Part shown: positions 1 through 64,000 of the stretch, piece after piece
How positions within the stretch are numbered: position 1 is the first letter of the stretch
Layout: each line of letters opens with the position of its first letter
Assembly (NCBI RefSeq): GCF_023703775.1
Contig: NZ_CP098516.1
Span: 62,001 to 126,000, forward strand
Source: Haloplanus sp. GDY1
GTDB taxonomy: Archaea; Halobacteriota; Halobacteria; Halobacteriales; Haloferacaceae
Length of the DNA: 64,000 nt
Direction of reading: 5' to 3'
Notes under the pieces: generated by a model
What the model was told of the DNA's origin: nothing
Databases searched by the model: none
What the model saw: the letters and a program-made list of their open reading frames with translations, nothing else
Translations under genes and position numbers: made by a program

Positions 1-359
1 TGCTGTACTTCGACGCCAATGCCACGGCCCTCAGGGAACCGAGGCTGGGGAAACTCTACGAGAATATCGGCACGCCGGTCACCCAGCTGCTGTTCTAGTC
101 CTATGGTGGCGTCAGGATACTCAGTCGTGAGCTTCGAATACGCGATCGACTTCATCCGCAGATGGGGTGGAGATTCACCGCCACAGTCAGTCTCCTCTTC
201 AGCAGCGTGGTAGAAATGCCGTGCAACGAACGACCCCTTCCGGCGATGGGAGTCTCGAATTTTCAATTGATCGCTGCACTTCGGGCACGCGAGGGAATCC
301 CCTTTCTGCACCTGATTCGGAATGACCTCGGTACCGTCGTGGAGGGCCAAGAACGGCAT
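1..359 (-). CDS. CoiA-like (competence CoiA family) putative nuclease, 3' part outside window
   Basis: An open frame runs from an ATG at 359 leftward off the window edge (about 119 residues visible, beginning MPFLALHDG). The N-terminus has a CPKC zinc-knuckle pair (about residues 25-28) followed by a basic stretch and an RHFYHAA segment. Further on come PPHLRMKSIAYSKL and then RRADILVEF. This order (Zn-finger, helix, R-x-ADIL strand) is what CoiA-like proteins show, where the ADI strand begins a PD-(D/E)xK-type nuclease core. The catalytic end lies outside the window, so activity cannot be judged. A TATA-like TATTATTCTATA on the minus strand near 385-396 sits about 30 nt before the ATG, consistent with a leaderless transcript. 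It lies next to an HNH-like gene and the defense operon. Confidence 0.6.
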   Translation of the reverse strand, partial: MPFLALHDGTEVIPNQVQKGDSLACPKCSDQLKIRDSHRRKGSFVARHFYHAAEEETDCGGESPPHLRMKSIAYSKLTTEYPDATIGLEQQLGDRRADILVEFPQPRFPEGRGIGVEVQ

Positions 360-450
360 ACTAGAGTCGCAGATTAACACTCCATCTATAGAATAATACC
401 CCTATTGCACCCTCACTTAGGAAGGGTTGCTGCTACGAGTTTCCCTACGG

Positions 451-460
451 ATTATATAAC
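451..460 (+). promoter_or_regulatory. TATA box of the HNH-like gene
   Basis: ATTATATAAC centred near 456 lies about 25 nt before ATG 481. This spacing is typical of haloarchaeal leaderless genes and favours ATG 481 over the GTG at 475. Confidence 0.55.
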
Positions 461-480
461 TGCCCTCGAAAACCGTGAGT

Positions 481-1155
481 ATGTATATCGCGGCGTTGAC
501 GGAACCGGGGAAGCAGCACCACAATCGGTCAAACCATCTGGTATTCGTCTTATTAAACGCCGAGTCTCACGGTCTGACCCGAATCCAGCCGGAGCCATAT
601 ACCTGCGACTGCGGTGAAAAATTGACTGCAGAGGTACTCGACGAAGGGGATGAGTCGAAGTCGTCCTGGCCGAATTGCAAATCATGGCGTAACGGGGGTC
701 GAAAGAAGTGCCCCACGTGTGACGAATACCCCTCCATCGGTCGCGATCAACACATCCGCGCTCGAGGGTACGAACCGACACCGAAAGACGATATCAAGAA
801 CGTTACACAGCATCAGCGGGAAGAAGCACTCGAAGAACACGATGGACAGTGTATCGCGTGTAGTAACGAAGCGGAGTATGTGAAGCGGATGGTGCCGCCG
901 AGGTACGGCGGCTCTCGGGAGCTGAAAAACCTCGCCCCACTCTGTGACCATCACTACGAGGATTATGGCCACATGTTCGCCGACCTACTACAGCCGGCAG
1001 AATGGTACCAGATTCATGGCATTTCGTGGCGTGACGTAGCCGAGTCGATGCGGGACCAGTATGCCGACCAAGGAGCTGATTCCTTCGTCGAGACGTTAGA
1101 TGAACTTCTCGATCGCGGGCGACCTCAGAATCCCTATCCCTATATCGATGCCTGA
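481..1155 (+). CDS. HNH-like zinc-binding protein, function unknown
   Basis: A 224-residue protein. The N-terminal half has a Cys cluster (CDC, then CKSW and CPTCDEYP), possibly a zinc ribbon. The C-terminal half has an HNH-like core: CIAC, then VKRMVPPRYGGSRELKNLAPLC and DHHYEDYGH. In ordinary HNH nucleases the segment before PP..GG carries a His (D-H or H-H); here that position reads K-R, while the later Asn and His residues remain. It may therefore be an inactive or divergent HNH fold. ATG 481 is preferred because a TATA box lies about 25 nt upstream. It stands alone, convergent with the minus-strand defense operon whose last gene ends at 1211. A role in defense is only inferred from position. 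Confidence 0.6.
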   Translation: MYIAALTEPGKQHHNRSNHLVFVLLNAESHGLTRIQPEPYTCDCGEKLTAEVLDEGDESKSSWPNCKSWRNGGRKKCPTCDEYPSIGRDQHIRARGYEPTPKDDIKNVTQHQREEALEEHDGQCIACSNEAEYVKRMVPPRYGGSRELKNLAPLCDHHYEDYGHMFADLLQPAEWYQIHGISWRDVAESMRDQYADQGADSFVETLDELLDRGRPQNPYPYIDA

Positions 1156-1210
1156 GATTTCCGACTCATGCTGAGGCACAGTACGGGGATTCTATTCCAA
1201 CAGGACTGAA

Positions 1211-1786
1211 TCAGCCTTCAAGAATTTCCTCAACGGCTGGAATCAATTCAGACTGATAGCCAGCAGACGAGAGGAACTCCTGGATGTGCTCATACTCCTG
1301 CTCACCCTCAGGAGGGTTCTCAAGTAATAGTTCTTCGATTACTTGCTCACCGTCATCGCAAAGAGCTACAGATTGAGTGAGAGGAGTGTCCTCAAGTGGA
1401 TCTCGTCGCTCATCAATCAGAATCGGCTGCCACCCACCCTGGTACTGGTATCTATAGAGGGTGATCGTGCGGACTGTATCATCGTCGGCGAAGAAGCTCG
1501 TTTGTTCGCATTTGCTGGCGACCGCTAACTTCCCGCTATCGAGATCTGCAGCAAAGTCCTCGAAACTGCGGAACTCAGCAGGGACCGGCCCATCGACGAC
1601 GTGGGTGATAATTCCCGGCCAAGTATACCCGTAGACACGCTCAAAGAAGGTGATACCATTGTCGTCGGGAGAGTCAAATACGAGGAGAAGATCACCAAGT
1701 TGGAGTTCTGTGCCGTCTACGCTGATGTGCGAAGAATAGGGATATGCGTCGCCGTCGTCAAGAACGTCTATTTCGGGTTTTGACAT
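1211..1786 (-). CDS. Unknown acidic protein, last gene of the Hma operon
   Basis: A 191-residue, strongly acidic protein starting MSKPEIDVLDDGDAYPYSSH. I do not recognise a family. No membrane segment, signal peptide or Cys pair is apparent. The first half is strand-rich (DGTELQLGDLLLVFDSP; WPGIITHVV) and could be a small beta-barrel. The end is helical (VEEILEG). It follows the 182-residue gene by 22 nt in the same direction, so it probably belongs to the same transcription unit as the helicase and methyltransferase. An in-frame ATG at 1795 is an alternative start. Role unknown; an accessory part of the Hma locus is an inference from operon position only. Confidence 0.6.
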   Translation of the reverse strand: MSKPEIDVLDDGDAYPYSSHISVDGTELQLGDLLLVFDSPDDNGITFFERVYGYTWPGIITHVVDGPVPAEFRSFEDFAADLDSGKLAVASKCEQTSFFADDDTVRTITLYRYQYQGGWQPILIDERRDPLEDTPLTQSVALCDDGEQVIEELLLENPPEGEQEYEHIQEFLSSAGYQSELIPAVEEILEG

Positions 1787-1808
1787 TAATCTCACTTGAT
1801 AGAGTCAG

Positions 1809-2357
1809 CTATTCCTGTGCTTTGTTTTCCACAGCTTCAATAACACTTGCCCGTGTTTCAGTATCGATTCGGGCAACTCCAACCCGAGAATAAACGTAGA
1901 GTTCCACCCTTGCTCTGAGCGAATCCAAATCAAGTTCATCAAGGACACTCTGAGGGACTCCTAATCCCCAAATCGAATCCTCGATCGCTTTTTCTATGAG
2001 ATCGCTCCAAACCGGCTTTACAAATTCTTGAAATGCTGATTTTGTCAAGAGAAGAATTACGACGTCAGCCTCCTCTGTTTCTGTGAGTAAGAGAGACTGG
2101 GCATATTCACGTACCTGAGCTCGCTCGGAACTAGAAGAGAGTTCAGAGACCGACTGGGTTCCCTGAGAAACACCAAACTCGTCAGAGAGGATATAGAGAT
2201 CTGTATCCGCGGAGTCTGATAGCTCCTGAACGAGCGAAGCTACAGGTCGAAATTGGCCCTTGTAATACTCTAACAAAGACTGTGCATCCTCGTCAACGGT
2301 ATCTGCGGCCTCGGTAAATACGACTGCCTTCATACTCTTCTGCTTCTCAGCAACCAT
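1809..2357 (-). CDS. Unknown Hma-operon protein with Rossmann-like N-terminus
   Basis: A 182-residue protein, 27 nt downstream of the helicase gene. The segments KAVVFTEAA, TDLYILSDEFGVSQG and EEADVVILLLTKSAF look like three parallel strands with following helices. The ILSDEFG turn loosely recalls DUF6884/YaaA-like proteins (ILS.xYG), but the match is too weak to name. The C-terminus has LRARVELYVYSRVGVARID. No catalytic motif is evident. Two starts are possible, ATG 2357 and ATG 2333 (MKAVVF); the second would begin exactly at the first strand. Probably an accessory gene of the Hma system. Confidence 0.6.
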   Translation of the reverse strand: MVAEKQKSMKAVVFTEAADTVDEDAQSLLEYYKGQFRPVASLVQELSDSADTDLYILSDEFGVSQGTQSVSELSSSSERAQVREYAQSLLLTETEEADVVILLLTKSAFQEFVKPVWSDLIEKAIEDSIWGLGVPQSVLDELDLDSLRARVELYVYSRVGVARIDTETRASVIEAVENKAQE

Positions 2358-2384
2358 TCAAAAATCTACTTCGATACTAATTAT

Positions 2385-5300
2385 TCAAGAAGAGGGAGTC
2401 TTACCACGATTAGCAAGGTACGTTTCACACCACGAGGCCAGTATCTCAGATTCAATACTACGTGAGGCCGTACCATCCGGACTCAGAGTCGTGATCCGAC
2501 CATTAGTCACCCATCCACAGACCACCGGCTGATTTGTACTCCTATTACGGTGCTCAGTATGACGGTACAGTCGTTCGGATTCATCACTCGTTCCAATGAG
2601 CCGTTCGACAAGTTGAGCGAGAATCGAATTACCCGGAGCGAGATACTGAACTGACGGATATGAATCCGCACATTCTCCTGAGAAGGTCACCGCGACTTCA
2701 TCCTCACCGGGGGCAATCACTTGTCCGAGAGTCTGTTCCCCTAGAGATTCCGGTGCGTCGATTTCAGTCTTGGAGAACGAAAGTCGGTATGTACTCTCCT
2801 CAAACTCAAAGTCATCGAACTCGGTGATAGAATCTAAATCTAACGCAGAAACAGCAGTAAATTCGACGTTAGAATCACGGAGGGTAGTATTTTCAACGAG
2901 TACGTTTTGAAGACTTTCTGTGCGATACGGCTTCGGAAACGCGTAGTCGTCTTCGACGACTTCCGAGATATCTGGATGATTGTACGATTGCCAAGCGCCG
3001 AGTTTCGCCTCATCGATGACATCCTGTTCCACCAGGGAATCAACCGACTCAAGCGACTCGCCGACATCGACTCGTCCGCCTTGCTCTTGTTCCTCCATCT
3101 TCTCGGAAATTTCTCTATCAGCTTCTTCGACCACTTGCTGACTTTCACCTGGATCGGCGTTCAAAGTGGCATTGCGAATCTGGCTACTGACGCCCGAAAG
3201 AATCGGTTGCATCTCACCGACCACGTTCTCGAATAGTCCTATTCGGTCGTCTAGACGATCGTAGATGTCGGTCTCAACCGTATCCTCGTAGCTGTAATTA
3301 AGAATTCTGACCTCGTCGAACCGCTGGCCGATACGGTCGATTCGCCCAATTCTCTGCTCTACCCGCATCGGATTCCAGGGCAAGTCGTAGTTGATGAGAG
3401 CTCCACATTCTTGCAGGTTCAGACCCTCACTAGCGGAGTCGGTGCACACGAGGATATCCACCTGTCCATCGTCCTGCGAAAACTCTCTCTTTACACGCTC
3501 CTTCCCGACAGTTTTCCAGGACTCCGACTCGGTATCGTACAGCTCCCCACCACGTCCAGAGTAGGTGGCAATCGTTGAGCCGAGAAGGTCTACAAGACTC
3601 TCTCGAATGAAGTCCATCGTGTCTGCGTACTGCGTAAAGACGATTACTCGGTTGTGCCCAGCACGGTCGAGTTCGTCGAGATCCTCATACAACTGCTGGA
3701 TTTTGGGGTCAGTGTCAATTCGGTCGAGGTCGGCGACGAACTCCTCTAGCGCCTCGATTTCTTCCTCGATGAGTTGCTTTCCTTCCTCAGTCACGCTCGG
3801 TATGAGTTCGGAGAGGTCCAGTTCATCGCTGCTTGCGTCGAGTTCGTCTAGGACATCACCGTCCTCGAGGTCTGCATCTTGGAGCGTCTCGAGGACAATC
3901 TGTTCCGCCTCTCCGTAGTCGCGCTCTCGGGCACGCTCACGACCTGCCAACACCGTGCGTTGTGCTCTGAGGGTTTCGAGGCGATGTCTCAGGCTCTGAC
4001 TGATAGCGTAGACACTCGACGTGAGACGTTGTCGATACGTCGTCATCACGAATCCGATAGCCCGAGTTTGCGCCTCGTCTGTCTGTTGGGCCCGTTTGTA
4101 GAACTCGCGCGTGTATTCGTCGATCTGATCGTAGACCGCCCTAGTTTCGTCGGTGAGCTCTATTTTCCGCTGTTCGGGATTCCGATCCGGGACAGTCGTA
4201 TCGAGGAGGCCGACCGCCTCGTACTTGCGGAGGGTATCGCGAGTATTCCGGTGGATAAGAGCGTCTACCGGAGTCGATTCCGAGAGGACATCTCGAACGA
4301 CTCGCCATCCTCCCGGGGAAAGTTCATCTAACGCATCCTGACGGTCGCTACGGGATGCCATCAACCACTCATCGGCATTCTCTGGATAGAGGAGTCGCTT
4401 GAGCTTGGTATCCTCGCTCGCTTCAAACCGGTCGATATCGTACTCCCCCATTGCATCGTCGACGAACTCGACATAGTCGTCGTAGGCATCTCCGTAGACT
4501 CGTGCGAGCCGACAGGCGGTTAGTACGCGTTCTTTAGCGATTGCCCGGTCCTGGCCGTCTGTATTAATCTCCAGTCCGTCTGCGAGGTGCTGGAACACCT
4601 TCGAGGAGAACGGTCGATCTGTCGAAAGCTGGTCTTGGTGCTCTAATCCATCGAGTGTGGCCTGAGTATGCCAGGAGGAGTCCGCTTCTTCATCCTCTGA
4701 ATCAGGATCGTCGAGTAGCCCATTTAGCGCCTGGGATAGACCGTCTCTCGTTTCGAAAAACTCGACGAAGGTGTCCCGGTTATCCCATCCTTCGGGGAGA
4801 TCCAACAGCTGCATCAGGTCATAGAGTTCGCCTGCGTGGAGCTGCATCGGCGTTGCAGTCAGAAGGTAGTACGACTGGGTATAGTCGCGCAACTGCTCGA
4901 GAAGGGCATAGAAATTACTCCCGCGCCTCGCATTGTGAGCCTCGTCAACGATGACGGCGTCCCATACCCCCATGCGGTCCTCAGCATCGTGATCTCGACC
5001 GCGACAACTCGCGGGAATCACATCTCTCGTCCGAGTTGATGCCCGGTCTAATGGCGCGACCTGGTCCCACCGGTCGTCGAGGCGTGCCGTATGCCAGGAC
5101 ATGATCACGACCGTTGGAGCATCAAGTGGAGACGATGCCTCCGTGCCTGGCGACTGCCGCTCATACAGGAACCGCCAAATTGGGCTGGCCGACCACTCTG
5201 TGTCGCCGTCGAGGTCGAGAGTAGACACAGACGGCGGGTAGTGGTCGCGACCGTGGACATCCCGAAAGACGTGTTCACCTGCCGTGTCCCGATCGAAGCG

Positions 5301-6335
5301 ATAGGCGTTGATATTGAACTTCTCCCAGAGCTCTTCTTGCCACTGGCGCTGGAGACTCGCCGGGACGAGCAGCAGTCCAGTCTCGAGTTCCTGGGTGAGG
5401 CCCAGTCGAGATAGCGTCAGCCCCGCCTCGATTGTCTTCCCCAGCCCCACTTCGTCACACAGCAGGAAGCTCTGAGGGTACGTGTTTACCAGGGTGTCTG
5501 AGACGACTCGCTGGTGGGGCCACGGGGTAATCGTACTCGCTTCCTCGGCAAGTGCGAGCCCACCCGGTGTGAGCGGTCCATCCCGGATAATATGCGCCTT
5601 GTCACGCTCCGTCGGTGGCGCCGTTCCGTTCGCGATTTGAAGCGCTTCCTGGAGGTCGCTGTCGGTGTCGGGAGCCTTCCAGTCGATAATGTCCTGTTCG
5701 ATTGCGTCGGGGAGATCGTACACTTCGACGAAGGGGTGTTCGTCTGTCCACAATCGCTCGAAGGTCTCTTCGTCGCCGTCGACGTAATCCGCCTGCTCGG
5801 GCACCCACGAACGGTGAACTTTGAATCGTTCGTAGTTGCGAGCCCAGCCACCAACGGTCTCGTTGACGCTCCCCTCGAAAGAGATCGTGTTCCCGTCGCT
5901 ATCGTGGAAGAGTCCGACTTTCGGATGGAAGATCTCCCAGTCATGGGATGGGGAACGAGGGTATGCGACCTTGATATGGATACGACCCTCTCTGAGGAGG
6001 CGAGCGAGAATGCGGAGATTCGCATCCAGGCGTTCGTCGTCAAGGTCCTCAAGATTTTCTTCGAGGCGGTCGCTAAGCGCCTCAAGTACCGGGCGATCTG
6101 ACTCGTAGAGTTCGGTGCCGACAATCAACCGCATTTCCCCGTCGTTTTCGACAAGGGCATGAATGCCGTTCGCAGCAGCTGCAAGCGCTGTACTTGAAAA
6201 ATAGCCAGCGATCCGATCGTACTGTCGACTCCGCTCCAGTGCGGGCTCGTAGAAGTCCTTGACTAGGTGAGCACGTCCCTTCTCGGGCTTGCTCTCGTAG
6301 ATGGACTGCCACTCTCGATCCTGTAGATTAGTCAT
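2385..6335 (-). CDS. hmaA: PLD-SNF2 helicase of Hma-type defense system (HmaA-like)
   Basis: A 1316-residue protein with two recognisable parts. The phospholipase D-like N-terminal domain (about residues 20-200) has IFHPKVGLFHDSDGN with H137 and K139 of an HxK motif, followed by FEGSVNETVGGW. The SNF2/DEAD-like ATPase follows, with DEVGLGKT (294-301), VIVDEAHNARR (DEAH), LTATPMQL, VFTQYADT, TDSASEGLNL and QRIGRIDRIGQ. It should translocate on dsDNA using ATP, with the PLD part possibly cutting or sensing DNA. Genes for a DUF1156 methyltransferase and a DUF499 ATPase lie just upstream in the same operon. That trio is the set described as Hma (helicase, methylase, ATPase) in PADLOC-type surveys; the letter assignment is from memory. 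The gap to the methyltransferase gene is 18 nt. Confidence 0.85.
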   Translation of the reverse strand: MTNLQDREWQSIYESKPEKGRAHLVKDFYEPALERSRQYDRIAGYFSSTALAAAANGIHALVENDGEMRLIVGTELYESDRPVLEALSDRLEENLEDLDDERLDANLRILARLLREGRIHIKVAYPRSPSHDWEIFHPKVGLFHDSDGNTISFEGSVNETVGGWARNYERFKVHRSWVPEQADYVDGDEETFERLWTDEHPFVEVYDLPDAIEQDIIDWKAPDTDSDLQEALQIANGTAPPTERDKAHIIRDGPLTPGGLALAEEASTITPWPHQRVVSDTLVNTYPQSFLLCDEVGLGKTIEAGLTLSRLGLTQELETGLLLVPASLQRQWQEELWEKFNINAYRFDRDTAGEHVFRDVHGRDHYPPSVSTLDLDGDTEWSASPIWRFLYERQSPGTEASSPLDAPTVVIMSWHTARLDDRWDQVAPLDRASTRTRDVIPASCRGRDHDAEDRMGVWDAVIVDEAHNARRGSNFYALLEQLRDYTQSYYLLTATPMQLHAGELYDLMQLLDLPEGWDNRDTFVEFFETRDGLSQALNGLLDDPDSEDEEADSSWHTQATLDGLEHQDQLSTDRPFSSKVFQHLADGLEINTDGQDRAIAKERVLTACRLARVYGDAYDDYVEFVDDAMGEYDIDRFEASEDTKLKRLLYPENADEWLMASRSDRQDALDELSPGGWRVVRDVLSESTPVDALIHRNTRDTLRKYEAVGLLDTTVPDRNPEQRKIELTDETRAVYDQIDEYTREFYKRAQQTDEAQTRAIGFVMTTYRQRLTSSVYAISQSLRHRLETLRAQRTVLAGRERARERDYGEAEQIVLETLQDADLEDGDVLDELDASSDELDLSELIPSVTEEGKQLIEEEIEALEEFVADLDRIDTDPKIQQLYEDLDELDRAGHNRVIVFTQYADTMDFIRESLVDLLGSTIATYSGRGGELYDTESESWKTVGKERVKREFSQDDGQVDILVCTDSASEGLNLQECGALINYDLPWNPMRVEQRIGRIDRIGQRFDEVRILNYSYEDTVETDIYDRLDDRIGLFENVVGEMQPILSGVSSQIRNATLNADPGESQQVVEEADREISEKMEEQEQGGRVDVGESLESVDSLVEQDVIDEAKLGAWQSYNHPDISEVVEDDYAFPKPYRTESLQNVLVENTTLRDSNVEFTAVSALDLDSITEFDDFEFEESTYRLSFSKTEIDAPESLGEQTLGQVIAPGEDEVAVTFSGECADSYPSVQYLAPGNSILAQLVERLIGTSDESERLYRHTEHRNRSTNQPVVCGWVTNGRITTLSPDGTASRSIESEILASWCETYLANRGKTPSS

Positions 6336-6353
6336 AATTTGAGGAATTTCGAA

Positions 6354-9248
6354 TTATGTGTGGTCACCTAGTTCACTCTGTTCAAGCGCGCCCTCTTTGG
6401 CTTTCGCGAAGTCGGTCGGAGTGAACTCGAGACCAAGCGCGTCGTGGGTTCGACCCAAGGCAAGATCACGAGCTGCCTCCCACTCGGAGGTGTTCCGGGG
6501 AAGAACCTGTAGCAGAGCCTTCAACGTAGCTTTGAACGCTGCGTCCGTGTCGAAGTTCCGCTCCTTGAGCCAGTCAATCGCCACGTCCTCACCCTGTTTC
6601 TCGTAGATGTGCATCGCTGCGTGAACGGCATCAAGAGCGATTGTATAAGACAACGCATCGGGATCAACAGGTGTCCGATTAGACCTCTCTTCGGGGGGAA
6701 GCGTGATATCTTGGACCCTATCGTCGTGAGTCTTCAGCTGAATATCGCCTCGTTTCTTCCCCCAGATTTTCGTGGAACGCTTGATGTCATCTATATCAAC
6801 TCCGATGCCCAATCCAAGCTGACGTCCATCGTCGTAATGGAAGGTATCTGACTCATGCACCAGCCATGAAAGAATATACCATTCTGTGATATCATCTAAA
6901 TTGTCCAGTCGCTCACCCTCAAGATATTCTTCAACGAGGACCCGCGTAACAGCTTCACGTGCTTCTTCGAGTGCCCGACGAGGGGGAACTTCTTGATCTT
7001 GATCGTCTACAACAGGATATGCATCAGCGTAGACTTTGAGAGTTGGGCCGAAGGCTGAGATAATTACGTCAGTCTTGGTTAACGAAAGACCCGCGTCAAG
7101 AAGATCCCGCGCCGCTTCTTTTGCGACCTCGCGGGTATCAGCGCGAACATCACTCCAGAGCGTGGGTATGGCTTCATCATTTTGCTCATCCGCATCAACA
7201 GGCTTCCTTCCTGTGAGAAGGAGCGTACTATCTGCTGAACCTCCACCACGAGTGTCGGTCCTCTGAGGCATCTCGCTAGTAATTGGGTGAGTAGAGGTTA
7301 CAGTAAATCCAGATCTGATAAGGGATTTCGTTAGTGTATCCCAGGCACTGGATTCCTTATGGGTGAACATGACGGTCATCACACCACCAGGTTCAATTAT
7401 CCGATAGAGTTCTTGAAATATTCCAGCCATTTTATCCTCATAATCCTCCGCGGCAAAGTCAGACTTCGACTTAGATTTTGATGCAACTTCATCATATTCG
7501 GCAACGTTAGCGACTGCTTCATCTGTTTTGTTGGTTAGGTCTGAGGAAAACATATCAGGAAAGAGGCTCCCAACGTACTCCTTTAACCAAACATAACACA
7601 TATCAGATAATTCAGAATAGATTATGCTATCATAGTACGGGGGATCAATAACTACAGCCTGTATACTATTATCATCAAGAGAAAGATCTGCAGCATCTCC
7701 AGTTAGAACTTCCGAGCGAGAGGGGTCAACTCCATCAAGATACGATACAATCTCCTCATAGGAATTGGCAACGCGATCCAGAATCGTGCGATAGCGCTGG
7801 TTGCCTGTAGAAAGGTTATTTTCAACGAATGCCCACTGCAGAGTGAAGTGCTTGCCACCTAGTGCGTCACCAGGATACCCCTTACTGGTATCTAAAGGTG
7901 AAAACCGTGTATTTCGATCTACTGCCTTACTGGCCGCCAATGAAAGAATCGTTAGAAGAGCCTCAGCCCTTCGTTCATCGTATCGAGAGTGAATTTGTTC
8001 TTTGCACTGATTAAATGCCTGAAGGTATTCGTAATGAGTAATCAGCTGGATTGGAGTGAACGCCTCCCGCCATTCCTTGACACCATATGGGCCAGCCCGA
8101 TCCTCGTCTCCAATATACCGATTTTCGGAAATCAGGCTGTTTAGAGCGAAATCTGATTCAACCCTCTCGACAGCCTCTTGATGGGCCTGCCGATCTCCCT
8201 CGGTGGGAGCCCTCCAACCTCCATTTCCTCCGTCCTCAGCATATTTCACCCCATATATTTCAATTTCATATTCGCCTTCATAGAACATATTTTGAATTGT
8301 ATCGGCCTCTAGAACGACCCCGCATCTCAGGCACTCTGCCCCACTCCGAGTTTTGGGTCCATTCTGGGGATTAAATTCAGATTTAGAAATATCGTCGGGG
8401 AGGGAAACACATTTGTAATCAATACGATCAGAGCCGTCGGAGAGAACAGGTTTTGCGGCAATTCCTTTTGAGGAGGAAGACTTCTTTAGCCACCATTTCT
8501 TGACTAATGGGATGTTGCAGGCACACTCAGGGCAAGTCACAGTATAGGTACACGCATAGTGAGATGGTCGTTGGCGATCATTTGCGCTGGGAAAGTATTG
8601 TGACAAATTGTCAGATGCAATAGTATCTATCTTATCGCCCCACTGTTTAAGTTCAGAATTTAATGATCCTACTTCGGGAGCGTACTCGTTCATTGCCTTA
8701 AGCATGAGAGAGGGAATTGGATTCAGTTCGTTGGCAATAGTGGGGAGGTCATATCGGAGAGACTCAAATGGGATTACGCCCCCTCCCGCTGTAGGGTCCA
8801 TCACTGTAGGCAAATCTCCATCCCAAAAATCCCTGAGAAGTTCATGGATTTCGTCTCGCTGACTTTCCGTAGGAGATCGGGTGAATGGACGTGGATACCC
8901 GTAGTGATCTTCGAGGGTACCTTTTCTCGAATCTTCACTACTCTTCCTATCAGCGACGTATGACGATATATCTACATTACCATTCACATCAGAGGGTCCG
9001 ATCTGAATCCATCGAAGGAGTTCGTTTGCCTCAACTCCCTCCGGTAGTATTGAAGCGAGTACAGCTAGTCTCGAAGCTGGCGTAGGTCGCCGGGCAAACC
9101 ATGGATGCAGGTAACGGTGAGGGGGCATATGCTGAGGATTAGCCTCCTTCAAATTCTCGATACCAACAGCCTTCAGAGGTAGCGTACCCTCGATTGCCAC
9201 ACGTTTCAGCTCCGAATCGCCATCCTTGCTTTCTGGGTTTTGACTCAT
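6354..9248 (-). CDS. hmaB: DUF1156 DNA methyltransferase of Hma system (HmaB-like)
   Basis: A 964-residue protein with the DUF1156 start (LPLKAVGIENLKEANPQHMPPHRYLHPWFARRP is split by eye around residues 24-55). It has the AdoMet-binding loop DPTAGGG at 151-157, a Zn-knuckle CPECACN near residue 250, and motif IV DPPYYDS near residue 532. The DPPY catalytic motif marks an N6-adenine or N4-cytosine amino-methyltransferase. In this family the enzyme is presumed to mark host DNA. The DNA of this gene, especially 7.4-8.9 kb, is visibly AT-richer than the conjugation region, suggesting separate ancestry. It lies between the helicase gene and an unknown 213-residue gene in one operon. Confidence 0.88.
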   Translation of the reverse strand: MSQNPESKDGDSELKRVAIEGTLPLKAVGIENLKEANPQHMPPHRYLHPWFARRPTPASRLAVLASILPEGVEANELLRWIQIGPSDVNGNVDISSYVADRKSSEDSRKGTLEDHYGYPRPFTRSPTESQRDEIHELLRDFWDGDLPTVMDPTAGGGVIPFESLRYDLPTIANELNPIPSLMLKAMNEYAPEVGSLNSELKQWGDKIDTIASDNLSQYFPSANDRQRPSHYACTYTVTCPECACNIPLVKKWWLKKSSSSKGIAAKPVLSDGSDRIDYKCVSLPDDISKSEFNPQNGPKTRSGAECLRCGVVLEADTIQNMFYEGEYEIEIYGVKYAEDGGNGGWRAPTEGDRQAHQEAVERVESDFALNSLISENRYIGDEDRAGPYGVKEWREAFTPIQLITHYEYLQAFNQCKEQIHSRYDERRAEALLTILSLAASKAVDRNTRFSPLDTSKGYPGDALGGKHFTLQWAFVENNLSTGNQRYRTILDRVANSYEEIVSYLDGVDPSRSEVLTGDAADLSLDDNSIQAVVIDPPYYDSIIYSELSDMCYVWLKEYVGSLFPDMFSSDLTNKTDEAVANVAEYDEVASKSKSKSDFAAEDYEDKMAGIFQELYRIIEPGGVMTVMFTHKESSAWDTLTKSLIRSGFTVTSTHPITSEMPQRTDTRGGGSADSTLLLTGRKPVDADEQNDEAIPTLWSDVRADTREVAKEAARDLLDAGLSLTKTDVIISAFGPTLKVYADAYPVVDDQDQEVPPRRALEEAREAVTRVLVEEYLEGERLDNLDDITEWYILSWLVHESDTFHYDDGRQLGLGIGVDIDDIKRSTKIWGKKRGDIQLKTHDDRVQDITLPPEERSNRTPVDPDALSYTIALDAVHAAMHIYEKQGEDVAIDWLKERNFDTDAAFKATLKALLQVLPRNTSEWEAARDLALGRTHDALGLEFTPTDFAKAKEGALEQSELGDHT

Positions 9249-9255
9249 AATTGGA

Positions 9256-9897
9256 TCACTCGATATGGTTTGTCAGCAGCACTCGAAGTGCTTTTTCTCC
9301 GTTCGGACTCGACGGTGAGCGACATTTTGCATACCAGTAGTAGCACTCCTCGCTACTCATTCGAGCCACGCCTCGGGCCAGCGAACGCATCCGGTCGATT
9401 CTTTGGATGGGTTTTACTCCACGAAATGCCACCGCGAGGCGTATACCAGCAGACTCGGGAAGGAACACGAATCCGTTCCCCCCTCGAAGCACCTCATCTG
9501 TCTTCCCTGGTGTGTCCTCGATTGCTTCGCGGACAACATCCTGCAGAGCGCGAACACGAGTCGGGTCAAGTCGGGCGACCTTTGCCCCGGCCCATTCGTC
9601 CCACGTCCAGCCCTCAGACTTCGATTGGAGATTATCACCAGACACGTCTATGAGCAACTCCTTGACCGGAGTGATACTCAACGACCGGCCACCTCGTTCT
9701 AAACGGTCACGGCGGGCCTCAGCCTGCTCACAGGGGAGGAGTTCATGGAGGGTCCACTCTCCGCCACTATCCGTCTCCTGACGGACGAGAGTGAACGTCG
9801 GCCGGCCACCAAACATACTCGTTCCGTAACGCACCAACCTGTCCTCCTCTGTCGTCCTCGGTGGCGGGGATTCGACTCCCGAGCCGCTGCTGGCCAT
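9256..9897 (-). CDS. Unknown protein between ATPase and methyltransferase in Hma operon
   Basis: A 213-residue protein. Its stop is 7 nt before the methyltransferase start, and its ATG overlaps the stop of the ATPase gene by one base (TGATG), so translation is likely coupled. Visible segments are RPTFTLVRQE, LSITPVKELLIDVSG, an Arg-rich middle, and a C-terminus ARMSSEECYYWYAKC...EKALRVLLTN. Database entries for anti-phage-associated loci of this type include a small DUF3780 protein. I cannot tell whether this is that family or a haloarchaeal replacement. No enzyme motif was found. Its fixed position suggests a structural partner of the ATPase or methyltransferase. Confidence 0.7.
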   Translation of the reverse strand: MASSGSGVESPPPRTTEEDRLVRYGTSMFGGRPTFTLVRQETDSGGEWTLHELLPCEQAEARRDRLERGGRSLSITPVKELLIDVSGDNLQSKSEGWTWDEWAGAKVARLDPTRVRALQDVVREAIEDTPGKTDEVLRGGNGFVFLPESAGIRLAVAFRGVKPIQRIDRMRSLARGVARMSSEECYYWYAKCRSPSSPNGEKALRVLLTNHIE

Positions 9898-12800
9898 CAG
9901 ATTGTCACCTCCGAACTGGCTCGAATCGGTCCGCGCCCTTCGACACGGACATCGATGTTGCCTGCATCAAGGTCGTTATCGAGAGCGGCAAGAAGGTCTC
10001 CGCGCTCATCGGTGATCGGCTCGGCCTCGTCGAACTGGAACCGGAACTGGATCGTCTCGCGAGCATCGCCGAACGACCCTGGTTGGTCGATTACGTCCCG
10101 AAATCGACTCGGTGACCCAGTAAACTCCGCGTTGTATGTCCCGTCGTCAGTCCGGGTTTCGTACTCCATTCGGACTGTCACCGCGTCTTCGCGAGCTTTG
10201 AATCCGGGGCGTTGGCTGACGAACTTAGCTGCTTGGAAGGGGTCGTCACCGCCGACCTGGATAGTCACTTCCTCGAGGAGAGGTGTTCGGTCAGTCCCAG
10301 CCTTCGACTCAGCATCGCGACGGACTTCCGAGAACGCCCGTGAGGCGGACATCATCTTTTTGCTCGCCTCCCAGGACTCGTCGGGTTGGCAGTCCTCACA
10401 GCGGCCACTAGCGTCCAGCAACCGCTCGCTGGTGACTTCCTTCCCGCACGAACTGCATGTCGTCTCGGACTGGTGTTCCTCACAGTAGTAGGGTTCGCTG
10501 CCTTCTGGGTTTTCAACCTCCGTGCCGCACTCGGCACAGGTGGGGATAGTCCGTTCGGGCCGTTCGATCTCGTCCAGATGATCCTTGACGAGGGCATCGA
10601 TATCCAAATAGACGAGGAACGCATCGCCAATCTGGACATCGCTGTCACGAATCGAGGTCTCGACATCAGGCGAATCCGCCAGCTGCTCAGGGTGAGGCCA
10701 GGAGCCAGGGTCTGTGGACCCTGTCCAGTAGACCGTTCCAGACTCTCCATCCCAGTATGCGTACCCGTGATCCTCGACGAGAGACTCGACTGTCTCTCGA
10801 ATCGGCTTCGTACTAAAGAGGTAGTCCAGGCCAGGTTTCTTTGCGTACTGGTTGACCAGCGCTTCGGTGGACATCGAGTCCTGCGTCTGCTGCCACAACT
10901 TCTGTTTAATGTGGTGGACACCTCGAGCGCCGGCGTCTCGTTTGATTACCTTTCCTTCGAGAGTCGTTTGCACCGCATCGACCAACGTGGTCCCGCCGTT
11001 GGACTCTGTGGCGCTTATTGTGAGGTGGGTCAGTCCATCCTCATCAGGATAGTATAGGTGTCGGTAGACGTTGCGGACGAGTTCACCCAGCATCAACTGG
11101 GCCTCGTCGCTCCGTTCCCGAAGCTCCTCAATCTGCTCGGAGGACAAGTCCGCTTTCTGTTCGGGGCTATCGAGTAGGGCCTCGATAGCCTCGAGACGCC
11201 TAGCCTCTTCGATTGCAGCCTCCTTTCGGTCAGCATCCGGGGCGAGGAACAGGGCGTAATTCTTGTAGATACGCGTCTCGGTCTCGCCGTCGTGCTTTGC
11301 AGCCTTCTGCTCGTAGAGCTGAGTAACCTTCCCAGGGGGTGTCTCGCCACCATCTTCGACGGCAGCCGTATCTGGGTGCATCACGGCTAATTTGGGCGCG
11401 TCGGGCGTGTCCGGCAAATCAGCCGGTGATTCGGGGAATTCGACGGGCTGAAACCCACCACTGCCAACTTCCTTCGAGAGGAGGCGGTTCTCGAACCGGG
11501 AGTGAGCACTGGCTTCGGGCGTTGAGTCGATCCGCTGGTCGATGATGCGAATAAGATTCGGTTCCTGTTTGAACCGAATTCGCTCCTCCTCGTAGAGATA
11601 GTAGCAGGCGACATCCATATCGTCCCCTCGGAGTGCCGAAAGGGCAGCATCGTAATCATCGAAGTTCAGATCTGGATGGCCAATTGCGAGGTTGAGATCA
11701 GCGTGAGTGAGGCCAGCGGCCTGTTCACCGTACGCCAAGCTGTGCCAGAGTACCGTTGTCGTCAGATGCGTTCCAAGCGGAGGCAGGCCATTTTCGGTCC
11801 ACTTCCGATCCTCAAGCTGCGCGTGTGCCGTACCATCGTCGTCGTAGATGTCGGCAGTCACCGCCGGACCGAGGTCCACGAAGTCGAAGAGCCGCTCGCG
11901 AAGGATCGTCTGAATACCTCCACCGGGATCATCATCAGCCACCGTAAGGTCATAGATTCGGATCCAATGACGATCGTAGCTGTCGGGCTGGTGGTTCCAC
12001 AGGTAATAGACAGCTCGGGCAAGCAGGCGCAGGGCGTCGCGAGTCCGCTGGAACCGCGGAATTGTATCGATCTTATCTGTTAACGCATTTATCAGCGAGG
12101 GGTGGAACGGGTACTCGCGGGCAAGCACATCCACGTAGCTGGCGTCAGTAGCTTCCTGCGGATACTGTCGCCCCCCCTGGTCATAGAACTGGAAGTACGA
12201 TTCAGCGGCTTCCCGTGCAGTTTCATCCGGGACCTGACTAAACAGGCGATGTTGGAGCACCTGTCCAATCTCATTTTCGTCAGTCGGGGTGACCGTCTTG
12301 TGCTGCCGACGGCCGATTTCGTTGACCTCCTCAATATGGTCACGGACGCCATCACGAACCCGGTCCGCCTGGTCGCCAAACGCCGTATCCGCGATGGAGT
12401 ATACGACTGTAACGTGCTCCGATTCGGCAGCCGCTTCGAGGAGCGCCATCACGAACGAAAGCGTCTGATCGGCTAGCGTCTTGTCGCCGACAGGCGTGCC
12501 CGCGGCTTTGTTCATGTAGTCGGCGATTTCGTCAATCAGAATGAGAGCCGGCTGGTCGTACTGAGCGAAAAGTTTCGAGAGCGTCCCCTCACCAGGTGCG
12601 GCCTGGTCTTGATCGTAGTCCTTGAGATACTCGTAGCCCTCGAGGCCGTAGAGTTGGTACGCGAGCTCCCCCCACATCGTCCGAGTGTTCGGAGCATTCG
12701 GATCATCGTCGGAATGGCGGGCATCCTTGCTATCAGCCTTCGTTCCGATGAACACTCCCGTCGCTATATCGAGGCCCTCAGCTACCGCATTCTGATAGTC

Positions 12801-13196
12801 AGTCGCAAGTTCCTCATCACCGTCCAGCAGGTAGTTCGAGAGATTGTCAATATTGGAAGGATTCTCAGCAAGATGGTAAGAGGCAATGAGGTCGTGCGTT
12901 TTCCCACCACCAAATCTCGTGTCGAGACAGAGAATACTCGAAGTATATGATCCTGGGTCGTACTCTGTCGTCGCCAAGAAACGCCCCGTGAGATTGGAGA
13001 GCAACGTACGGAGCCCCTCCGTGGGGTAGGTCATATCATAGAATGAGTCGGGGTCCCGATATACTGGTGCTGCCTTCTCAGGGTTGTGGACGACGGTCGA
13101 AAGTTTCGCAGCGAACTGTTCTTCCTGAAGTGAGCCGTCCAAGACATCGTCCCTGGGCTGACAACTCTCGAACAGAGAGGGGTACCCGCTACTCAT
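9897..13196 (-). CDS. hmaC: DUF499 AAA+-like ATPase of Hma system (HmaC-like)
   Basis: A 1099-residue protein. Walker A is RFGGGKTH (GGGKT at 96-100), and Walker B is QPALILIDEIADYMNK near residue 215. A sensor-like segment VTVVYSIAD follows. The body ends in a Cys-rich zinc region with three or four CxxC/CxxH pairs (CAECG, YYCEEH, CSSCG, CEDC). This is the DUF499 architecture found with DUF1156 methyltransferases in anti-phage loci. It likely acts as the NTP-driven regulator or motor of the complex. The start ATG 13196 overlaps the end of the AbrB-like gene by 8 nt. Confidence 0.85.
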   Translation of the reverse strand: MSSGYPSLFESCQPRDDVLDGSLQEEQFAAKLSTVVHNPEKAAPVYRDPDSFYDMTYPTEGLRTLLSNLTGRFLATTEYDPGSYTSSILCLDTRFGGGKTHDLIASYHLAENPSNIDNLSNYLLDGDEELATDYQNAVAEGLDIATGVFIGTKADSKDARHSDDDPNAPNTRTMWGELAYQLYGLEGYEYLKDYDQDQAAPGEGTLSKLFAQYDQPALILIDEIADYMNKAAGTPVGDKTLADQTLSFVMALLEAAAESEHVTVVYSIADTAFGDQADRVRDGVRDHIEEVNEIGRRQHKTVTPTDENEIGQVLQHRLFSQVPDETAREAAESYFQFYDQGGRQYPQEATDASYVDVLAREYPFHPSLINALTDKIDTIPRFQRTRDALRLLARAVYYLWNHQPDSYDRHWIRIYDLTVADDDPGGGIQTILRERLFDFVDLGPAVTADIYDDDGTAHAQLEDRKWTENGLPPLGTHLTTTVLWHSLAYGEQAAGLTHADLNLAIGHPDLNFDDYDAALSALRGDDMDVACYYLYEEERIRFKQEPNLIRIIDQRIDSTPEASAHSRFENRLLSKEVGSGGFQPVEFPESPADLPDTPDAPKLAVMHPDTAAVEDGGETPPGKVTQLYEQKAAKHDGETETRIYKNYALFLAPDADRKEAAIEEARRLEAIEALLDSPEQKADLSSEQIEELRERSDEAQLMLGELVRNVYRHLYYPDEDGLTHLTISATESNGGTTLVDAVQTTLEGKVIKRDAGARGVHHIKQKLWQQTQDSMSTEALVNQYAKKPGLDYLFSTKPIRETVESLVEDHGYAYWDGESGTVYWTGSTDPGSWPHPEQLADSPDVETSIRDSDVQIGDAFLVYLDIDALVKDHLDEIERPERTIPTCAECGTEVENPEGSEPYYCEEHQSETTCSSCGKEVTSERLLDASGRCEDCQPDESWEASKKMMSASRAFSEVRRDAESKAGTDRTPLLEEVTIQVGGDDPFQAAKFVSQRPGFKAREDAVTVRMEYETRTDDGTYNAEFTGSPSRFRDVIDQPGSFGDARETIQFRFQFDEAEPITDERGDLLAALDNDLDAGNIDVRVEGRGPIRASSEVTI

Positions 13197-13416
13197 CGGT
13201 TTTCTCCGTCGATGATGATTCAGCGTCTGGTTTGGACACGATCACGAACTCATCCTCTGAACTGTTCTCGATAATCGCTTTGGCGATCCCCTTCGACTCG
13301 GCGACATCAACCTTGATGGCGTCTCCAACCTCCGCACTGAACTTATCGAGTTCAGGTCCCGACAAATTCACCCGACCCGATTGACCGGTGTTCTGTCCAA
13401 TTGTCTTCTGAGTCAT
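13189..13416 (-). CDS. Small AbrB/SpoVT-like protein, first gene of the Hma operon
   Basis: A 75-residue protein starting MTQKTIGQNTG. The central part GRVNLSGPELDKFSAEVGDAIKVDV is arranged like a swapped-hairpin AbrB domain (GR-hydrophobic-P-x-hydrophobic, then GD-hydrophobic-V). The tail is acidic. As the promoter-proximal gene it could autoregulate the operon, or be a small structural subunit. ATG 13416 is chosen over GTG 13428 because TTATAATA (about 13444-13451) is then about 30 nt upstream. DNA binding is inferred from the fold resemblance. Confidence 0.6.
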   Translation of the reverse strand: MTQKTIGQNTGQSGRVNLSGPELDKFSAEVGDAIKVDVAESKGIAKAIIENSSEDEFVIVSKPDAESSSTEKTDE

Positions 13417-13443
13417 CTGGATAGTCACATCACCTAACGGGAA

Positions 13444-13451
13444 TATTATAA
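13444..13451 (-). promoter_or_regulatory. TATA box of the Hma operon
   Basis: Minus-strand TTATAATA lies about 28-35 nt before ATG 13416. A small dyad TTAGTctaag is just upstream. This would drive the whole seven-gene operon down to 1211. Confidence 0.5.
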
Positions 13452-13558
13452 CCTTTACTTAGTCTAAGTTCCCAATTCGGGTATGTTAGTTCTTCTATGG
13501 CACCTCCCCCCACCACCCCCTGAATACTAAGTGACTGGGGCAAATCGGTCTACTCACA

Positions 13559-14533
13559 ATGCAGATTAATCGCGGTCCTCGCGACCACCGATACGGAACG
13601 TACTGGGGTCGTATTCCGGATTGTATGCCGAGGCACGTCCCATTAGCAGATCTCGGGGACTTCTCTGTCCCCCGTAAAGAGGGGGAACCACCCTCTAGGG
13701 AAGCGTTCCCCTATCCAGTAGTCCCGGTCACCGACCAATACCAGTTACATCTGTTTCCGGCACCTGACCATATCCGGCCGATGCTGGTTCGGCTCACTGA
13801 TGGTGAAGTACTCACTGATGGTCACGAACCGTACGGATTCTGGTTGACCGTCGATGGGATTGCCGAAGCTCGAGAGACACTCATCGCACAGGCAGAGAAC
13901 TATACGAACCAGACGGCACCTCAAGAGCTCGAAACTGCCCTTCAAGACGCACTCGCCACGGATGAACTGCTACACGACATCTTCTCAGAGCAGCTCACCG
14001 AGAAGCTCCGTCCACCGACCGTTCGTTGGCTTCGTGACCGTACCAAGTCTGTAAGCGCAGACACTGTCGAATACACCGGTGGAGCGTACGTCAAAACGGA
14101 GTGGACCATCGAGTTGGAGCCTGAATCAAATAGGGGAGAGCGCTCCCCACGGACGCTCGAATTCCATACCGATGACCTCATTCAGCAGGATTCGCAACGG
14201 TTCACGGTGGATTACCGGCAGGTCTTCCGCCAGCAAATTCGATGCTCGAACACCTGGTGGATGGATCTCAGCAGATACTGGATTACCTCGGCAACGGTCG
14301 AAGATATTGTAGACGACGATTATCCCACAGAAAATGAGTCTGCATTTTCTCTCCGCCAATCTGGGAAGGCAAAGTACCACCTCGTACGGAATGAAACTGG
14401 GGCGACCGTCTGTGGTCATGAAGCCCGTTCAGGCGACACTCGACAATTCTCCCCAGATACGCTCCCGATGCCAGCAACACTCTGCAATCATTGTTCCAGA
14501 GAAGTCAAACGACACCTGATTCCCAGGGCATAA
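13559..14533 (+). CDS. Unknown protein with C-terminal zinc knuckle, divergent from Hma operon
   Basis: A 324-residue protein transcribed away from the Hma promoter; the intergenic gap is about 140 nt. I do not recognise a family. The N-terminus has GTYWGRIPDCMPRHV. The C-terminus pairs CGHEARSGDT with LCNHCSREVKRHL, giving C-x-H...C-x2-C for a metal site. Aromatic and charged stretches in between (TWWMDLSRYWITSATVEDIV) suggest a globular enzyme or DNA-binding protein. It shares its promoter region with the defense operon, so co-inheritance is likely. Function open. Confidence 0.65.
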   Translation: MQINRGPRDHRYGTYWGRIPDCMPRHVPLADLGDFSVPRKEGEPPSREAFPYPVVPVTDQYQLHLFPAPDHIRPMLVRLTDGEVLTDGHEPYGFWLTVDGIAEARETLIAQAENYTNQTAPQELETALQDALATDELLHDIFSEQLTEKLRPPTVRWLRDRTKSVSADTVEYTGGAYVKTEWTIELEPESNRGERSPRTLEFHTDDLIQQDSQRFTVDYRQVFRQQIRCSNTWWMDLSRYWITSATVEDIVDDDYPTENESAFSLRQSGKAKYHLVRNETGATVCGHEARSGDTRQFSPDTLPMPATLCNHCSREVKRHLIPRA

Positions 14534-14666
14534 TATCAATCCGGGATGGACCGCTGATTTTGAACAGCTGAACGCGATGGAATCATGCGGTCCTCAACAC
14601 TGTTTAAATCGGGGAAGAAGCGGTACAGCACCGGGATATTTGACGTTCCAGTCGTGGTATCTTCGT

Positions 14667-15122
14667 ATGAGTGTCCCCGATCTTGACCCGATACGAGAGT
14701 CTCTTGATGCCAGAATCGAGGAGCTGGAAGAGAAGCAAAAACGAGAGGAAAAGCGGCACGAAGGAGATGGAAGTACACCCGCGGTCTGGGACAAGGTGGA
14801 ACCGAAAATTCGGCGAGAAGTCGTGGAGGACTGCCAGGAAGATCTTGATGGCGTAGAGGAACAAGACGAGCTTCTCCGCATATTGGCTGAATGGCGCCGT
14901 AACGAAAACCGAGAGTGGGAATTCAACAGGAACAGTTCCACGATAGAGAACGAGCGAAACAGCATCAAGAAGGCTGAAATCCGAATCTGGAACGAGGATC
15001 TCATAGAACTGATTCCCGAGTCCGAATTCAAGACCTGCGGAATCTGTGAGTCTTTTCAAATGCCAAAAAGCGACCGACGCAAGAGTCGAGAATTTGTATG
15101 GGAATGTCCTGACTGCTTCTAG
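14667..15122 (+). CDS. Coiled-coil protein with C-terminal zinc ribbon, unknown role
   Basis: A 151-residue protein starting MSVPDLDPIRESLDARIEELEEKQ. The first 60 residues are a charged coiled coil. The C-terminus carries two CxxC pairs, CGIC and CPDC, 26 residues apart, as in a zinc ribbon. An upstream in-frame ATG at 14577 would add 30 poorly acidic residues and is less likely. It could be a DNA- or RNA-binding adapter. It runs between two other unknown genes in the same direction. Confidence 0.5.
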   Translation: MSVPDLDPIRESLDARIEELEEKQKREEKRHEGDGSTPAVWDKVEPKIRREVVEDCQEDLDGVEEQDELLRILAEWRRNENREWEFNRNSSTIENERNSIKKAEIRIWNEDLIELIPESEFKTCGICESFQMPKSDRRKSREFVWECPDCF

Positions 15123-15167
15123 TCTGAGCGCACGAACATCTATTATGCTGACAACAAGAAGGAAACT

Positions 15168-15527
15168 ATGGGCGCATCTGATTGGGCTGGCAGGATGTGT
15201 ATGCGGTTAGAAGAGGAGTTTGACATAAGCGATGACCGGGCCCTCCGTATCACGACACTCGTTCGACTACTCCGAGGAGAAGGATATGAGGCTGTCTTTG
15301 GTGAGTACGGAAGCGAGCGACACCAGAGACTCCAAGAGCAGCTGATCGACGAACTCGATAAGTCACTCCTCGAGCAGTCCGGCAATACGATCGAAGAACG
15401 CTGGAATAACTTGATGGATGAGCTGGACTGTCAAAGCCGCGCCGATAACGGAGTATATCTCATCGCCTGGAGTGAACACGAAGCCGACGACTGGCAAAAT
15501 CCCGGTGTAACGAGTTCCCGCCCGTGA
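15168..15527 (+). CDS. Small acidic helical protein, unknown
   Basis: A 119-residue protein starting MGASDWAGRMCMRLEEEFDISDDRALRITTLVRLLRGEGY. It is mostly helical and acidic, with no cysteine pairs except one CQ and no membrane segment. The 45-nt gap from the upstream gene and shared direction suggest one transcript. No family was recognised. Confidence 0.45.
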   Translation: MGASDWAGRMCMRLEEEFDISDDRALRITTLVRLLRGEGYEAVFGEYGSERHQRLQEQLIDELDKSLLEQSGNTIEERWNNLMDELDCQSRADNGVYLIAWSEHEADDWQNPGVTSSRP

Positions 15528-15686
15528 CCTGATTCCGGAAATTCCGGAAACCTTCGATTTTCGCGAACAGAAATCGCGTTACCGCGCCAGGATTCAGTTA
15601 TCGCCAAGAGGGCTAAATGGAGTATTTCCGGAAGCAACCCGGTCACGTTTTTAGTATTAGCCAGAGAACCCTTCGATCAAGCAACT
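15528..15686 (+). repeat. TTCCGG-rich dyads upstream of orc
   Basis: TTCCGGAA or close variants occur three times: ATTCCGGAAATTCCGGAAA at about 15534-15550, and TTTCCGGAA near 15628. A dyad CGATTTTCGCG...CGCG lies between. A TATA-like TTTTTAGTATTAG lies near 15648-15660, about 30 nt before the orc ATG. These could be initiator-binding or autoregulatory sites; they do not match the ORB-like repeats near 24-26 kb. Confidence 0.35.
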
Positions 15687-16715
15687 ATGATCCGCGATGC
15701 TCGCGTTCTCCGCGCCGGGTTCGTCCCTCGAGAAGTTGAGCATCGCGACGCCGAAGTCAACCATCTCTCTAGTGTCCTCGAGCCGATCACGAACGGTGAG
15801 CCTGCCGACACCGCCATCGTCACCGGCCCCAGCGGAACCGGAAAGACATGCATCTCACAATTCGTTACTGAACGGCTGCGAGAAGAGGTTCTCGACGTCG
15901 AGGCCACCTACGTCAATTGTTGGCGCAACTACACTCGGTTCCGTACCCTGTACCAGATTCTCGACGATATCGGCGCGACGATTGACATCCATCGGCAGTC
16001 GACGCCGCACGACGAACTCGTCGACCGCCTCCAACAGCACGACGGCCCACGAACCGTCGTCATCCTCGACGAGGTCGACCAGCTGGAAGATCCCAGCGTC
16101 ATCTACGATCTCCACAGCCTCCCGCAGTTCGCGATCATCTGCATCGCAAACAAGGAAGAGGAGCTGTTCAGCCGCGTCGACGACCGCCTCGTGAGTCGGC
16201 TGCGCTCCAGCGAACACGTGCGGATGAAGCAGTACCACGACAAGCAGCTGTACGACATCCTGCGTGCTCGGGCGAAGTGGGGGCTCGACGAGAACGTCAT
16301 CACCGACGACCAGCTCTACCGGATCGCCGACGCAGCCGCCGGCGACGCCCGCCTCGCAATCGGCATCCTCCGAACGGCCGCTGGCAAGGCCGATCGCGAG
16401 AATCACGAGCGCATCACCGACGACATCCTCCTGAACGCCGCCGAGGATGCCCGTGCTCAGATTAAGCAGAAGAGTCTCGATTCACTCACTCCCCACCAGC
16501 GGGTCGTCTACGACATCGTTCGCGAGCACGGCCCAGTCGGGCCGAGCGAAATCCACGAGCACTACACCGGAGAAGTCGATGACCCACGAACGAAACGGAC
16601 GGTCCGGTCCTACCTTTCGAAGATGGCCCAGTACAATCTCCTCAAGGCCAAGGGCGCGAGCCGGGATCGAGAATACGCGATCATTGAGTCACCGCCTGTT
16701 GCAACAACCACTTAA
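15687..16715 (+). CDS. orc: Orc1/Cdc6-family AAA+ replication initiator (short form)
   Basis: A 342-residue protein. Walker A is VTGPSGTGKTCISQF (about residues 51-59). Walker B is VVILDEVDQLED, the sensor-1 region FAIICIANKEE, and an arginine-rich RLVSRLRSS segment follows. The C-terminal winged helix begins at SLTPHQRVVYDIVREHGPVGPSEIHEHY. It is shorter than chromosomal Orc1 (about 400-550), as many plasmid-borne haloarchaeal Orcs are. It would bind origin DNA or a related site. It is directly followed by the CBASS genes, whose promoter overlaps its stop codon. A decayed copy of its 3' end lies at 21471-21723 on the far side of the CBASS genes. Confidence 0.85.
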   Translation: MIRDARVLRAGFVPREVEHRDAEVNHLSSVLEPITNGEPADTAIVTGPSGTGKTCISQFVTERLREEVLDVEATYVNCWRNYTRFRTLYQILDDIGATIDIHRQSTPHDELVDRLQQHDGPRTVVILDEVDQLEDPSVIYDLHSLPQFAIICIANKEEELFSRVDDRLVSRLRSSEHVRMKQYHDKQLYDILRARAKWGLDENVITDDQLYRIADAAAGDARLAIGILRTAAGKADRENHERITDDILLNAAEDARAQIKQKSLDSLTPHQRVVYDIVREHGPVGPSEIHEHYTGEVDDPRTKRTVRSYLSKMAQYNLLKAKGASRDREYAIIESPPVATTT

Positions 16716-16719
16716 AATG
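16712..16719 (+). promoter_or_regulatory. Probable TATA box of the CBASS operon
   Basis: TTAAAATG overlaps the orc stop codon and lies about 25 nt before the CD-NTase ATG at 16740, so the CBASS genes likely have their own leaderless promoter. Confidence 0.4.
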
Positions 16720-16739
16720 TTCCAGAACATCGATACACT

Positions 16740-17864
16740 ATGACCACGCTTCCCACACTGTTCGAAACCTTCCTGTCAGAGATCCGCCCGCAGGACGAGC
16801 ACAATGATGCCTACAAGGAGGGCCACCAAACCCTCCGCGATCACTTGCAGACTGACGAGGACATCGACGAGTTCTACGTTGCAGACTTTCTACAGGGGAG
16901 CTACCGTCGGTGGACGGCACTGAGACCTCAGGAAGACGAGAAATCTGACGTTGACGTCGTCTTTGTCTCTGATCTCAGTAGTGACCTTGATACCGACGTA
17001 GCGCTGGAGAAATGCGAACCGTTCCTGAAGGAACACTATGAGGGGCAGTGGGAACCGAATGCCCACTCCTACAAAATCGAGGAAGATAAGGTGGAAATCG
17101 ATCTCGTCCTGACAGCGGCACCCAGCGAGTCAACACGTGAAGCCATCAAATCACTGGGTTCACTGGACGTGGGGACAGCCCTGACTCCGGACGACCTTTC
17201 AACGGTGGCTAAGGCCCTCAATATCTCAGCAGATGGTGACGACGAGTGGAAGGACGAACCGCTCAAGATCCCACATCGAGATGAGAACGAGTGGGAGAAT
17301 ACCCATCCGCTCGCGACTATCGCCTTCACTGTAAATAAGAACGATATCACGGATGGTCACTACGTGAACGTCGTCAAGGCCATCAAATGGTGGCGGCGAA
17401 CGAAGACACCCGAGGTCGAAGGACCGACAAGCTATCCCCTCGAGCACATCGTTGGCCAGTGCTGTCCTGACGATATCAACAGCGTCGCCGAGGGCGTGAC
17501 AAGGACGCTCGAAGAACTCACACGGCAGTTCAAAACCGAGGCAATGGCTGAGGAAACCCCTACCCTGCCTGCTCACGGTCTCCCGATAACCTCCGAAAAT
17601 GACGTCCTCAAACAGATCGACGGGAAAGATTTCGCGGAGTTCTACGATGAGGCAGAGGGTGCCGCAGAACTCGCGCGGACAGCACTGGATGAGGAGGACA
17701 AAGAAACATCGAGGGAGTACTGGTACCAGCTCTTCGGTGAGCAATTCCCTCCGTTCGGAAGTGACGACGATTCTGACGAGGGAGGGGAGAAAGCCATGTC
17801 AGTAGGGTCGTCCTCAAAGGTAGAGGATCCATCGGATCACCAGTTCGCCGAGTCGGACAGCTGA
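16740..17864 (+). CDS. CD-NTase (cGAS/DncV-like nucleotidyltransferase) of type II CBASS
   Basis: A 374-residue protein. The nucleotidyltransferase signature is GSY at 53-55, followed by the metal Asp pair DVDVV (D70, D72) and the third Asp in EIDLVLT (D121). These are the catalytic residues of CD-NTases, which make cyclic oligonucleotides on phage infection. The middle has KAIKWWRRT, typical of the helical C-lobe. In type II CBASS the E1/E2 partner attaches the C-terminus of the CD-NTase to targets, and that terminus is often Gly or Ala. Here the protein ends FAESDS after a long acidic tail, so the conjugation mode may differ. The next gene starts 8 nt later. Confidence 0.88.
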   Translation: MTTLPTLFETFLSEIRPQDEHNDAYKEGHQTLRDHLQTDEDIDEFYVADFLQGSYRRWTALRPQEDEKSDVDVVFVSDLSSDLDTDVALEKCEPFLKEHYEGQWEPNAHSYKIEEDKVEIDLVLTAAPSESTREAIKSLGSLDVGTALTPDDLSTVAKALNISADGDDEWKDEPLKIPHRDENEWENTHPLATIAFTVNKNDITDGHYVNVVKAIKWWRRTKTPEVEGPTSYPLEHIVGQCCPDDINSVAEGVTRTLEELTRQFKTEAMAEETPTLPAHGLPITSENDVLKQIDGKDFAEFYDEAEGAAELARTALDEEDKETSREYWYQLFGEQFPPFGSDDDSDEGGEKAMSVGSSSKVEDPSDHQFAESDS

Positions 17865-17872
17865 TGAGATAA

Positions 17873-20209
17873 ATGCCCCCCTACGAAATTACAGAAGCCG
17901 TCGCAGCCATTGCCGAACAGGATGGGGTCACCGTCCTCAAAGACCCATATCGACACGATAGCAACGGACGGTGGATTGTCAAGATCAGGCTTTCTCCAGA
18001 CGACTTAGAATCCCATCCGCACGTTCCACGCGAGACGGAATGGTATCTCCATCTACGGGATACGTACCCCGCCGGTTCAATTGGGATCTACCCTGCGGAT
18101 CAAGAAGAAAATACCATTACCGCCACATTCCCACACCAGAAGCTGAACGTGGCCGGGAGCGACGATACCCCGTGGCGACGAGGCGATATCTGTGTTGCCC
18201 GCTATGGGCACACCCTCAGTCAAACGGGGGCCACCGGCGAACCCAGCACAAGCCCTGATCGACTCTGTTGGCATATGGACCGAGCATTGCGGTGGTTAAG
18301 GAATGCTGCGAAAGGGGAACTCCGGAAACCAGACGAACCGTTTGAAATCCCGGCCTTCGATACGAACTCGGCTTCGGCTACGACTATCGCATTCAATGAG
18401 ACGCAGGAGTCGTTCTCAGACTGGAGGACAACGTATGGACAATGGGGGACGGTCAATCTCCGCCCATTGCCAACTACTGAAGAAACATACGCGACTGGTA
18501 CGTTCAAAGATAGCGACGATGAAGTCGTCTATCGGCCACAATGGGGCGGATACGTCGATTCGAACCCTGTTGGCTCTATTTCCGGGGCGTGGGCATTGTT
18601 AGAAGAGGTACCGATTGAAACCCCGTGGGAAGCCCCGGAGACGTGGGAACAGTTAGACGTATTTTTCGATGGTACCGAGACTGACCCGTACGAACTACGG
18701 GCGAATATCAAGCCCGTCTTGGACGATGAGCCGGTCAAGGTCCTTCTAATTGGATTCCCTATCCCAGCAACGGTCGATGGCGACCCCGAGATCATCTATT
18801 GGCAACCAATCGAGATACAGGAGTTCAAAGATCCGAATGACCTCTCCGGCGGATTTCGAGATACTGGAAAAGGGCCTGAGATAGCCGAACGGCGGGAAGC
18901 CGGAGAGGAACAGATTCGGTGGCTGGACTCGGACAACTGGTCGCATGAGCAGCTCACCAGACGCGGGCATATGACAGAGTGGTTCCTGGATCGCAACATC
19001 GTGGTCATCGGAGCGGGAGCGCTCGGCAGTATGGTTGCCGAGAACATCGTTCGAGCTGGCTGTCAGCAGCTTACCATCGTCGACAACGACACATATGAGA
19101 TCGGCAACGTGGCTCGCCACACACTAACAATCGATGATGTGGGACGAAACAAGGCGACAGCAATCGCGGACCGGCTCGAATCAATTGCACCGTACGCCCA
19201 GGTACTTGATGTCGACAGTGCCTTTCCGCCGAGCGGTGAGTTGCCGGAGCCAATTAGAGAAGCGGAGGCAGTAATTGACTGTACCGCGTCACGGGGAGTT
19301 CGTCGCGCTCTGGATGCGAATAGATGGAATCACCCGGTCGTGTTTTGCTCCGTTGCGATGGGTCGGCGAGCGAACAGGTTGTTCTGCTTCACAGCTTACT
19401 CACATACCTTCCCGTACAGCGATTATAACGAAGCGTTCGATCCATGGCGGTTACAAGAACAGATCGAATGGGACGAAGATGAGGATGCCATCCCCGAACG
19501 AGTGGGCTGCTGGCACCCAGCATCAGTTATCCAAACGGACCGGGTGATGACGTGGGCAGGGACAGTGACACGGCTTCTGGATCAGGCGACGGCATTGAGC
19601 CTGCGCGAGAATCACTTCACCGTACTCGAGACAAGTAGCGGCGACGAACTGCCGACCATTTCACAGGCCACACCTCCCTTCCAGGACGGAACAATATGGC
19701 GAGCACCGGAATCACCAATCACCGTACAGATTCCGGCCACGTGTCTTGAAGCGATGTATGAGCGCTGCCGAAAAGAACATCCCTGTGAAACGGGCGGTAT
19801 TCTGGCTGGAACCGACCGTCTCGATGGACCAGCACTGGTGGTTAATGCCCGAGACCCACCGCGGGACTCCATTCAACAACCAACTCGATTCCTCCGCGGA
19901 ACCGACAAAGTCGAGGAATGGCTCAAAGACGCCAGGGAGAGCATCGGCATCGACTATCTCGGTGAATGGCACTACCATCCTGGAGCTTCACCCGATATCA
20001 GTCGGGACGATCGGACTGCGATGAATGAAATCGCCAACGATGACGGCTACGACTGCCCCCATCCGCTCCTCTTCATCGTTGGTCAGGACGAAGAAGGTCA
20101 GTTCACGATTAACGCCTATCTATTCCACGATAGTAAGGAATACGAGCAGTTAGAACGGATTGACAATGCCGATGCGGCTACAACTCTCAACGTCGGTGAC
20201 GATACATGA
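17873..20209 (+). CDS. E2-E1-JAB triple fusion (Cap2::Cap3-like) of type II CBASS
   Basis: A 778-residue protein. An E2-like N-terminal domain (about 1-150) has TFPHQKL and a candidate catalytic Cys in DICVARYG (C107). A linker domain follows (150-360). The E1/ThiF domain (375-580) has the nucleotide loop VVIGAGALGSMVAENI (GxGxxG), TIVDNDTYEIGN and a candidate Cys in VGCWHP (C546). A JAB/JAMM isopeptidase domain (615-755) has E639 in CETGGIL and WHYHPGASPDISRDD, giving H700, H702, S710 and D713, the full zinc-peptidase motif. Bacterial type II CBASS usually encodes Cap2 (E2-E1) and Cap3 (JAB) separately; here ligase and protease are one polypeptide. Its stop overlaps the next start (ATGA). 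Confidence 0.88.
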   Translation: MPPYEITEAVAAIAEQDGVTVLKDPYRHDSNGRWIVKIRLSPDDLESHPHVPRETEWYLHLRDTYPAGSIGIYPADQEENTITATFPHQKLNVAGSDDTPWRRGDICVARYGHTLSQTGATGEPSTSPDRLCWHMDRALRWLRNAAKGELRKPDEPFEIPAFDTNSASATTIAFNETQESFSDWRTTYGQWGTVNLRPLPTTEETYATGTFKDSDDEVVYRPQWGGYVDSNPVGSISGAWALLEEVPIETPWEAPETWEQLDVFFDGTETDPYELRANIKPVLDDEPVKVLLIGFPIPATVDGDPEIIYWQPIEIQEFKDPNDLSGGFRDTGKGPEIAERREAGEEQIRWLDSDNWSHEQLTRRGHMTEWFLDRNIVVIGAGALGSMVAENIVRAGCQQLTIVDNDTYEIGNVARHTLTIDDVGRNKATAIADRLESIAPYAQVLDVDSAFPPSGELPEPIREAEAVIDCTASRGVRRALDANRWNHPVVFCSVAMGRRANRLFCFTAYSHTFPYSDYNEAFDPWRLQEQIEWDEDEDAIPERVGCWHPASVIQTDRVMTWAGTVTRLLDQATALSLRENHFTVLETSSGDELPTISQATPPFQDGTIWRAPESPITVQIPATCLEAMYERCRKEHPCETGGILAGTDRLDGPALVVNARDPPRDSIQQPTRFLRGTDKVEEWLKDARESIGIDYLGEWHYHPGASPDISRDDRTAMNEIANDDGYDCPHPLLFIVGQDEEGQFTINAYLFHDSKEYEQLERIDNADAATTLNVGDDT

Positions 20210-21453
20210 CTGATCCAACTGGCCGTGTATTTCTCAGCTATAAACACGAACAGACGGACGTCGCCAACTTCCTGCAAACGGAACTGGAGCGACACGGGGT
20301 GCCGATTTGGCGGGACGTCTTCGATTTGAAGCCGGAGCCACTCAGAGATGAGATTATCGACCAACTGGAGAACCCGGAAACAGCCAGTGGGATTGCGCTC
20401 GTCAGTGAGGGCGTAGCCGACTCCGACATCATTCTCAACGACGAGTTGCCGGGATTCAACAAGCGATGGGACAGTGATGACGAATTTTTCGTGGTCGTTG
20501 TGCCATGTCCCGATATTAGCGTTGGAGAAGCCAAATCGATACTCAACGAGGCACCGATACTCCACGACTTTTCTGCCTGGAAAATGCTTCCCCTGGAGGC
20601 GACCACATCTGACAAAGCTACAGATATCGTCCAGGCCGTCTTATCAGAGCGGATCGAGCGGATAGATGGGTATTTGCCGGACGGTGATCCTCTCGAATGT
20701 TCACTTGACACCTACGAATCGCCGGCTCACAACATCGATCCAGCGATTGCAATCGACTGGTCAAGATCTTTCGAACAGGGTCCACCATCCCAAGAAGTAT
20801 GGAACCAGCGTCTACTCCCGGCGTTAACCAGGGTAACGGACTGTCTAATTCAAAACGCATCGGGCCGCCCCCTCCGCTTCCGTGGCCGAACGCATCTTCC
20901 CGCTGCTTTCGCGGCCGGTTACTGTCTCCCAACCACACGTCGAATCCAAGCAACGTGGATGCAACCCACCGGCCCTGCCGGAATGACAGAATGGACACTC
21001 GATATCGACGAAGAGGAAAGCGGGCTAGAAGGAGATCTCCAAAGACAACCGAATCACGGATCGGAGCTTGCGGTGCTTGTCAACATCGCTGCCGATGTAC
21101 AACCGGAGATAGACCAGATGCATAACGACCTTCCGGATTTCAACGGCGTTCTCAGATTGACACCGGAAGATGGGCCTGATGTGGAACTGTCCCCGGCACA
21201 GGCAACCCATGCTGCAGATGTTTTCCGGACCAATGTACGAGACGCGGTCAAAGAACTGCCAAAAACATCGACCATTCATCTCTTCATAGCTGGCCCGATA
21301 GGGCTCGCCTTTCTTTTCGGGCGAAAATCAAACACACTCAGACCGATCCAGACCTACCTCTATAGCAAAGACGAGGGTCGATACTATCCCGCTGGTCGGT
21401 TACAGGACCAACCACTTTCAGACGGCTCAGACAACGCCTCGGAAGAGCAGTAG
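20206..21453 (+). CDS. TIR-SAVED effector of CBASS
   Basis: A 415-residue protein. The TIR-like N-terminal domain (about 5-150) starts GRVFLSYKHEQTDVANFLQTELERHGVPIWRD, with IALVSEGVADSDIILNDEL as the probable active-site strand and Glu. The C-terminal SAVED domain (about 190-400) has ELAVLVNIAADV, then TIHLFIAGPIGLAFLFGRKSNTLRPIQTYLY, the hallmark hydrophobic motif of SAVED. SAVED binds the cyclic oligonucleotide made by the CD-NTase. TIR-SAVED proteins then assemble and degrade NAD+, stopping growth. The 4-nt overlap with the ligase gene indicates coupled expression. Confidence 0.85.
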   Translation: MTDPTGRVFLSYKHEQTDVANFLQTELERHGVPIWRDVFDLKPEPLRDEIIDQLENPETASGIALVSEGVADSDIILNDELPGFNKRWDSDDEFFVVVVPCPDISVGEAKSILNEAPILHDFSAWKMLPLEATTSDKATDIVQAVLSERIERIDGYLPDGDPLECSLDTYESPAHNIDPAIAIDWSRSFEQGPPSQEVWNQRLLPALTRVTDCLIQNASGRPLRFRGRTHLPAAFAAGYCLPTTRRIQATWMQPTGPAGMTEWTLDIDEEESGLEGDLQRQPNHGSELAVLVNIAADVQPEIDQMHNDLPDFNGVLRLTPEDGPDVELSPAQATHAADVFRTNVRDAVKELPKTSTIHLFIAGPIGLAFLFGRKSNTLRPIQTYLYSKDEGRYYPAGRLQDQPLSDGSDNASEEQ

Positions 21454-21470
21454 GAAATCAACCACCCATT

Positions 21471-21723
21471 TCCATCCAGAAGATCCTCAATTCGCTCAGC
21501 CCTCACCAACGGGTTGACTACGATATCGTTCGCGACCATGGGCCGCTCGGACTCAGTAAGATTCACGACCGCTACACAGGAGGTCGATAACCCTCGAACG
21601 AAGCGTACCGTCTGAACGCATCTCTCGACGATGGCCCAGTACAACCTCCTCGAAGCGGAGGTGACGAGTCGGGATCGAGAGTACTCGCTCGTCGATTCGG
21701 CAGCGGCGTCTCCGGTGCAATGA
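21471..21723 (+). pseudogene. Decayed 3' fragment of an Orc1/Cdc6 gene
   Basis: The DNA reads as the winged-helix end of an Orc protein (LNSLSPHQRVDYDIVRDHGPLG). It aligns base by base with the 3' end of the orc gene at 16470-16715, including the shared GATGGCCCAGTACAA block. A 2-nt deletion near 21587 (GGAGGTCGAT against GGAGAAGTCGAT) shifts the frame. A TGA follows in the region of the conserved RSYL segment. No 5' part is present. The similarity is clear but far from identical, so it is an old paralog, not a fresh duplication. Confidence 0.75.
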
Positions 21724-21738
21724 CCGTGACGCCGCCAC

Positions 21739-22428
21739 CTACCCCGAACTGAACTCGCCGAGGCCCGATTGCTCGTGGTCCAGCGGCTCGATGACCTGGG
21801 AATCGTCGTTGCCGGGATTGTTGACCCGCGTCGAGATCTCGTAAGCGTCTAGATCGTCCTTCGGATACGGCTGGCACAATTCCTTGCGGGTGTCCGGGTC
21901 TGCAGCGAGCCAGTCGGACTCAACGTCCTGTGGAAGGACGACCGGCATCCGGTCGTGGATGGAGTTCATTAGGTCGTTCGGCTCTGTCGTGAGAATCGTG
22001 ACGCACGGGATCGTCTCGTCGTCGCCCTCCCAGACGTCCCAGAGGCCGGCCATCGCGAACGCGGGGTCGTCCTCGCGATAGATTCGGTAGGGTTGTTTCG
22101 CCCCGCCGTTTGGTGCTTTCCATTCGTAGAACCCCGACGAGGGGACGAGACAGGGGCGCGATTCCCATGCCCGCTCGAAGACGCGTTTCTCGTCGGCAGT
22201 CTCGGAGCGAGCGTTGATGATGCCCTTCTCAGGCTCGTCCGCCCAGAACGGAATCAGCCCCCAGTGGTAGGCGTCGATCTCGTCTGGAGCCTCGTTCGTG
22301 ACGATGTGGAGGTCATCACCCGGCGCGATGTTGTACCGGGGTGTGTACCCGCCGTCCGTGACGACCTCGGCGTCGAAGCGAGCCTCGAGATCGGCCTGGT
22401 CGATGAAGAGGGAGTTTCGGCCACACAT
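21739..22428 (-). CDS. SRAP-domain protein (YedK/HMCES family)
   Basis: A 229-residue protein if started at the MCGRN methionine (22428); an in-frame ATG 30 nt upstream would bury the catalytic Cys and is unlikely. Cys2 (MCGRNSLF) is the residue that forms a thiazolidine link to abasic sites after Met removal. Other family motifs are PRYNIAPGD, HWGLIPFWA, NARSET, SGFYEWK with the active-site Glu, and IHDRMPVVL with the active-site His. HMCES-type proteins shield abasic sites in ssDNA during replication. SRAP genes are common on mobile elements. It sits between the CBASS/orc remnant and the metallophosphoesterase gene, on the opposite strand. Confidence 0.9.
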   Translation of the reverse strand: MCGRNSLFIDQADLEARFDAEVVTDGGYTPRYNIAPGDDLHIVTNEAPDEIDAYHWGLIPFWADEPEKGIINARSETADEKRVFERAWESRPCLVPSSGFYEWKAPNGGAKQPYRIYREDDPAFAMAGLWDVWEGDDETIPCVTILTTEPNDLMNSIHDRMPVVLPQDVESDWLAADPDTRKELCQPYPKDDLDAYEISTRVNNPGNDDSQVIEPLDHEQSGLGEFSSG

Positions 22429-22493
22429 ATCTGAGAGTTCGGAGGGAGGCATCTTCAACGTGGTCGCACAAGAATCTCACCGGTGTCCACTTC

Positions 22494-22535
22494 TTAACCA
22501 ACATATTGTCCCGATGGGCCTAGGTTGTTGGTTAA
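22494..22535. promoter_or_regulatory. Inverted repeat upstream of the SRAP gene
   Basis: Perfect 10-bp arms TTAACCAACA and TGTTGGTTAA are separated by 22 bp, about 65 bp before the SRAP start. Possible operator or hairpin. Confidence 0.45.
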
Positions 22536-22708
22536 CCACGGCAGCGATCGTCGAGCCGGATTCTGGAAAACAATTGAAGCTCGACGTCGCAGCGATTGCG
22601 TGCCCGACGGGTGAATAGTGGGCCAAATGAGGGTGGAGAATCTCCTAATGGCAGACGGTACACCTAAACAAACGATAGAAGAGGCTACACTAACTACGCT
22701 CATACAAA

Positions 22709-24076
22709 ATGACCCACATACTCGCCGTATCTGACTGGCGTTCCCAACCTATTGACGATCTCTACACTATTCTCGAAACTGTAGAAATAACTCCAGATCT
22801 ACTACTGTATGCCGGCGACGACCTCTCACGTTTCAAAAACGCCGATAGTGACACGGATCATCTTGCAGAACTGGCTCGTCTCACGAAGCACCAACAATCA
22901 CTCTATGTCCGAGGAAACGACGACCTCCCCCCGCCAACCGGCCCTCAATTCGATGCGGAGTTTACCACCGACCTCCACAGAACACCATACACTCACGAGG
23001 ACCTCGTGTTCATCGGTCAGGAAGGCTCGACCCAGGGTCCTGGTCTCATCACCTATACCGAAGACGAGGTTCAACGACATCTTTCCGAACAACGCACCGC
23101 TTGTGAAGACGGAACCCCTATTCTGGTCACTCACACCCCTCCCTTCGGCATCCTCGATATCGGTAAGCGATTCGGGCAACAACATATCGGATCGAAAGCA
23201 GTCAGGAGCTTCTTAGACGACATCCAGCCACCAGTCACCGTCTGCGGTCATTGCCATCAATTCGGAGGCAGAGCTGAACTCCTCGAATATGGCACGGTGA
23301 TCAATATTGCGTCTCACGACGGATTAGACGACCCAGGAAGATACGCACTCATCTCCATCGACGCCTCGAATGAGTCTATCGAGTACGAGTTCTACGACAC
23401 TCGGAATTTGCTAGGAAGCCGACTGACTGATCTCGTCCAGGTCGGGAGGAACCGAGTGGAACAGTTCAGTGAGTTAGGGATTACAACCCCAGACGAGATT
23501 ACCGAAAAACGGCGTGCTGAGCTCGAAGCCCTCCCTGGAGCCTCGTCATGGCACGTGGACCGGTGGATTGCTCATCGACAGGCTTTCGAAAACGATGAGG
23601 TCGTGATTCTAAACGAGTCTACCTTCGACATCCTTCACGATACGAACCCTCTCCTCTTAGACATAGAAACAGACCTTCAGCAGGACCGGATTTGGCTGGT
23701 CGGCACCTACAGCTACCAGAACGATGCGTACCGACAATTCTTCGATCCGGACGACGAGTCAGCACTTCTTCAGGAGCTGTCTGAGTACCTTGAGGATCAT
23801 GGCTCTGAGCCGATTATCTACCACGGAGGGAACTACTTCGACGAACAGTGTCTACGTCGAAGATTCGAAGAACACGGCATCACTAAGGGGGTCAACCATC
23901 TCAAAATGTCGACTCGAAATGAAGGGGTCAAAGGAATCGCAGTTGCACTACGCTCGCGAGTTCCGTCAAAAAGCCACCCCCCTATTTCGCGTTGTAAGCG
24001 AAGTCGGAACCCCCGGGAGCAGCGAATACGACGAACGACACCCCTATTTCGAGTTGTAACGCGGAAATCCGCATGA
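22709..24076 (+). CDS. Metallophosphoesterase-HhH-RNase H fusion, 3' end lost in ORB repeats
   Basis: A 455-residue open frame. The N-terminal calcineurin-like phosphoesterase (1-230) has SDW, AGDDL, RGNDD (GNHD variant), THTPPFG and CGHCHQFGG (GHxH). A helix-hairpin-helix segment follows (about 255-295, LGITTPDEI...LEALPGASSWHVDRWI). A DEDD-type exonuclease/RNase H-like domain starts at LLLDIETD (about 315) and shows IWLVGTYSY and EPIIYHGGNYFDEQCL. The sequence stops looking native after about residue 405. The remaining roughly 50 residues are Arg-rich and are the translation of ORB-like repeats at 23975 and 24038. The exonuclease domain is therefore truncated, probably by rearrangement at the origin. 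Confidence 0.7.
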   Translation: MTHILAVSDWRSQPIDDLYTILETVEITPDLLLYAGDDLSRFKNADSDTDHLAELARLTKHQQSLYVRGNDDLPPPTGPQFDAEFTTDLHRTPYTHEDLVFIGQEGSTQGPGLITYTEDEVQRHLSEQRTACEDGTPILVTHTPPFGILDIGKRFGQQHIGSKAVRSFLDDIQPPVTVCGHCHQFGGRAELLEYGTVINIASHDGLDDPGRYALISIDASNESIEYEFYDTRNLLGSRLTDLVQVGRNRVEQFSELGITTPDEITEKRRAELEALPGASSWHVDRWIAHRQAFENDEVVILNESTFDILHDTNPLLLDIETDLQQDRIWLVGTYSYQNDAYRQFFDPDDESALLQELSEYLEDHGSEPIIYHGGNYFDEQCLRRRFEEHGITKGVNHLKMSTRNEGVKGIAVALRSRVPSKSHPPISRCKRSRNPREQRIRRTTPLFRVVTRKSA

Positions 24077-24122
24077 ATATCGAAGCCCCCCGTCGGGAGA
24101 CACCCCTGTTTCGAGTTGTAAA
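23975..24122 (-). repeat. Three ORB-like repeats downstream of the second orc gene
   Basis: Copies at 23975-23997, 24038-24060 and 24100-24122, about 62 bp apart, share the core CCCCTATTTCGAGTTGTAAC with one to three changes each. On the minus strand this reads GTTACAACTCGAAATAGGGG, an arm followed by a G-tract, like haloarchaeal origin recognition boxes. All three have the same orientation. The first two lie inside the frayed end of the upstream gene. Confidence 0.7.
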
Positions 24123-24158
24123 TGGTGGTGGGTTGCGTCGGTCTCCACAGCCGAGAAT

Positions 24159-25592
24159 CTAGTTCAGGAACGAGCTCATCTGCGCTTTGGCGATTGATCG
24201 CATCATTTCTTCTTCACGCTCCAGCTCAGTAAATCGGTCATCCTCCAATATTCGTTCCATGATCGCCTCGGGGTCCTCAGCGAGATCGAAGTGCATGTGG
24301 ATTCCTTTCCCCCTGCCTCGACCACGTCGGTCGAACTCGAGGATGCCGTAGGTCGCCTGTTCAGTGACGTGATTGACGAAGGTCTCTCGACCATAGGAGT
24401 CGGCGTCGAGGGAGTCGCAGATGTACTGGTAGAGAGAATAGGAAGGACCAGCCGGAATCCAGTCGACACCTGCATTTGAATAATAGTCCGTTGCAGCAAC
24501 TGCGAAGATGCAGAGCTTTTTTTGAGTCGAAAGCCCACCGATGTGCCGTAGCTTTCTGTCTGAGTCGTATCGCTCCTGGGCAGTTCGAACGTGGGTTTCG
24601 ACAACACGTTCATCACCTTGCTTATCAGCTAACTCTCCGGACCATCGAAGCAAATCGATGGCCTTCCGTGCATCACCGTGCGTTTGAGAGCCGAACGCTG
24701 CCACCAGAGGAACAACATCATCCGCGAGGGCTTCTTGTTTGAACGCATCTTCGCGGTTTCGGAGAATATGTCGAAGCTGCGTTGCGTCGTAATCCTCGAA
24801 GAAAATCTCGTCCGGATTGAACGAGCTGTTCGCTCGACTATTGAGGTCGGACATGAAATCGACGTAGTTGGTTATCGCGGTGACGGAGACGGGTCCGTCA
24901 AAGCGGCCGAGATCACGGGCCCGTGAGAGTTGGTAGAGAAGCGAATTGTATTCCGGTTCTGAGTAAGGGCCATCAAGCATATCCACCTCATCTAAGACAA
25001 AGATCACCCCATCGTAGTGCTCACGCATTATTTCCCACAACCGCTCGAGTTTCTGGTCTGTCGAGACACCGCTCTCGGGGACCCCAGGTTCTGCATCGAT
25101 GTTTAGCGTCGCTTCTTGAATGAGACGATAGACGGCACGACTAGTCGTACCTGGACCCTCGCAGTTAATCGAAAACACACCGAACCGCATTCCCTGAGCC
25201 TCGCTCAGTTCGACGATCTTCTTACAGACTGCATGAATTATCAGGGATTTCCCGGTTCCAGACGGTCCAGTCAGCAACATATCCGGAATGCCGTGGTCCT
25301 GGAGAGCAGGTTTCAGATTTGTGATGACGGTCTTCAACTGCTCATCGCGACCAACGATCCGATCTTCGTCGATTATAGTATCCGGGCGAACCAAATCCTT
25401 GTTCTCGAAGACAGTCTCGACAGATTCGGATTGGAGTTCGTCCATAATCGAAATCCCACTGCCAGAATTATCGAGCGTGGTTTGACTGGTGTCAGACTCG
25501 TCAGAATTGCGGCCCTCAGGACCGTTTGGAACATCCTCTATAGAACCAGACTGTTCCGTCCGATTATCTGTATCCGACTGTCCATCACCCAT
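24159..25592 (-). CDS. orc: Orc1/Cdc6-family replication initiator adjacent to origin
   Basis: A 477-residue protein starting MGDGQSDTDN. It has an acidic low-complexity first 70 residues, then DRIVGRDEQL, Walker A LLTGPSGTGKSLIIH, Walker B GVIFVLDEVDMLDG, sensor-1 VSVTAITNYVDF, and a C-terminal winged helix (STQKKLCIFAVAATDYYS onward). Size and order fit Orc1. ATG 25592 is preferred over the longer frame to 25715 because TTATTTATAC lies about 25 nt upstream, and the longer N-terminus would cover an ORB copy. The gene is bracketed by ORB-like repeats: three behind, four in front, and one inverted. It probably initiates replication from 25.6-26.4 kb. Confidence 0.87.
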   Translation of the reverse strand: MGDGQSDTDNRTEQSGSIEDVPNGPEGRNSDESDTSQTTLDNSGSGISIMDELQSESVETVFENKDLVRPDTIIDEDRIVGRDEQLKTVITNLKPALQDHGIPDMLLTGPSGTGKSLIIHAVCKKIVELSEAQGMRFGVFSINCEGPGTTSRAVYRLIQEATLNIDAEPGVPESGVSTDQKLERLWEIMREHYDGVIFVLDEVDMLDGPYSEPEYNSLLYQLSRARDLGRFDGPVSVTAITNYVDFMSDLNSRANSSFNPDEIFFEDYDATQLRHILRNREDAFKQEALADDVVPLVAAFGSQTHGDARKAIDLLRWSGELADKQGDERVVETHVRTAQERYDSDRKLRHIGGLSTQKKLCIFAVAATDYYSNAGVDWIPAGPSYSLYQYICDSLDADSYGRETFVNHVTEQATYGILEFDRRGRGRGKGIHMHFDLAEDPEAIMERILEDDRFTELEREEEMMRSIAKAQMSSFLN

Positions 25593-25613
25593 ACCACAAT
25601 CCTGTGTAGGCCT

Positions 25614-25624
25614 AGTATAAATAA
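25614..25624 (-). promoter_or_regulatory. TATA box of the second orc gene
   Basis: Minus-strand TTATTTATAC lies about 25-30 nt before ATG 25592. An ORB-like copy begins 11 nt further upstream (25635), so Orc binding there could repress its own promoter. Confidence 0.6.
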
Positions 25625-25634
25625 GTGAAGGCAA

Positions 25635-25808
25635 CCTATTTCGATTTGTAACGTCGAGTATTCGCCCGGTGGAGTAACTCAGTCGGCAATCTCTCCATTC
25701 AAAGTCTCGAACCATTGTCGACGCGGTGCCACTCCCCTATTTCGAGTTGTAACATCTTATCAGAATTCAAATGGAAATCAACGAGACACCCCTATTTCGT
25801 GTTGTAAC
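25635..25808 (-). repeat. Three ORB-like repeats upstream of the second orc gene
   Basis: Copies at 25635-25652 (partial G-tract), 25731-25753 and 25786-25808. They have the same core and orientation as the downstream cluster. The first is next to the orc TATA box. Confidence 0.7.
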
Positions 25809-25979
25809 GGCTTGGGAGCCTCTAACACAGGTTCGGGATGTTCCCCTTTCACATTCGTATCAGATGCAAAGAGTATATGGAAAGTTCCACACAGATGTCG
25901 AGAGCCTGCCCCCCAGACATCTCACACGGCGTACTCGAATGAGATCAAATGACGTCCTCGAGGAGAGAATCCCACACCC

Positions 25980-26350
25980 CCACCCCTTTTTCGAGTTGTA
26001 ACGCGAAACGACGGGAGGGACAACAGAGGTGCCGCAAGAGACGCATCGCCGTGAACCTGGCCGGAGAGGAGTTTAAACCACGATTCTCACCACATTCCCC
26101 GTGCTGATCCACGGCGACCCTACTACTCACGGATACGTAGGGGAACCTACGTATCGTTCGTAGATATTGTCTACTACGGGTGTGGTGCGCTACCGTACTA
26201 CATAAAGATTCTCATATTGTGGTACTATGCCAAATACCGGCTTTAGGACCATTGATTCCTCTGGAATCCCGCTATTCAGGCTGTTCGAGCCTTCTTCGGC
26301 TCTCACCCCCACCCCCATCCTCGTTCTGTTACAACTCGAAAAAGGGGTGG
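25980..26350. other. Probable replication origin core with inverted ORB-like pair
   Basis: An ORB-like copy at 25980-26002 (TTTTTCGAGTTGTAAC with long C-tract) faces an inverted copy at 26328-26350 (GTTACAACTCGAAAAAGGGG). The 325 bp between them hold a perfect palindrome at 26133-26154 and an AT-rich stretch around 26200-26230 (CATAAAGATTCTCATATTG), a possible unwinding element. An Orc gene next to inverted ORBs around an AT-rich segment is the usual haloarchaeal origin layout. Extra long G/C tracts adjoin both inner boxes. Confidence 0.7.
26133..26154. repeat. Perfect palindrome inside the origin
   Basis: Arms ATACGTAGG and CCTACGTAT flank the 4-bp loop GGAA. Related half sites (TTCGTAG, CTACTACG) follow within 30 bp. 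It could bind a second protein, or be an operator for the gene at 26423. Confidence 0.55.
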
Positions 26351-26388
26351 GGGTGTCATCCACGTCTTGTGGGATGTTCGAGCTCGGC

Positions 26389-26396
26389 TTTAAATA
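26389..26396 (+). promoter_or_regulatory. TATA box for the gene at 26423
   Basis: TTTAAATA ends 27 nt before ATG 26423, the spacing of a leaderless haloarchaeal promoter; this fixes the start choice. Confidence 0.6.
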
Positions 26397-26422
26397 CCAA
26401 TACGCGGCTAAACGGCTTGCTC

Positions 26423-27163
26423 ATGTCTGACCCATCGACCGGCGGCCCGTTCGACACCGCTCCGGACGCTTCCTCAACCATGCCACTATTCTCTCCCGTC
26501 ACCGCAATGAACATCTACCACGCCGTCACCGACCTCGGTTATCCGACCGAGTACGTGCCAGTCGTCGCCCGCGCCCTTGATGAGTTCCAACTCGTGATTT
26601 CCGCTGCCAACAACGGCCACTTCCTCCTCGACCAGCTCGTGCCACAAGCCGAACGGTTCGAGGTTCTCGATGTCGACCACGTCACCGGGCGCACCCGCCT
26701 CGATGATCTCCTGTTCTTCAGCGGTCCCTACGCGATGACAATGCTCACAGACGCCATTGGAATCTCGATGCCCGAGCTCGAGGGCCCTGCCACCGGACAC
26801 CCGAGCCCGACGTCGCCCACCTCCTTCGGCGTCGACGACGATCACCGCGATCACGGACGCGAAGTTGAACCCGACTATGGATACGCCGACATCGATATCG
26901 ACGTTGATCTCGACTTCGCGCTCTCGCCGCTCGACGAGGACCGACTCCTCCCAGGAATCGACTCGCACGTGTTGCGTGCTGAAGTCCAACAGATTGCAGA
27001 ACTCGCGTTCGCTTACTACCGGACCGAACCCGGCTTTATCGACGAGCTCGATCCCGTCGTCGACTGTACCTTCGTCGTCCGATCAGCTCCCCACGACGAT
27101 ATCGTCATGGCCGAACCCGGTCCGAAAACGGCCCCCCTCCCTAGTGAAACGCAAAGCGTCTAG
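26423..27163 (+). CDS. Plasmid-type protein of unknown function next to the origin
   Basis: A 246-residue acidic protein starting MSDPSTGGPFDTAPD. The first 120 residues are helical with hydrophobic turns (NIYHAVTDLGYPTEYVPVVARALDEFQLVISAANNGHFLLDQL). An Asp-rich linker (DYGYADIDIDVDLDF) follows, then a helical domain (LRAEVQQIAELAFAYYRTEPGFIDELDPVVDCTFVV). No known motif was found. Its own TATA box and place directly beside the origin suggest a role in plasmid copy control or maintenance; this is inference from location. Confidence 0.65.
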   Translation: MSDPSTGGPFDTAPDASSTMPLFSPVTAMNIYHAVTDLGYPTEYVPVVARALDEFQLVISAANNGHFLLDQLVPQAERFEVLDVDHVTGRTRLDDLLFFSGPYAMTMLTDAIGISMPELEGPATGHPSPTSPTSFGVDDDHRDHGREVEPDYGYADIDIDVDLDFALSPLDEDRLLPGIDSHVLRAEVQQIAELAFAYYRTEPGFIDELDPVVDCTFVVRSAPHDDIVMAEPGPKTAPLPSETQSV

Positions 27164-27260
27164 AACCTCAACAGATTCTTGACGACAACAACTCCCGCGA
27201 GCATACGCATACTGCTCGGGGCTACATCACTCACCTCGCTTTTCGTCGCGAGAGACGTCG

Positions 27261-27638
27261 TCATCGCATCACCCAGCGAAGAGCCCGCATTACCGCGCGG
27301 CCGACCGCTCGAAAGACCCGGAGCCCGTTGAACCCACCAACGCCGTAGTCCCTACCTGTGGGATAACCGTGAATTCCGTCATGGCAGTACTGGCAGACTG
27401 TCACCAAGTTCCCAAGGTGGTGCCAGCCACCATCCCGGAGCGTCTGGCGGTGATGTGCGTGCAGAGGGACACCGCCATCCCCTGCGTGGGGGCCACTCCG
27501 CCGCCCACACTGCTGGCACGTGTAGTTATCGCGCTGGTAGACTGCCTTTCTGCGAGCATCCCAGTCCGGCGGATACTTCCCGTCGTGCGCTCGCGGATCA
27601 TCATATCGACCGCTGATTCCAGATCGACCTCCAAACAT
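27261..27638 (-). CDS. HNH endonuclease
   Basis: A 125-residue protein with a compact HNH domain: WDARRKAVYQRDNYTCQQCG, then LHAHHRQTLRDGGWHHLGNLVTVCQYCHDGIHG. Two CxxC zinc pairs and the His-His...Asn...His catalytic residues are all present, so it should be an active metal-dependent nuclease. The C-terminus is basic (RVFRAVGRAVMRALRWVMR), suiting DNA contact. It follows the RPA-associated gene by 2 nt on the same strand, so it is probably co-transcribed with the ssDNA-binding genes. Confidence 0.85.
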   Translation of the reverse strand: MFGGRSGISGRYDDPRAHDGKYPPDWDARRKAVYQRDNYTCQQCGRRSGPHAGDGGVPLHAHHRQTLRDGGWHHLGNLVTVCQYCHDGIHGYPTGRDYGVGGFNGLRVFRAVGRAVMRALRWVMR

Positions 27639-27640
27639 GG

Positions 27641-28435
27641 CTAGTCGAAATCGGCGTCACCCGCAGAAGGGGCGCGTTGCTTCCCCAGATCCCCCGCCGG
27701 CTGAGATTCGCTTTCAGCGCCCGTAGAATCGACGATGTCGTCATTCGAGGACGCCAATGGGGTTTCGGACTCGATTTGCTCCAGGCGCTCGTGGAACGCG
27801 TCCTCGTTGAGGCTGGCACCACTCTCCATTTCGTGGCCGCTCGCAGCGAGCAGGTCCTGTAGTGCGAACGCCGCGACGTGCGCGAATGACGACCCATCGT
27901 GGCCGTACTGCTCGCGAGCCAGCGCCGCGACCTTCGGAGAAGTCTCTCGTGCAGTATGAACCCGCTCGAGTGTCCGTTCCGCTGTTTCGTACACCCACGC
28001 GTTCCGCGTCTTGAGGTCGATGACACCGATGTTCTCGGGAACGACCGAGACGTTCACCGAGCCGTTGTCCGTCTTGTAGGTCCGCGGCTTGCCGACAATC
28101 GTGACGAACTCCGGCGGCTGTATCTTCTTGAGTTGGGTGCGTGCATCCGTCTGATACTCACCGGCGTACACCCAGAATGTGCCCGTCGGATCGACGACGC
28201 GAGCCCGGAGGTACTCTGCGGTCTCACCGACGTCTTCGATATCCGTGACCGCCCCGGCGATGCAGATCCGGTTGGCTCGCTCGCCTGTCGGGAGCGCGAC
28301 GTAAACCGGCGCTCGCTCATCTTGCGAGGTTTTGAACGTGTAGGTCGCCGTGTTCAGCTCTGCGGCGAAGACACGCTTGGCGACTTCGCGAGTCGGTACA
28401 TCCGTCTGCTGGGGCGTAGGGTCTGCTGCTGCCAT
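27641..28435 (-). CDS. RPA-associated protein (RPAP/COG3390-like, OB fold)
   Basis: A 264-residue protein. REVAKRVFAAELNTATYTF opens the OB-fold region; VYVALPTGERANRICIAGAVTDIEDVGETAEYLRARVVDPTGTFWVYAGEYQTDA is the central barrel. The tail is helical then acidic. In haloarchaea each RPA is paired with such a partner (rpa-rpap operons), and the two act together on ssDNA. It lies 5 nt downstream of the RPA gene. The same domain order, fused into one chain, recurs at 53917-55506. Confidence 0.85.
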   Translation of the reverse strand: MAAADPTPQQTDVPTREVAKRVFAAELNTATYTFKTSQDERAPVYVALPTGERANRICIAGAVTDIEDVGETAEYLRARVVDPTGTFWVYAGEYQTDARTQLKKIQPPEFVTIVGKPRTYKTDNGSVNVSVVPENIGVIDLKTRNAWVYETAERTLERVHTARETSPKVAALAREQYGHDGSSFAHVAAFALQDLLAASGHEMESGASLNEDAFHERLEQIESETPLASSNDDIVDSTGAESESQPAGDLGKQRAPSAGDADFD

Positions 28436-28440
28436 GGTTC

Positions 28441-29523
28441 TCAGTTCCCTCCCGCAGCTACAGGCGCGTCGTACGTCTCGGGGAGGTCCTCGATGTTCTC
28501 GGCCGTCAGGCCCGGCCCATCGTAGCCGTACTCAGAAAGTAAGTCATCGACCACGTCGTGATACCCTTGAGCGAACGTTCGATTCGGGGACTCTGAAACG
28601 TCATCGACCAGAAGATACCGACCGAGGATCGGCCCCTCGACCGTGTAGCGACGCCCGATGAGCAGCTCAGTCAGTCGGCGTTCGACCACGCTGATGTCAA
28701 GCGCATCCGACGCTATTTGTTTGGCTTCCTCTAGGTCGATACCAGTCACGACTTCTGTCAACCCGGCGGTAAACAGACACTCTTGGACGGATTCCCCGTC
28801 GTCGAGGACGCCCTTTATTCGGAGGTCGAACTCACCCCCGTTCGGACCGTGTTCGCTGCACTCTCCCTGCTGGATCACGCGCGTACATTCCGGGTCTGTG
28901 CACCGCTTGATGAGCCCGGATTGACTCTGCATCGCGACGAAGACGCCATCATAGACGGTCGTCATCGTTCCGACCGAACCGACTGCCTCCGGACTGTCTG
29001 CGGCGTGTTCGATGATTTCGCTACGCGAGTTGATCTTCAGCGAGTAGTTCCCGTCGTATTCGTCGACGACGACGTCTTTGAACGTGTACGTCGTGCCTTC
29101 CTTGAGGATGGGTGGGTTCGACTTCGCCCACGCAACGAACTTTAGCCGGCCAGATTCGTCACCGATGAGGCCGACTTGATGGATCGAGTCTTCGCGAGGG
29201 TCCCAGTGTTCGACAATTTTCGCTCGCACAGTCACCCACGCACCGTCAGTGGTACATTCGGCGAGGGGGAGGGGGTCATCGGTCGTTCCCTGGTCGCCGC
29301 TCCGGAGTGAGGCCCAGAACGCTTCCGCATCTACTTGGGCTTCTTTGAGGACGTGGTTCCGGACGCTGTCGAAGGCCGCGGTTCTCGGCACTCGATACGT
29401 GTTCACGTAGGAGTCGAAAAGCGTCTCAAGGGCGTCGATGCCGTAGTCACTTTCACGGTCGTCGGGCAGATGGGGGGCCACCTGCTCGTGAAGGAGTTGG
29501 GCATCTTCTCGGAGGGTGTTCAT
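28441..29523 (-). CDS. Replication protein A (RPA3-type) with zinc finger
   Basis: A 360-residue protein. After a helical N-terminus (about 60 residues) comes an OB fold (WVTVRAKIVEHWDPREDSIHQVGLIGDESGRLKFVAWAK...YTFKDVVVDEYDGNYSLKIN). A zinc site CTDPECTRVIQQGECSEHG (about 205-222) follows, then a second OB-like part (FDLRIKGVLDDGESVQECLFTAG). It binds ssDNA during replication, repair or transfer. The TATA box TTTATAG (about 29552-29558) is about 30 nt before ATG 29523. The first codons carry the 11-mer GAACACCCTCC shared with the T4SS gene starts. Confidence 0.87.
   Translation of the reverse strand: MNTLREDAQLLHEQVAPHLPDDRESDYGIDALETLFDSYVNTYRVPRTAAFDSVRNHVLKEAQVDAEAFWASLRSGDQGTTDDPLPLAECTTDGAWVTVRAKIVEHWDPREDSIHQVGLIGDESGRLKFVAWAKSNPPILKEGTTYTFKDVVVDEYDGNYSLKINSRSEIIEHAADSPEAVGSVGTMTTVYDGVFVAMQSQSGLIKRCTDPECTRVIQQGECSEHGPNGGEFDLRIKGVLDDGESVQECLFTAGLTEVVTGIDLEEAKQIASDALDISVVERRLTELLIGRRYTVEGPILGRYLLVDDVSESPNRTFAQGYHDVVDDLLSEYGYDGPGLTAENIEDLPETYDAPVAAGGN
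29511..29521 (-). promoter_or_regulatory. GAACACCCTCC motif at the rpa start
   Basis: The 11-mer overlaps the start codon of the RPA gene (ATGAACACCCTCCGAG), exactly as in the pilin gene at 45500. Other copies: 39067-39077, 39408-39418, 45326-45336, 45502-45512. Confidence 0.5.
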
Positions 29524-29551
29524 GTCCGCCCGAATATACGCTCTATCTCGC

Positions 29552-29591
29552 TATAAATTCGGCCAGCGGAATCGACCGTATTCGGTCGATT
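29552..29591 (-). promoter_or_regulatory. rpa promoter: TATA box and upstream inverted repeat
   Basis: TTTATAG on the minus strand lies about 30 nt before ATG 29523. Just upstream, at 29570-29591, arms AATCGACCG and CGGTCGATT (9 bp, 4-bp spacer) form a perfect dyad placed where an activator or repressor would touch TFB/TBP. Confidence 0.55.
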
Positions 29592-30015
29592 TCCGTCGCC
29601 ATCCCCCGCAATCCCGCGTATCTGTGGCAGCGAATTCCTCTCCTCCGAACGCCCTCTCGAACGTGTGGAAAACGCCCCTCCATCGAAGTGTAATATTGTG
29701 TCCTCAGCGACGGGATCGGGGACATCGCAGTGAGCGACCCAGGTTGATAGCGACCGTTCCGTTGTATCGTGTTGCGACCGACAGTTGCACAGTGGTTGCC
29801 GTGGGAGATACGAGGATAGAGAATTCGGAGCTGGTGGGCGAAGGCGGCGGGTCGGAGATAGCGAGTCAGCGATTCCTACGCAACAGAGTGAAGTCACCAA
29901 CCGGTTCAATTGTTGCGTAGGAACGGTGCCCTAACTCAACTCGCGCTGCTGCGCCACGCAGAAAACCTTCGTCGGCCGTTCCGGGGCCACCGGATCACGG
30001 GGGAGGGTATCTTCC
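29592..30015. other. Non-coding stretch holding one of two twin inverted-repeat sites
   Basis: No convincing gene was seen between the RPA promoter and the end of the AAA ATPase gene. The notable content is the inverted repeat at 29873-29923. Confidence 0.5.
29873..29923. repeat. Twin site 1: TTCCTACGCAAC inverted repeat, 27-bp spacer
   Basis: Arms TTCCTACGCAAC (29873-29884) and GTTGCGTAGGAA (29912-29923) enclose 27 bp. The same arms with the same spacer length recur at 57561-57611. The pair brackets the conjugation and primase region. Confidence 0.65.
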
Positions 30016-31629
30016 CTACTGGTAACCGCGAGTTGGGCCTTCGGTTCCCTGTCCGGTCGCGTCGTCCGCTCGGATGCCCGCTTTCGCTTTCGTCGGGTCC
30101 ACAGTATCAACATCCGAATCGGCGTCGGTTTCCGGGAGTTGGTCAGTCTCATTCTCCGCCGCCAACTCCGCCGACAGCTCCTCGAGGGCGTCCTCCGAGG
30201 GGAAGTCCTCGCGGGTAACTGTTCGCGCATTTCGATGTGCCGCACTTCGCCGAGCCTGTCCCACGAGGTTTGCGAGATCTGCGCCGGTCAATCCGTCGGT
30301 GTGGCGGGCAAGCGCCGCGAACTCATCGCCCGAGACCGACGCGGGAATGCCGTCGAGATGGGTCTTGAGAATCGCGTGGCGAGCCTCCTCGTCGGGGAGC
30401 CCGACCTCGAAGTGCGCCGTTAGGCGACCCGGTCGGAGAATCGCCCGGTCGATATCGCCCGGCCGATTCGTCGCCGACACCACAATCGCTTCGCGGTCAT
30501 CCCGAGTGAATTGCGCGAGGAACTCGCTCGTGACCTTTCGATCCTCGGCATGGGCGCTCTTCGCCGTGTGCTCGCGAGCGCCGAAGAGATGTTCAGCCTC
30601 ATCGAGGAAGACGACACACTGCCCGATCTGGTCGGCCTCGCTGAACAGTGTCTTGACCTGGTCGCTACTTTCGTTGATCCACATGCTCGTCACGTCCGCC
30701 GGCGACAGCTCGACGAATGGAATGTCCAGTTCCCCGGCGAGCGCTCTCGCGAACATCGTCTTTCCCGTCCCCGGCGGGCCATACAGGAGGATGCCTCGCT
30801 CCGGTTCGACACCGAACCGTGAGAAAGGGTCACCCCCCGTCTGTGCCGCTCGCAGTGGCTTGAGTACGTCCTCGCGGAGGGCGTATTTGAGGTCGTAGTA
30901 TCCGCCGATATCATCGAACGATGTCTCCGAATGTCGCCAGTCATACGTCAAGTCAGAAAGCCACGGCCGTGACCTGTGGTTCTTCGATTCCGAGTTGTGC
31001 ACTCCGGTAGCCCCGTGGCCATACGTGTTCTGCCCGGCGGGGGGTGTGTTAGAACTACGACTAGTCGAGACGGCCCCCGACGCCGATTTCGTAGGGAGCG
31101 AGTCGTCCCACTGAGGATTCAAGAGGTCGAACTGATCTTTCTCGGGTTGGTTGTCGATGAAACTGAGCGCTATGTACGCTCCGCCCGCCATCGCTAACTC
31201 CCATATGGTGGCGTCGAGGTAATCGCTCATGCTGGCGTCCAGCACCGGGGCAACCGCTCCGATGGACCCTCCGACAATATGGATAATAAGCAGCCCTGGA
31301 ATCGTAAACAACCACCCTGCCGCAATCGGAGGATAGAGCGCTCTGCCGGTGATCCTCCATAGAATAAAAACGAGTGATATCGCGATGAAGGCCAATAGGA
31401 GCGCCCCCTGATAGTTTCCAAGTGAATCGCCAGTCCGGGAAGCATGAGCAAAGAACCACCAGGTGATGGGCGTCGTGAGTAGAACCGCTTCGATGACCCT
31501 GCCCTTCCTGCCGTAGGTCGGAAACTGGTCCCAGGAGCGGAATACTGCGTATGCGAGGTCGACGACGAGTAGCACGCCGAGAATGGTCGCGACGTCTACG
31601 CCGGTGGGATTGAGGATGTTGATTGACAT
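30016..31629 (-). CDS. Membrane-anchored AAA+ ATPase
   Basis: A 537-residue protein. The first 175 residues carry about five hydrophobic segments (DVATILGVLLVVDLAYAVF; VIEAVLLTTPITWWFF; GALLLAFIAISLVFILW; AAGWLFTIPGLLIIHIV; ELAMAGGAYIALSFI). A cytoplasmic AAA+ domain follows: DDIGGYYDLK, Walker A LLYGPPGTGKTMFARA, Walker B CVVFLDEAEHLFG, sensor SATNRPGDIDRAILRPGR with arginine fingers, and a C-lid (LTGADLANLVGQA). The order is FtsH/CDC48-like, but no HExxH protease motif is present. It is the last gene of the T4SS minus operon after a 191-nt gap. A role in assembling or remodelling the transfer channel is an inference. Confidence 0.8.
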   Translation of the reverse strand: MSINILNPTGVDVATILGVLLVVDLAYAVFRSWDQFPTYGRKGRVIEAVLLTTPITWWFFAHASRTGDSLGNYQGALLLAFIAISLVFILWRITGRALYPPIAAGWLFTIPGLLIIHIVGGSIGAVAPVLDASMSDYLDATIWELAMAGGAYIALSFIDNQPEKDQFDLLNPQWDDSLPTKSASGAVSTSRSSNTPPAGQNTYGHGATGVHNSESKNHRSRPWLSDLTYDWRHSETSFDDIGGYYDLKYALREDVLKPLRAAQTGGDPFSRFGVEPERGILLYGPPGTGKTMFARALAGELDIPFVELSPADVTSMWINESSDQVKTLFSEADQIGQCVVFLDEAEHLFGAREHTAKSAHAEDRKVTSEFLAQFTRDDREAIVVSATNRPGDIDRAILRPGRLTAHFEVGLPDEEARHAILKTHLDGIPASVSGDEFAALARHTDGLTGADLANLVGQARRSAAHRNARTVTREDFPSEDALEELSAELAAENETDQLPETDADSDVDTVDPTKAKAGIRADDATGQGTEGPTRGYQ

Positions 31630-31820
31630 GGGTTAGTTTCTATGATGTCCTTTGTTTGGTCGGGGGACGGGCGAGCGTCTGTGGAGACCACGGGCAGTGA
31701 AACCACGGTCACGAGCCGCGTGTGGATATCTCACCACCCTTAGCCCGTTGTTCGTATTTATACTCGCTCCCCAGTGTACGGAGCACAATCGCCCCAGAAC
31801 CCGACCGAAGACTCAGATTA

Positions 31821-33749
31821 TTACAGCCCTCCGTCGTTTCCGTCGTCAGGGTTGGACGGCTTAGGCTGGCCGCCCGATGCCTTCCCGAAATCTGAAACTC
31901 GGTGATTCAGGTTCTCCTTCGAGCCATTCGAGCCGATCATCGGCTGCCCGGCCCGGCGACCCATTGAGTACGCGAGGTAGGAATTGCCACCTACTCCGCC
32001 GACCATCGCTGCTGCACCGGCCCTCGCCGTGAACACACTAGCGTTCTTGCCTACTCTTGCGCCGGCGTTCACACCTTTTTTGCCGACGTTGGTACCCTTC
32101 TTGCCAATGTCCACACGGCGCTTCAGTGTGGAGTTCTTCGCAACATCGGCCTCAGCGGTCGCGATACGCTCACTGGCGTTGCGTTTGTCGGCCTTCGCCT
32201 GCCGGTACTCTTGGGTGAGGTTGACCCTCCGAGCCGTTCCATCCCTACCCATATACTCCATGTTCCGGTCGAGCGTATCGGGGTCTGTCTTGAATATCGG
32301 CGTCTGATTCTCGTACGGCTCGCTCTTGAGGAAGCCATGTTCCTTGGCCTCGGCCATATCCATCTCGTCGTTCGCCATCGCGTTTTGGATGAATTTCGCT
32401 CGCGACGATGCCGCTTCGTGGTCGGTTTGGAACCCAGACAGCGCAGACTGCGCCGAGTCCAGCTTCTCCGATGTCCCGACGTGATCGAGGTGGGCCGCCG
32501 CCTTCTTATGTGCGCCCTGCTTCACGGTGTTGACAGCGCCTTTCGCACGGGCCGTCATACGACTCGAGAGGCCAGACCCGCCAGCCCCGACGTTCGCACT
32601 TCCAGCACTCCCTGCGCTGGCGCCCGCTCCCGAAGCTGACGCGCTCGAACCGCCCGATGCACCGCCAGCAGCCGCGCCGCCGGACCCACCGGCAGCACTC
32701 CCAGACCCGCCAGCAGCTGCACCACCGGCCGCGCCAGCGACAGCGCCGCCGACAGCAGCAGTCACAGCCATCGTCGCGACGGCCGCAGCCTCGCCAACCC
32801 CGATGGGCTGGCCCGCCCACGAGATGAGTTTCCAGACAGCTACGATGAGCACGACCGGGAAGAGCAACATCAACGCGAGCTCAGCGAATATGAGCCCAGT
32901 CTCGCCAGCGACATTCTGGACGATTCCCCCTGCGCTATTGGAACTCCCGCCCGTTGCTTGGAGGATACCACCGTGTTCGATGACCTGGAAGGCCAAGACG
33001 ATGATCGCGATGATGGGCCCGCCTAGCAGCGCGAAGACGCCCATCCGCATGAACGTCGCGCCGACGCTCCCGACCGACTTGAAGGGGCCCCGACCTACGA
33101 ACCAGACGACCGCAAAGAACGGCGTCCCGATGTAGGCCATCCAAATCATGAACCAACGAAGTAGCAGGAAGAACATCGCCAGCAGCAGTGCGAGGACTGA
33201 CAGAATCGCGGCGATTACCGAGACGATAAACTTCAGTGCCCAGACGCTGAACGTCGTGGGTGCGCCGACGAGACCGCTCCCGTACCCGTAGTTCGCCATC
33301 CCTGGGTCAGGGTCGAGGTCCAGAATCGCCATCGTGACAGCGTTCGTCGCGTCTATCCCGAAGCCCCAGGCAGGCTGGGAAATCCCGATGAACAACAGAA
33401 CCATCACCGTCCGCACGACGAGGTCCATCAACCCGGATTCGCGGTCCTCACTAAACGGCCACGCGATGAGCGCCAGCGCGATCATTATCGGGAGCAAGAC
33501 CAGCGAAATCTCGAACATCCCGGTCCAGGCTCCGTCCGCTGCCGTCGAATCATAGGGGTTCGGAACCTTCAGCAGGCCCTTGAGGAGTTCGTCCGTGAGC
33601 GCCGTCGACAATTCAGTCGCCACGGAGATGAGCGTGTCAACGAGCCATCCCCAGAACGCCTCCGCGATCGAATCAGGAAGGTCACTTCCCAATTGCAGCG
33701 GCAGCAGTGCGACCTGCGGAACGACCGCCAACAGGAACGAGGAGGGCAT
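31821..33749 (-). CDS. VirB6/TrbL-like polytopic T4SS membrane protein
   Basis: A 642-residue protein. Roughly eight membrane segments lie in the first 330 residues (for example ISLVLLPIMIALALIAWPF; TVMVLLFIGISQPAWGF; FIVSVIAAILSVLALLLAMFFLLLRWFMIWMAYIG; LLGGPIIAIIVLAFQVI; LALMLLFPVVLIVAVW). A long Ala/Gly/Ser-rich linker (about 330-400) follows, then a charged, partly coiled cytoplasmic tail. This fits the VirB6/TrbL inner-membrane channel subunit. Its start overlaps the VirB4-like stop by one base (TGATG). Confidence 0.75.
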   Translation of the reverse strand: MPSSFLLAVVPQVALLPLQLGSDLPDSIAEAFWGWLVDTLISVATELSTALTDELLKGLLKVPNPYDSTAADGAWTGMFEISLVLLPIMIALALIAWPFSEDRESGLMDLVVRTVMVLLFIGISQPAWGFGIDATNAVTMAILDLDPDPGMANYGYGSGLVGAPTTFSVWALKFIVSVIAAILSVLALLLAMFFLLLRWFMIWMAYIGTPFFAVVWFVGRGPFKSVGSVGATFMRMGVFALLGGPIIAIIVLAFQVIEHGGILQATGGSSNSAGGIVQNVAGETGLIFAELALMLLFPVVLIVAVWKLISWAGQPIGVGEAAAVATMAVTAAVGGAVAGAAGGAAAGGSGSAAGGSGGAAAGGASGGSSASASGAGASAGSAGSANVGAGGSGLSSRMTARAKGAVNTVKQGAHKKAAAHLDHVGTSEKLDSAQSALSGFQTDHEAASSRAKFIQNAMANDEMDMAEAKEHGFLKSEPYENQTPIFKTDPDTLDRNMEYMGRDGTARRVNLTQEYRQAKADKRNASERIATAEADVAKNSTLKRRVDIGKKGTNVGKKGVNAGARVGKNASVFTARAGAAAMVGGVGGNSYLAYSMGRRAGQPMIGSNGSKENLNHRVSDFGKASGGQPKPSNPDDGNDGGL

Positions 33750-36055
33750 CAGCGCTCACCAGACGCCGGAACGTCCGTCACGGAGCCGTCGGGGAGGCCC
33801 GACGATGGCTCCGGGGTACTCCGGTCTTGACCGAACTCACTGGAGAGCTCCATGTCCAACTCGCGATTCGTGATGTCCGGCATATCCGTCAGGTTCAGCT
33901 CAGACTCGGCATCGTCAGGCCGATGGGTTCCCTCGCGCTCCTCGATGTACGTCCACGGGTCGAGATTGTTGTCGATCATGAAGTGCTCGAACTCCCCAGA
34001 GTGAACCTCGAGCCGGCGACGACCGTGTTTCGTCGTTGACAACAGACACCCGGAGTACCCGGATTCTTGCCCACGCGGGGCCGACTGCAAGTACTTCACT
34101 TCAGCCGGCGAGAGGTCGAAGTACTCCTTCGTCGCGTCCGAGACTGACTGTGCATAGAACAGCATCTTGATGTCACAGTTCTCGTAAATCTCGCGGCGCT
34201 CCTCCGTCCGCAGGAACTCGTGGGCCGTCTGACTCATCAGCGTCAGCCCGGCGTCGTAGTGCCTCGCGTGGCGGATGAAGAGGTTGATGAGATCGCGCGT
34301 CGACTCCCGGCCCAAGAGGTAGTGGGCCTCGTCGAACGTCACGTCGAAACGGTTCGGCGACCGCTTTGCCTCGAGATACGCCCACTGCAACATCGCGTGG
34401 AGGATAAGCGGCATCTCGCCTGTGTCGGCGAAGGAACTCATGTCCATCACGACCAGTCGCGAGTTCAACTCGAGGTTCGTCGTCCCGTTCAGATTGTGGT
34501 TGATACCCCCCGGCTTGAACGACTCAAACTTCGGTTCGAGTGACTTCGCGACCTCCTGGTGCTTCTCCGAGGGCGTGAACACTGCCATCGGAACGGAAAT
34601 CCCCACGTCGGTGATGGGCTCGCCGTCCTCCGAAAGGACGCCCATCTCGCAGAAGTGATCGAACTCCACCTCGTCGACGAGGCCATCTTTGAGCGCCGCC
34701 TGGTAGCCACCGTGGGTGATGACCTGAACGCCCCGGATGAGATCGTCGATGATCGGTGATTCGTTCGCGTACGTATCGTACTCTCCGAGAATAATCCCCT
34801 TCGAGAGGTACGCGTAGTGGACCGCCTGAATCAGCATCCCCTCTTCCGCAGCGGGGAGGCCACCACGATCTTCGTAGTGGGTGTTCAGCATCTCGACCAC
34901 CGAGCGCACCGTGAGGGGATAGGTGTCCTCAGCCGCCCCGAGGTCACCTGATGGCGGTTCGATATCCATTGGATTGACCTTCTGAGCGCCACCGAAGCGG
35001 ATGACTTCGCCACTCAGTTTCTCCGCAAAGAACGGGTAGTCGTCCCCCGCCGGGTCGAACAACACACACTGTACCGTCGGGTCGGCCAACAAGCGCCGGT
35101 AAATCTCGAGCTTCCGGGCGTAGGACTTCCCGGACCCGGTCTTCCCCGAGATGACCATCCCGAACCCGGAGTGTGCATAGCGGTCGATGATGACCGGACG
35201 ACTCGTGTCGTCGAATCCCATCATGATGCCGTCCTCGTCGTAGATCGGTGGCTCGACGAGATTGAACAACGTCGCTAGTGCCTCCAACTGTATCGGGTGG
35301 ACGTTCTTGATCGTGTCCGTCGCGAGTGGGACAATCGTCCCGTTCCCCTCGATTTGCTGGTGGCGAAGGACCGTCGTCTCGACGTCCTGTTCGGCGAGGA
35401 TGGTGTCGACGCGCTCGCGCATCTCCTCGAGTTCCTCGTGGGAATCCGCGATCAACTCCAGATAGATGGCGATATCGTACACCTTCGTCGTCCCCCGGAC
35501 CACGTCCTGAAGGATGCGCAGGAGGTCCTCGCGCTCGAGTTCGTCCTGGTGGGTGTCCGTTCGTCCTTTCCGGTTCTTGAGCGCCAGTGCAGTCGTTGTC
35601 TGCGTGTAGCGCCGCTGGAGTTGTTGGCGAGTCTTCGCAGCGTTTCGCGGCGCGATATGGAACGACAGCCGGAGGTCGACGTCCGCAATCGTCAGCGGCA
35701 CGAGCCATCCGAGATTGACCTTCCGAGGGAACCCCGTCACGGTCATTATCTGAACCACTTTCTCGTCGCGAATCTGGAACTCGGGGTGGCGCTCCATCGC
35801 GCGAGGCGCGACGAGCTTCTTATCGAGTTTCTCGCGTTCGTCGAGCGACTCGATAGCCGAGACCAGTGGGAGCTCTTCGGCCTGTAGTTGGTAGGCCGCC
35901 CACTCGATGTTCTTCCGGGTTGCATCCCGGTCGAGTAGGTCCAGATACTCAAGCGCGAGTTGCGTTTCGTCGCCCGACAGATCGTCGATCGGGATGCGTT
36001 CAGTCGATTCTTCTTCAACGTCGTTCCGGCCGAGGAGTCTGTGTAGGGGGTTCAT
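33749..36055 (-). CDS. VirB4/TraC-like conjugation ATPase
   Basis: A 768-residue protein. The VirB4-type N-terminal region (RLSFHIAPRNAAKTRQQLQRRY...YDIAIYLELIADSHEELEEMRERV) is followed by Walker A ISGKTGSGKSYAR (304-311). Then come CVLFDPAGDDYPFF, the Walker B FDVTFDEAHYLLG, and LMSQTAHEFL. These are the family marks of the ATPase that powers pilus and channel assembly. There is no transmembrane part. It lies between a VirB6-like gene and the membrane partner gene with 1- to 4-nt overlaps, so the set is one tightly coupled operon. Confidence 0.88.
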   Translation of the reverse strand: MNPLHRLLGRNDVEEESTERIPIDDLSGDETQLALEYLDLLDRDATRKNIEWAAYQLQAEELPLVSAIESLDEREKLDKKLVAPRAMERHPEFQIRDEKVVQIMTVTGFPRKVNLGWLVPLTIADVDLRLSFHIAPRNAAKTRQQLQRRYTQTTTALALKNRKGRTDTHQDELEREDLLRILQDVVRGTTKVYDIAIYLELIADSHEELEEMRERVDTILAEQDVETTVLRHQQIEGNGTIVPLATDTIKNVHPIQLEALATLFNLVEPPIYDEDGIMMGFDDTSRPVIIDRYAHSGFGMVISGKTGSGKSYARKLEIYRRLLADPTVQCVLFDPAGDDYPFFAEKLSGEVIRFGGAQKVNPMDIEPPSGDLGAAEDTYPLTVRSVVEMLNTHYEDRGGLPAAEEGMLIQAVHYAYLSKGIILGEYDTYANESPIIDDLIRGVQVITHGGYQAALKDGLVDEVEFDHFCEMGVLSEDGEPITDVGISVPMAVFTPSEKHQEVAKSLEPKFESFKPGGINHNLNGTTNLELNSRLVVMDMSSFADTGEMPLILHAMLQWAYLEAKRSPNRFDVTFDEAHYLLGRESTRDLINLFIRHARHYDAGLTLMSQTAHEFLRTEERREIYENCDIKMLFYAQSVSDATKEYFDLSPAEVKYLQSAPRGQESGYSGCLLSTTKHGRRRLEVHSGEFEHFMIDNNLDPWTYIEEREGTHRPDDAESELNLTDMPDITNRELDMELSSEFGQDRSTPEPSSGLPDGSVTDVPASGER

Positions 36056-37710
36056 CGGTCTGCCTCGTTTCGCTCATCCGCCATGTCCGAGTCTGCCGCC
36101 GTGAGCGAGTCGTCAGCAACCGCGTCATCAGTCATTTCCGCGCTCTCCTCACACTCTGCCTCGGTCGCGTCGACGTCCGATTCCGATCGAGACTCTGCGT
36201 CCGACTCGACATCGGCATCGGTATCGATGTCGACGACAGGAGCGTCTTCTGTGCGTACTGCTGCAAGGCCGCCGTCGGTGAGGGTGTCAACATCCATTTC
36301 GCCGCCGTCGGCGATGGGCGTCGTGACGAGGTTCGAGAGGTCCACCTTCTGTCGGGATCGCACTGCAAGTACGACACAGAGGAGCAACGCGGCCAATCCG
36401 GCCGCGTACAACTCAACCGTGAGCGTCGTCACAGCGGCGTTCGAGTCCCACTCATAGGGGTACGCTTCGAGGAACAAACTCATCGCGTAGCCCACAACGC
36501 CGAGACCGACCAGTGAGAGTGCCTTTGTCTTCCGCCCCGAAGGGAAGAGTACGACGAGGCTCAACAGGAAGACAGGAAGGCTCACCGCGCCGGTCGTGAA
36601 CGATGCCGTCCGCGCCAGCCAATAGATATCCGAGCCACGGGCGGCGGCATCCATCGACCACACAAACGCGCCTAGGGCACCCGCGCCGAGCAGGAAACTC
36701 AGTAGGCCAACGAAGACACCCGCGTAGATTGCTTGCGGGACGACCGGGCGGGGACCGTGACCCACTGGCCCGATGTTCCGTGCATACCACCGCAAGACAC
36801 GCGAGTTCGACACTCGCTCAACGAAGTCGGGGTGGGCGTACCCCCCATCACCGACAGGCGAGAGCGGGTCGGCATCCGACTCAATCTCGATTTCGGGGTA
36901 CTCATCGGAGATTCGGTCGAACTCGAAGTCGCCATCCTCATTCGCCTCAGCCTTTGCCGCCGCAGTGACGTCAAAGGCGGCGTCAGCGACATCCTGGGCG
37001 TGATCGTCAGCAAGCGTGTAGGTCCCCTGCGTGAACGAGATGGGCGGCTTCTCCCCGTGGTACACTTCATAGAGAACCTCGAGAACAGCCGCTCGCGTGT
37101 CGAGAATCTCCGTTTTGACCTGCGTCTGCGGGAGTTTCGAGGCCACGCGCTGTGCGCGGGCGTTCACTTCCTCGATGCACGCGGCTTCTGTTTCGCTGTC
37201 CGTCTCGATACTGTTCCCACCGGGGAGGAACGCCCGAAGTTGAGCCATTACTCCGTCGTCGGCCTCTTCGTCTTTCGCGACCGACACCGCGACGAAGAAC
37301 TCGCGGTCACGAATCTCCGCCACATCGACGACGTTCCGGAGCCACTCAGCGTGGTACTGCCGGCCGTAATCCATCAGGGGCGACTCGTCCAATCCGCTGT
37401 CTGCATCGGCATCTCCCTCACCCGCCCCGATGAGTGGTCGGTTGAGATTCTCGAATCGCTCCAGGTAGGGCTCGGGATCGTACGCCGTCGTCATCGAGAG
37501 GATTTGCGTCGGGAACTGTAGCCCGCGTAGGAACGTCATGAACGACAGGTAAAGGCTATCTCGGCGTTCCTCGGAGAGGATGAGCCACTCACGGGGCTGA
37601 ACCCGCATGAGCATCGCGTAGGTCGTAGGCGTTTCCACGACGCCGCCATCGCGGACGTTCTTGAAGTCCATGAGATCCAGCGTCGAACCGGCGCCTTCGT
37701 AATCAGTCAT
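36052..37710 (-). CDS. T4SS membrane protein with VirB4-N-like cytoplasmic domain
   Basis: A 552-residue protein. The first 290 residues resemble the N-terminal domain seen in VirB4 or SCO6880-type proteins (MRVQPREWLILSEERRDSLYLSFMTFLRGLQFPTQILSMT; RDREFFVAVSV). Then about four membrane segments follow (AIYAGVFVGLLSFLLGAGALGAFVW; TGAVSLPVFLLSLVVLFP; LVGLGVVGYAMSLFLEA; AAGLAALLLCVVLAV). A very acidic Asp/Glu/Ser tail ends the protein. In some systems the same domain is part of VirB4 itself; here it is on a separate membrane-bound chain that probably docks the ATPase. Confidence 0.7.
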   Translation of the reverse strand: MTDYEGAGSTLDLMDFKNVRDGGVVETPTTYAMLMRVQPREWLILSEERRDSLYLSFMTFLRGLQFPTQILSMTTAYDPEPYLERFENLNRPLIGAGEGDADADSGLDESPLMDYGRQYHAEWLRNVVDVAEIRDREFFVAVSVAKDEEADDGVMAQLRAFLPGGNSIETDSETEAACIEEVNARAQRVASKLPQTQVKTEILDTRAAVLEVLYEVYHGEKPPISFTQGTYTLADDHAQDVADAAFDVTAAAKAEANEDGDFEFDRISDEYPEIEIESDADPLSPVGDGGYAHPDFVERVSNSRVLRWYARNIGPVGHGPRPVVPQAIYAGVFVGLLSFLLGAGALGAFVWSMDAAARGSDIYWLARTASFTTGAVSLPVFLLSLVVLFPSGRKTKALSLVGLGVVGYAMSLFLEAYPYEWDSNAAVTTLTVELYAAGLAALLLCVVLAVRSRQKVDLSNLVTTPIADGGEMDVDTLTDGGLAAVRTEDAPVVDIDTDADVESDAESRSESDVDATEAECEESAEMTDDAVADDSLTAADSDMADERNEADR

Positions 37711-38182
37711 TGTGTGTGTCTCCGGAGATTATCGTCGAAACCGGCCAATCCGAAGCGGGGCCGGGATCCGCGTCTGCAACCGTATCCGCAGTCGATTCTC
37801 TGTCCACAGTATCCGATTCGCCACTCTCGCCCGCGTTGGGGCGCCCCGTAATCCAGCCCTCGAACGGCTCACGATACGCGATATCATGCTCGCCAGCTTC
37901 CGGCGGTTTCCAGAGGTACTCCGTCCGCCCTCGGAAGTGCCGGGCCATCGCTGCCGCATATCGAATTGGGCGTTGGCCCTCCGGTGTTCGCTTATAAACT
38001 ACGAGGCCGACGAAGGCCCCGATGATGACGAACGGCGCCGTGACTAAGAGCGGAAGCCCGATCGCGTAGAGGATGATCGGGACGATGAGCGGCGGACCTA
38101 CGGACTCGGCCAGCTTCCGGGCCGAGACCCCAAATACCTTCGAGGAAAGCAGATGCGACGCCATAGGAACATCCTTGCTCAT
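37703..38182 (-). CDS. PrgI/TcpE/VirB3-like small T4SS membrane protein
   Basis: A 159-residue protein. Two close hydrophobic segments (PPLIVPIILYAIGLPLLVTAPF; VIIGAFVGLVVYK) are followed by a short basic region and RPIRYAAAMARHFRGRTEYLW. This is the usual make-up of VirB3/PrgI-type partners encoded next to VirB4. The C-terminal third is acidic and variable. It overlaps both neighbours (ATGA type), so translation is coupled. Confidence 0.7.
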   Translation of the reverse strand: MSKDVPMASHLLSSKVFGVSARKLAESVGPPLIVPIILYAIGLPLLVTAPFVIIGAFVGLVVYKRTPEGQRPIRYAAAMARHFRGRTEYLWKPPEAGEHDIAYREPFEGWITGRPNAGESGESDTVDRESTADTVADADPGPASDWPVSTIISGDTHND

Positions 38183-38433
38183 CCAACCGCCTCGTCAGTT
38201 TCCGACGCAGCGTCTCCAGCCAGTTCTGCGTCACCGTCAGCGTCGACGCGGTTCCCAGCGCGTAGGTGTTCCGGCGTCCGGAACTCTTCCGGCCAGTGGC
38301 GTTCGGCGGCGAGTAGGCGCTGCTCGGCTTTCAGCAACATCCCACGCCACGTGAGGCCGTAGTTCTCACGGACGGAATCGAGCCATTCGTACTCCTCTTG
38401 GGAGGTAATCCTGATGCGCGTACTCCCGGGCAT
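38179..38433 (-). CDS. Small acidic T4SS-operon protein, paralog A
   Basis: An 84-residue protein starting MPGSTRIRITSQEEYEWLDSVRENYGLTWRGMLLKAEQRLL. The first 40 residues match the start of the preceding gene product (SQ-E-x-LR-RxxxGMxWRGxLLExA). The two are thus paralogs sharing a short strand-helix module, possibly ribbon-helix-helix-like DNA binding. The ATG overlaps the upstream stop (TGATG). Confidence 0.65.
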   Translation of the reverse strand: MPGSTRIRITSQEEYEWLDSVRENYGLTWRGMLLKAEQRLLAAERHWPEEFRTPEHLRAGNRVDADGDAELAGDAASETDEAVG

Positions 38434-39065
38434 CAGTACTCGCCCCCGTACTCGAAGTGGTAGTCGTCGTAGACCCTCCACTCGTCGAGGTCGTCCTCGT
38501 CCGGGTGGTCGCTCTCGCACCTTTCGTGGCGGAGGACATCGCGAACGTCCTCGTGTGCTGAGTGGGGATGGAGAAGTTCACCCTCTTCGATAGCACGGGC
38601 TTCCCGCACGTCCCATCGTTCATAGGCCCGCGCACGGTCGGCATCGAATTGTGGCGGCTGTCCCGAACCACGTTCAGGCGCGGCCGTGTGGTCACTGTTG
38701 TCCGCACGGTGGCGCTGCGTAACAGCATCCGTATCGTCGTCGCTGTCACCGTCACCATCGCCGCCGAACGCAGAGATGGGGATCTCGGTCGTCGCTCGGA
38801 TGCGCTGTCGCTCGCGGATTTCCTCGCGCAACTGCTCGGTGATTTCTGGCCGACTTAGCCCCCCACGTTCCGCCCCCGTGGGGCTGGGAAGCGTCGTAGC
38901 GAGTGCTGGGTGGAGCTCTGTGAGCGCCTTGAGCAAGTCTATACTTTCTGCGTGCTTGGCCCCCTCTAGCAGGACACCGCGCCACACCATCCCGTGTCGG
39001 TCACGGAGATTGCGAAGGCGGTCGGCCTCCTGTTGAGAGTGCCAATCAACTTGGATTTCAGGCAT
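38433..39065 (-). CDS. First gene of T4SS minus operon, paralog B
   Basis: A 210-residue, highly acidic protein starting MPEIQVDWHSQQEADRLRNLRDRHGMVWRGVLLEGAKH. The first 45 residues resemble the neighbouring 84-residue protein. The remainder is disordered and Asp/Arg/His-rich (ESDHPDEDDLDEWRVYDDYHFEYGGEY). As the promoter-proximal gene with a short possible DNA-binding head it may regulate transfer or be a relaxosome accessory. GAACACCCTCC ends one base before its ATG. Confidence 0.65.
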   Translation of the reverse strand: MPEIQVDWHSQQEADRLRNLRDRHGMVWRGVLLEGAKHAESIDLLKALTELHPALATTLPSPTGAERGGLSRPEITEQLREEIRERQRIRATTEIPISAFGGDGDGDSDDDTDAVTQRHRADNSDHTAAPERGSGQPPQFDADRARAYERWDVREARAIEEGELLHPHSAHEDVRDVLRHERCESDHPDEDDLDEWRVYDDYHFEYGGEY

Positions 39066-39419
39066 AGGAGGGTGTTCTCATTGATTGAATTGTGGACAGA
39101 GTCCCGGGTGGCACTCCCCCGAGCGTTGCGGGCCGCGCTGGACGTCTCGACACGCCCAGCAGTCTCCCACCCATCTCGAGAGAGCCAGTCGTCGCTCGGT
39201 TCGCAAGCGACCGACTGGTGATAACCGGGATTTTCCATCGACACCCGTAAGCCGTCCGCCCTTAAGGAGTTTTCACGGCTACATTTGATGTAGAAATGTG
39301 GCGGATGTGACGCTACATTCGATGTGGTCGAAGAGAGTATTTAGCCGTTGACGGCTTTCCGTCCTGCACCACACACCAACGTCGTCACACCAGACGGTGC
39401 GTGGAGAGAACACCCTCCC
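39066..39419. promoter_or_regulatory. Divergent T4SS control region 1
   Basis: The 354 bp between divergent operons hold GAACACCCTCC just before each start codon (39067-39077 minus; 39408-39418 plus, one base from each ATG). Two copies of CTACAT-N3-ATGTAG lie at 39279-39293 (perfect) and 39313-39327 (ATGTGG). A TATTTA box lies near 39338-39343 for the plus operon. The layout is mirrored in the second control region at 45297-45499. Confidence 0.6.
39279..39327. promoter_or_regulatory. Pair of CTACAT-N3-ATGTAG palindromes
   Basis: Two 15-bp sites whose centres are 34 bp apart (about three helical turns) lie just upstream of the plus-strand TATA-like box. Further sites are at 45435-45449 and, less perfect, 58490-58504. 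Confidence 0.55.
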
Positions 39420-39815
39420 ATGTTAGTCTTACAACCCGAGGTCTTCGAGGTTGCCAGCCGATGGCTCATCCTCACTGGATCTCCCTCAATCACCAGTACC
39501 GCCTTCGACGCGCTCCTCCTCTCGGCCCTGGATACTCTGCACGCCTCGTTCGTTCCACTCCAGTCGGGCTCAGATCTGAGCACGCTCATCGCAGATTTGA
39601 AAGACGCGATTAAGCTCCCCGGCTGGGTCGGCTCCCTCCTCAAATGGAGCGGGCTCATCACGATGATTATCGGCATCATTGCGTACTTCGTTAGCCCCTC
39701 CGTGAACAACCGGCGACGAGGATTCGCGATGGCGACCACCGGGGTCGTCATCTCGATCATCGGCTTCGCCTTCCCGGTCTTCATCGGCCTGATTGATTAT
39801 GTCCTCTCAGGCTGA
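39420..39815 (+). CDS. VirB2-like small membrane protein 1
   Basis: A 131-residue protein. After an amphipathic N-terminal half come two membrane segments with a short basic loop: LLKWSGLITMIIGIIAYFVSP, NNRRRG, FAMATTGVVISIIGFAFPVFIGLIDYV. The same TM-basic loop-TM unit appears in the products at 43782 and 45500. This is the layout of VirB2/TraA-type pilin subunits. It overlaps the next gene by 17 nt. Confidence 0.65.
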   Translation: MLVLQPEVFEVASRWLILTGSPSITSTAFDALLLSALDTLHASFVPLQSGSDLSTLIADLKDAIKLPGWVGSLLKWSGLITMIIGIIAYFVSPSVNNRRRGFAMATTGVVISIIGFAFPVFIGLIDYVLSG

Positions 39816-40017
39816 CTCCCCCCGGAAAGAGACAGATAGCGTCCCGACGGAAACGGGTCAGGACGACACCACGCTGGGAGGGCGTGTCGCGTCCGCCGGT
39901 CGCGCTCTCCGAGCCCAGCTCTCAGGGCGAGAGCGAAGCCTCGGTCTCTCCCGACACGGACGGAGGACCAGACTCGGATTCGGACTTGAACCTAACACCG
40001 AACAGCATCCGTTCTAG
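39799..40017 (+). pseudogene. 5' fragment of large T4SS surface-protein gene, cut by IS
   Basis: From ATG 39799 the frame encodes an acidic then Arg-rich cytoplasmic leader of 69 native residues ending LEPNTEQ at base 40005. There the IS element begins and the frame stops 12 bp later. Removing the IS and one target duplicate joins TEQ directly to FPHRVHACITLAL at 41461 in the same frame, so this is the missing N-terminus of the gene continuing at 41461-43785. Confidence 0.75.
39996..40005 (+). repeat. Target site duplication, left copy
   Basis: CACCGAACAG directly left of the IS end; an identical copy follows the right end at 41451-41460. Confidence 0.85.
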
Positions 40018-41450
40018 TTTAACGCGACAACCGACCGCCGTCTGTTGATCTGATATCGTCGCAACTACCCGGTTGAGAAACCCGGTGGAAAGTATGACCT
40101 ACAGCCCACCGGATTCAGTCGTAGTTGACCGGATTCAAAGAGCGTTTCCCTCCGATGAGTTGCGCGAGCGCGCTCGCGCAACGAATCTCGTTGAACGTCA
40201 GCGCAAGTTCGACATCGTTGCACTATTCTACACACTCTCGTTTGGCTTCGCTGCCGGCTCAGACCGCTCTCTACAAGCATTTCTCGAACGCTACGTCGAG
40301 ATGGCTGACTGCGACGAACTCTCCTACGCAGCGTTCCACAACTGGTTCGAACCGGGCTTCGTTGCACTCCTTCGAGAGATTCTCGATGACGCTATCGAGA
40401 ATCTCGATACTGGACGAACCGACTTGAACGGACGTCTCGAACGCTTTCGAGACGTCCTGATTGCCGACGCGACTATCGTTTCACTGTACCAGGACGCCGC
40501 TGATGTCTACGCAGCAACTGGCGAGGACCAAGCTGAACTGAAGCTCCACCTCATCGAGTCACTCTCGACAGGTCTCCCAACACGGCTCCGCACAACCGAC
40601 GGAACAACGCATGAACGGAGTCAGCTACCCACCGGAGAGTGGGTAGCTGACGCCCTCATACTCCTTGATCTAGGCTTCTACGACTTCTGGCTGTTCGACC
40701 GAATCGACCAGAACGGCGGATGGTTCGTCTCCCGCGTCAAGGACAACGCGAACTTCGAGATTGTCGAAGAACTACGGACGTGGCGGGGTAACAGTATCCC
40801 GCTGGAAGGGGAGTCGCTGCAGGCCGTCCTTGACGACCTGCAGCGACAGGAGATTGATATCCGAATCACGCTCTCGTTTGATCGCAAACGAGGGTCGGGC
40901 GCAAGCGCGACCCGGACGTTTCGGCTGATCGGTCTGCGCAACGAGGAGACCGACGAGTACCATCTGTATCTGACGAATCTCGGCAAGGAGGGCTATAGCG
41001 CGCCCGATATCGCGCAGCTCTATCGGGCGCGCTGGGAAGTCGAGTTGCTGTTCAAGGAGTTAAAATCGCGGTTCGGTTTGGACGAGATCAACACGACCGA
41101 CGCCTACATTATCGAGGCGCTGGTTATTATGGCAGCAATTTCGCTGATGATGAGCCGTGTAATTGTGGACGAGTTGCGGTCAGTTGAGGCCAGACAGCGT
41201 GAGGCCGAAGCCGCCGCAGACGCCGACGAGTCGGCGTCGCGGCTCCCTCGGCGTCGCTGTTCGCTAGCCGTGGAGCGGCACGCTCATCTGATTCAGCTAT
41301 ATCTCATGGTTGAGTTGGGTTACGAACTACCGGATTTGGACGAGCTGTTGCTGTGGGCGTCACGAAATCCAAATCCACACAGGAAACGGCTACGCAGCCA
41401 GGTTGAATCGGGTGAGTTCAGCTTTGCTCGCCACTAAACTAGAACGGATG
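40006..41450 (+). mobile_element. Complete IS4-family (ISH8-group-like) insertion sequence, 1445 bp
   Basis: Terminal inverted repeats CATCCGTTCTAGTTTA (left) and its complement TAAACTAGAACGGATG (right) bound the element. Ten-base direct repeats CACCGAACAG flank it. It carries one intact transposase gene. Both ends and duplications are perfect, so the insertion looks recent. It splits the large T4SS surface-protein gene. Confidence 0.9.
40094..41437 (+). CDS. IS4-family transposase (ISH8-like)
   Basis: A 447-residue DDE transposase. The first Asp is in DVLIADATIVSLY, the second in ALILLDLGFYDFWLFDRI. The Glu lies in the IS4 YREK-type block LYRARWEVELLFKELKSRFGL. It also has FDRKRGSGASATRTFRLIGLRN between them. 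The length is normal for the group and all motifs are intact, so it should be functional. ATG 40094 is preferred; an in-frame TTG 21 nt upstream is possible. Confidence 0.9.
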   Translation: MTYSPPDSVVVDRIQRAFPSDELRERARATNLVERQRKFDIVALFYTLSFGFAAGSDRSLQAFLERYVEMADCDELSYAAFHNWFEPGFVALLREILDDAIENLDTGRTDLNGRLERFRDVLIADATIVSLYQDAADVYAATGEDQAELKLHLIESLSTGLPTRLRTTDGTTHERSQLPTGEWVADALILLDLGFYDFWLFDRIDQNGGWFVSRVKDNANFEIVEELRTWRGNSIPLEGESLQAVLDDLQRQEIDIRITLSFDRKRGSGASATRTFRLIGLRNEETDEYHLYLTNLGKEGYSAPDIAQLYRARWEVELLFKELKSRFGLDEINTTDAYIIEALVIMAAISLMMSRVIVDELRSVEARQREAEAAADADESASRLPRRRCSLAVERHAHLIQLYLMVELGYELPDLDELLLWASRNPNPHRKRLRSQVESGEFSFARH

Positions 41451-41460
41451 CACCGAACAG
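41451..41460 (+). repeat. Target site duplication, right copy
   Basis: CACCGAACAG, identical to 39996-40005. Confidence 0.85.
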
Positions 41461-43785
41461 TTCCCACACCGCGTCCACGCGTGCATTACGCTGGCACTCG
41501 TGGCATCACTGCTACTCGCGTCCGTCAGTGTCGTCGCTGCCGCTGGGCTAGGACCCATCACCGCAATCCCCGCCCCCGACCCCGGCATCGAGAAGCACTA
41601 CGACGATACCTACCGTATTCTCGCGAACAACGATGACGACGCTGACCCCGGCGATATCTCGTATAACGGATACTTCGAGAACGACTACCCTTACGGCCCG
41701 GTCGAACTCCAGGCCAAATCGCAATCGCCCTCACAGACACTTCGATATGCCGCCACGCAAGATGTTTATATCAGGGACATCAGCGATTTCCAAGCCGTCC
41801 CCTATCAAGACAAGTGGACTCCCTATGCTGATCTCCTTTCATACCAGGAAACGGAGTTCCTCCGAGTCCATGGCAACAACACCTACGACGGCCCCCCGAG
41901 CACCGATGGGGAATGGTTCGTCCGCGTCACCAGTCAATACGGCGAGTGGCAACCCGTCTACAATGCTGATGTCAGGTGGAACCCCGACGCAGGAGAACAC
42001 TACGTTGCAAACCCCGAGGAAGCGCTAGTCCACGAGGCCTACTACTCGAACACGATCGCCCGAAACCTCCACGCTGCCCGCCAGTATACACAGTACGCCC
42101 AGGACTCCGACCGAGTCGCCATCCCGATGATGAACGGCCGAGAACTCTACCCGACCAGCGATGGGGCGAGTATGTCCCGGAAATGGGGGCAGTCAAATTT
42201 CGACACCGTTCAAGATTCGTGGGTCGGCATCAACCACGTCTTCGGCGGGGTCTGGTATCGCGATAGTTACGTCGTGGGTGGGGTTCCGACGCGAGGAGCC
42301 TACGTCCCATTCGACCACCGAGCCGTCACCCCGCCGGACTACAGCTACCAAGACCAGTGTCGGAAGAAGCACATCCACCGGCGAACGCACACTCACGACA
42401 ACTCCACCCACACGCACACAAGTACCCACTGGCACTACTACGACCGGACAAAGTGGGCTGAGTACGATCTCATCAACTCTAGTGCCGAAGTGACCTCTGT
42501 TCGGCTTGACCGTCCCGGATTCAGCGGCGACTCTGAGTGGGCGAAATTCGGCGACATCACTTGGATAGCTATCGAAGACCCGTCCAGCAGGCCTCTCGAA
42601 TACCCCCGAGGCGAATACACACTCACTGCCACCCTCGAAGTTACCAGTGAAATCGAGACTCGATGGGGTATCACGAGCTCACAGTGCAGCGAATTGTCGC
42701 GATCCAGTACAGATACCTACACGCACACGACGCAGTACAGCGTCCCTGTGACGATTACCGACTACGATTCGCCTAACCTCAACATCTCCGTCGTTCACAT
42801 CGACGGTGAAGGGGATGACCGCCTGCTCGTCACGTGGGACGGCGATCAGGATCTCCCCCACGACCCGTGGAGACAAATCCAGGTCGACATTGACGGGAAG
42901 GTCGTCAATTTTGACTCACCGTGGCGATTCTACGGCGTCTCACGGAACGACGAAGTCGTCGTCCGGACTACGAGCGGGTCGCAAACGCACGCTGTGACTC
43001 ACACACAGGATGACCGCTGGCCGGCCATCTATCACTACCAGACGAGCGTCGCCAACGTCACGATGGGCTTCCCGCTCCCCCAGAACGGGGCTGAACACCA
43101 ACGTTGGGGCTATCTCAGGCCCGTCGATATGCAGGTCGCGGCCCGGCCAGGCGGCGCACCGCTCCCTGCCGGCGTCAACGCTCCCGATAACGACGGCCCG
43201 ACCGAACTCTATACCCAGTACGTCGTCTCCGTTAACTCGAATGACCTCGATACTGGTGAGACAGCGTCCGCGACCGCCAACAACCCCTTCGGTGCGAAAA
43301 TCGACCAGCCTGAGGTTTCTACGAAACCGTACTCTCCCGCCGTCCTTCGACTGATGGAGATCGATCGGTCACCGACGGGCGAGGGTCACGAGGGCACGCT
43401 CATCCTGACCGATACGACCGACAACTTCCTCGCCGGAAAGGTCATCACCGTCATCCAAGGAGACGGGACGGAGTGGACCGTCACCACCGATTCTGAGGGC
43501 CGTGCCCCTGTCACGTGGAACGGCGTGTCGCTTCGGGCCCGATACGACGGTGACGTGTGGGACACCGGCCCGGACAATCCCTACTACAAGGGAGACAGTA
43601 TCCTCTATCTCCTCCCGCCGGGAGAGATAGCGTTCGCAGCCGTCGGCACGGTCGGCGAGTACATCTCCGGGGCGATCAACAACACGCTCATCTTCGTCGA
43701 GTGGCTCGCGCTGGGCATCTTCGCGTTCTGGTACGTGCGGATGCGCCGCCGGACGACCAAGCGCGGTGGGGGGAAGAAGGCATGA
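41461..43785 (+). pseudogene. Large T4SS surface protein, 3' part of IS-interrupted gene
   Basis: About 775 residues from the IS edge. A hydrophobic anchor (HACITLALVASLLLASVSVVAAAG) is followed by a 700-residue extracellular region. That region is rich in Tyr, His and Thr, with repeated TH/HTH runs (HRRTHTHDNSTHTHTSTHWHYY) and beta-type stretches. It ends with an Ig-like segment near 43330-43560, a second membrane helix (NTLIFVEWLALGIFAFWYV) and a basic tail. A GTG at 41500 (MASLLLASV) could restart translation inside the signal anchor and give a 761-residue product, so partial function may survive. No family was recognised; position suggests a cell-contact or channel-surface component. It overlaps the next gene (ATGA). 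Confidence 0.7.
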
Positions 43786-44285
43786 GTAACGTCGGCGCGT
43801 TCGTCGAGCCCATCCTCCGCGTCTACCAACTCGCAGAGATAATCGGCCGCTATGGCACGCTCATCGCGCTCGTGATCGGCATCATCGGGTGGTTTTCCGC
43901 CTCGAACGACGCCCGCTCGATGGCCCGGTACCGAGGGATGGCCGTCGGTGGCGCGGTTGGATACGTTGCCATCATCGCCCTCGACGTCATCTACGACGTG
44001 CTCGTGTTCATCCTGGGAACGCAATTTCTCCCCGCCGGCTGGCCCTACGGTGCAATCACGGGCTCACACGCCACCTCGCTCTCGCAACTCGGGACCGCCC
44101 TCAGTCTCGTCCTTGAAGCCCTCGGCCTCGCTATCTTCATCATCGGGGTGACGTGGTGGGCATTCGGTAGTCGAGGCTCACTCGCCGACGCACGAGGTCG
44201 GCGGGGCATCGTTATCGGACTCACCCTCGTCGGAGCGAGCATCGGCGGCAACGTGTTCAGTACGCTCGCTTGGATACTTCTGTGA
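43782..44285 (+). CDS. VirB2-like small membrane protein 2 (four TM)
   Basis: A 167-residue protein starting MSNVGAFVEPILRVYQLAEIIGRYG. It has membrane segments TLIALVIGIIGWFSA, GMAVGGAVGYVAIIALDVIYDVLVFIL, LGTALSLVLEALGLAIFIIGVTWWAF and GIVIGLTLVGASIGGNVFSTLAWILL. The first pair, separated by a charged loop NDARSMARYR, repeats the layout of the products at 39420 and 45500. The ATG overlaps the upstream stop. Probably an inner-membrane part of the transfer apparatus. Confidence 0.65.
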   Translation: MSNVGAFVEPILRVYQLAEIIGRYGTLIALVIGIIGWFSASNDARSMARYRGMAVGGAVGYVAIIALDVIYDVLVFILGTQFLPAGWPYGAITGSHATSLSQLGTALSLVLEALGLAIFIIGVTWWAFGSRGSLADARGRRGIVIGLTLVGASIGGNVFSTLAWILL

Positions 44286-44339
44286 CCCACACTGAGCACA
44301 CCTGCCCTGACACACGACGCACACTGCCACACTCAAACC

Positions 44340-44984
44340 ATGACCTCCACCACCGACCCGAAACCCGAAGATACCGACCCCACCGATCTCCCGCTTCTCC
44401 CCGAGGACACTATCGCCAGGCGAATTTACGACCGCATCACCGACCGGCGCGTACTCGCCGTCCTCATCATCGTCTTTGCTCCGATGATCGGCTGGGTCAG
44501 CTACACGATGTACTCCGATTTCACCTCGCCTGATTACGCTCGAGCGACTATCTCCGACGAGAACGGGGCCCGCCTCGAATCCGTCGAAGGCCCCGTCGCC
44601 GCAACCTGGCGCGAACACTATACGGGACTCTCCGAAACCGATTCACTAGAGGCAGGAGAGGGGATGTTCTTCCTCCACGACCAGGAGAAAGAACGCGCCT
44701 ACGTGATGCGGGAGATGGCGTTCCCGATTGACATCATCTTCATCGACGCTGAGGGGCGAGTCACAGCGATTCACCACGCCGAACTCGAAGAAGCACCCCT
44801 CACAGAATACCGAGGTGTCGGGAAGTACGTCCTCGAAGTTCCCTACGGATGGACGATGGAGAATGGTATTGAGGTCGGCGCTACCGTCGACATCCGGTGG
44901 GGACCGCCGCGATACCGTGGCGGTGGCTCTACCGTCGCTGCTGCCACGGTGGTCGAGAACACACCTCCGCAAGGTTCTAATTAA
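44340..44984 (+). CDS. DUF192 (COG1430) protein with membrane anchor
   Basis: A 214-residue protein. One N-terminal membrane helix (RVLAVLIIVFAPMIGWVSYTMY) is followed by the DUF192 core: GEGMFFLHDQEKERAYVMREMAFPIDIIFIDAEGRVTAIHHAE and YVLEVPYGWTMENGIEVGATVDI. DUF192 proteins are small extracytoplasmic domains of unknown chemistry, common in haloarchaea. Its place as last gene of the plus operon hints at a role at the outer face of the T4SS. Confidence 0.85.
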   Translation: MTSTTDPKPEDTDPTDLPLLPEDTIARRIYDRITDRRVLAVLIIVFAPMIGWVSYTMYSDFTSPDYARATISDENGARLESVEGPVAATWREHYTGLSETDSLEAGEGMFFLHDQEKERAYVMREMAFPIDIIFIDAEGRVTAIHHAELEEAPLTEYRGVGKYVLEVPYGWTMENGIEVGATVDIRWGPPRYRGGGSTVAAATVVENTPPQGSN

Positions 44985-45041
44985 TTGACCCGCCGGGAAT
45001 CCAGTTCCCTTCGAAATCGCAGAAGAATGGTTCTGTTCGGT

Positions 45042-45296
45042 TTATTCGTCGTCGCTTTTCGAGAGTGTAATCGAGGGGATATACACACTCTCGAACTCGT
45101 CGGGTTCTGGGAATTCAATGGTGTCGAGCAGCTCGGTCACCGCCTCGTCGAACGTCTTGTCGACGAAGGGGTTGAAATTCTTGTACGCCGTGAGCCGCGC
45201 GTGGGTCTCTCGACGGAGACAGACGTTGATCTTAGTCGAGGGCCCGTCGCACTCGCTGTCGAGACTGGAGGAACCGTTCGAGTTGGTTGTAGACAT
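45042..45296 (-). CDS. Ribbon-helix-helix-like regulator, candidate T4SS repressor
   Basis: An 84-residue protein starting MSTTNSNGSSSLDSE. After a Ser-rich head, TKINVCLRRETHARLTAYKNFN...TFDEAVTELLDTI has the strand-helix-helix order of CopG/RHH proteins (alternating strand, then ETHxRL helix, then DEAVTELL). The end is acidic. ATG 45296 is preferred because AGGTGAT (a Shine-Dalgarno-like site) lies just upstream. It faces the pilin gene across the second CTACAT-N3-ATGTAG region, so it is the natural candidate to bind that palindrome. Confidence 0.6.
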   Translation of the reverse strand: MSTTNSNGSSSLDSECDGPSTKINVCLRRETHARLTAYKNFNPFVDKTFDEAVTELLDTIEFPEPDEFESVYIPSITLSKSDDE

Positions 45297-45499
45297 TTCT
45301 ATCACCTAGTCGAAGAAGGGCACTAGGAGGGTGTTCTTCTTCACCATCGGTCAAGCGATATACAGATATATATCTATCGTACAAAAACCCCGAAATCACA
45401 ATCATCCGTACTCAAAACGGTCGCCTTACATCCGCTACATTAGATGTAAACTACTCGACTTTATCTCCAAACGTGGCGTACCCGGAAACCGGGAATCAC
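45297..45499. promoter_or_regulatory. Divergent T4SS control region 2
   Basis: Between the RHH gene and the pilin gene. It contains GAACACCCTCC on the minus strand (45326-45336), a strong AT block GATATATATC near 45365-45375, CTACAT-tag-ATGTAA at 45435-45449 with a further TACATC half site before it, and a TTTATC box near 45459-45464, about 36 nt before the pilin ATG. Confidence 0.6.
45435..45449. promoter_or_regulatory. CTACAT-N3-ATGTAA operator upstream of pilin
   Basis: One mismatch from the perfect palindrome at 39279. It lies directly upstream of the pilin TATA-like box, where a bound repressor would block transcription factors. Confidence 0.5.
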
Positions 45500-45850
45500 A
45501 TGAACACCCTCCGAGTAAAGAACCTCCTGAAGAAGCACAGCACGGGCCTCATCGTGGGTCTCGTTGTTCTGACTGTATTCGTGAACCCTGTCGCGGCTCA
45601 GACCGCTGCTGACGGGACTAGTGGACTGGAAGGCATTATGACCAACCTGTACGACACCGTTCTCCTCGTCCTCAAGTACGCGGGTCTCGTCGGCCTCGCA
45701 CTGGGCGCAGTCGTGTGGTTCACCGCACGCAAGAACAGTGACCGTGCAGAGAACGGGATGTGGCTCATGATTGGCGGAGCCAGCATGACCGTCTTCTACT
45801 TCGGGGTGACCATCTTCGTGGCGCTCCTTGAGTGGATCGCGGCTCCCTAA
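45500..45850 (+). CDS. VirB2/TraA-like pilin, small membrane protein 3
   Basis: A 116-residue protein starting MNTLRVKNLLKKHSTG. A signal peptide-like helix (LIVGLVVLTVFVNPVAAQTA, probable cleavage after VAA) is followed by two membrane segments (LVLKYAGLVGLALGAVVWFTA and GMWLMIGGASMTVFYFGVTIFVALLEWI) joined by a charged loop. This signal-TM-loop-TM plan matches T4SS major pilins. It has its own promoter and faces the RHH gene, fitting high and regulated expression. Bases 3-13 of the frame are the GAACACCCTCC motif. Confidence 0.7.
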   Translation: MNTLRVKNLLKKHSTGLIVGLVVLTVFVNPVAAQTAADGTSGLEGIMTNLYDTVLLVLKYAGLVGLALGAVVWFTARKNSDRAENGMWLMIGGASMTVFYFGVTIFVALLEWIAAP

Positions 45851-45995
45851 CCCGTAATTTGTCCGAGAGCGACCACGCGGAACCACCTATCACCAGCCGC
45901 CCGTGCTCGACGTTCCCAGCGAGCCCTTCTCGGGCGAATTCTTTCCCAGGTCGATAGCGGCAGCCACAGATGAACGTGATAACAGGAACACCCAC

Positions 45996-46124
45996 ATGAG
46001 TACCGAAACTTCCAGACTCGAAATATACCGGACCGCTCTCCCGGATGGAAATAGACCGTCCGTTGCACGAATATTGGTGGGGAGTGCATCTACCCCCACC
46101 TGCGAGGAGGCCGACCCGCAATGA
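45996..46124 (+). CDS. Possible small coupled protein before the VirD4-like gene
   Basis: A 42-residue frame starting MSTETSRLEIYRTALPDGNRP. Its stop overlaps the ATG of the VirD4-like gene (ATGA), so it could serve translational coupling. A GTG at 45903 in frame would add 31 residues. No family was recognised. Confidence 0.35.
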   Translation: MSTETSRLEIYRTALPDGNRPSVARILVGSASTPTCEEADPQ

Positions 46125-49100
46125 GTAAGCCAACCGACCAGGCTGAAAACGAGCGCAACACCACGAAGCCCCCCGGCCGGGACACCCCCGCTGGGAGTAT
46201 CTTCGACAAGAAAGGCGTCAACCCCCGCGACGCCTGGGAGCTCAACATGGCCAAGCCGTCGACCGGAGCCGACACGGGGCCGGTGACCGAGACGGGAACA
46301 GACGACGGCGACCGCAGCGACGTCCCGGTCGAGAAATCGGACGGGCCGACTGAGCTGGCAAAGTCTTCGGTCAGCAACGGCGCTGGAGACAGCGAGCGCG
46401 AGGACCGACTCGACCCCTACGACAACGCCACCACGGGCCCCGGAAAGAAACTCGGGGATCCCATCGAAGCCCGGCCGTACATCCATATCTCGCCTGCCCG
46501 CGAGCAGGTCACGCCCGGTAACATCATCGCTGGGCTCTTCGGCCTGTATCGGGCCGGCGTCACCGACACCGGGCGGTTCAACCTCGCCGGTCGCCTCGGC
46601 CTCAAAGATACAAAGAAAACCTTCGAGTTCGTCGTCCACAAGCCGCGAGCTACCAAACGCTTCGACTTCTACCTCTCGGTGACGCCCTATGACGCGACCG
46701 CGTTCAAGACGCTCGCTGCCAACGTCGCCGCGATGTACCCCGAGTCCTTCGAGTTCGAGATCGTCCCGTTCAACCCTGTGGCTGCGTTCGCCAGCGACAA
46801 CGGCAACGCACAGGTTGGCGGCCGACGCATCGCCACCCTCGAAGATATTGGCGACCTCGAACGCCTCAGCGGGTTCGAGGACCCCACCGTGTTCGAGGAC
46901 CACGATATCGGCCGTGGCGACGGTCCCTCCCCTGAAGAAGCCGAACAGCAACTCATCAAGAAAGGCGTCCCGCTCCGTCCCGAGGAAGTCTCCGAAGAAA
47001 AGCGCCCCTCGCTGGTTCGCTGGAAAGGGATCTCCTCGAAGAAGAACGACTGGATGACGCTCCTGCGGCCGTTCAGCGACATCGCGACGGACAACGACGA
47101 CCAGTATCGGTCGCCCCTCAGCGTTCTCCTCGAACAGGCTGTGCACTCCGACGACCCGTTCATGTTCCAGGCCGTGTTCAAGCCCCGGCCAGACTGGACG
47201 GGCGAAGCCGAAGTCCACAAGCGAAACCTCAAAATGGGCAACCACGGGACGTTCAGCGCGTTCAAGAATGAGTTCGCCCGCCAGATGTTCGGCACTTCAG
47301 AACAGGAACGCCGGAACATCCACCGGGGAGATATCTCCGAACAGGTCGGGGGGACTGTGACCGCTGGCGACACCAACAAAATCACCGGATCGCGGATGGC
47401 GCAGATCGACCACAAACAGCCCACGACGACGTTCGACCTCACGCTCCGAGCCGCGTGCAACGAACAGACCATCCAGAGCATCTCGAACGCATTCACCTCG
47501 CTCTCAGGCCCGTACTATGGAATCGAAGGCGAGCTTCTGGGAATCAGCGATACCGAGTTCGCCGCGCTCTGTCACGCCCGACTTGCATCCTCAAGCGGGC
47601 TCTCGGGACGCTTCAGCAAAGGCGACCCCATCCTGTGCGTCTCTCCTGATGAACTCGCGAACTTCGTCGTCGTGCCGCACACGGACGCACTACCCCGTGC
47701 GAGTCGGGGTTCATCCGGCGGGTCACCCGACGCTCGGTCGCCGCTCACCGCGACCGATGAGGATCTCCTCTCGCAGTACAATCACGGGATGCACATCGGT
47801 TACGCTGAGACTGCCGTCGACAACCGCCCCGACATCCCGATCAGCCTGAGCGCCGAACAGCTCACCCATCACGTGATGCGTGCGGCCACGACGGGGGGCG
47901 GGAAGACGACGGCGATGATTAACGATGCCCTCAGTGCCTACGAGTTCTTTGACGGCCCCATCTTCGTCTTCGATAAGAAGGGTGGCTCGATGGCCGAGGA
48001 ATACAAGCGAGCCCACTTCAAGAAATTCGGAAACCTCGACGACGTCGTCCACATCCCAGTCCCGGGACCAAACGACGAGGTCCTCGCGTTCCCCTACTTC
48101 GATATTCGACCGCAGCTTGCTGCCGGCGTCAGTCGGACGGTCGCTGTGCAGGAGAAAATCGACCGCTACAACGAACTGCTCGTGTACGTCCTTGGCCGGG
48201 AGATGGCTGACCAGGCGTTCGTCGCCCAAGAAATTCTCAACAGCCTCATCAAGGCACAGTTCGATCCCGTCTACGGCAAGGACGCCTGGCCAATCAGCGA
48301 CCTCCTCACGGCTGCGATGGATATGCAGAAACTCGGGAGTATGGACGAGCAGACCAAGGCTCAGGGAAAACTCCCGGACGTGAGCGACGATACCCTCCAC
48401 CGGACTCTCCAGCGCCACGTCGACGCCGACCGTCAGCGGTTCATGACCTCCATCGATGCGGTGATGAATCGGATCACCAAACTCGCCGAGCGGTCCTTCA
48501 TCTGGCGGATTCTTAACTTCGTTCCCGACTGGGACGAGGAGAACGGCCACTACGCCCACCAGTCACCGATGTTCGATATACAGGATATCCTCGCGAGCAA
48601 GCGCGTCGTCCTCATCGACACCGGCGACCTCCGCCCCGCCTCGAGCAACCTGTTCACGTTCATGTTACTCGATTACATCTGGTCCGGCGCTCGTCTCCGG
48701 CACCGCCTCGGGAGGACGCCCTCTGTCAGCGAGGGCTACGTAATCAACCTCATCATCGACGAGGCCGCACCCCTTCTACAATCTGAGCTGGTCCGCGAGG
48801 ACATGATTCCCGACGGCCGTGAGTTCGGCCTTGCACTTGAGGTAATCGTGCACTTCGCCGAGCAGGTGAAAGCCGACGCGCTCGACGTCTCCTCCTACAA
48901 GGAGATTCTGCGGAACATCAATACGAAACTCATCGGGAAACTCGCCGTCGACGACGAACTCGTTATGACGCTGTTCCACGAGGGTATCGAAGACGAGGAA
49001 CTCGTCGACCGAATCACGTCGCTCCCGCGTGGGGAATGGGTCGCCCAACTCCCCGACACGGGCTTCATGACCGACATCCCCGAACTCGTCACGCTCCTTC

Positions 49101-50473
49101 CCGTCGGCATTCCCGCCGGGCACAGCGACTCAGACGAGCCCGTGAGCGCCGATTCAGTCTCACCGTATGGCGACACCTTCAGCCAGATCGACGCGAAGAA
49201 GACACGCCAAACGAGGGACGACTACTGTCTCCAGCCGGGAAGCAACACGGACGCGTCCGCCGAACAGCTCTCAGTGTCCATCAAGAAGGGCGGCGATGCT
49301 GGCTCCGCTGATCCGGGCATGGGTACCGCCTCCGTGACCGAGACCGAAGATGGAGCTGATGTGTGGGAGAACAGGAGGAATACGGCAACTCAAGTCGGGA
49401 CGAGCTCGAGGGCGTCAACCCGCTCGAATGGGGATACTCAGACCGGCAATTCGAGTCGGTTCACCCCGCCTGAAGACGACCTCACGGACGACTTTAGTTC
49501 ACGGCGATCCGACACCGCGGGTAATGGCGACGCAGAGGCGGAAACTACGGTTGAAAGTGGCGGCCCGGATTCGGTAACCAATCTGGAAGATCGGGTCAAC
49601 AACTTCCTCTACAGTGGGACCGACCCAACCGTCATGGGCGGAGATGATACCGCCGGTGCACACGTTGGTGAGGGGGGAGAATCGACCCTCGCCGATGGAG
49701 CAGGGTCTGCCACCGCCAGCACCCCGAACGCCGAGGGTGCCGATCGGGGAGATGACCGGGCCGGGGGCGTCGGTTCTGACAAAGGAGAGAATCTGACAGT
49801 TCAGGAGCGACAGTTCCTCGCGGCCATCGTGACGACGGTCAACGGCCGTCACCCCAAGTTCGATATCCTCGAGACGATGGAGCGGATAAATAGTCATTTT
49901 CCTGATGTAGACGTTGAGCGCCTCATTCACCTCGGCTGCCTCGAGAAGGTGACCGAGAATCTCCGCGTCTACTACACCGTCACCGAAGACGGCCAGCGTG
50001 CATGTGGCGCGCGTGTCGCCTACGGTGAAGACCAGGGTGACGTGAACGAGAAGACCTACCACAAGGTGATGGTTGAGGCTCTCGCTCGTACACTCGCAAC
50101 CGACGAGAATAATCACTATTTCGTCAAGAGATATACGCCGATATTCGGAACCGACGTGAAGCCCGATGTCGTCGCGTTCACAGACGAGAAGCCAGCTGTG
50201 GTCGGGGAGGCAATCTGGAACGTCCGTCACGAACACATCGTTAAGCACTACGAGGACTTCGACCGCTTCGACGTTGAGAAGAAAATCTGGGTCGTCCCGA
50301 ATCTCTCAGAAGCAAAGAATATCACACGTGCCCTGCACAACGCGGGACTGATCGACGAAGTGCCCGCCGAACGAAACAGTCGCTCCTACGACGACATTAC
50401 CCGTGCGACCTGGGGCGACGACAGCGACTGGCAATTCGTTGGTGTTGCAAATCTCCTCGATGACCTCCAGTAG
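46121..50473 (+). CDS. Giant VirD4/TraG-like conjugation ATPase with winged-helix and nuclease-like C-terminus
   Basis: A 1450-residue protein. An acidic 110-residue start is followed by a VirB4/HerA-type N-terminal region (YIHISPAREQVTPGNIIAGLFGLYRAGV...KKTFEFVVHKPRATKRFDFYLSVTPYD). The motor has Walker A TTGGGKTTAM (about 588-597), FVFDKKGGSMAEEYKR and Walker B NLIIDEAAPLL (about 876). After a low-complexity linker (about 1020-1220) comes a winged helix (QERQFLAAIVTTVNGRHPKFDILETMERI). The end has KPDVVAFTDEKPAVVGEAIWNVRHEHIVKHYEDF, which has the strand order of a PD-(D/E)xK nuclease but lacks the usual Lys. It probably delivers DNA to the channel; the C-terminal extension may recognise or process the substrate. 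No separate relaxase was identified in the window. Confidence 0.78.
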   Translation: MSKPTDQAENERNTTKPPGRDTPAGSIFDKKGVNPRDAWELNMAKPSTGADTGPVTETGTDDGDRSDVPVEKSDGPTELAKSSVSNGAGDSEREDRLDPYDNATTGPGKKLGDPIEARPYIHISPAREQVTPGNIIAGLFGLYRAGVTDTGRFNLAGRLGLKDTKKTFEFVVHKPRATKRFDFYLSVTPYDATAFKTLAANVAAMYPESFEFEIVPFNPVAAFASDNGNAQVGGRRIATLEDIGDLERLSGFEDPTVFEDHDIGRGDGPSPEEAEQQLIKKGVPLRPEEVSEEKRPSLVRWKGISSKKNDWMTLLRPFSDIATDNDDQYRSPLSVLLEQAVHSDDPFMFQAVFKPRPDWTGEAEVHKRNLKMGNHGTFSAFKNEFARQMFGTSEQERRNIHRGDISEQVGGTVTAGDTNKITGSRMAQIDHKQPTTTFDLTLRAACNEQTIQSISNAFTSLSGPYYGIEGELLGISDTEFAALCHARLASSSGLSGRFSKGDPILCVSPDELANFVVVPHTDALPRASRGSSGGSPDARSPLTATDEDLLSQYNHGMHIGYAETAVDNRPDIPISLSAEQLTHHVMRAATTGGGKTTAMINDALSAYEFFDGPIFVFDKKGGSMAEEYKRAHFKKFGNLDDVVHIPVPGPNDEVLAFPYFDIRPQLAAGVSRTVAVQEKIDRYNELLVYVLGREMADQAFVAQEILNSLIKAQFDPVYGKDAWPISDLLTAAMDMQKLGSMDEQTKAQGKLPDVSDDTLHRTLQRHVDADRQRFMTSIDAVMNRITKLAERSFIWRILNFVPDWDEENGHYAHQSPMFDIQDILASKRVVLIDTGDLRPASSNLFTFMLLDYIWSGARLRHRLGRTPSVSEGYVINLIIDEAAPLLQSELVREDMIPDGREFGLALEVIVHFAEQVKADALDVSSYKEILRNINTKLIGKLAVDDELVMTLFHEGIEDEELVDRITSLPRGEWVAQLPDTGFMTDIPELVTLLPVGIPAGHSDSDEPVSADSVSPYGDTFSQIDAKKTRQTRDDYCLQPGSNTDASAEQLSVSIKKGGDAGSADPGMGTASVTETEDGADVWENRRNTATQVGTSSRASTRSNGDTQTGNSSRFTPPEDDLTDDFSSRRSDTAGNGDAEAETTVESGGPDSVTNLEDRVNNFLYSGTDPTVMGGDDTAGAHVGEGGESTLADGAGSATASTPNAEGADRGDDRAGGVGSDKGENLTVQERQFLAAIVTTVNGRHPKFDILETMERINSHFPDVDVERLIHLGCLEKVTENLRVYYTVTEDGQRACGARVAYGEDQGDVNEKTYHKVMVEALARTLATDENNHYFVKRYTPIFGTDVKPDVVAFTDEKPAVVGEAIWNVRHEHIVKHYEDFDRFDVEKKIWVVPNLSEAKNITRALHNAGLIDEVPAERNSRSYDDITRATWGDDSDWQFVGVANLLDDLQ

Positions 50474-50995
50474 CCATTATTGGGGATGCGCGCAAAGTGT
50501 GCGCACGCCGTGCGCAGGCAGTACGGCGCTCCTCCCTGCAGAATCAAGGTTCAATAAGGCAACCCTCCCGTTACAACTTAGCGCAAAGCCGCAAAACTGC
50601 TTAGAGGTGCTAAAAGACTCTGTAGGTTCTCTATTCGGAACCCGCCATCTCGAGGCCACTTCGGGGGTGCGCAACTCCGCGCAAATTCTGCGCACGCCGC
50701 GCACGGCGGGTAAACGGCTTCTATCCCCAGAATCCGGGTTCCGGGTGGTACTTCGACCGTTACAACTTTGCGCACGTGCGCAGAACGCTTTAGAGGCCTT
50801 AACGAGCAATTTGGTGGCTCCATTCGCCCCCTTCGATGCTACATATCATAGTATTGGGTGGGAGGGGGTCTCCACCGTTGCGCATATCGCGCGCAGGGTA
50901 CCGGTTTCCCCTGAATCCGGGTCGAGATCGAGCACTCGCGTTTCTTTCGCCCGCTGTCGAGTGGCGACGACCCATCCAGACATCACGATGAACTC
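50474..50995 (+). repeat. Phased GCGCA array and three degenerate ~185-bp repeats (candidate origin or oriT)
   Basis: No gene was seen in this 522-bp gap. GCGCA occurs at 50490, 50501, 50512, 50581, 50669, 50679, 50690, 50699, 50770, 50778, 50880 and 50891; within clusters the spacing is 8-11 bp, close to one helical turn. Two long units align over about 150 bp with an offset of 189: GCGCA cluster, AGAATC-GGTTC, CGTTACAACTT (50569, 50758), then GCTTTAGAGG or a close variant. A third, shorter unit starts near 50876. The array sits directly before a primase gene and after the coupling-protein gene. Confidence 0.65.
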
Positions 50996-53173
50996 ATGAC
51001 GAAAATCGACGTAACAGCCGACGCAATCCCCGACAATATCCGCTCCATCGAGAATTGGATTCTCTGGCGCGAAGGAGCGCGCGACGGGAAAGCTACCAAA
51101 ATCCCGACGAAACCATATCGAACCAGCGGTGACATCAACTGTGACGTTACCAACCCCAAACACCGGCGCGACTTCGACACCGCCTGGGACGCCTTCAACG
51201 ACTCCCGGGTAACCGGCGATGGCCTCGGCTTCATCTTCACCGACACCGTTTCCATCACTGGCGTTGACCTCGATAAGTGTCGTGATCCTGATACGGGGGA
51301 TCTCGAAGATTGGGCCCTCGATATCATCGACCGACTCGACTCATACACCGAGATTTCCCCCTCCGGTACGGGTGTACATATCCTCGTCGGGGGAGAACTC
51401 ACCGCCGGCGGCAACCGCCGAGGTCGGGTCGAGATGTATGACACCGACCGTTACTTCACCGTAACCGGCGCGCACCTCAACGGGACACCCACCGAGATTC
51501 GGACCTGTCAGGACGATTTAGACGCCGTCCACCGGAAGTACATCCGTGGTGAGACGACCTCTGATGGGCAGTTGAGTCTCGCAGAGACCGCCGCGACCGA
51601 TACCTCAGACCGCGGAGATAATCGAGGTGGTCGGCGTCCCACCGAAGCCGCCGGCCGGCAGAGTGAGAGCGTCCTCGTCGAACGCTATGGTGATGCCTTC
51701 AGGAACATTCGCGACCCGGCCATTCGGGAAGCCCTTGAGCGGGTTCAGACGAAGTACCTCCCACCCGTGTGCCCCAGTATATTTGACGACCTCGCGGGCC
51801 CCGGTGTCGAACTATCAGATAGCGAGATTCTGACCCGGATGTATGACTCGCGCGGCGGCGACCGCAAACGGCGACTCTACAAGGGCGACTCCTCGATGTG
51901 GGGCTCTCACGACGCCGACTATCCCAGCCAGTCAGAGGCGGATATGGCGCTCGTTCACAACCTCGCCTTCTGGACTGGGAAGGACCCCGACCGGATGGAT
52001 GCGCTCTTTCGCAACTCCGGGTTGATGCGCTCCAAGTGGGATGACCCGCACTACTCGAGTGGCGCGACGTACGGCGCCGTTGCCCTCGCCCGTGCACTCC
52101 TTCGTGTGGACGACTACTACGAACTCCCGAGCGAAGAGGGAGTGGCGTTCTCGAAGGCCGATGGGCCAACGTCACCGTCCACGACTACCGGCCACTCCCC
52201 CAGTGCCCCGGACGCGCCCGCGAGCGACGTGACATCGTCAGCATCCCCTCAGCGCCCCCAGGACGCCGCTGGTGCGACCGGAGCATCTTCCGCGAACGAT
52301 GACGCGTCCTCATCGGTCGAGGCCGCTCCGAGCGCCCCAAGCCCGCTGCACACGGACGACGCTGCGACCACCGCCGAGAGTTCCCCCGATGTCCTTCTTG
52401 ACATCGACGGCGACCACCAGTACGCGAACGGGGACGGGAACGCAGGCGCGAACGAGAACGCGAAAGACCGTGGCGACATCGGCGTCGACGACCCGGGGGC
52501 CGCTGCCGACGCAGTCGCGAACCGCCAAGTCGACGCTCCTAGTGGGGACGTGCTTCCCGAGGGCGTTGAGCCCGCCGCCGCCGACGGGACGGACACCGAT
52601 CCCGACCTCGATGAGAGTACCCGGCGGATGATGGCTGAGTCCGTCACAAGGGCTGGTGGGAAGTGGTCGCGGACCAGCCCCCATCTCGACGATTCCGAGA
52701 AGCACCCCACCGATTGGACTGTCGGCCCCATCGAGGGCCGTACGCCCACTGCGCAGGCGATGAAGGTCGCTCGCGAGGACAACCGTGTTCTCGCTCGTCA
52801 TCAGAGCCGTCTCGAAGAGCGGCTCCGCGATTCCACGGCCGTCGAGGAGGACCGCGACCGCTACAAGTTCACTGCCGAGACCTATCTCAAGGCGATGGAC
52901 GAGCTGATGGGCGAGCGCGAACGCTACCGCCGCCAGCTCAAGCAGGCGGGCCTCCTCTCGAAGGCGGATGCCGACCTCCCCGACGACCCCGTGAAGCGGC
53001 TCAAACAGATTCTCCGCCCGATGGTTCGTCGCGAAGACGTCGCGACGGCCAAAGAGACGCTCACCGGCCTGGACGCCGTCCTCCGCGAATACGAAGAAGC
53101 GAACGAGCAAATCCAGGCCGATGAACGTCAACGCCGGAAACAGCGTGGGATGTTCTCTCGCTTCTTCAGCTAA
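50996..53173 (+). CDS. Primase-polymerase-like replication protein (NrS-1 polymerase family resemblance)
   Basis: A 725-residue protein. The N-terminal prim-pol-like domain has ENWILWREGARDGKATKIPTKPY, LGFIFTDTVSITGVDLDKC (DxD metal site), YTEISPSGTGVHILVGGEL and RVEMYDTDRYFTVTGAHL. A second domain (about 250-370) has SDSEILTRMYDSRGGDRKRRLYKGDSSMWGSHDADYPSQSEADMALVHNLAFWTGKDPDRMDALFRNSGLMRSKW, the helical domain that follows prim-pol in NrS-1-type polymerases. The rest is a low-complexity acidic linker and a basic coiled coil ending in GMFSRFFS. No helicase domain is present. It likely primes plasmid replication or the complementary strand after transfer. Confidence 0.78.
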   Translation: MTKIDVTADAIPDNIRSIENWILWREGARDGKATKIPTKPYRTSGDINCDVTNPKHRRDFDTAWDAFNDSRVTGDGLGFIFTDTVSITGVDLDKCRDPDTGDLEDWALDIIDRLDSYTEISPSGTGVHILVGGELTAGGNRRGRVEMYDTDRYFTVTGAHLNGTPTEIRTCQDDLDAVHRKYIRGETTSDGQLSLAETAATDTSDRGDNRGGRRPTEAAGRQSESVLVERYGDAFRNIRDPAIREALERVQTKYLPPVCPSIFDDLAGPGVELSDSEILTRMYDSRGGDRKRRLYKGDSSMWGSHDADYPSQSEADMALVHNLAFWTGKDPDRMDALFRNSGLMRSKWDDPHYSSGATYGAVALARALLRVDDYYELPSEEGVAFSKADGPTSPSTTTGHSPSAPDAPASDVTSSASPQRPQDAAGATGASSANDDASSSVEAAPSAPSPLHTDDAATTAESSPDVLLDIDGDHQYANGDGNAGANENAKDRGDIGVDDPGAAADAVANRQVDAPSGDVLPEGVEPAAADGTDTDPDLDESTRRMMAESVTRAGGKWSRTSPHLDDSEKHPTDWTVGPIEGRTPTAQAMKVAREDNRVLARHQSRLEERLRDSTAVEEDRDRYKFTAETYLKAMDELMGERERYRRQLKQAGLLSKADADLPDDPVKRLKQILRPMVRREDVATAKETLTGLDAVLREYEEANEQIQADERQRRKQRGMFSRFFS

Positions 53174-53263
53174 CCGCCCTGCTGTCGGGTCAGTCGCGAC
53201 GCGTCTCCGTGTTCGCTCCTTCCCCGCACCGCCGACGGTGTGCCCCTCCCCGATGCTGGGCGA

Positions 53264-53290
53264 GAATTGGACCCCAAAGGGGGTGAGGGA
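53264..53290 (+). promoter_or_regulatory. TATTGG-CCCCAAAGGGG element, copy 1
   Basis: AATTGGACCCCAAAGGGGG followed by TGAGGGA, 6 bp before ATG 53297. Confidence 0.55.
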
Positions 53291-53296
53291 TTTGAG

Positions 53297-53602
53297 ATGA
53301 ACAATATCCAATCCGACGAGCGGAGCATCGACACCGATCGCACGGCCGAGCGCGCCCCCGTCAGCGCGACGTTCAAGACGGGCGAGGAACCCGAGTTCCG
53401 CAAGTCCGATTACGACCCGCACGGCGAAACCTTCGCCGCGGTCAGCCATTCCCTCGCGTCGTGCGACGGTGGGTGCGGGACGAGCGGCCTGGTTCCGACT
53501 GCGCTTCTAGAGGACGCCGACGGCCTCACGGGGTGGCCGCCGTTCGACATCCTCTGTGAATCTTGTGCGGACGCCATCGTTCGCGACGATTACTCGTTCT
53601 GA
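53297..53602 (+). CDS. Small zinc-binding protein, unknown
   Basis: A 101-residue protein starting MNNIQSDERSIDTDRTAERAP. The first 60 residues are polar and probably disordered. The end carries two Cys pairs, CDGGCG and CESC, about 43 residues apart, a likely structural zinc site. ATG 53297 directly follows a copy of the repeated CCCCAAAGGGG element, so this start is favoured. It lies between the primase and the RPA fusion gene and may be part of the replication set. Confidence 0.6.
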   Translation: MNNIQSDERSIDTDRTAERAPVSATFKTGEEPEFRKSDYDPHGETFAAVSHSLASCDGGCGTSGLVPTALLEDADGLTGWPPFDILCESCADAIVRDDYSF

Positions 53603-53916
53603 CGACGTCCGAGAGCGAGCCCTTCGACCATCCGCGGTTTCCACTTTCCTCCCTTCCGACGTGGGTATTGGCCCCCAAAGGGGGGTAGGGGAAGTGAGAG
53701 AGGGCACGACGATGTCCGTCCTCTCGATATCCGACCTCACGAGCGAATCGGTGCGAGCGATGCCGATCCGTTGGCACTCCGCTGACGGCGACGGCGGTTG
53801 TCCTGCTCGCGTCTCCCGAAAGTATTGGCCCCCAAAGGGGGGTGAGGGAGAGCGGGTGGGGCGAGGCGCGTCCTCGTTCTGTCCTGACTCGTGAGAATCC
53901 CCCCAGAGAGACTACT
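53603..53916 (+). promoter_or_regulatory. Gap with two CCCCAAAGGGG elements; no clear gene
   Basis: Copies 2 and 3 of the element are at 53666-53690 and 53823-53850. A short frame from ATG 53712 (MSVLSISDLTSESVRAMPIRW) runs to 53894 through copy 3, but its second half is only the translated element plus Arg/Gly-rich sequence. I leave it as doubtful. Confidence 0.45.
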
Positions 53917-55506
53917 ATGAGTGCAAACTCCAACCTCAGCGTGGAGCAGCGTGCGGCAGATATCAGCGGCAAGTTCGGCGGCATGGGCGTAGATGTGCCC
54001 GCGTCGACCGTCCAGGAGCGAATCGTGGCCATGCAGGAGTTCAGCGTCCCCCTCGAGGAGGCGACCACGACGACGGTTCGCAACCTCGCAGCGGAGTACG
54101 GCCTCGATGATGGCGATCTGTCCGATGACATCTCGGCTCTCGCCGGCTTCGGTGGGAACGCGAGCGGATCGCACGCCTTCGAGCGCGTCATGCTCGGCGA
54201 CATCGCGGACCTCGGCCCCGAGGAATGGGTGGACGTCCGCGCACAGGTCGTCGACCTCTGGGAGCCCAGGCACGACTCCATGCGACAGGTCGGCCTCATC
54301 GGTGATGAGACGGCGCAGATGAAGTTCGTCGTCTGGCAGAAGAACACCGAGAGCCTGCCCACGCTCGAAGCGGGCGTCACCTACGACATCGCCTCGGCGA
54401 TCACGAACGAGTACGAGGGCAAGTACTCCATCTCGCTCAACAAGGCCAGCGAGGTCACCGAGTCCGACGCCGAAGACGTCGTCGAGCCCACCGACGGGAA
54501 GATGCGTGCGACGGGCACGCTCGTTGCGCTCGAAGACGGCAGTGGCCTGATCAAGCGCTGCCCACACGAGGACTGCACGCGCGTCGTCCAGAACGGCCGG
54601 TGCTCCGAGCACGGCGAGGTTGACGGCGTGTTCGACCTTCGACTCAAGGCCATCCTCGACGACGGTGAGCGCGCTGTCCGGGCGCTGTTCAACGCCGAGA
54701 TGACCGAAGCCGTCAGCGGCATCTCGCTCGAGGCGGCGAAGGAACAGGCAGCAGACGCTCTCGACGCAAGCGTCGTCGGTGCGGAACTCCGTGCCTCTCT
54801 CATCGGGAAGACCTTCGACGTCCGCGGCCCGGTCGTCGGCGAGTACTTCCTCGTGGATGAAGCGGTCGAGACGGGCTACTCGGCGGACAATCCTGGCCTC
54901 AGTGACCCGGCTATCGCCCCGGCGGTCACGCAGCGCCAGCCTGCCAAGCGCCTGTTCGCGGAGGAACTCACCCAGGCGACCCACTCGTTCACCCGTCCCG
55001 AGGACGAGGGCGATGACCGCGCGCCGAAGTTCACGCTCCTGCCGAGTGGCGAAGCCGCCAATCGCGTGTTCGTCGTCGGGACGCTCATCGAGACGGCAGA
55101 TGTCGGAAGTGACGCCGAGTTCTGGAAGGGGCGCGTGATGGCTGCTGGTGCGGCCGTGAACCTCTACGCCGGGCAGTATCAGGCTGAGGCGCTGGACGTG
55201 CTCCGGTCGGCCGAGACGCCGTCGTACGTCGCGGTGGTCGGGAAGATCCACCACTACGAGACGGAGTACGGCGTGCAGGTGTCCATCCAACCCGAGTCCA
55301 TCACAGTCGTCGATCGCGACGCCCGCGACTCGTGGGTGGCCGAAACCATCGACGCGACCCAGAAGCGCCTCGGTGCGCTCGCCAGCGGCGACTCCGAGGC
55401 GACCGACGCTGTCCAGTCGGTCTACCAGTCGGATGTCTCCGACATCGAAGCGGTCGTCGACGCGGCCATCAAGGACATCGCGCCCGAACCGGCTCCCGCC
55501 CAGTAA
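53917..55506 (+). CDS. RPA::RPAP fusion, single-chain ssDNA-binding protein
   Basis: A 529-residue protein starting MSANSNLSVEQRAADISG. The first 340 residues match the RPA at 28441-29523: OB fold VDVRAQVVDLWEPRHDSMRQVGLIGDETAQMKFVVW, zinc site CPHEDCTRVVQNGRCSEHG (about 214-232) and FDLRLKAILDDGERAVRALF. The rest matches the RPA-associated protein at 27641-28435: AKRLFAEELTQATHSF, FTLLPSGEAANRVFVVGTLIETADVG, AAVNLYAGQYQAEALD. Haloarchaea normally encode the two as neighbouring genes; here they are one frame with no internal stop. The element at 53823 lies 67 bp upstream. Confidence 0.88.
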   Translation: MSANSNLSVEQRAADISGKFGGMGVDVPASTVQERIVAMQEFSVPLEEATTTTVRNLAAEYGLDDGDLSDDISALAGFGGNASGSHAFERVMLGDIADLGPEEWVDVRAQVVDLWEPRHDSMRQVGLIGDETAQMKFVVWQKNTESLPTLEAGVTYDIASAITNEYEGKYSISLNKASEVTESDAEDVVEPTDGKMRATGTLVALEDGSGLIKRCPHEDCTRVVQNGRCSEHGEVDGVFDLRLKAILDDGERAVRALFNAEMTEAVSGISLEAAKEQAADALDASVVGAELRASLIGKTFDVRGPVVGEYFLVDEAVETGYSADNPGLSDPAIAPAVTQRQPAKRLFAEELTQATHSFTRPEDEGDDRAPKFTLLPSGEAANRVFVVGTLIETADVGSDAEFWKGRVMAAGAAVNLYAGQYQAEALDVLRSAETPSYVAVVGKIHHYETEYGVQVSIQPESITVVDRDARDSWVAETIDATQKRLGALASGDSEATDAVQSVYQSDVSDIEAVVDAAIKDIAPEPAPAQ

Positions 55507-55855
55507 GGGGCGAGCTGCCCATTCGTCTCAAGGGCATCTTTTGGCGTTCGCTCACCCGTCCCCGCCAACTTGTACTCCTCGGGAGTCGAGGCCCACTACT
55601 TCTTCTTTTGCTTCCGGTTCCGCCTCCGCCCCGGCCTCGCTTCGCTCGGCCGGTTACCGAGTGGCTCCTCACACTCCCGGATGGACGGGTCGCCACCGAC
55701 GGCGAGTATTGGTCCCCAAAGGGAGGTGAGGGAGTCGAGCAGCGCGGCCAGCCCCGACGACGGCATTCGCTTTGTCTCGCTTTGTCCGCGGCGCGGCCGT
55801 GCGCCGCCGACCGGCCCGAACTGACCAGCCTCAACTCACTCACGACCACTGCACC
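55507..55855 (+). promoter_or_regulatory. Gap with CCCCAAAGGGG element copy 4; no clear gene
   Basis: The element TATTGGTCCCCAAAGGGAGG is at 55707-55733. No frame here has a believable start and haloarchaeal composition; the long plus frame that crosses it is Arg-rich. Confidence 0.45.
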
Positions 55856-56083
55856 ATGCCCGTCCGATACGCCACTCCTGTCAACGTACCGCTCCTAACC
55901 ATCGCCGTCTTCTTGATGTGGGTCACCGCTTACGTCGGGATGCTGTTCCTCGCTGTCGACCCACTGTTCACCACGACCGGCCTCTGGCTCGTTTGCATCG
56001 GTGGCTTCGCGCTTTCAACTGCCTACGTCGTCCTCTCGACGAGCCGCCGCATCTTCCACGCGATCACCCGGCCATCCTGGTGA
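55856..56083 (+). CDS. Small two-helix membrane protein
   Basis: A 75-residue protein starting MPVRYATPVNVPLLTIAVFLMWVTAYVGMLFLAV. A second helix is TTGLWLVCIGGFALSTAYVVL, and the end is basic (STSRRIFHAITRPSW). No family was recognised. It is the last plus-strand gene of the primase-RPA set. Confidence 0.55.
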   Translation: MPVRYATPVNVPLLTIAVFLMWVTAYVGMLFLAVDPLFTTTGLWLVCIGGFALSTAYVVLSTSRRIFHAITRPSW

Positions 56084-56315
56084 ACGCACGCGGCTCCTGT
56101 GCACCGAAGACCCACCGAGCGCCCCGGTGCGACGGCGGTTCGCCTCGGTCTCAAGCGGTGCGGTTGCCTCTCCCTGTTGAGAGCGCCATAGAATACTTCT
56201 CGTGGGTGGCTTTCAACGTTTGAGAGTGGAAAACCGGCGTTAAATTGCTGTACGAATCTACCACGAGCTCGGATTCGATTCTGACGGGGGGAGCCGGTCT
56301 ATTGCGGGCCCCGAC

Positions 56316-57368
56316 TCACGGGTTGACTGTATCGACACTCTCGATTTCGAATCGGGCCCCGCCTGCTTCCGCGTCAGCTACCTGAACAGTCCACCCGTGG
56401 GCGTCCGCGACCGACTCGACGATGGCGAGGCCATAGCCTGTACCATCCGCGGTCGAACTGTAACCGAACTCGAACACTTGCTCGGCCGCTCCAGCGGGAA
56501 GGCCAGTCCCATCGTCTTCGACGTAGAACCCCGCCTCTTCAGGCAGGTCACCGATCGTAATTGTGACATTGCCGCCGCCGTGTTCGACGGCATTCCGTAG
56601 GAGGTTCACGAGCAGTTGCTGGAGGTGGCTCTGGTCGGCCCGGATCGTCAGATCTGTCTCCACCACCAGTGTCTCACGTGCCGAGTCGATGGATTCCCAA
56701 CACTCCCGGATGATCGCCGCGAGTTCGACCGGCGTCTGGTTGAGTGCCTGATCGCCCTCGCGGGCAAGCGTGAGCAGATCCGTGGTCAACGCTTCGATCC
56801 GGTCTTGCGCTTGCGCCACCGCCTGCAGATGGTTGTCGTCGTCGTGGCGTTCGCGGGCCAGCTCGAGGTGGCCTTGGGCGACGCTCAGCGGATTACGGAG
56901 GTCGTGAGCGAGAATGCTGGCAAACCGGTCGAGCCGTTCAGTCTTCTGCTGGAGGTCCTGATCGCGTTTTTTCCGGTCGGAGATATCCCGGGTGTTGACG
57001 ACGTAGTACCCCTCGGGGGTGGGATTCGTCGAGGCGACGGATTCGACCCAACAGTACGACCCGTCGGCCTGTCGGTGGCGGTACTCGACGGCCTCGACGG
57101 TATGATCCTCGCTGGTGACCACTGTTTCGAACGTCGAGACGACGCGCTGGCGGTCCTCGGGATGGAAGTACCCCGCGACCTGCTCGCCGACCAGATCGTC
57201 CTGAGCGTACCCGTAGATGCATTCGATCGAGGGGCTCTCGTACTGGATGATGCCGTCCGCGTCCAGCACCGTCAACAGGTTCGTCGAGTGCAACGGAATG
57301 ACATCGAGAGATATCCCACTGCCGACGGCCGTCGAATCCGGACGGTCGTGTCCCGCCCTGTTTGTCAT
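56316..57368 (-). CDS. PAS-domain sensor histidine kinase
   Basis: A 350-residue soluble kinase starting MTNRAGHDRPDSTAVG. The PAS domain (about 28-130) has LLTVLDADGIIQYESPSIECIYGYAQDDLVGEQVAGYFHPEDR and the PAC motif HRQADGSYCWVES. The phospho-acceptor block is SILAHDLRNPLS (His155). HATPase motifs are LLRNAVEHGGG (N box), VEDDGTGLP (G1) and GTGYGLAIVESVADAHGW (G2). There is no response regulator beside it, as is common in haloarchaea. The in-frame ATG at 57452 gives a longer form, but a GGAGGAG site before ATG 57368 supports the shorter one. Confidence 0.87.
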   Translation of the reverse strand: MTNRAGHDRPDSTAVGSGISLDVIPLHSTNLLTVLDADGIIQYESPSIECIYGYAQDDLVGEQVAGYFHPEDRQRVVSTFETVVTSEDHTVEAVEYRHRQADGSYCWVESVASTNPTPEGYYVVNTRDISDRKKRDQDLQQKTERLDRFASILAHDLRNPLSVAQGHLELARERHDDDNHLQAVAQAQDRIEALTTDLLTLAREGDQALNQTPVELAAIIRECWESIDSARETLVVETDLTIRADQSHLQQLLVNLLRNAVEHGGGNVTITIGDLPEEAGFYVEDDGTGLPAGAAEQVFEFGYSSTADGTGYGLAIVESVADAHGWTVQVADAEAGGARFEIESVDTVNP

Positions 57369-57560
57369 ATCTCTCTGATGGAACTCCTCCTTATCAGACC
57401 TTTGGGGGAATAGAAACCGCATCGGGCTCCACTGTTCACGATACTGCAACATCTATACGTATCGTGTAGTGAACCTCCGTAGAATTCGTTGAGGCTATTC
57501 TCTGACACACCGCCCTAGCGCTTCGCCGCTCAGCGGTTTTCTCGACGGAGTCAAACCAGA

Positions 57561-57611
57561 TTCCTACGCAACGAATTAAGCCAGCTCCAAGTCCATTCTG
57601 TTGCGTAGGAA
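57561..57611. repeat. Twin site 2: TTCCTACGCAAC inverted repeat, 27-bp spacer
   Basis: Arms TTCCTACGCAAC (57561-57572) and GTTGCGTAGGAA (57600-57611) with 27 bp between. Arms and spacing are identical to 29873-29923; the spacer sequence differs. Confidence 0.65.
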
Positions 57612-57645
57612 CTGGACTCTCGACTGCAGAACCCCGTCCGGACGG

Positions 57646-58281
57646 TCAGTCGACGTGTCGCACGCCCCGCCCGCTCGGTGGGGATTCTGGAGCGGTCTGT
57701 GTGTCCGCCAAGTCCCTGGACCCAACTGGGTGTGCATTTCTCCGACGCCTCGCCGTCGCAACCGCTCCCTCGCTCTCTGCCGCCACCGCAGCCCCCTCGA
57801 AATTCGAGGATGCTTCCTTGGACGTATCCCTGGATTCTGGCTCAGATTCTTGGTTTGCGTCTGTCTCCGTCTCCGCGTCTCTCTCCGAAGTCGCGCGCCG
57901 TGCTCCTAGCACGGTCAATGGGATGTCTTTCATCCGTACGCCCAGCTCGAGCTTTGCAACGCGCGAACTCTCTTCGGCTGATTCCGCTGGAAACTCCGCG
58001 ATGACCGTCAGTACCACCAGCGCGAAGTCCGTCGTCGAGAGCGCGGCTTCATACGCATACCCGCAGGACGGACACGCCACATCCTGTACGACGATCTCGG
58101 AGTTCCGTGCCGACGATTGATTCACGCGCTTGCCGACCTCCGAGACTGCGATGTTGATTACATCCTGCACGCCCGTCGTGCCCGCGACCACCCACGGAAC
58201 CGAAATCTGTACCTCAAACCACGTGCCGCCATCCCCGTTTCCCCACGCCGTCATCGACCCACCGCTAATGCTGACCGCCAC
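57646..58281 (-). CDS. Unknown protein with CxxC motif
   Basis: A 211-residue protein (GTG 58281; ATG 58254 is the alternative, MTAWGNGDGG). The first half contains WFEVQISVPWVVAGTTGVQDVINIAVSEVGKRVN, a single CPSC pair and ALSTTDFALVVLTVIAEFP; the second half is a charged disordered tail. Composition and acidity fit a haloarchaeal protein, but I do not recognise a family. A possible TATA (GATAAAT, minus, near 58293-58299) is too near the GTG start and too far from the ATG, so the start is unsettled. Confidence 0.5.
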   Translation of the reverse strand: MAVSISGGSMTAWGNGDGGTWFEVQISVPWVVAGTTGVQDVINIAVSEVGKRVNQSSARNSEIVVQDVACPSCGYAYEAALSTTDFALVVLTVIAEFPAESAEESSRVAKLELGVRMKDIPLTVLGARRATSERDAETETDANQESEPESRDTSKEASSNFEGAAVAAESEGAVATARRRRNAHPVGSRDLADTQTAPESPPSGRGVRHVD

Positions 58282-58814
58282 AGATTTATCGCCAGTCTCC
58301 GCGCACTCGCCGCCGCTGTTGAGGGGTGTATCGAGGTCATCTTATTCTCTGTGTCTGTCTCATACCCGCATACAACGAGGCACTCGTCGACTCGAGGATG
58401 GCTTCAGGCGAGTCGTGTCCCGATAAGCCCCGCCGTGGAGGGAGTTGTTGTCAATTCGTATGCGCCGAGCGGGTATGAGCATTCACGGACTACATTGAAT
58501 GTGGTGCTACATCGGCTACATCGACCCCGGTTCGGGTCGTACGATTTCGCCCAGGGCACAGGTAGAGGCTTGGAGTAGTGAGTACTGTTCTCGGTCGATT
58601 CGGGGCCGCGCCAGCGCATTCGCTCGCCACGCTCGTCGTCTGGTTCCGGTCTTGAAAGGAAATTTTGTTTGGAGTTCTGAGTTCGATCGGAGTGAACTCG
58701 GGGGTTGCTAGGGTTCGTTACAGTTCTGGATTCGACCACGGAACGGGGGGATCGTTATCGAGGTCTGCCGAATCTGAGCGTGACTCCAATTCATACTCAT
58801 TCTCGGACTCGTAC
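58282..58814. other. 533-bp gap with a degenerate CTACAT palindrome
   Basis: No convincing gene. At 58490-58504 CTACAT-tga-ATGTGG is followed by two more CTACAT half sites in direct order. The 5' flank TTCACGG also precedes the perfect site at 39279. A 70-residue plus frame beginning at 58499 is not persuasive. Confidence 0.4.
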
Positions 58815-60953
58815 TCATGCAGCACCTGCGTCGAGTGACTCGGTGTACTCAGTAAGGCGCTGTTCGGTGTACTCTTTACAACTCTCGACACCAGCGCGTG
58901 CCAAGCAGAGTGCGTGGAAGCGAGACGCTACGACAGGATCGTAGTTCATGTCATCGTTTCGCACGCCACAGACCCAACACGACGATGGATTACGGGGCGA
59001 GTCGCCGTTCACGAATCTCATCAGGGCGTTTGCCTTGAAGAACGTGAGTGCCTCGGGGTGTTCCCGGAGGAATCGGCGGTTTCGCTTCATCCGGTTCTCT
59101 TGCTGTGCGAGCTGCTGCCGTTCGGCGATTGCATGAACGCGTTCAGAGACACGGGCGAGTTCCTCGTTGATGAGCGTCTCGAGCAGCGCTGGCGCGGGCC
59201 AGGTTGTCGAGACGTCACCAGAGAACTTCGCAGCGTGACTCCGGGGAACAGCCTCACCAGCATCAGACGAGCGCGACGACTGACCAACACGCTGGGGCGT
59301 GGCAGGCGTCGAGCGAGTCGATGCGGTGATCGGCGCACGCTCGAGAATCTGGATTTCGGATTCCCAGCGCGAGTCGAGCTTCGGTTGACCCTGGTACGTC
59401 TGGTTGGACCTCTTGTACGGTAACTTGAAGTCAACTAGGCGGACCACGTCACCTTCGTTCGGCTCGGCAAGAATCTTCTTCGAGATGATTACTTCACCAT
59501 CGGCGTCATCCGGGTCAGCCGTTGATGCAGTGATCTCCTCCTCGCTTGATTCCCAAACAGAGACACGAACTTCATCCTCGCGGCGGTCACCATCTTTGAC
59601 GATCATCCCGAATTTCAATCCGGGGACGTCAGCGTAGTAGACCTTCTTCACCACACCTTGCGTGGTGAGGTAGCCTTTCGAGGATCTGAGGTTCGCTCGT
59701 AGAATCGCGTTGATTCGCAGGACGTTCCTCGGGTTCGTCTCTTCATCCTGGAGTAGCTTGAGGAATGCCGATGTCACATCTTGGCCGGTCAGCACACGCT
59801 GTGCAAGATCGGACGCAATCGCGACGGGTCGGCGGCGAATCTCGTGGACGGTCTCGGCACTCAGCACTCTGCGTGCTTCAGTCAAGACCTCATCACGAAG
59901 TTCGGGGTCCTCAGCTTCGAGCTCCCGAAGGGGCTCGGCGAGGTCGTAGATCTGCTGGGAGACGGTCTGTTCACGACGCTCAGGAGCCACACGAACACAC
60001 GCGCTCCGGTAGCGAGCGAGCCAATCCGTGTGTGCATCCAACGTCGCGGCCAGCCCGGTCAGGTGGCCAGCAGCATCGATTCCAGCAGAGACGTTCTTGA
60101 GCTCTGCATCCAACGCCAGTCGGCGCTCGATACCAGGAATCGACGACCGAGAGTACTCGGCTGGATTCGCAACGAGCGTCCGGAGCGCGACTAACTCCCC
60201 AGAGGGAAGCGTCACTTCCAGATCATCCGTTCTGACACCCTCGGCCTCGCGTGGCGTCTGTTCATCCTCGGGGATGATCTTCAGCGCACGCAGCCGGCGA
60301 GTGTGTGCATCCAGCTGGTCTTCAGGGACGAGTTGTCGTCCAAGGCGCACGGGAACGTCCGTCGAACTCACGGGGTCGTACTCATCGAAGCCAGACGCCG
60401 TGCCCGTCAACTGATCGCCAGTCGGGTCGGTCAGGCGGTCGTGGCCCATGTAGATGTACTGCCCACGTGCGAGAACATCGGACTCAGAGAGCGCATCAGC
60501 GGGTCGTCCGCGAGCGTTCATCTCAGCCCTCCACTCATCACTCCGAGACGCGACAATCGGTTGGCTATCATACCAGCCGTAGACGCCCTCGGATTCGAGT
60601 TCGACTTCGAGTTCGGAATCAGATTCCGATTCGAGTTCGCGCACACGTTGCGACCCCACAGTGCCACGGAGCCCACGCTCAGATGCGTTCGCTGACAGCG
60701 AGTGTGACCTCGCGACTGCGTCTGCATTGAGGTTGAGCCACCGACGAATCGTCGGGGATTCCACTCCGTCGTCGAGACGGCGGATCTCCGCATTGGAGAG
60801 GCGAACCGTCGCCGGGAATCCGTGTTCAGCCGCCTGTGAGAACAGGCGGATCGTGTGGGTGGGGTGCTCATCTTCGGTTTCGTGTTCGATTTCGGTACTG
60901 CCGTTCTGTAATCCGTCCTCAATGAGGTCGGACCTGTCGGTGTATCCACTCAT
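58815..60953 (-). CDS. Large OB-fold-like protein with C-terminal zinc motif
   Basis: A 712-residue protein starting MSGYTDRSDLIEDGLQNG. The N-terminal 130 residues contain IRLFSQAAEHGFPATVRLSNAEIRRLDDG. A long helical middle precedes an OB-like region at about 430-540 (TTQGVVKKVYYADVPGLKFGMIVKDGDRREDEVRVSVWES...EGDVVRLVDFKLPYK). The end has CWVCGVRNDDMNYDPVVASRFHALCLARAG, a C-x2-C...H-x3-C zinc site. A nucleic acid-binding role, perhaps with the RPA proteins, is inferred from the OB region and location. ATG 60953 is chosen because upstream sequence is not acidic and holds an inverted repeat. Confidence 0.65.
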   Translation of the reverse strand: MSGYTDRSDLIEDGLQNGSTEIEHETEDEHPTHTIRLFSQAAEHGFPATVRLSNAEIRRLDDGVESPTIRRWLNLNADAVARSHSLSANASERGLRGTVGSQRVRELESESDSELEVELESEGVYGWYDSQPIVASRSDEWRAEMNARGRPADALSESDVLARGQYIYMGHDRLTDPTGDQLTGTASGFDEYDPVSSTDVPVRLGRQLVPEDQLDAHTRRLRALKIIPEDEQTPREAEGVRTDDLEVTLPSGELVALRTLVANPAEYSRSSIPGIERRLALDAELKNVSAGIDAAGHLTGLAATLDAHTDWLARYRSACVRVAPERREQTVSQQIYDLAEPLRELEAEDPELRDEVLTEARRVLSAETVHEIRRRPVAIASDLAQRVLTGQDVTSAFLKLLQDEETNPRNVLRINAILRANLRSSKGYLTTQGVVKKVYYADVPGLKFGMIVKDGDRREDEVRVSVWESSEEEITASTADPDDADGEVIISKKILAEPNEGDVVRLVDFKLPYKRSNQTYQGQPKLDSRWESEIQILERAPITASTRSTPATPQRVGQSSRSSDAGEAVPRSHAAKFSGDVSTTWPAPALLETLINEELARVSERVHAIAERQQLAQQENRMKRNRRFLREHPEALTFFKANALMRFVNGDSPRNPSSCWVCGVRNDDMNYDPVVASRFHALCLARAGVESCKEYTEQRLTEYTESLDAGAA

Positions 60954-61229
60954 AACAAGCTCGAAAAGCGCCGCGCTTTCCACTCTCAGAGACGCGAACA
61001 GCGCGCATAACTGTATCGTGGCCCCCGGCGCTGTACTGCGGTTTTTCGTTGAATACCCCCACAATCCCGCGTACATTGGACGGTCCGCAGCGCGGCGCGG
61101 AGGATCTCCCCGAACGGTCACGTTGGAAGGAAGCAGTCAGGGACGTGAACTCACTCACAGAACAGCGCTATCGCTCATCGAAAGTTGAGCGGAAAGGCGA
61201 GTGCGCCTTTCCGAGCTTGTTATGTTGAG
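60951..61229. repeat. 279-bp segment bounded by inverted repeats CATAACAAGCTCG
   Basis: CATAACAAGCTCG at 60951-60963 faces its complement at 61217-61229. Inside each arm is a smaller dyad (AAAGCGCCGCGCTTT; GGAAAGGCGagtGCGCCTTTCC). The first arm overlaps the start codon of the OB-like gene. No gene is seen inside. It may be a mini-element, a control region or hairpins. Confidence 0.5.
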
Positions 61230-61324
61230 CCGTTCAAGGCTCGTCTCTAACTACTCTTCTCTGGAATATAACCATACCGTCTGTGGGCAGTATCCACCAC
61301 CAGGCTGAACAATCGACGAATTAT

Positions 61325-61735
61325 TTATCGCTCAGGACGCGGGGCGGACTCGTAGCGCTCGATCTCGGCGGTTTTCTCGACACGGTCGTAGATCTCTCGG
61401 AGTGTCTCCTCGGCGCGAAGGAGCTTGTGATCCTTGAGGAATCGATGCCCTTCTTCGCTGACCCCGTAGAACGTGTATGGCAGATCGTTCTGCCGGCGGT
61501 CGTCGGGGAGTTCGACTTTCTCCACGATTCCTGCCCCTACGAGGCGTTGGAGATGCTGGCGGATCGTTGTTTGGCTCCGGCTCGGATTAACGTAGTCCAG
61601 TTCCTTCAGCGTCGGCAGTCCCGACGGATGCCCGAGGATATCCTGGACGAGCGAAAACCGCGTCTCTTGGGTGACGACGCTGAGCCGCTCGCGAACGGTG
61701 TCGAGATCGCTTGTGGTCTCGTCGGGGGTACTCAT
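61325..61735 (-). CDS. Winged-helix transcription regulator
   Basis: A 136-residue protein starting MSTPDETTSDLDTVRERLSVVTQETRFSLVQDILGHPSGLPTLKEL. The wHTH core is RSQTTIRQHLQRLVGAGIVEKVEL, a recognition helix and wing, followed by YTFYGVSEEGHRFL. This ArsR/MarR-like build is frequent in haloarchaea. ATG 61744 is an alternative start. It is divergent from the 61854 gene, sharing a gap of about 110 bp, and may control it. Confidence 0.8.
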   Translation of the reverse strand: MSTPDETTSDLDTVRERLSVVTQETRFSLVQDILGHPSGLPTLKELDYVNPSRSQTTIRQHLQRLVGAGIVEKVELPDDRRQNDLPYTFYGVSEEGHRFLKDHKLLRAEETLREIYDRVEKTAEIERYESAPRPER

Positions 61736-61853
61736 TATCCCCATCTTCGTGACGGCCAGGCTAAAGCATTTCGCCTGAATACGAATCGGTCAAAAGCGAT
61801 ACGCTAACCGTCTCAGTCGACGCATTGATACCGTTAGACGAGAAGCGAATCAC

Positions 61854-62432
61854 ATGAGTGAGGGGGCGGCTACTGTCGAAGATATCGCCGAACGTGCTGA
61901 AGCGTACCTCCACGAAACGTCGCTCACTCCTGAGGAGTACGAGGCGCTGAAACAGAGTGTCGCCGAACTCTCCCCGATCTTCTCGGCCGATCGGGCGTAT
62001 TTCGTTCTCGGAAGTTACGGCCAGCCAGAGATCCGACGGCTCCAACTCGTCAAAGACCGACTTAATCGACGGCACGATGCCTACGCGTTTCTGATGGTCG
62101 ATATCCGCAGTGAATGGGTCAACACATATCTCAAGTTCCGCCTGCTCGCGGATTATACCGACTACATCGTTGGCGTCGCTGAACACGCACAAGGCGGCTT
62201 CCTCGTCGAACAGGGCTACTTCACTGCCCTTGAGAAGTACTTCTCAAAAACGCATGTGTGCAAGCGAGAGTACGACGGTATTGGGCCCGAAGATGTCGAT
62301 ACGGGCGTTGACCTCGACAACCCGTACAGTGGGATGCAGACGGCGATTTTCGAGATGCTCGACGAACACGGGCGACTCTATCGGTGGACCACCGGGGACG
62401 AACTCGCCGAATGTATCGAAAACATCCCCTAA
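61854..62432 (+). CDS. TIR/deoxyribosyltransferase-like alpha-beta protein, unknown
   Basis: A 192-residue protein starting MSEGAATVEDIAERAEAYLHE. The core has FVLGSYGQPEIRRLQLVKDRLNRRHDAYAFLMVDI, then WVNTYLKFRLLADYTDYIVGVAEHAQGGFLVEQGYF. The pattern of a G-S-Y-G loop after the first strand, and E-H-x-x-GG-x-x-x-E after the fourth, recalls nucleoside deoxyribosyltransferase/TIR-like folds and a haloarchaeal DUF (possibly DUF7509). I cannot confirm this. It may bind or split a nucleotide. Neighbouring genes are a wHTH regulator and an OB protein. Confidence 0.6.
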   Translation: MSEGAATVEDIAERAEAYLHETSLTPEEYEALKQSVAELSPIFSADRAYFVLGSYGQPEIRRLQLVKDRLNRRHDAYAFLMVDIRSEWVNTYLKFRLLADYTDYIVGVAEHAQGGFLVEQGYFTALEKYFSKTHVCKREYDGIGPEDVDTGVDLDNPYSGMQTAIFEMLDEHGRLYRWTTGDELAECIENIP

Positions 62433-62748
62433 GCCGAGGTCGGTAGCAGTATCCGGCACTCAGAAATGGCGGAAAGGGATTCTGTCGGAGGAGAAGAGAG
62501 TTCCCTCATGCATGAGTCCACCACGTCGGAGTGACCACGAGATGGGTCACTGTGTTACCCAATCGGCCAAATTCCGTCGCGAACTCTCGATCATTTCTGG
62601 CTCCACGTAAATCCGCTCAGATCGAGAGTCTCTGCAGCGACTAGCCGGTCTGGTTTGCTGAAAATCGGACTCTGCCGAAGCAGTCCGAATTCCGCTACCT
62701 TAGCATCAGTATTGGTTCCCAAAGGGAGTTGAGGGGGTTCGAGAGGAG
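62433..62748. other. 316-bp gap with hairpin and CCCCAAAGGGG element copy 5
   Basis: No gene seen. Arms ACTCTCGATC and GATCGAGAGT (62583-62592, 62620-62629) form a 10-bp dyad. TATTGGTTCCCAAAGGGAG lies at 62710-62728, with ATG 62749 shortly downstream. Confidence 0.45.
62710..62735 (+). promoter_or_regulatory. TATTGG-CCCCAAAGGGG element, copy 5
   Basis: TATTGGTTCCCAAAGGGAG then TTGAGGGG, ending 13 bp before ATG 62749. It is the most degenerate of the five copies. Confidence 0.5.
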
Positions 62749-64000
62749 ATGGCAGTGAGCCAGTCGCTTCTCGGGTTCCTCAGGAGTGATCTGCAGATGA
62801 CCTATTACAACGACGGACAGCACCGCCTCTCGAACAACGATGTCGAGCAAGACGACCGCTTCGACGAACTCAGACTCCGCGGGCTCTACGAATCACCTCA
62901 CCTCGAGAGCGACTGTCTCGGGGTCCGTCTTGAGAACACCGGCGAACTCATGATGGCCGCCCGTACCCAACCCGAATACGACGAGTTCGGCGTCGAGATC
63001 GAGGGCACCGGAGGCCAAGAACTCGACGCCTATTGGGTGGGTGCGAGCCTCCGGACCACCCAGGCCCGCGACGTTGACCCGATGGATCTCGCCGACGAGG
63101 ATCTTACTGGACTCCCGCTGGAAGCCCAGGAACGACTCCACGGACTTCGCGAAGAGCGCAAGCGTCAGCGCGAAAAAGCGCTCGCCACTCACGTCATCGG
63201 TATCGACCGCGAGACACGGCGCCGAGAGGAACTCCTCAGCGAGTACCGTGAGCTCCGCGCCGACTACAACGACCGCGTCATCGGCGAAAGCATCCACTCC
63301 TACGACCCCTTCGAGCAACTCGACGAGGACACCAGCCAGCTCGTTCGCGAGGCCGCTGCCCGAATCAGCGACCGCCTCGTCACGCCCCCGAATCACGCCA
63401 TCCTCGAACACCGCCTCGGAAGCAAGGTCGCCCGCGGGCAGGATCTCTTCACCGCCCAATCGAACGTCCTTGCCGAACTCTACCAGGAAGCCGGCGTCGT
63501 GCAACCCATCTCGTCAGTGCCGGTCATCCCCTCGAAGTACAACGTAGAAGCCGACATCCAGGGGACGGTCACGACCCTCTGGCAACCCAAATCCGGGACA
63601 CAACAGCAGGTCGGCCTCATCGAAGACGACACTGGGAGCATCAAATTCACCGTGTGGACGAAATCGAGTCAGGGAACCATTCTCCACGAAGGCGACACGG
63701 TGCGTGTCGTCGCCGGAAAAGTCGGGAAATACCAGGGGCAGGCGACGCTCGCCGCCGACTCCGAGACCCGTATCACCGTTATTGAGCGTGGCGACGGACC
63801 AGCGCCACGAGGTGACATCCCCACCGTCGACTGGGCGAAATACGCCGAGCGCAACCGCGAACGCGGTATTGAGCAACCATTTCAGAGGCACGGCGGCTGC
63901 TCGATACCCGATCTCGGCACGCCCGGTGTGCAGGAAGTCTCTCGCCCCCTCCACACGCCGGTTGATCGCCTCGACGATGAACAGAGCGGCCAGTTGGATG
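62749..64000 (+). CDS. OB-fold ssDNA-binding-like protein, 3' end outside window
   Basis: The frame is open from ATG 62749 (MAVSQSLLGF) to the window end, about 417 residues; ATG 62797 (MTYYNDGQHRLSN) is an equal candidate. A strand-rich N-terminal part (LGVRLENTGELMMAARTQPEYDEFGVEIEG) is followed by a charged coiled coil (about 125-190). An OB fold lies at about 264-340: VEADIQGTVTTLWQPKSGTQQQVGLIEDDTGSIKFTVWTKSSQGTILHEGDTVRVVAGKVGKYQGQ. The QVGLI-DD-G-IKF-VW block is the same one seen in the two RPA proteins here. It is a further RPA-like protein of this element. Confidence 0.75.
   Translation, partial: MAVSQSLLGFLRSDLQMTYYNDGQHRLSNNDVEQDDRFDELRLRGLYESPHLESDCLGVRLENTGELMMAARTQPEYDEFGVEIEGTGGQELDAYWVGASLRTTQARDVDPMDLADEDLTGLPLEAQERLHGLREERKRQREKALATHVIGIDRETRRREELLSEYRELRADYNDRVIGESIHSYDPFEQLDEDTSQLVREAAARISDRLVTPPNHAILEHRLGSKVARGQDLFTAQSNVLAELYQEAGVVQPISSVPVIPSKYNVEADIQGTVTTLWQPKSGTQQQVGLIEDDTGSIKFTVWTKSSQGTILHEGDTVRVVAGKVGKYQGQATLAADSETRITVIERGDGPAPRGDIPTVDWAKYAERNRERGIEQPFQRHGGCSIPDLGTPGVQEVSRPLHTPVDRLDDEQSGQLD

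Follow-up and report, generated by a model that had tools for sequence, protein, structure and literature searches.

The window, the whole 64-kb stretch of DNA analyzed here, carries a 522-bp segment (50474–50995) between two genes on the + strand. Upstream lies a 1,450-residue ATPase (46121–50473, +), which we describe as a transfer ATPase on weak matches to NCBIfam TrbC_conju (E = 0.002) and CedB (E = 0.03); its overall resemblance is weakly TrbC/CedB/HerA-like, and its tblastn relatives are annotated as ATP-binding, VirB4, or DUF87 proteins. Downstream lies a 725-residue NrS-1-like primase-polymerase (50996–53173, +; PF22763, E = 7e-26) that combines a prim-pol with an HBD domain, matches the NrS-1 primase 7rr4 by phmmer (E = 1e-30), and has primases as its PHROG match. 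The first-pass annotation had named coupling-protein and primase genes as the flanks; a transfer ATPase and a primase are confirmed there, the latter specified by profile and phmmer matches as an NrS-1-like prim-pol. An RPA- or single-stranded-DNA-binding-like protein is encoded 3′ of the primase (53842–55506, +; NCBIfam PRK07217, E = 1e-90, which is under that model's curated cut-off), and further nearby genes are VirB4/HerA-like and VirB2-like.

Several other features of the window are recorded here in their own right. In the ATPase C terminus (49874–50470, +), a wHTH-like part precedes conserved D...E residues that recall a PD-(D/E)xK nuclease core, a candidate with a low-confidence AlphaFold model (pLDDT 53) and no PDB profile match. 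A cluster at 2385–13196 (−) encodes SNF2/PLD helicase, DUF1156 methylase-like, DUF7680, and DUF499 proteins and resembles a defence-type island. A single protein at 17873–20209 (+) joins E2-like, ThiF (E1-like), and JAB domains, forming a prokaryotic ubiquitin-like conjugation module.

Repeat architecture and its conservation

The segment is exceptionally rich in GCGCA. Our recount reproduced the 12 + strand copies previously reported (starts at 50490, 50501, 50512, 50581, 50669, 50679, 50690, 50699, 50770, 50778, 50880, and 50891), and a further eight lie on the − strand. These 20 copies compare with at most five on both strands of any other 522-bp stretch of the window; across 5,000 Markov-1 shuffles of the segment, the + strand mean was 1.4 and 12 was never reached. 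Three clusters stand out on the + strand: three copies with TGCGCA palindromes at 50487–50516, spaced exactly 11 bp apart as had been stated; four copies at 50668–50703; and a degenerate cluster at 50879–50897. The helical phasing ascribed to the array is real but modest, with a best period of ~10.0 bp (R = 0.80; P ~0.002 after a period scan of 9.8–11.2 bp).

The array had also been described as three degenerate repeats of about 185 bp. Modules do start 189 and 190 bp apart, but the full motif set occurs in two of them rather than three: GTTACAACTT and CTT(T)AGAGG are present only at 50568–50607 and 50757–50796, whereas the third module (from 50879) is degenerate and retains only its GCGCA cluster and CCCCTGAATCCGGGT. 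The two complete sites constitute a pair of 40-bp repeats. Copy A (50568–50607, +) reads CCGTTACAACTTAGCGCA...CTTAGAGG; copy B (50757–50796, +) begins 189 bp later, equal to 18 turns of 10.5 bp, and includes the 14-bp palindrome TGCGCACGTGCGCA. Farther downstream, alignments delimit an invariant core, CATAGTATTGG followed by a G run (50847–50857, +), which reads CATAGTGTTGG in relatives with 528- and 531-bp segments. A short inverted repeat, TCGCC/GGCGA (50947–50967, +), lies 29–49 nt 5′ of the primase ATG and is weak alone; the 531-bp class has ACGCC/GGCGT at the equivalent position. A structured RNA was considered for the segment and rejected (no Rfam match up to E = 1; fold z-score −1.97; little support for an RNAalifold consensus).

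The array is conserved at the DNA level. By blastn, eight plasmids from eight genera align over 800/801 bp in one piece at 65–82% identity, and the nine-sequence alignment has only one 1-bp gap over its 601 columns. Plasmids from many genera keep the segment at exactly 522 bp even where identity falls to ~55–65%; alignments are gapless at ~55–80% identity, with only two 1-bp deletions seen in this class. Conservation of the phasing in relatives, named beforehand as a check on the array, was thereby observed, in both the 522-bp length and the 189-bp repeat spacing. The variable 5′ part of the 40-bp repeats reads GTTACAA, GTCGGGA, or GTCAGCA, and copies A and B covary, matching each other in each of the nine aligned plasmids (permutation P = 0.0014 over the full 40 bp). 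One genome (G401) carries GTTACAA in both copies, yet in other respects it looks like Salinirubellus, both by eye and in its distance (76 differences/522). Concerted change of this kind would be expected if one shared factor bound both copies.

In more distant relatives the segment measures 521, 528, 531, 248, 250, 268, or 394 bp. GCGCA density is 7.5–38 per kb in every length class except the 394-bp class, against 0.3–2.2 in the flanks, an enrichment that is not significant in each class singly. GCGCA is absent from the 394-bp class, and the DNA element is therefore not uniform. The genome that carries the window also has a second ATPase/open-frame/primase system of the 394-bp class (locus L086, contig C2 near 43–46 kb). 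In viral collections, the primase patterns gave no matches, and the core pattern matched 110 stretches, chance matches being expected of so short a pattern.

An open frame joining the ATPase to the primase

The segment had been taken for an untranslated gap, a description that our analysis does not bear out. A 179-codon open frame (50460–50999, +), hereafter the bridge frame, spans it and overlaps both neighbors: its ATG sits inside the terminal codons of the ATPase, overlapping the ATPase end by 14 nt, and its TGA overlaps the primase ATG (ATGA). The frame is stop-free in 27 of 27 homologous loci from seven length classes (248, 250, 268, 394, 521/522, 528, and 531 bp), a set that includes some near-identical loci and leaves out one decaying copy (L026). 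Across these loci it starts with ATG or GTG at −14, −17, −4, or −1 nt relative to the ATPase end and stops −15 to +14 nt from the primase ATG; at both junctions, stop and start overlap or lie within ~20 nt of each other, the arrangement expected for translational coupling. The bridge start codon persists across changes of the ATPase residue that shares it (Asp, His, Asn, or Arg), encoded by GAT, CAT, or AAT (giving ATG) or CGT (giving GTG) before G. In L026, from Haloplanus sp. GX21, the bridge frame stops 33 nt short, as might be expected of a decaying copy; the annotation there splits the ATPase into pieces, and the primase is truncated, with an IS6 transposase at its truncated end.

Openness of the frame is maintained against substitution. 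In the nine-sequence alignment, the three + frames hold 16, 19, and 1 distinct stop positions. When 887 within-class substitutions were placed on minimum spanning trees, 10.7 stop gains were expected in the bridge frame and none was observed (P = 2e-5), whereas the two off frames combined gave 39.5 against 35.0 expected. Dinucleotide shuffles of the seven mutually dissimilar classes gave a Fisher P of 4e-7, or ~1e-4 when each class is charged three frames. Among 28 other same-strand intergenic stretches, eight (mostly short) likewise have a stop-free + frame; because open intergenic frames are thus not rare, the case is built on the cross-class pattern together with the stop-gain test, not on any single locus.

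These results bear directly on the reading of the segment as a pure cis element, an oriT or replication origin in which the open frame arose by chance. Repeats, phasing, and conserved length all agree with that reading, as does the frequency of long stop-free stretches in GC-rich DNA. It does not account, however, for the missing stop gains in one frame while the off frames behave as expected, nor for the recurrence of the frame in seven length classes with overlaps of both genes at start and stop, and we consider it distinctly improbable.

Selection on a protein product was not detectable. The dN/dS of the bridge frame is 0.83 (0.70–1.00), compared with 0.85 and 0.80 in the off frames and 0.22 and 0.20 in the flanking genes; other length classes are similar, save for 0.55 in one small group. 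GC3 periodicity and bias were looked for in the segment frames and are absent, and codon log-odds for host-type usage are negative in all of them. The bridge peptide has a pI of ~10, as would a product of any frame of this DNA (primase pI ~4.6); AlphaFold predicts no fold for it from seven sequences (pLDDT 43, pTM 0.17), and the length classes show no similarity to one another. The two 1-nt deletions noted above, in the separate lineages of Haloglomus halophilum and Haloplanus rubicundus, alter the C-terminal part of the frame and leave it open to the primase. From a dN/dS matching the off frames, the lack of codon bias, and the frameshifted C termini, we conclude that selection acts on the openness and end points of the frame and not detectably on its amino acids.

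A conventional but very rapidly evolving gene encoding a small basic protein (e.g., DNA-binding or disordered), with the repeats as coding-sequence repeats, would explain the conserved start, stop, and open frame, a 189-bp repeat divisible by three, and a few recurring residues such as QN.LE.L and HS[IV]G. Those residues, however, fall on DNA motifs with rare codons such as TTA, and the basic pI is expected from any frame. Together with off-frame-like dN/dS, lack of haloarchaeal codon bias, frameshifted C termini in two lineages, no predicted fold, and length classes that share no similarity, this makes such a gene unlikely, although it deserves some weight. A +1 frameshift extension of the ATPase, in place of a re-initiated frame, is highly improbable: most classes do have the frame at +1 to the ATPase and open 5′ of the ATPase stop, but the 268- and 394-bp classes have it at +2, every locus has a start codon overlapping the ATPase end, and an extension of the ATPase would have to go without amino-acid constraint.

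Candidate roles of the DNA element

The first-pass annotation proposed that the array, with its adjoining prim-pol gene, forms a second, Orc-independent replication start. The distribution of origin features does not support this. An Orc1/Cdc6 gene is present in every plasmid or genome searched; in the window it lies at 24159–25715 (−; Pfam), flanked on either side by ORB-type repeats GTTACAACTCGAAA..GGGG and located at a GC-skew extreme. Among seven plasmids, the skew extreme falls within ~1.6 kb of orc in three and never at the segment. The Orc1/Cdc6 region, 26 kb from the segment, is likely the replication origin, and because ORB repeats surround orc and the skew extreme falls there, the segment is probably not one. 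Firing of a second origin by the adjacent prim-pol would be in keeping with the iteron-like repeats beside its gene and with the de novo start of synthesis described for NrS-1-type polymerases (PMC7102993). Set against the ubiquity of Orc1/Cdc6 on the plasmids searched, the signals at orc, and a gene neighborhood of transfer type, we regard such an origin as very unlikely.

Two further observations concern the Orc region. The ORB repeats around orc (23975–26356) contain GTTACAACT, as do the segment repeats, and a second, diverged Cdc6-like AAA protein is encoded at 15687–16715 (+). We considered the segment repeats as Orc/ORB boxes on account of this shared 9-mer and rejected that assignment, since the link fails in other plasmids: in Salinigranum, GTTACAACT sites near orc go with a different segment motif, and in Halarchaeum the segment motif occurs with no GTTACAACT sites near orc.

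Gene content points elsewhere. The neighboring ATPase, prim-pol, RPA-like, VirB4/HerA-like, and VirB2-like genes suggest a DNA-transfer context, and the repeats and conserved core stand beside transfer genes, as they would at an oriT. A relaxase gene, expected next to an oriT, was not found on the plasmids searched for the two families PF03432 and PF25227, and PLSDB types all eight of the blastn matches as non-mobilizable; an archaeal relaxase of another kind on these plasmids is possible. With Orc1 and its origin boxes at the plasmid's GC-skew extreme, 26 kb away, a transfer origin is likelier than a replication origin. From the ATPase, prim-pol, and RPA neighbors, we infer that the most likely use of the element is as a transfer origin or transfer-linked priming site, an assignment that is tentative.

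The segment could instead serve as a promoter/operator of the primase–RPA genes, autoregulated by a repeat-binding protein. The invariant AT-rich core CATAGTATTGG ~140 nt upstream of the primase would suit such a role, as would a GTTTGTTTCG motif and the short inverted repeat ~30–55 nt upstream. An operator would leave unexplained the open frame and the start codon within the ATPase, however, and a fixed 522 bp is long for a haloarchaeal operator; we judge this reading unlikely. Taken as a whole, the first-pass observation is partly supported: its repeats are right, its gap is wrong, its replication origin is unsupported, and its oriT or operator is, from sequence, possible.

A proposed translational bridge

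Our model starts from properties computed here, namely the repeats, constant length, open frame, start and stop positions, stop avoidance, and lack of amino-acid selection. The reading we lean toward is that a cis-acting repeat element is overprinted by a translational bridge taking ribosomes from the ATPase to the primase. In the DNA layer, the phased GCGCA/TGCGCA sites, the two 40-bp repeats 18 helical turns apart, and the invariant core would probably be bound by a plasmid-specific protein. In the translation layer, ribosomes ending the ATPase would re-initiate on the bridge start, translate the segment, and re-initiate on the primase, with the bridge peptide as a by-product. Unbroken translation would allow termination-reinitiation at the primase start and shield the mRNA from polarity. 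We infer ribosome use of the frame, coupling as its purpose, and protein binding by the repeats from these sequence properties.

The model offers a reason for each layer. In Haloferax volcanii, coupling needs overlaps or very short distances, reinitiation falling steeply with distance and being abolished by 22 nt (PMC10666635), and a review holds that untranslated RNA probably causes polarity in archaea via the FttA termination factor (PMC12548453). An untranslated 250–530 nt between ATPase and primase would break coupling, which a frame overlapping both genes would repair. The stretch itself would be best explained by a DNA site needing room for phased palindromes, two repeats on one helix face, and an invariant core. 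The length of the 522-bp class is held tighter than a mere bridge requires, so DNA geometry must contribute. Some details fit the bridge less well: overlaps of 14–17 nt lie outside the commonest −4/−1 nt, spacings of +10 or +15 nt at the primase would couple only partly, and a T-rich motif ~55 nt 5′ of the primase could act as an independent promoter. A fuller version, in which widespread haloarchaeal conjugative-type plasmids carry an intra-operon transfer origin overprinted by a frame selected only for openness and crossed by ribosomes on their way from ATPase to primase, is possible but doubtful.

If correct, the model would supply a clear example from nature, 80–184 codons long, in which selection maintains translation but does not act on the product, and would mean that gene finders can miss functional frames or label them empty gaps. 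Translational coupling and polarity protection in archaeal operons would become directly testable, and haloarchaeal conjugative-type plasmids would gain a defined candidate site for the start of DNA transfer.

Known systems share individual elements with the locus. In the literature searched, we found no long amino-acid-neutral frame over a repeat array between two transfer genes in seven length classes. The NrS-1 phage primase-polymerase has the same prim-pol and HBD domains as the adjacent gene product, which here is plasmid-borne in haloarchaea and has genes for a transfer ATPase and an RPA-like protein as neighbors. Iteron-type origins and oriT regions share phased repeats, palindromes, conserved spacing, and replication or transfer gene neighbors with the segment; unlike them, the segment is a candidate cis site, with an Orc1 origin elsewhere on the plasmid and two relaxase families not found. 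The tap/repA leader frame of the IncFII plasmid R1 and repY/repZ of IncI1 are translated to permit translation of the next, replication gene, and resemble the proposed bridge as plasmid frames translated for the next gene and not for a product. Those systems are bacterial, short (tap ~24 codons), and based on RNA structure, and do not lie over DNA repeats between transfer genes. Closest in organism group is termination-reinitiation in Haloferax (Huber et al. 2019, 2023), where, as at both junctions of the segment, stop and start overlap or lie a few nucleotides apart and very short distances are required (PMC6728339, PMC10666635). Haloferax coupling joins two real genes directly, whereas the segment would interpose a third, amino-acid-unconstrained frame of 80–184 codons. 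Termination-reinitiation in haloarchaea is already known, and the feature without a counterpart in the literature searched is the long neutral bridge frame over repeats.
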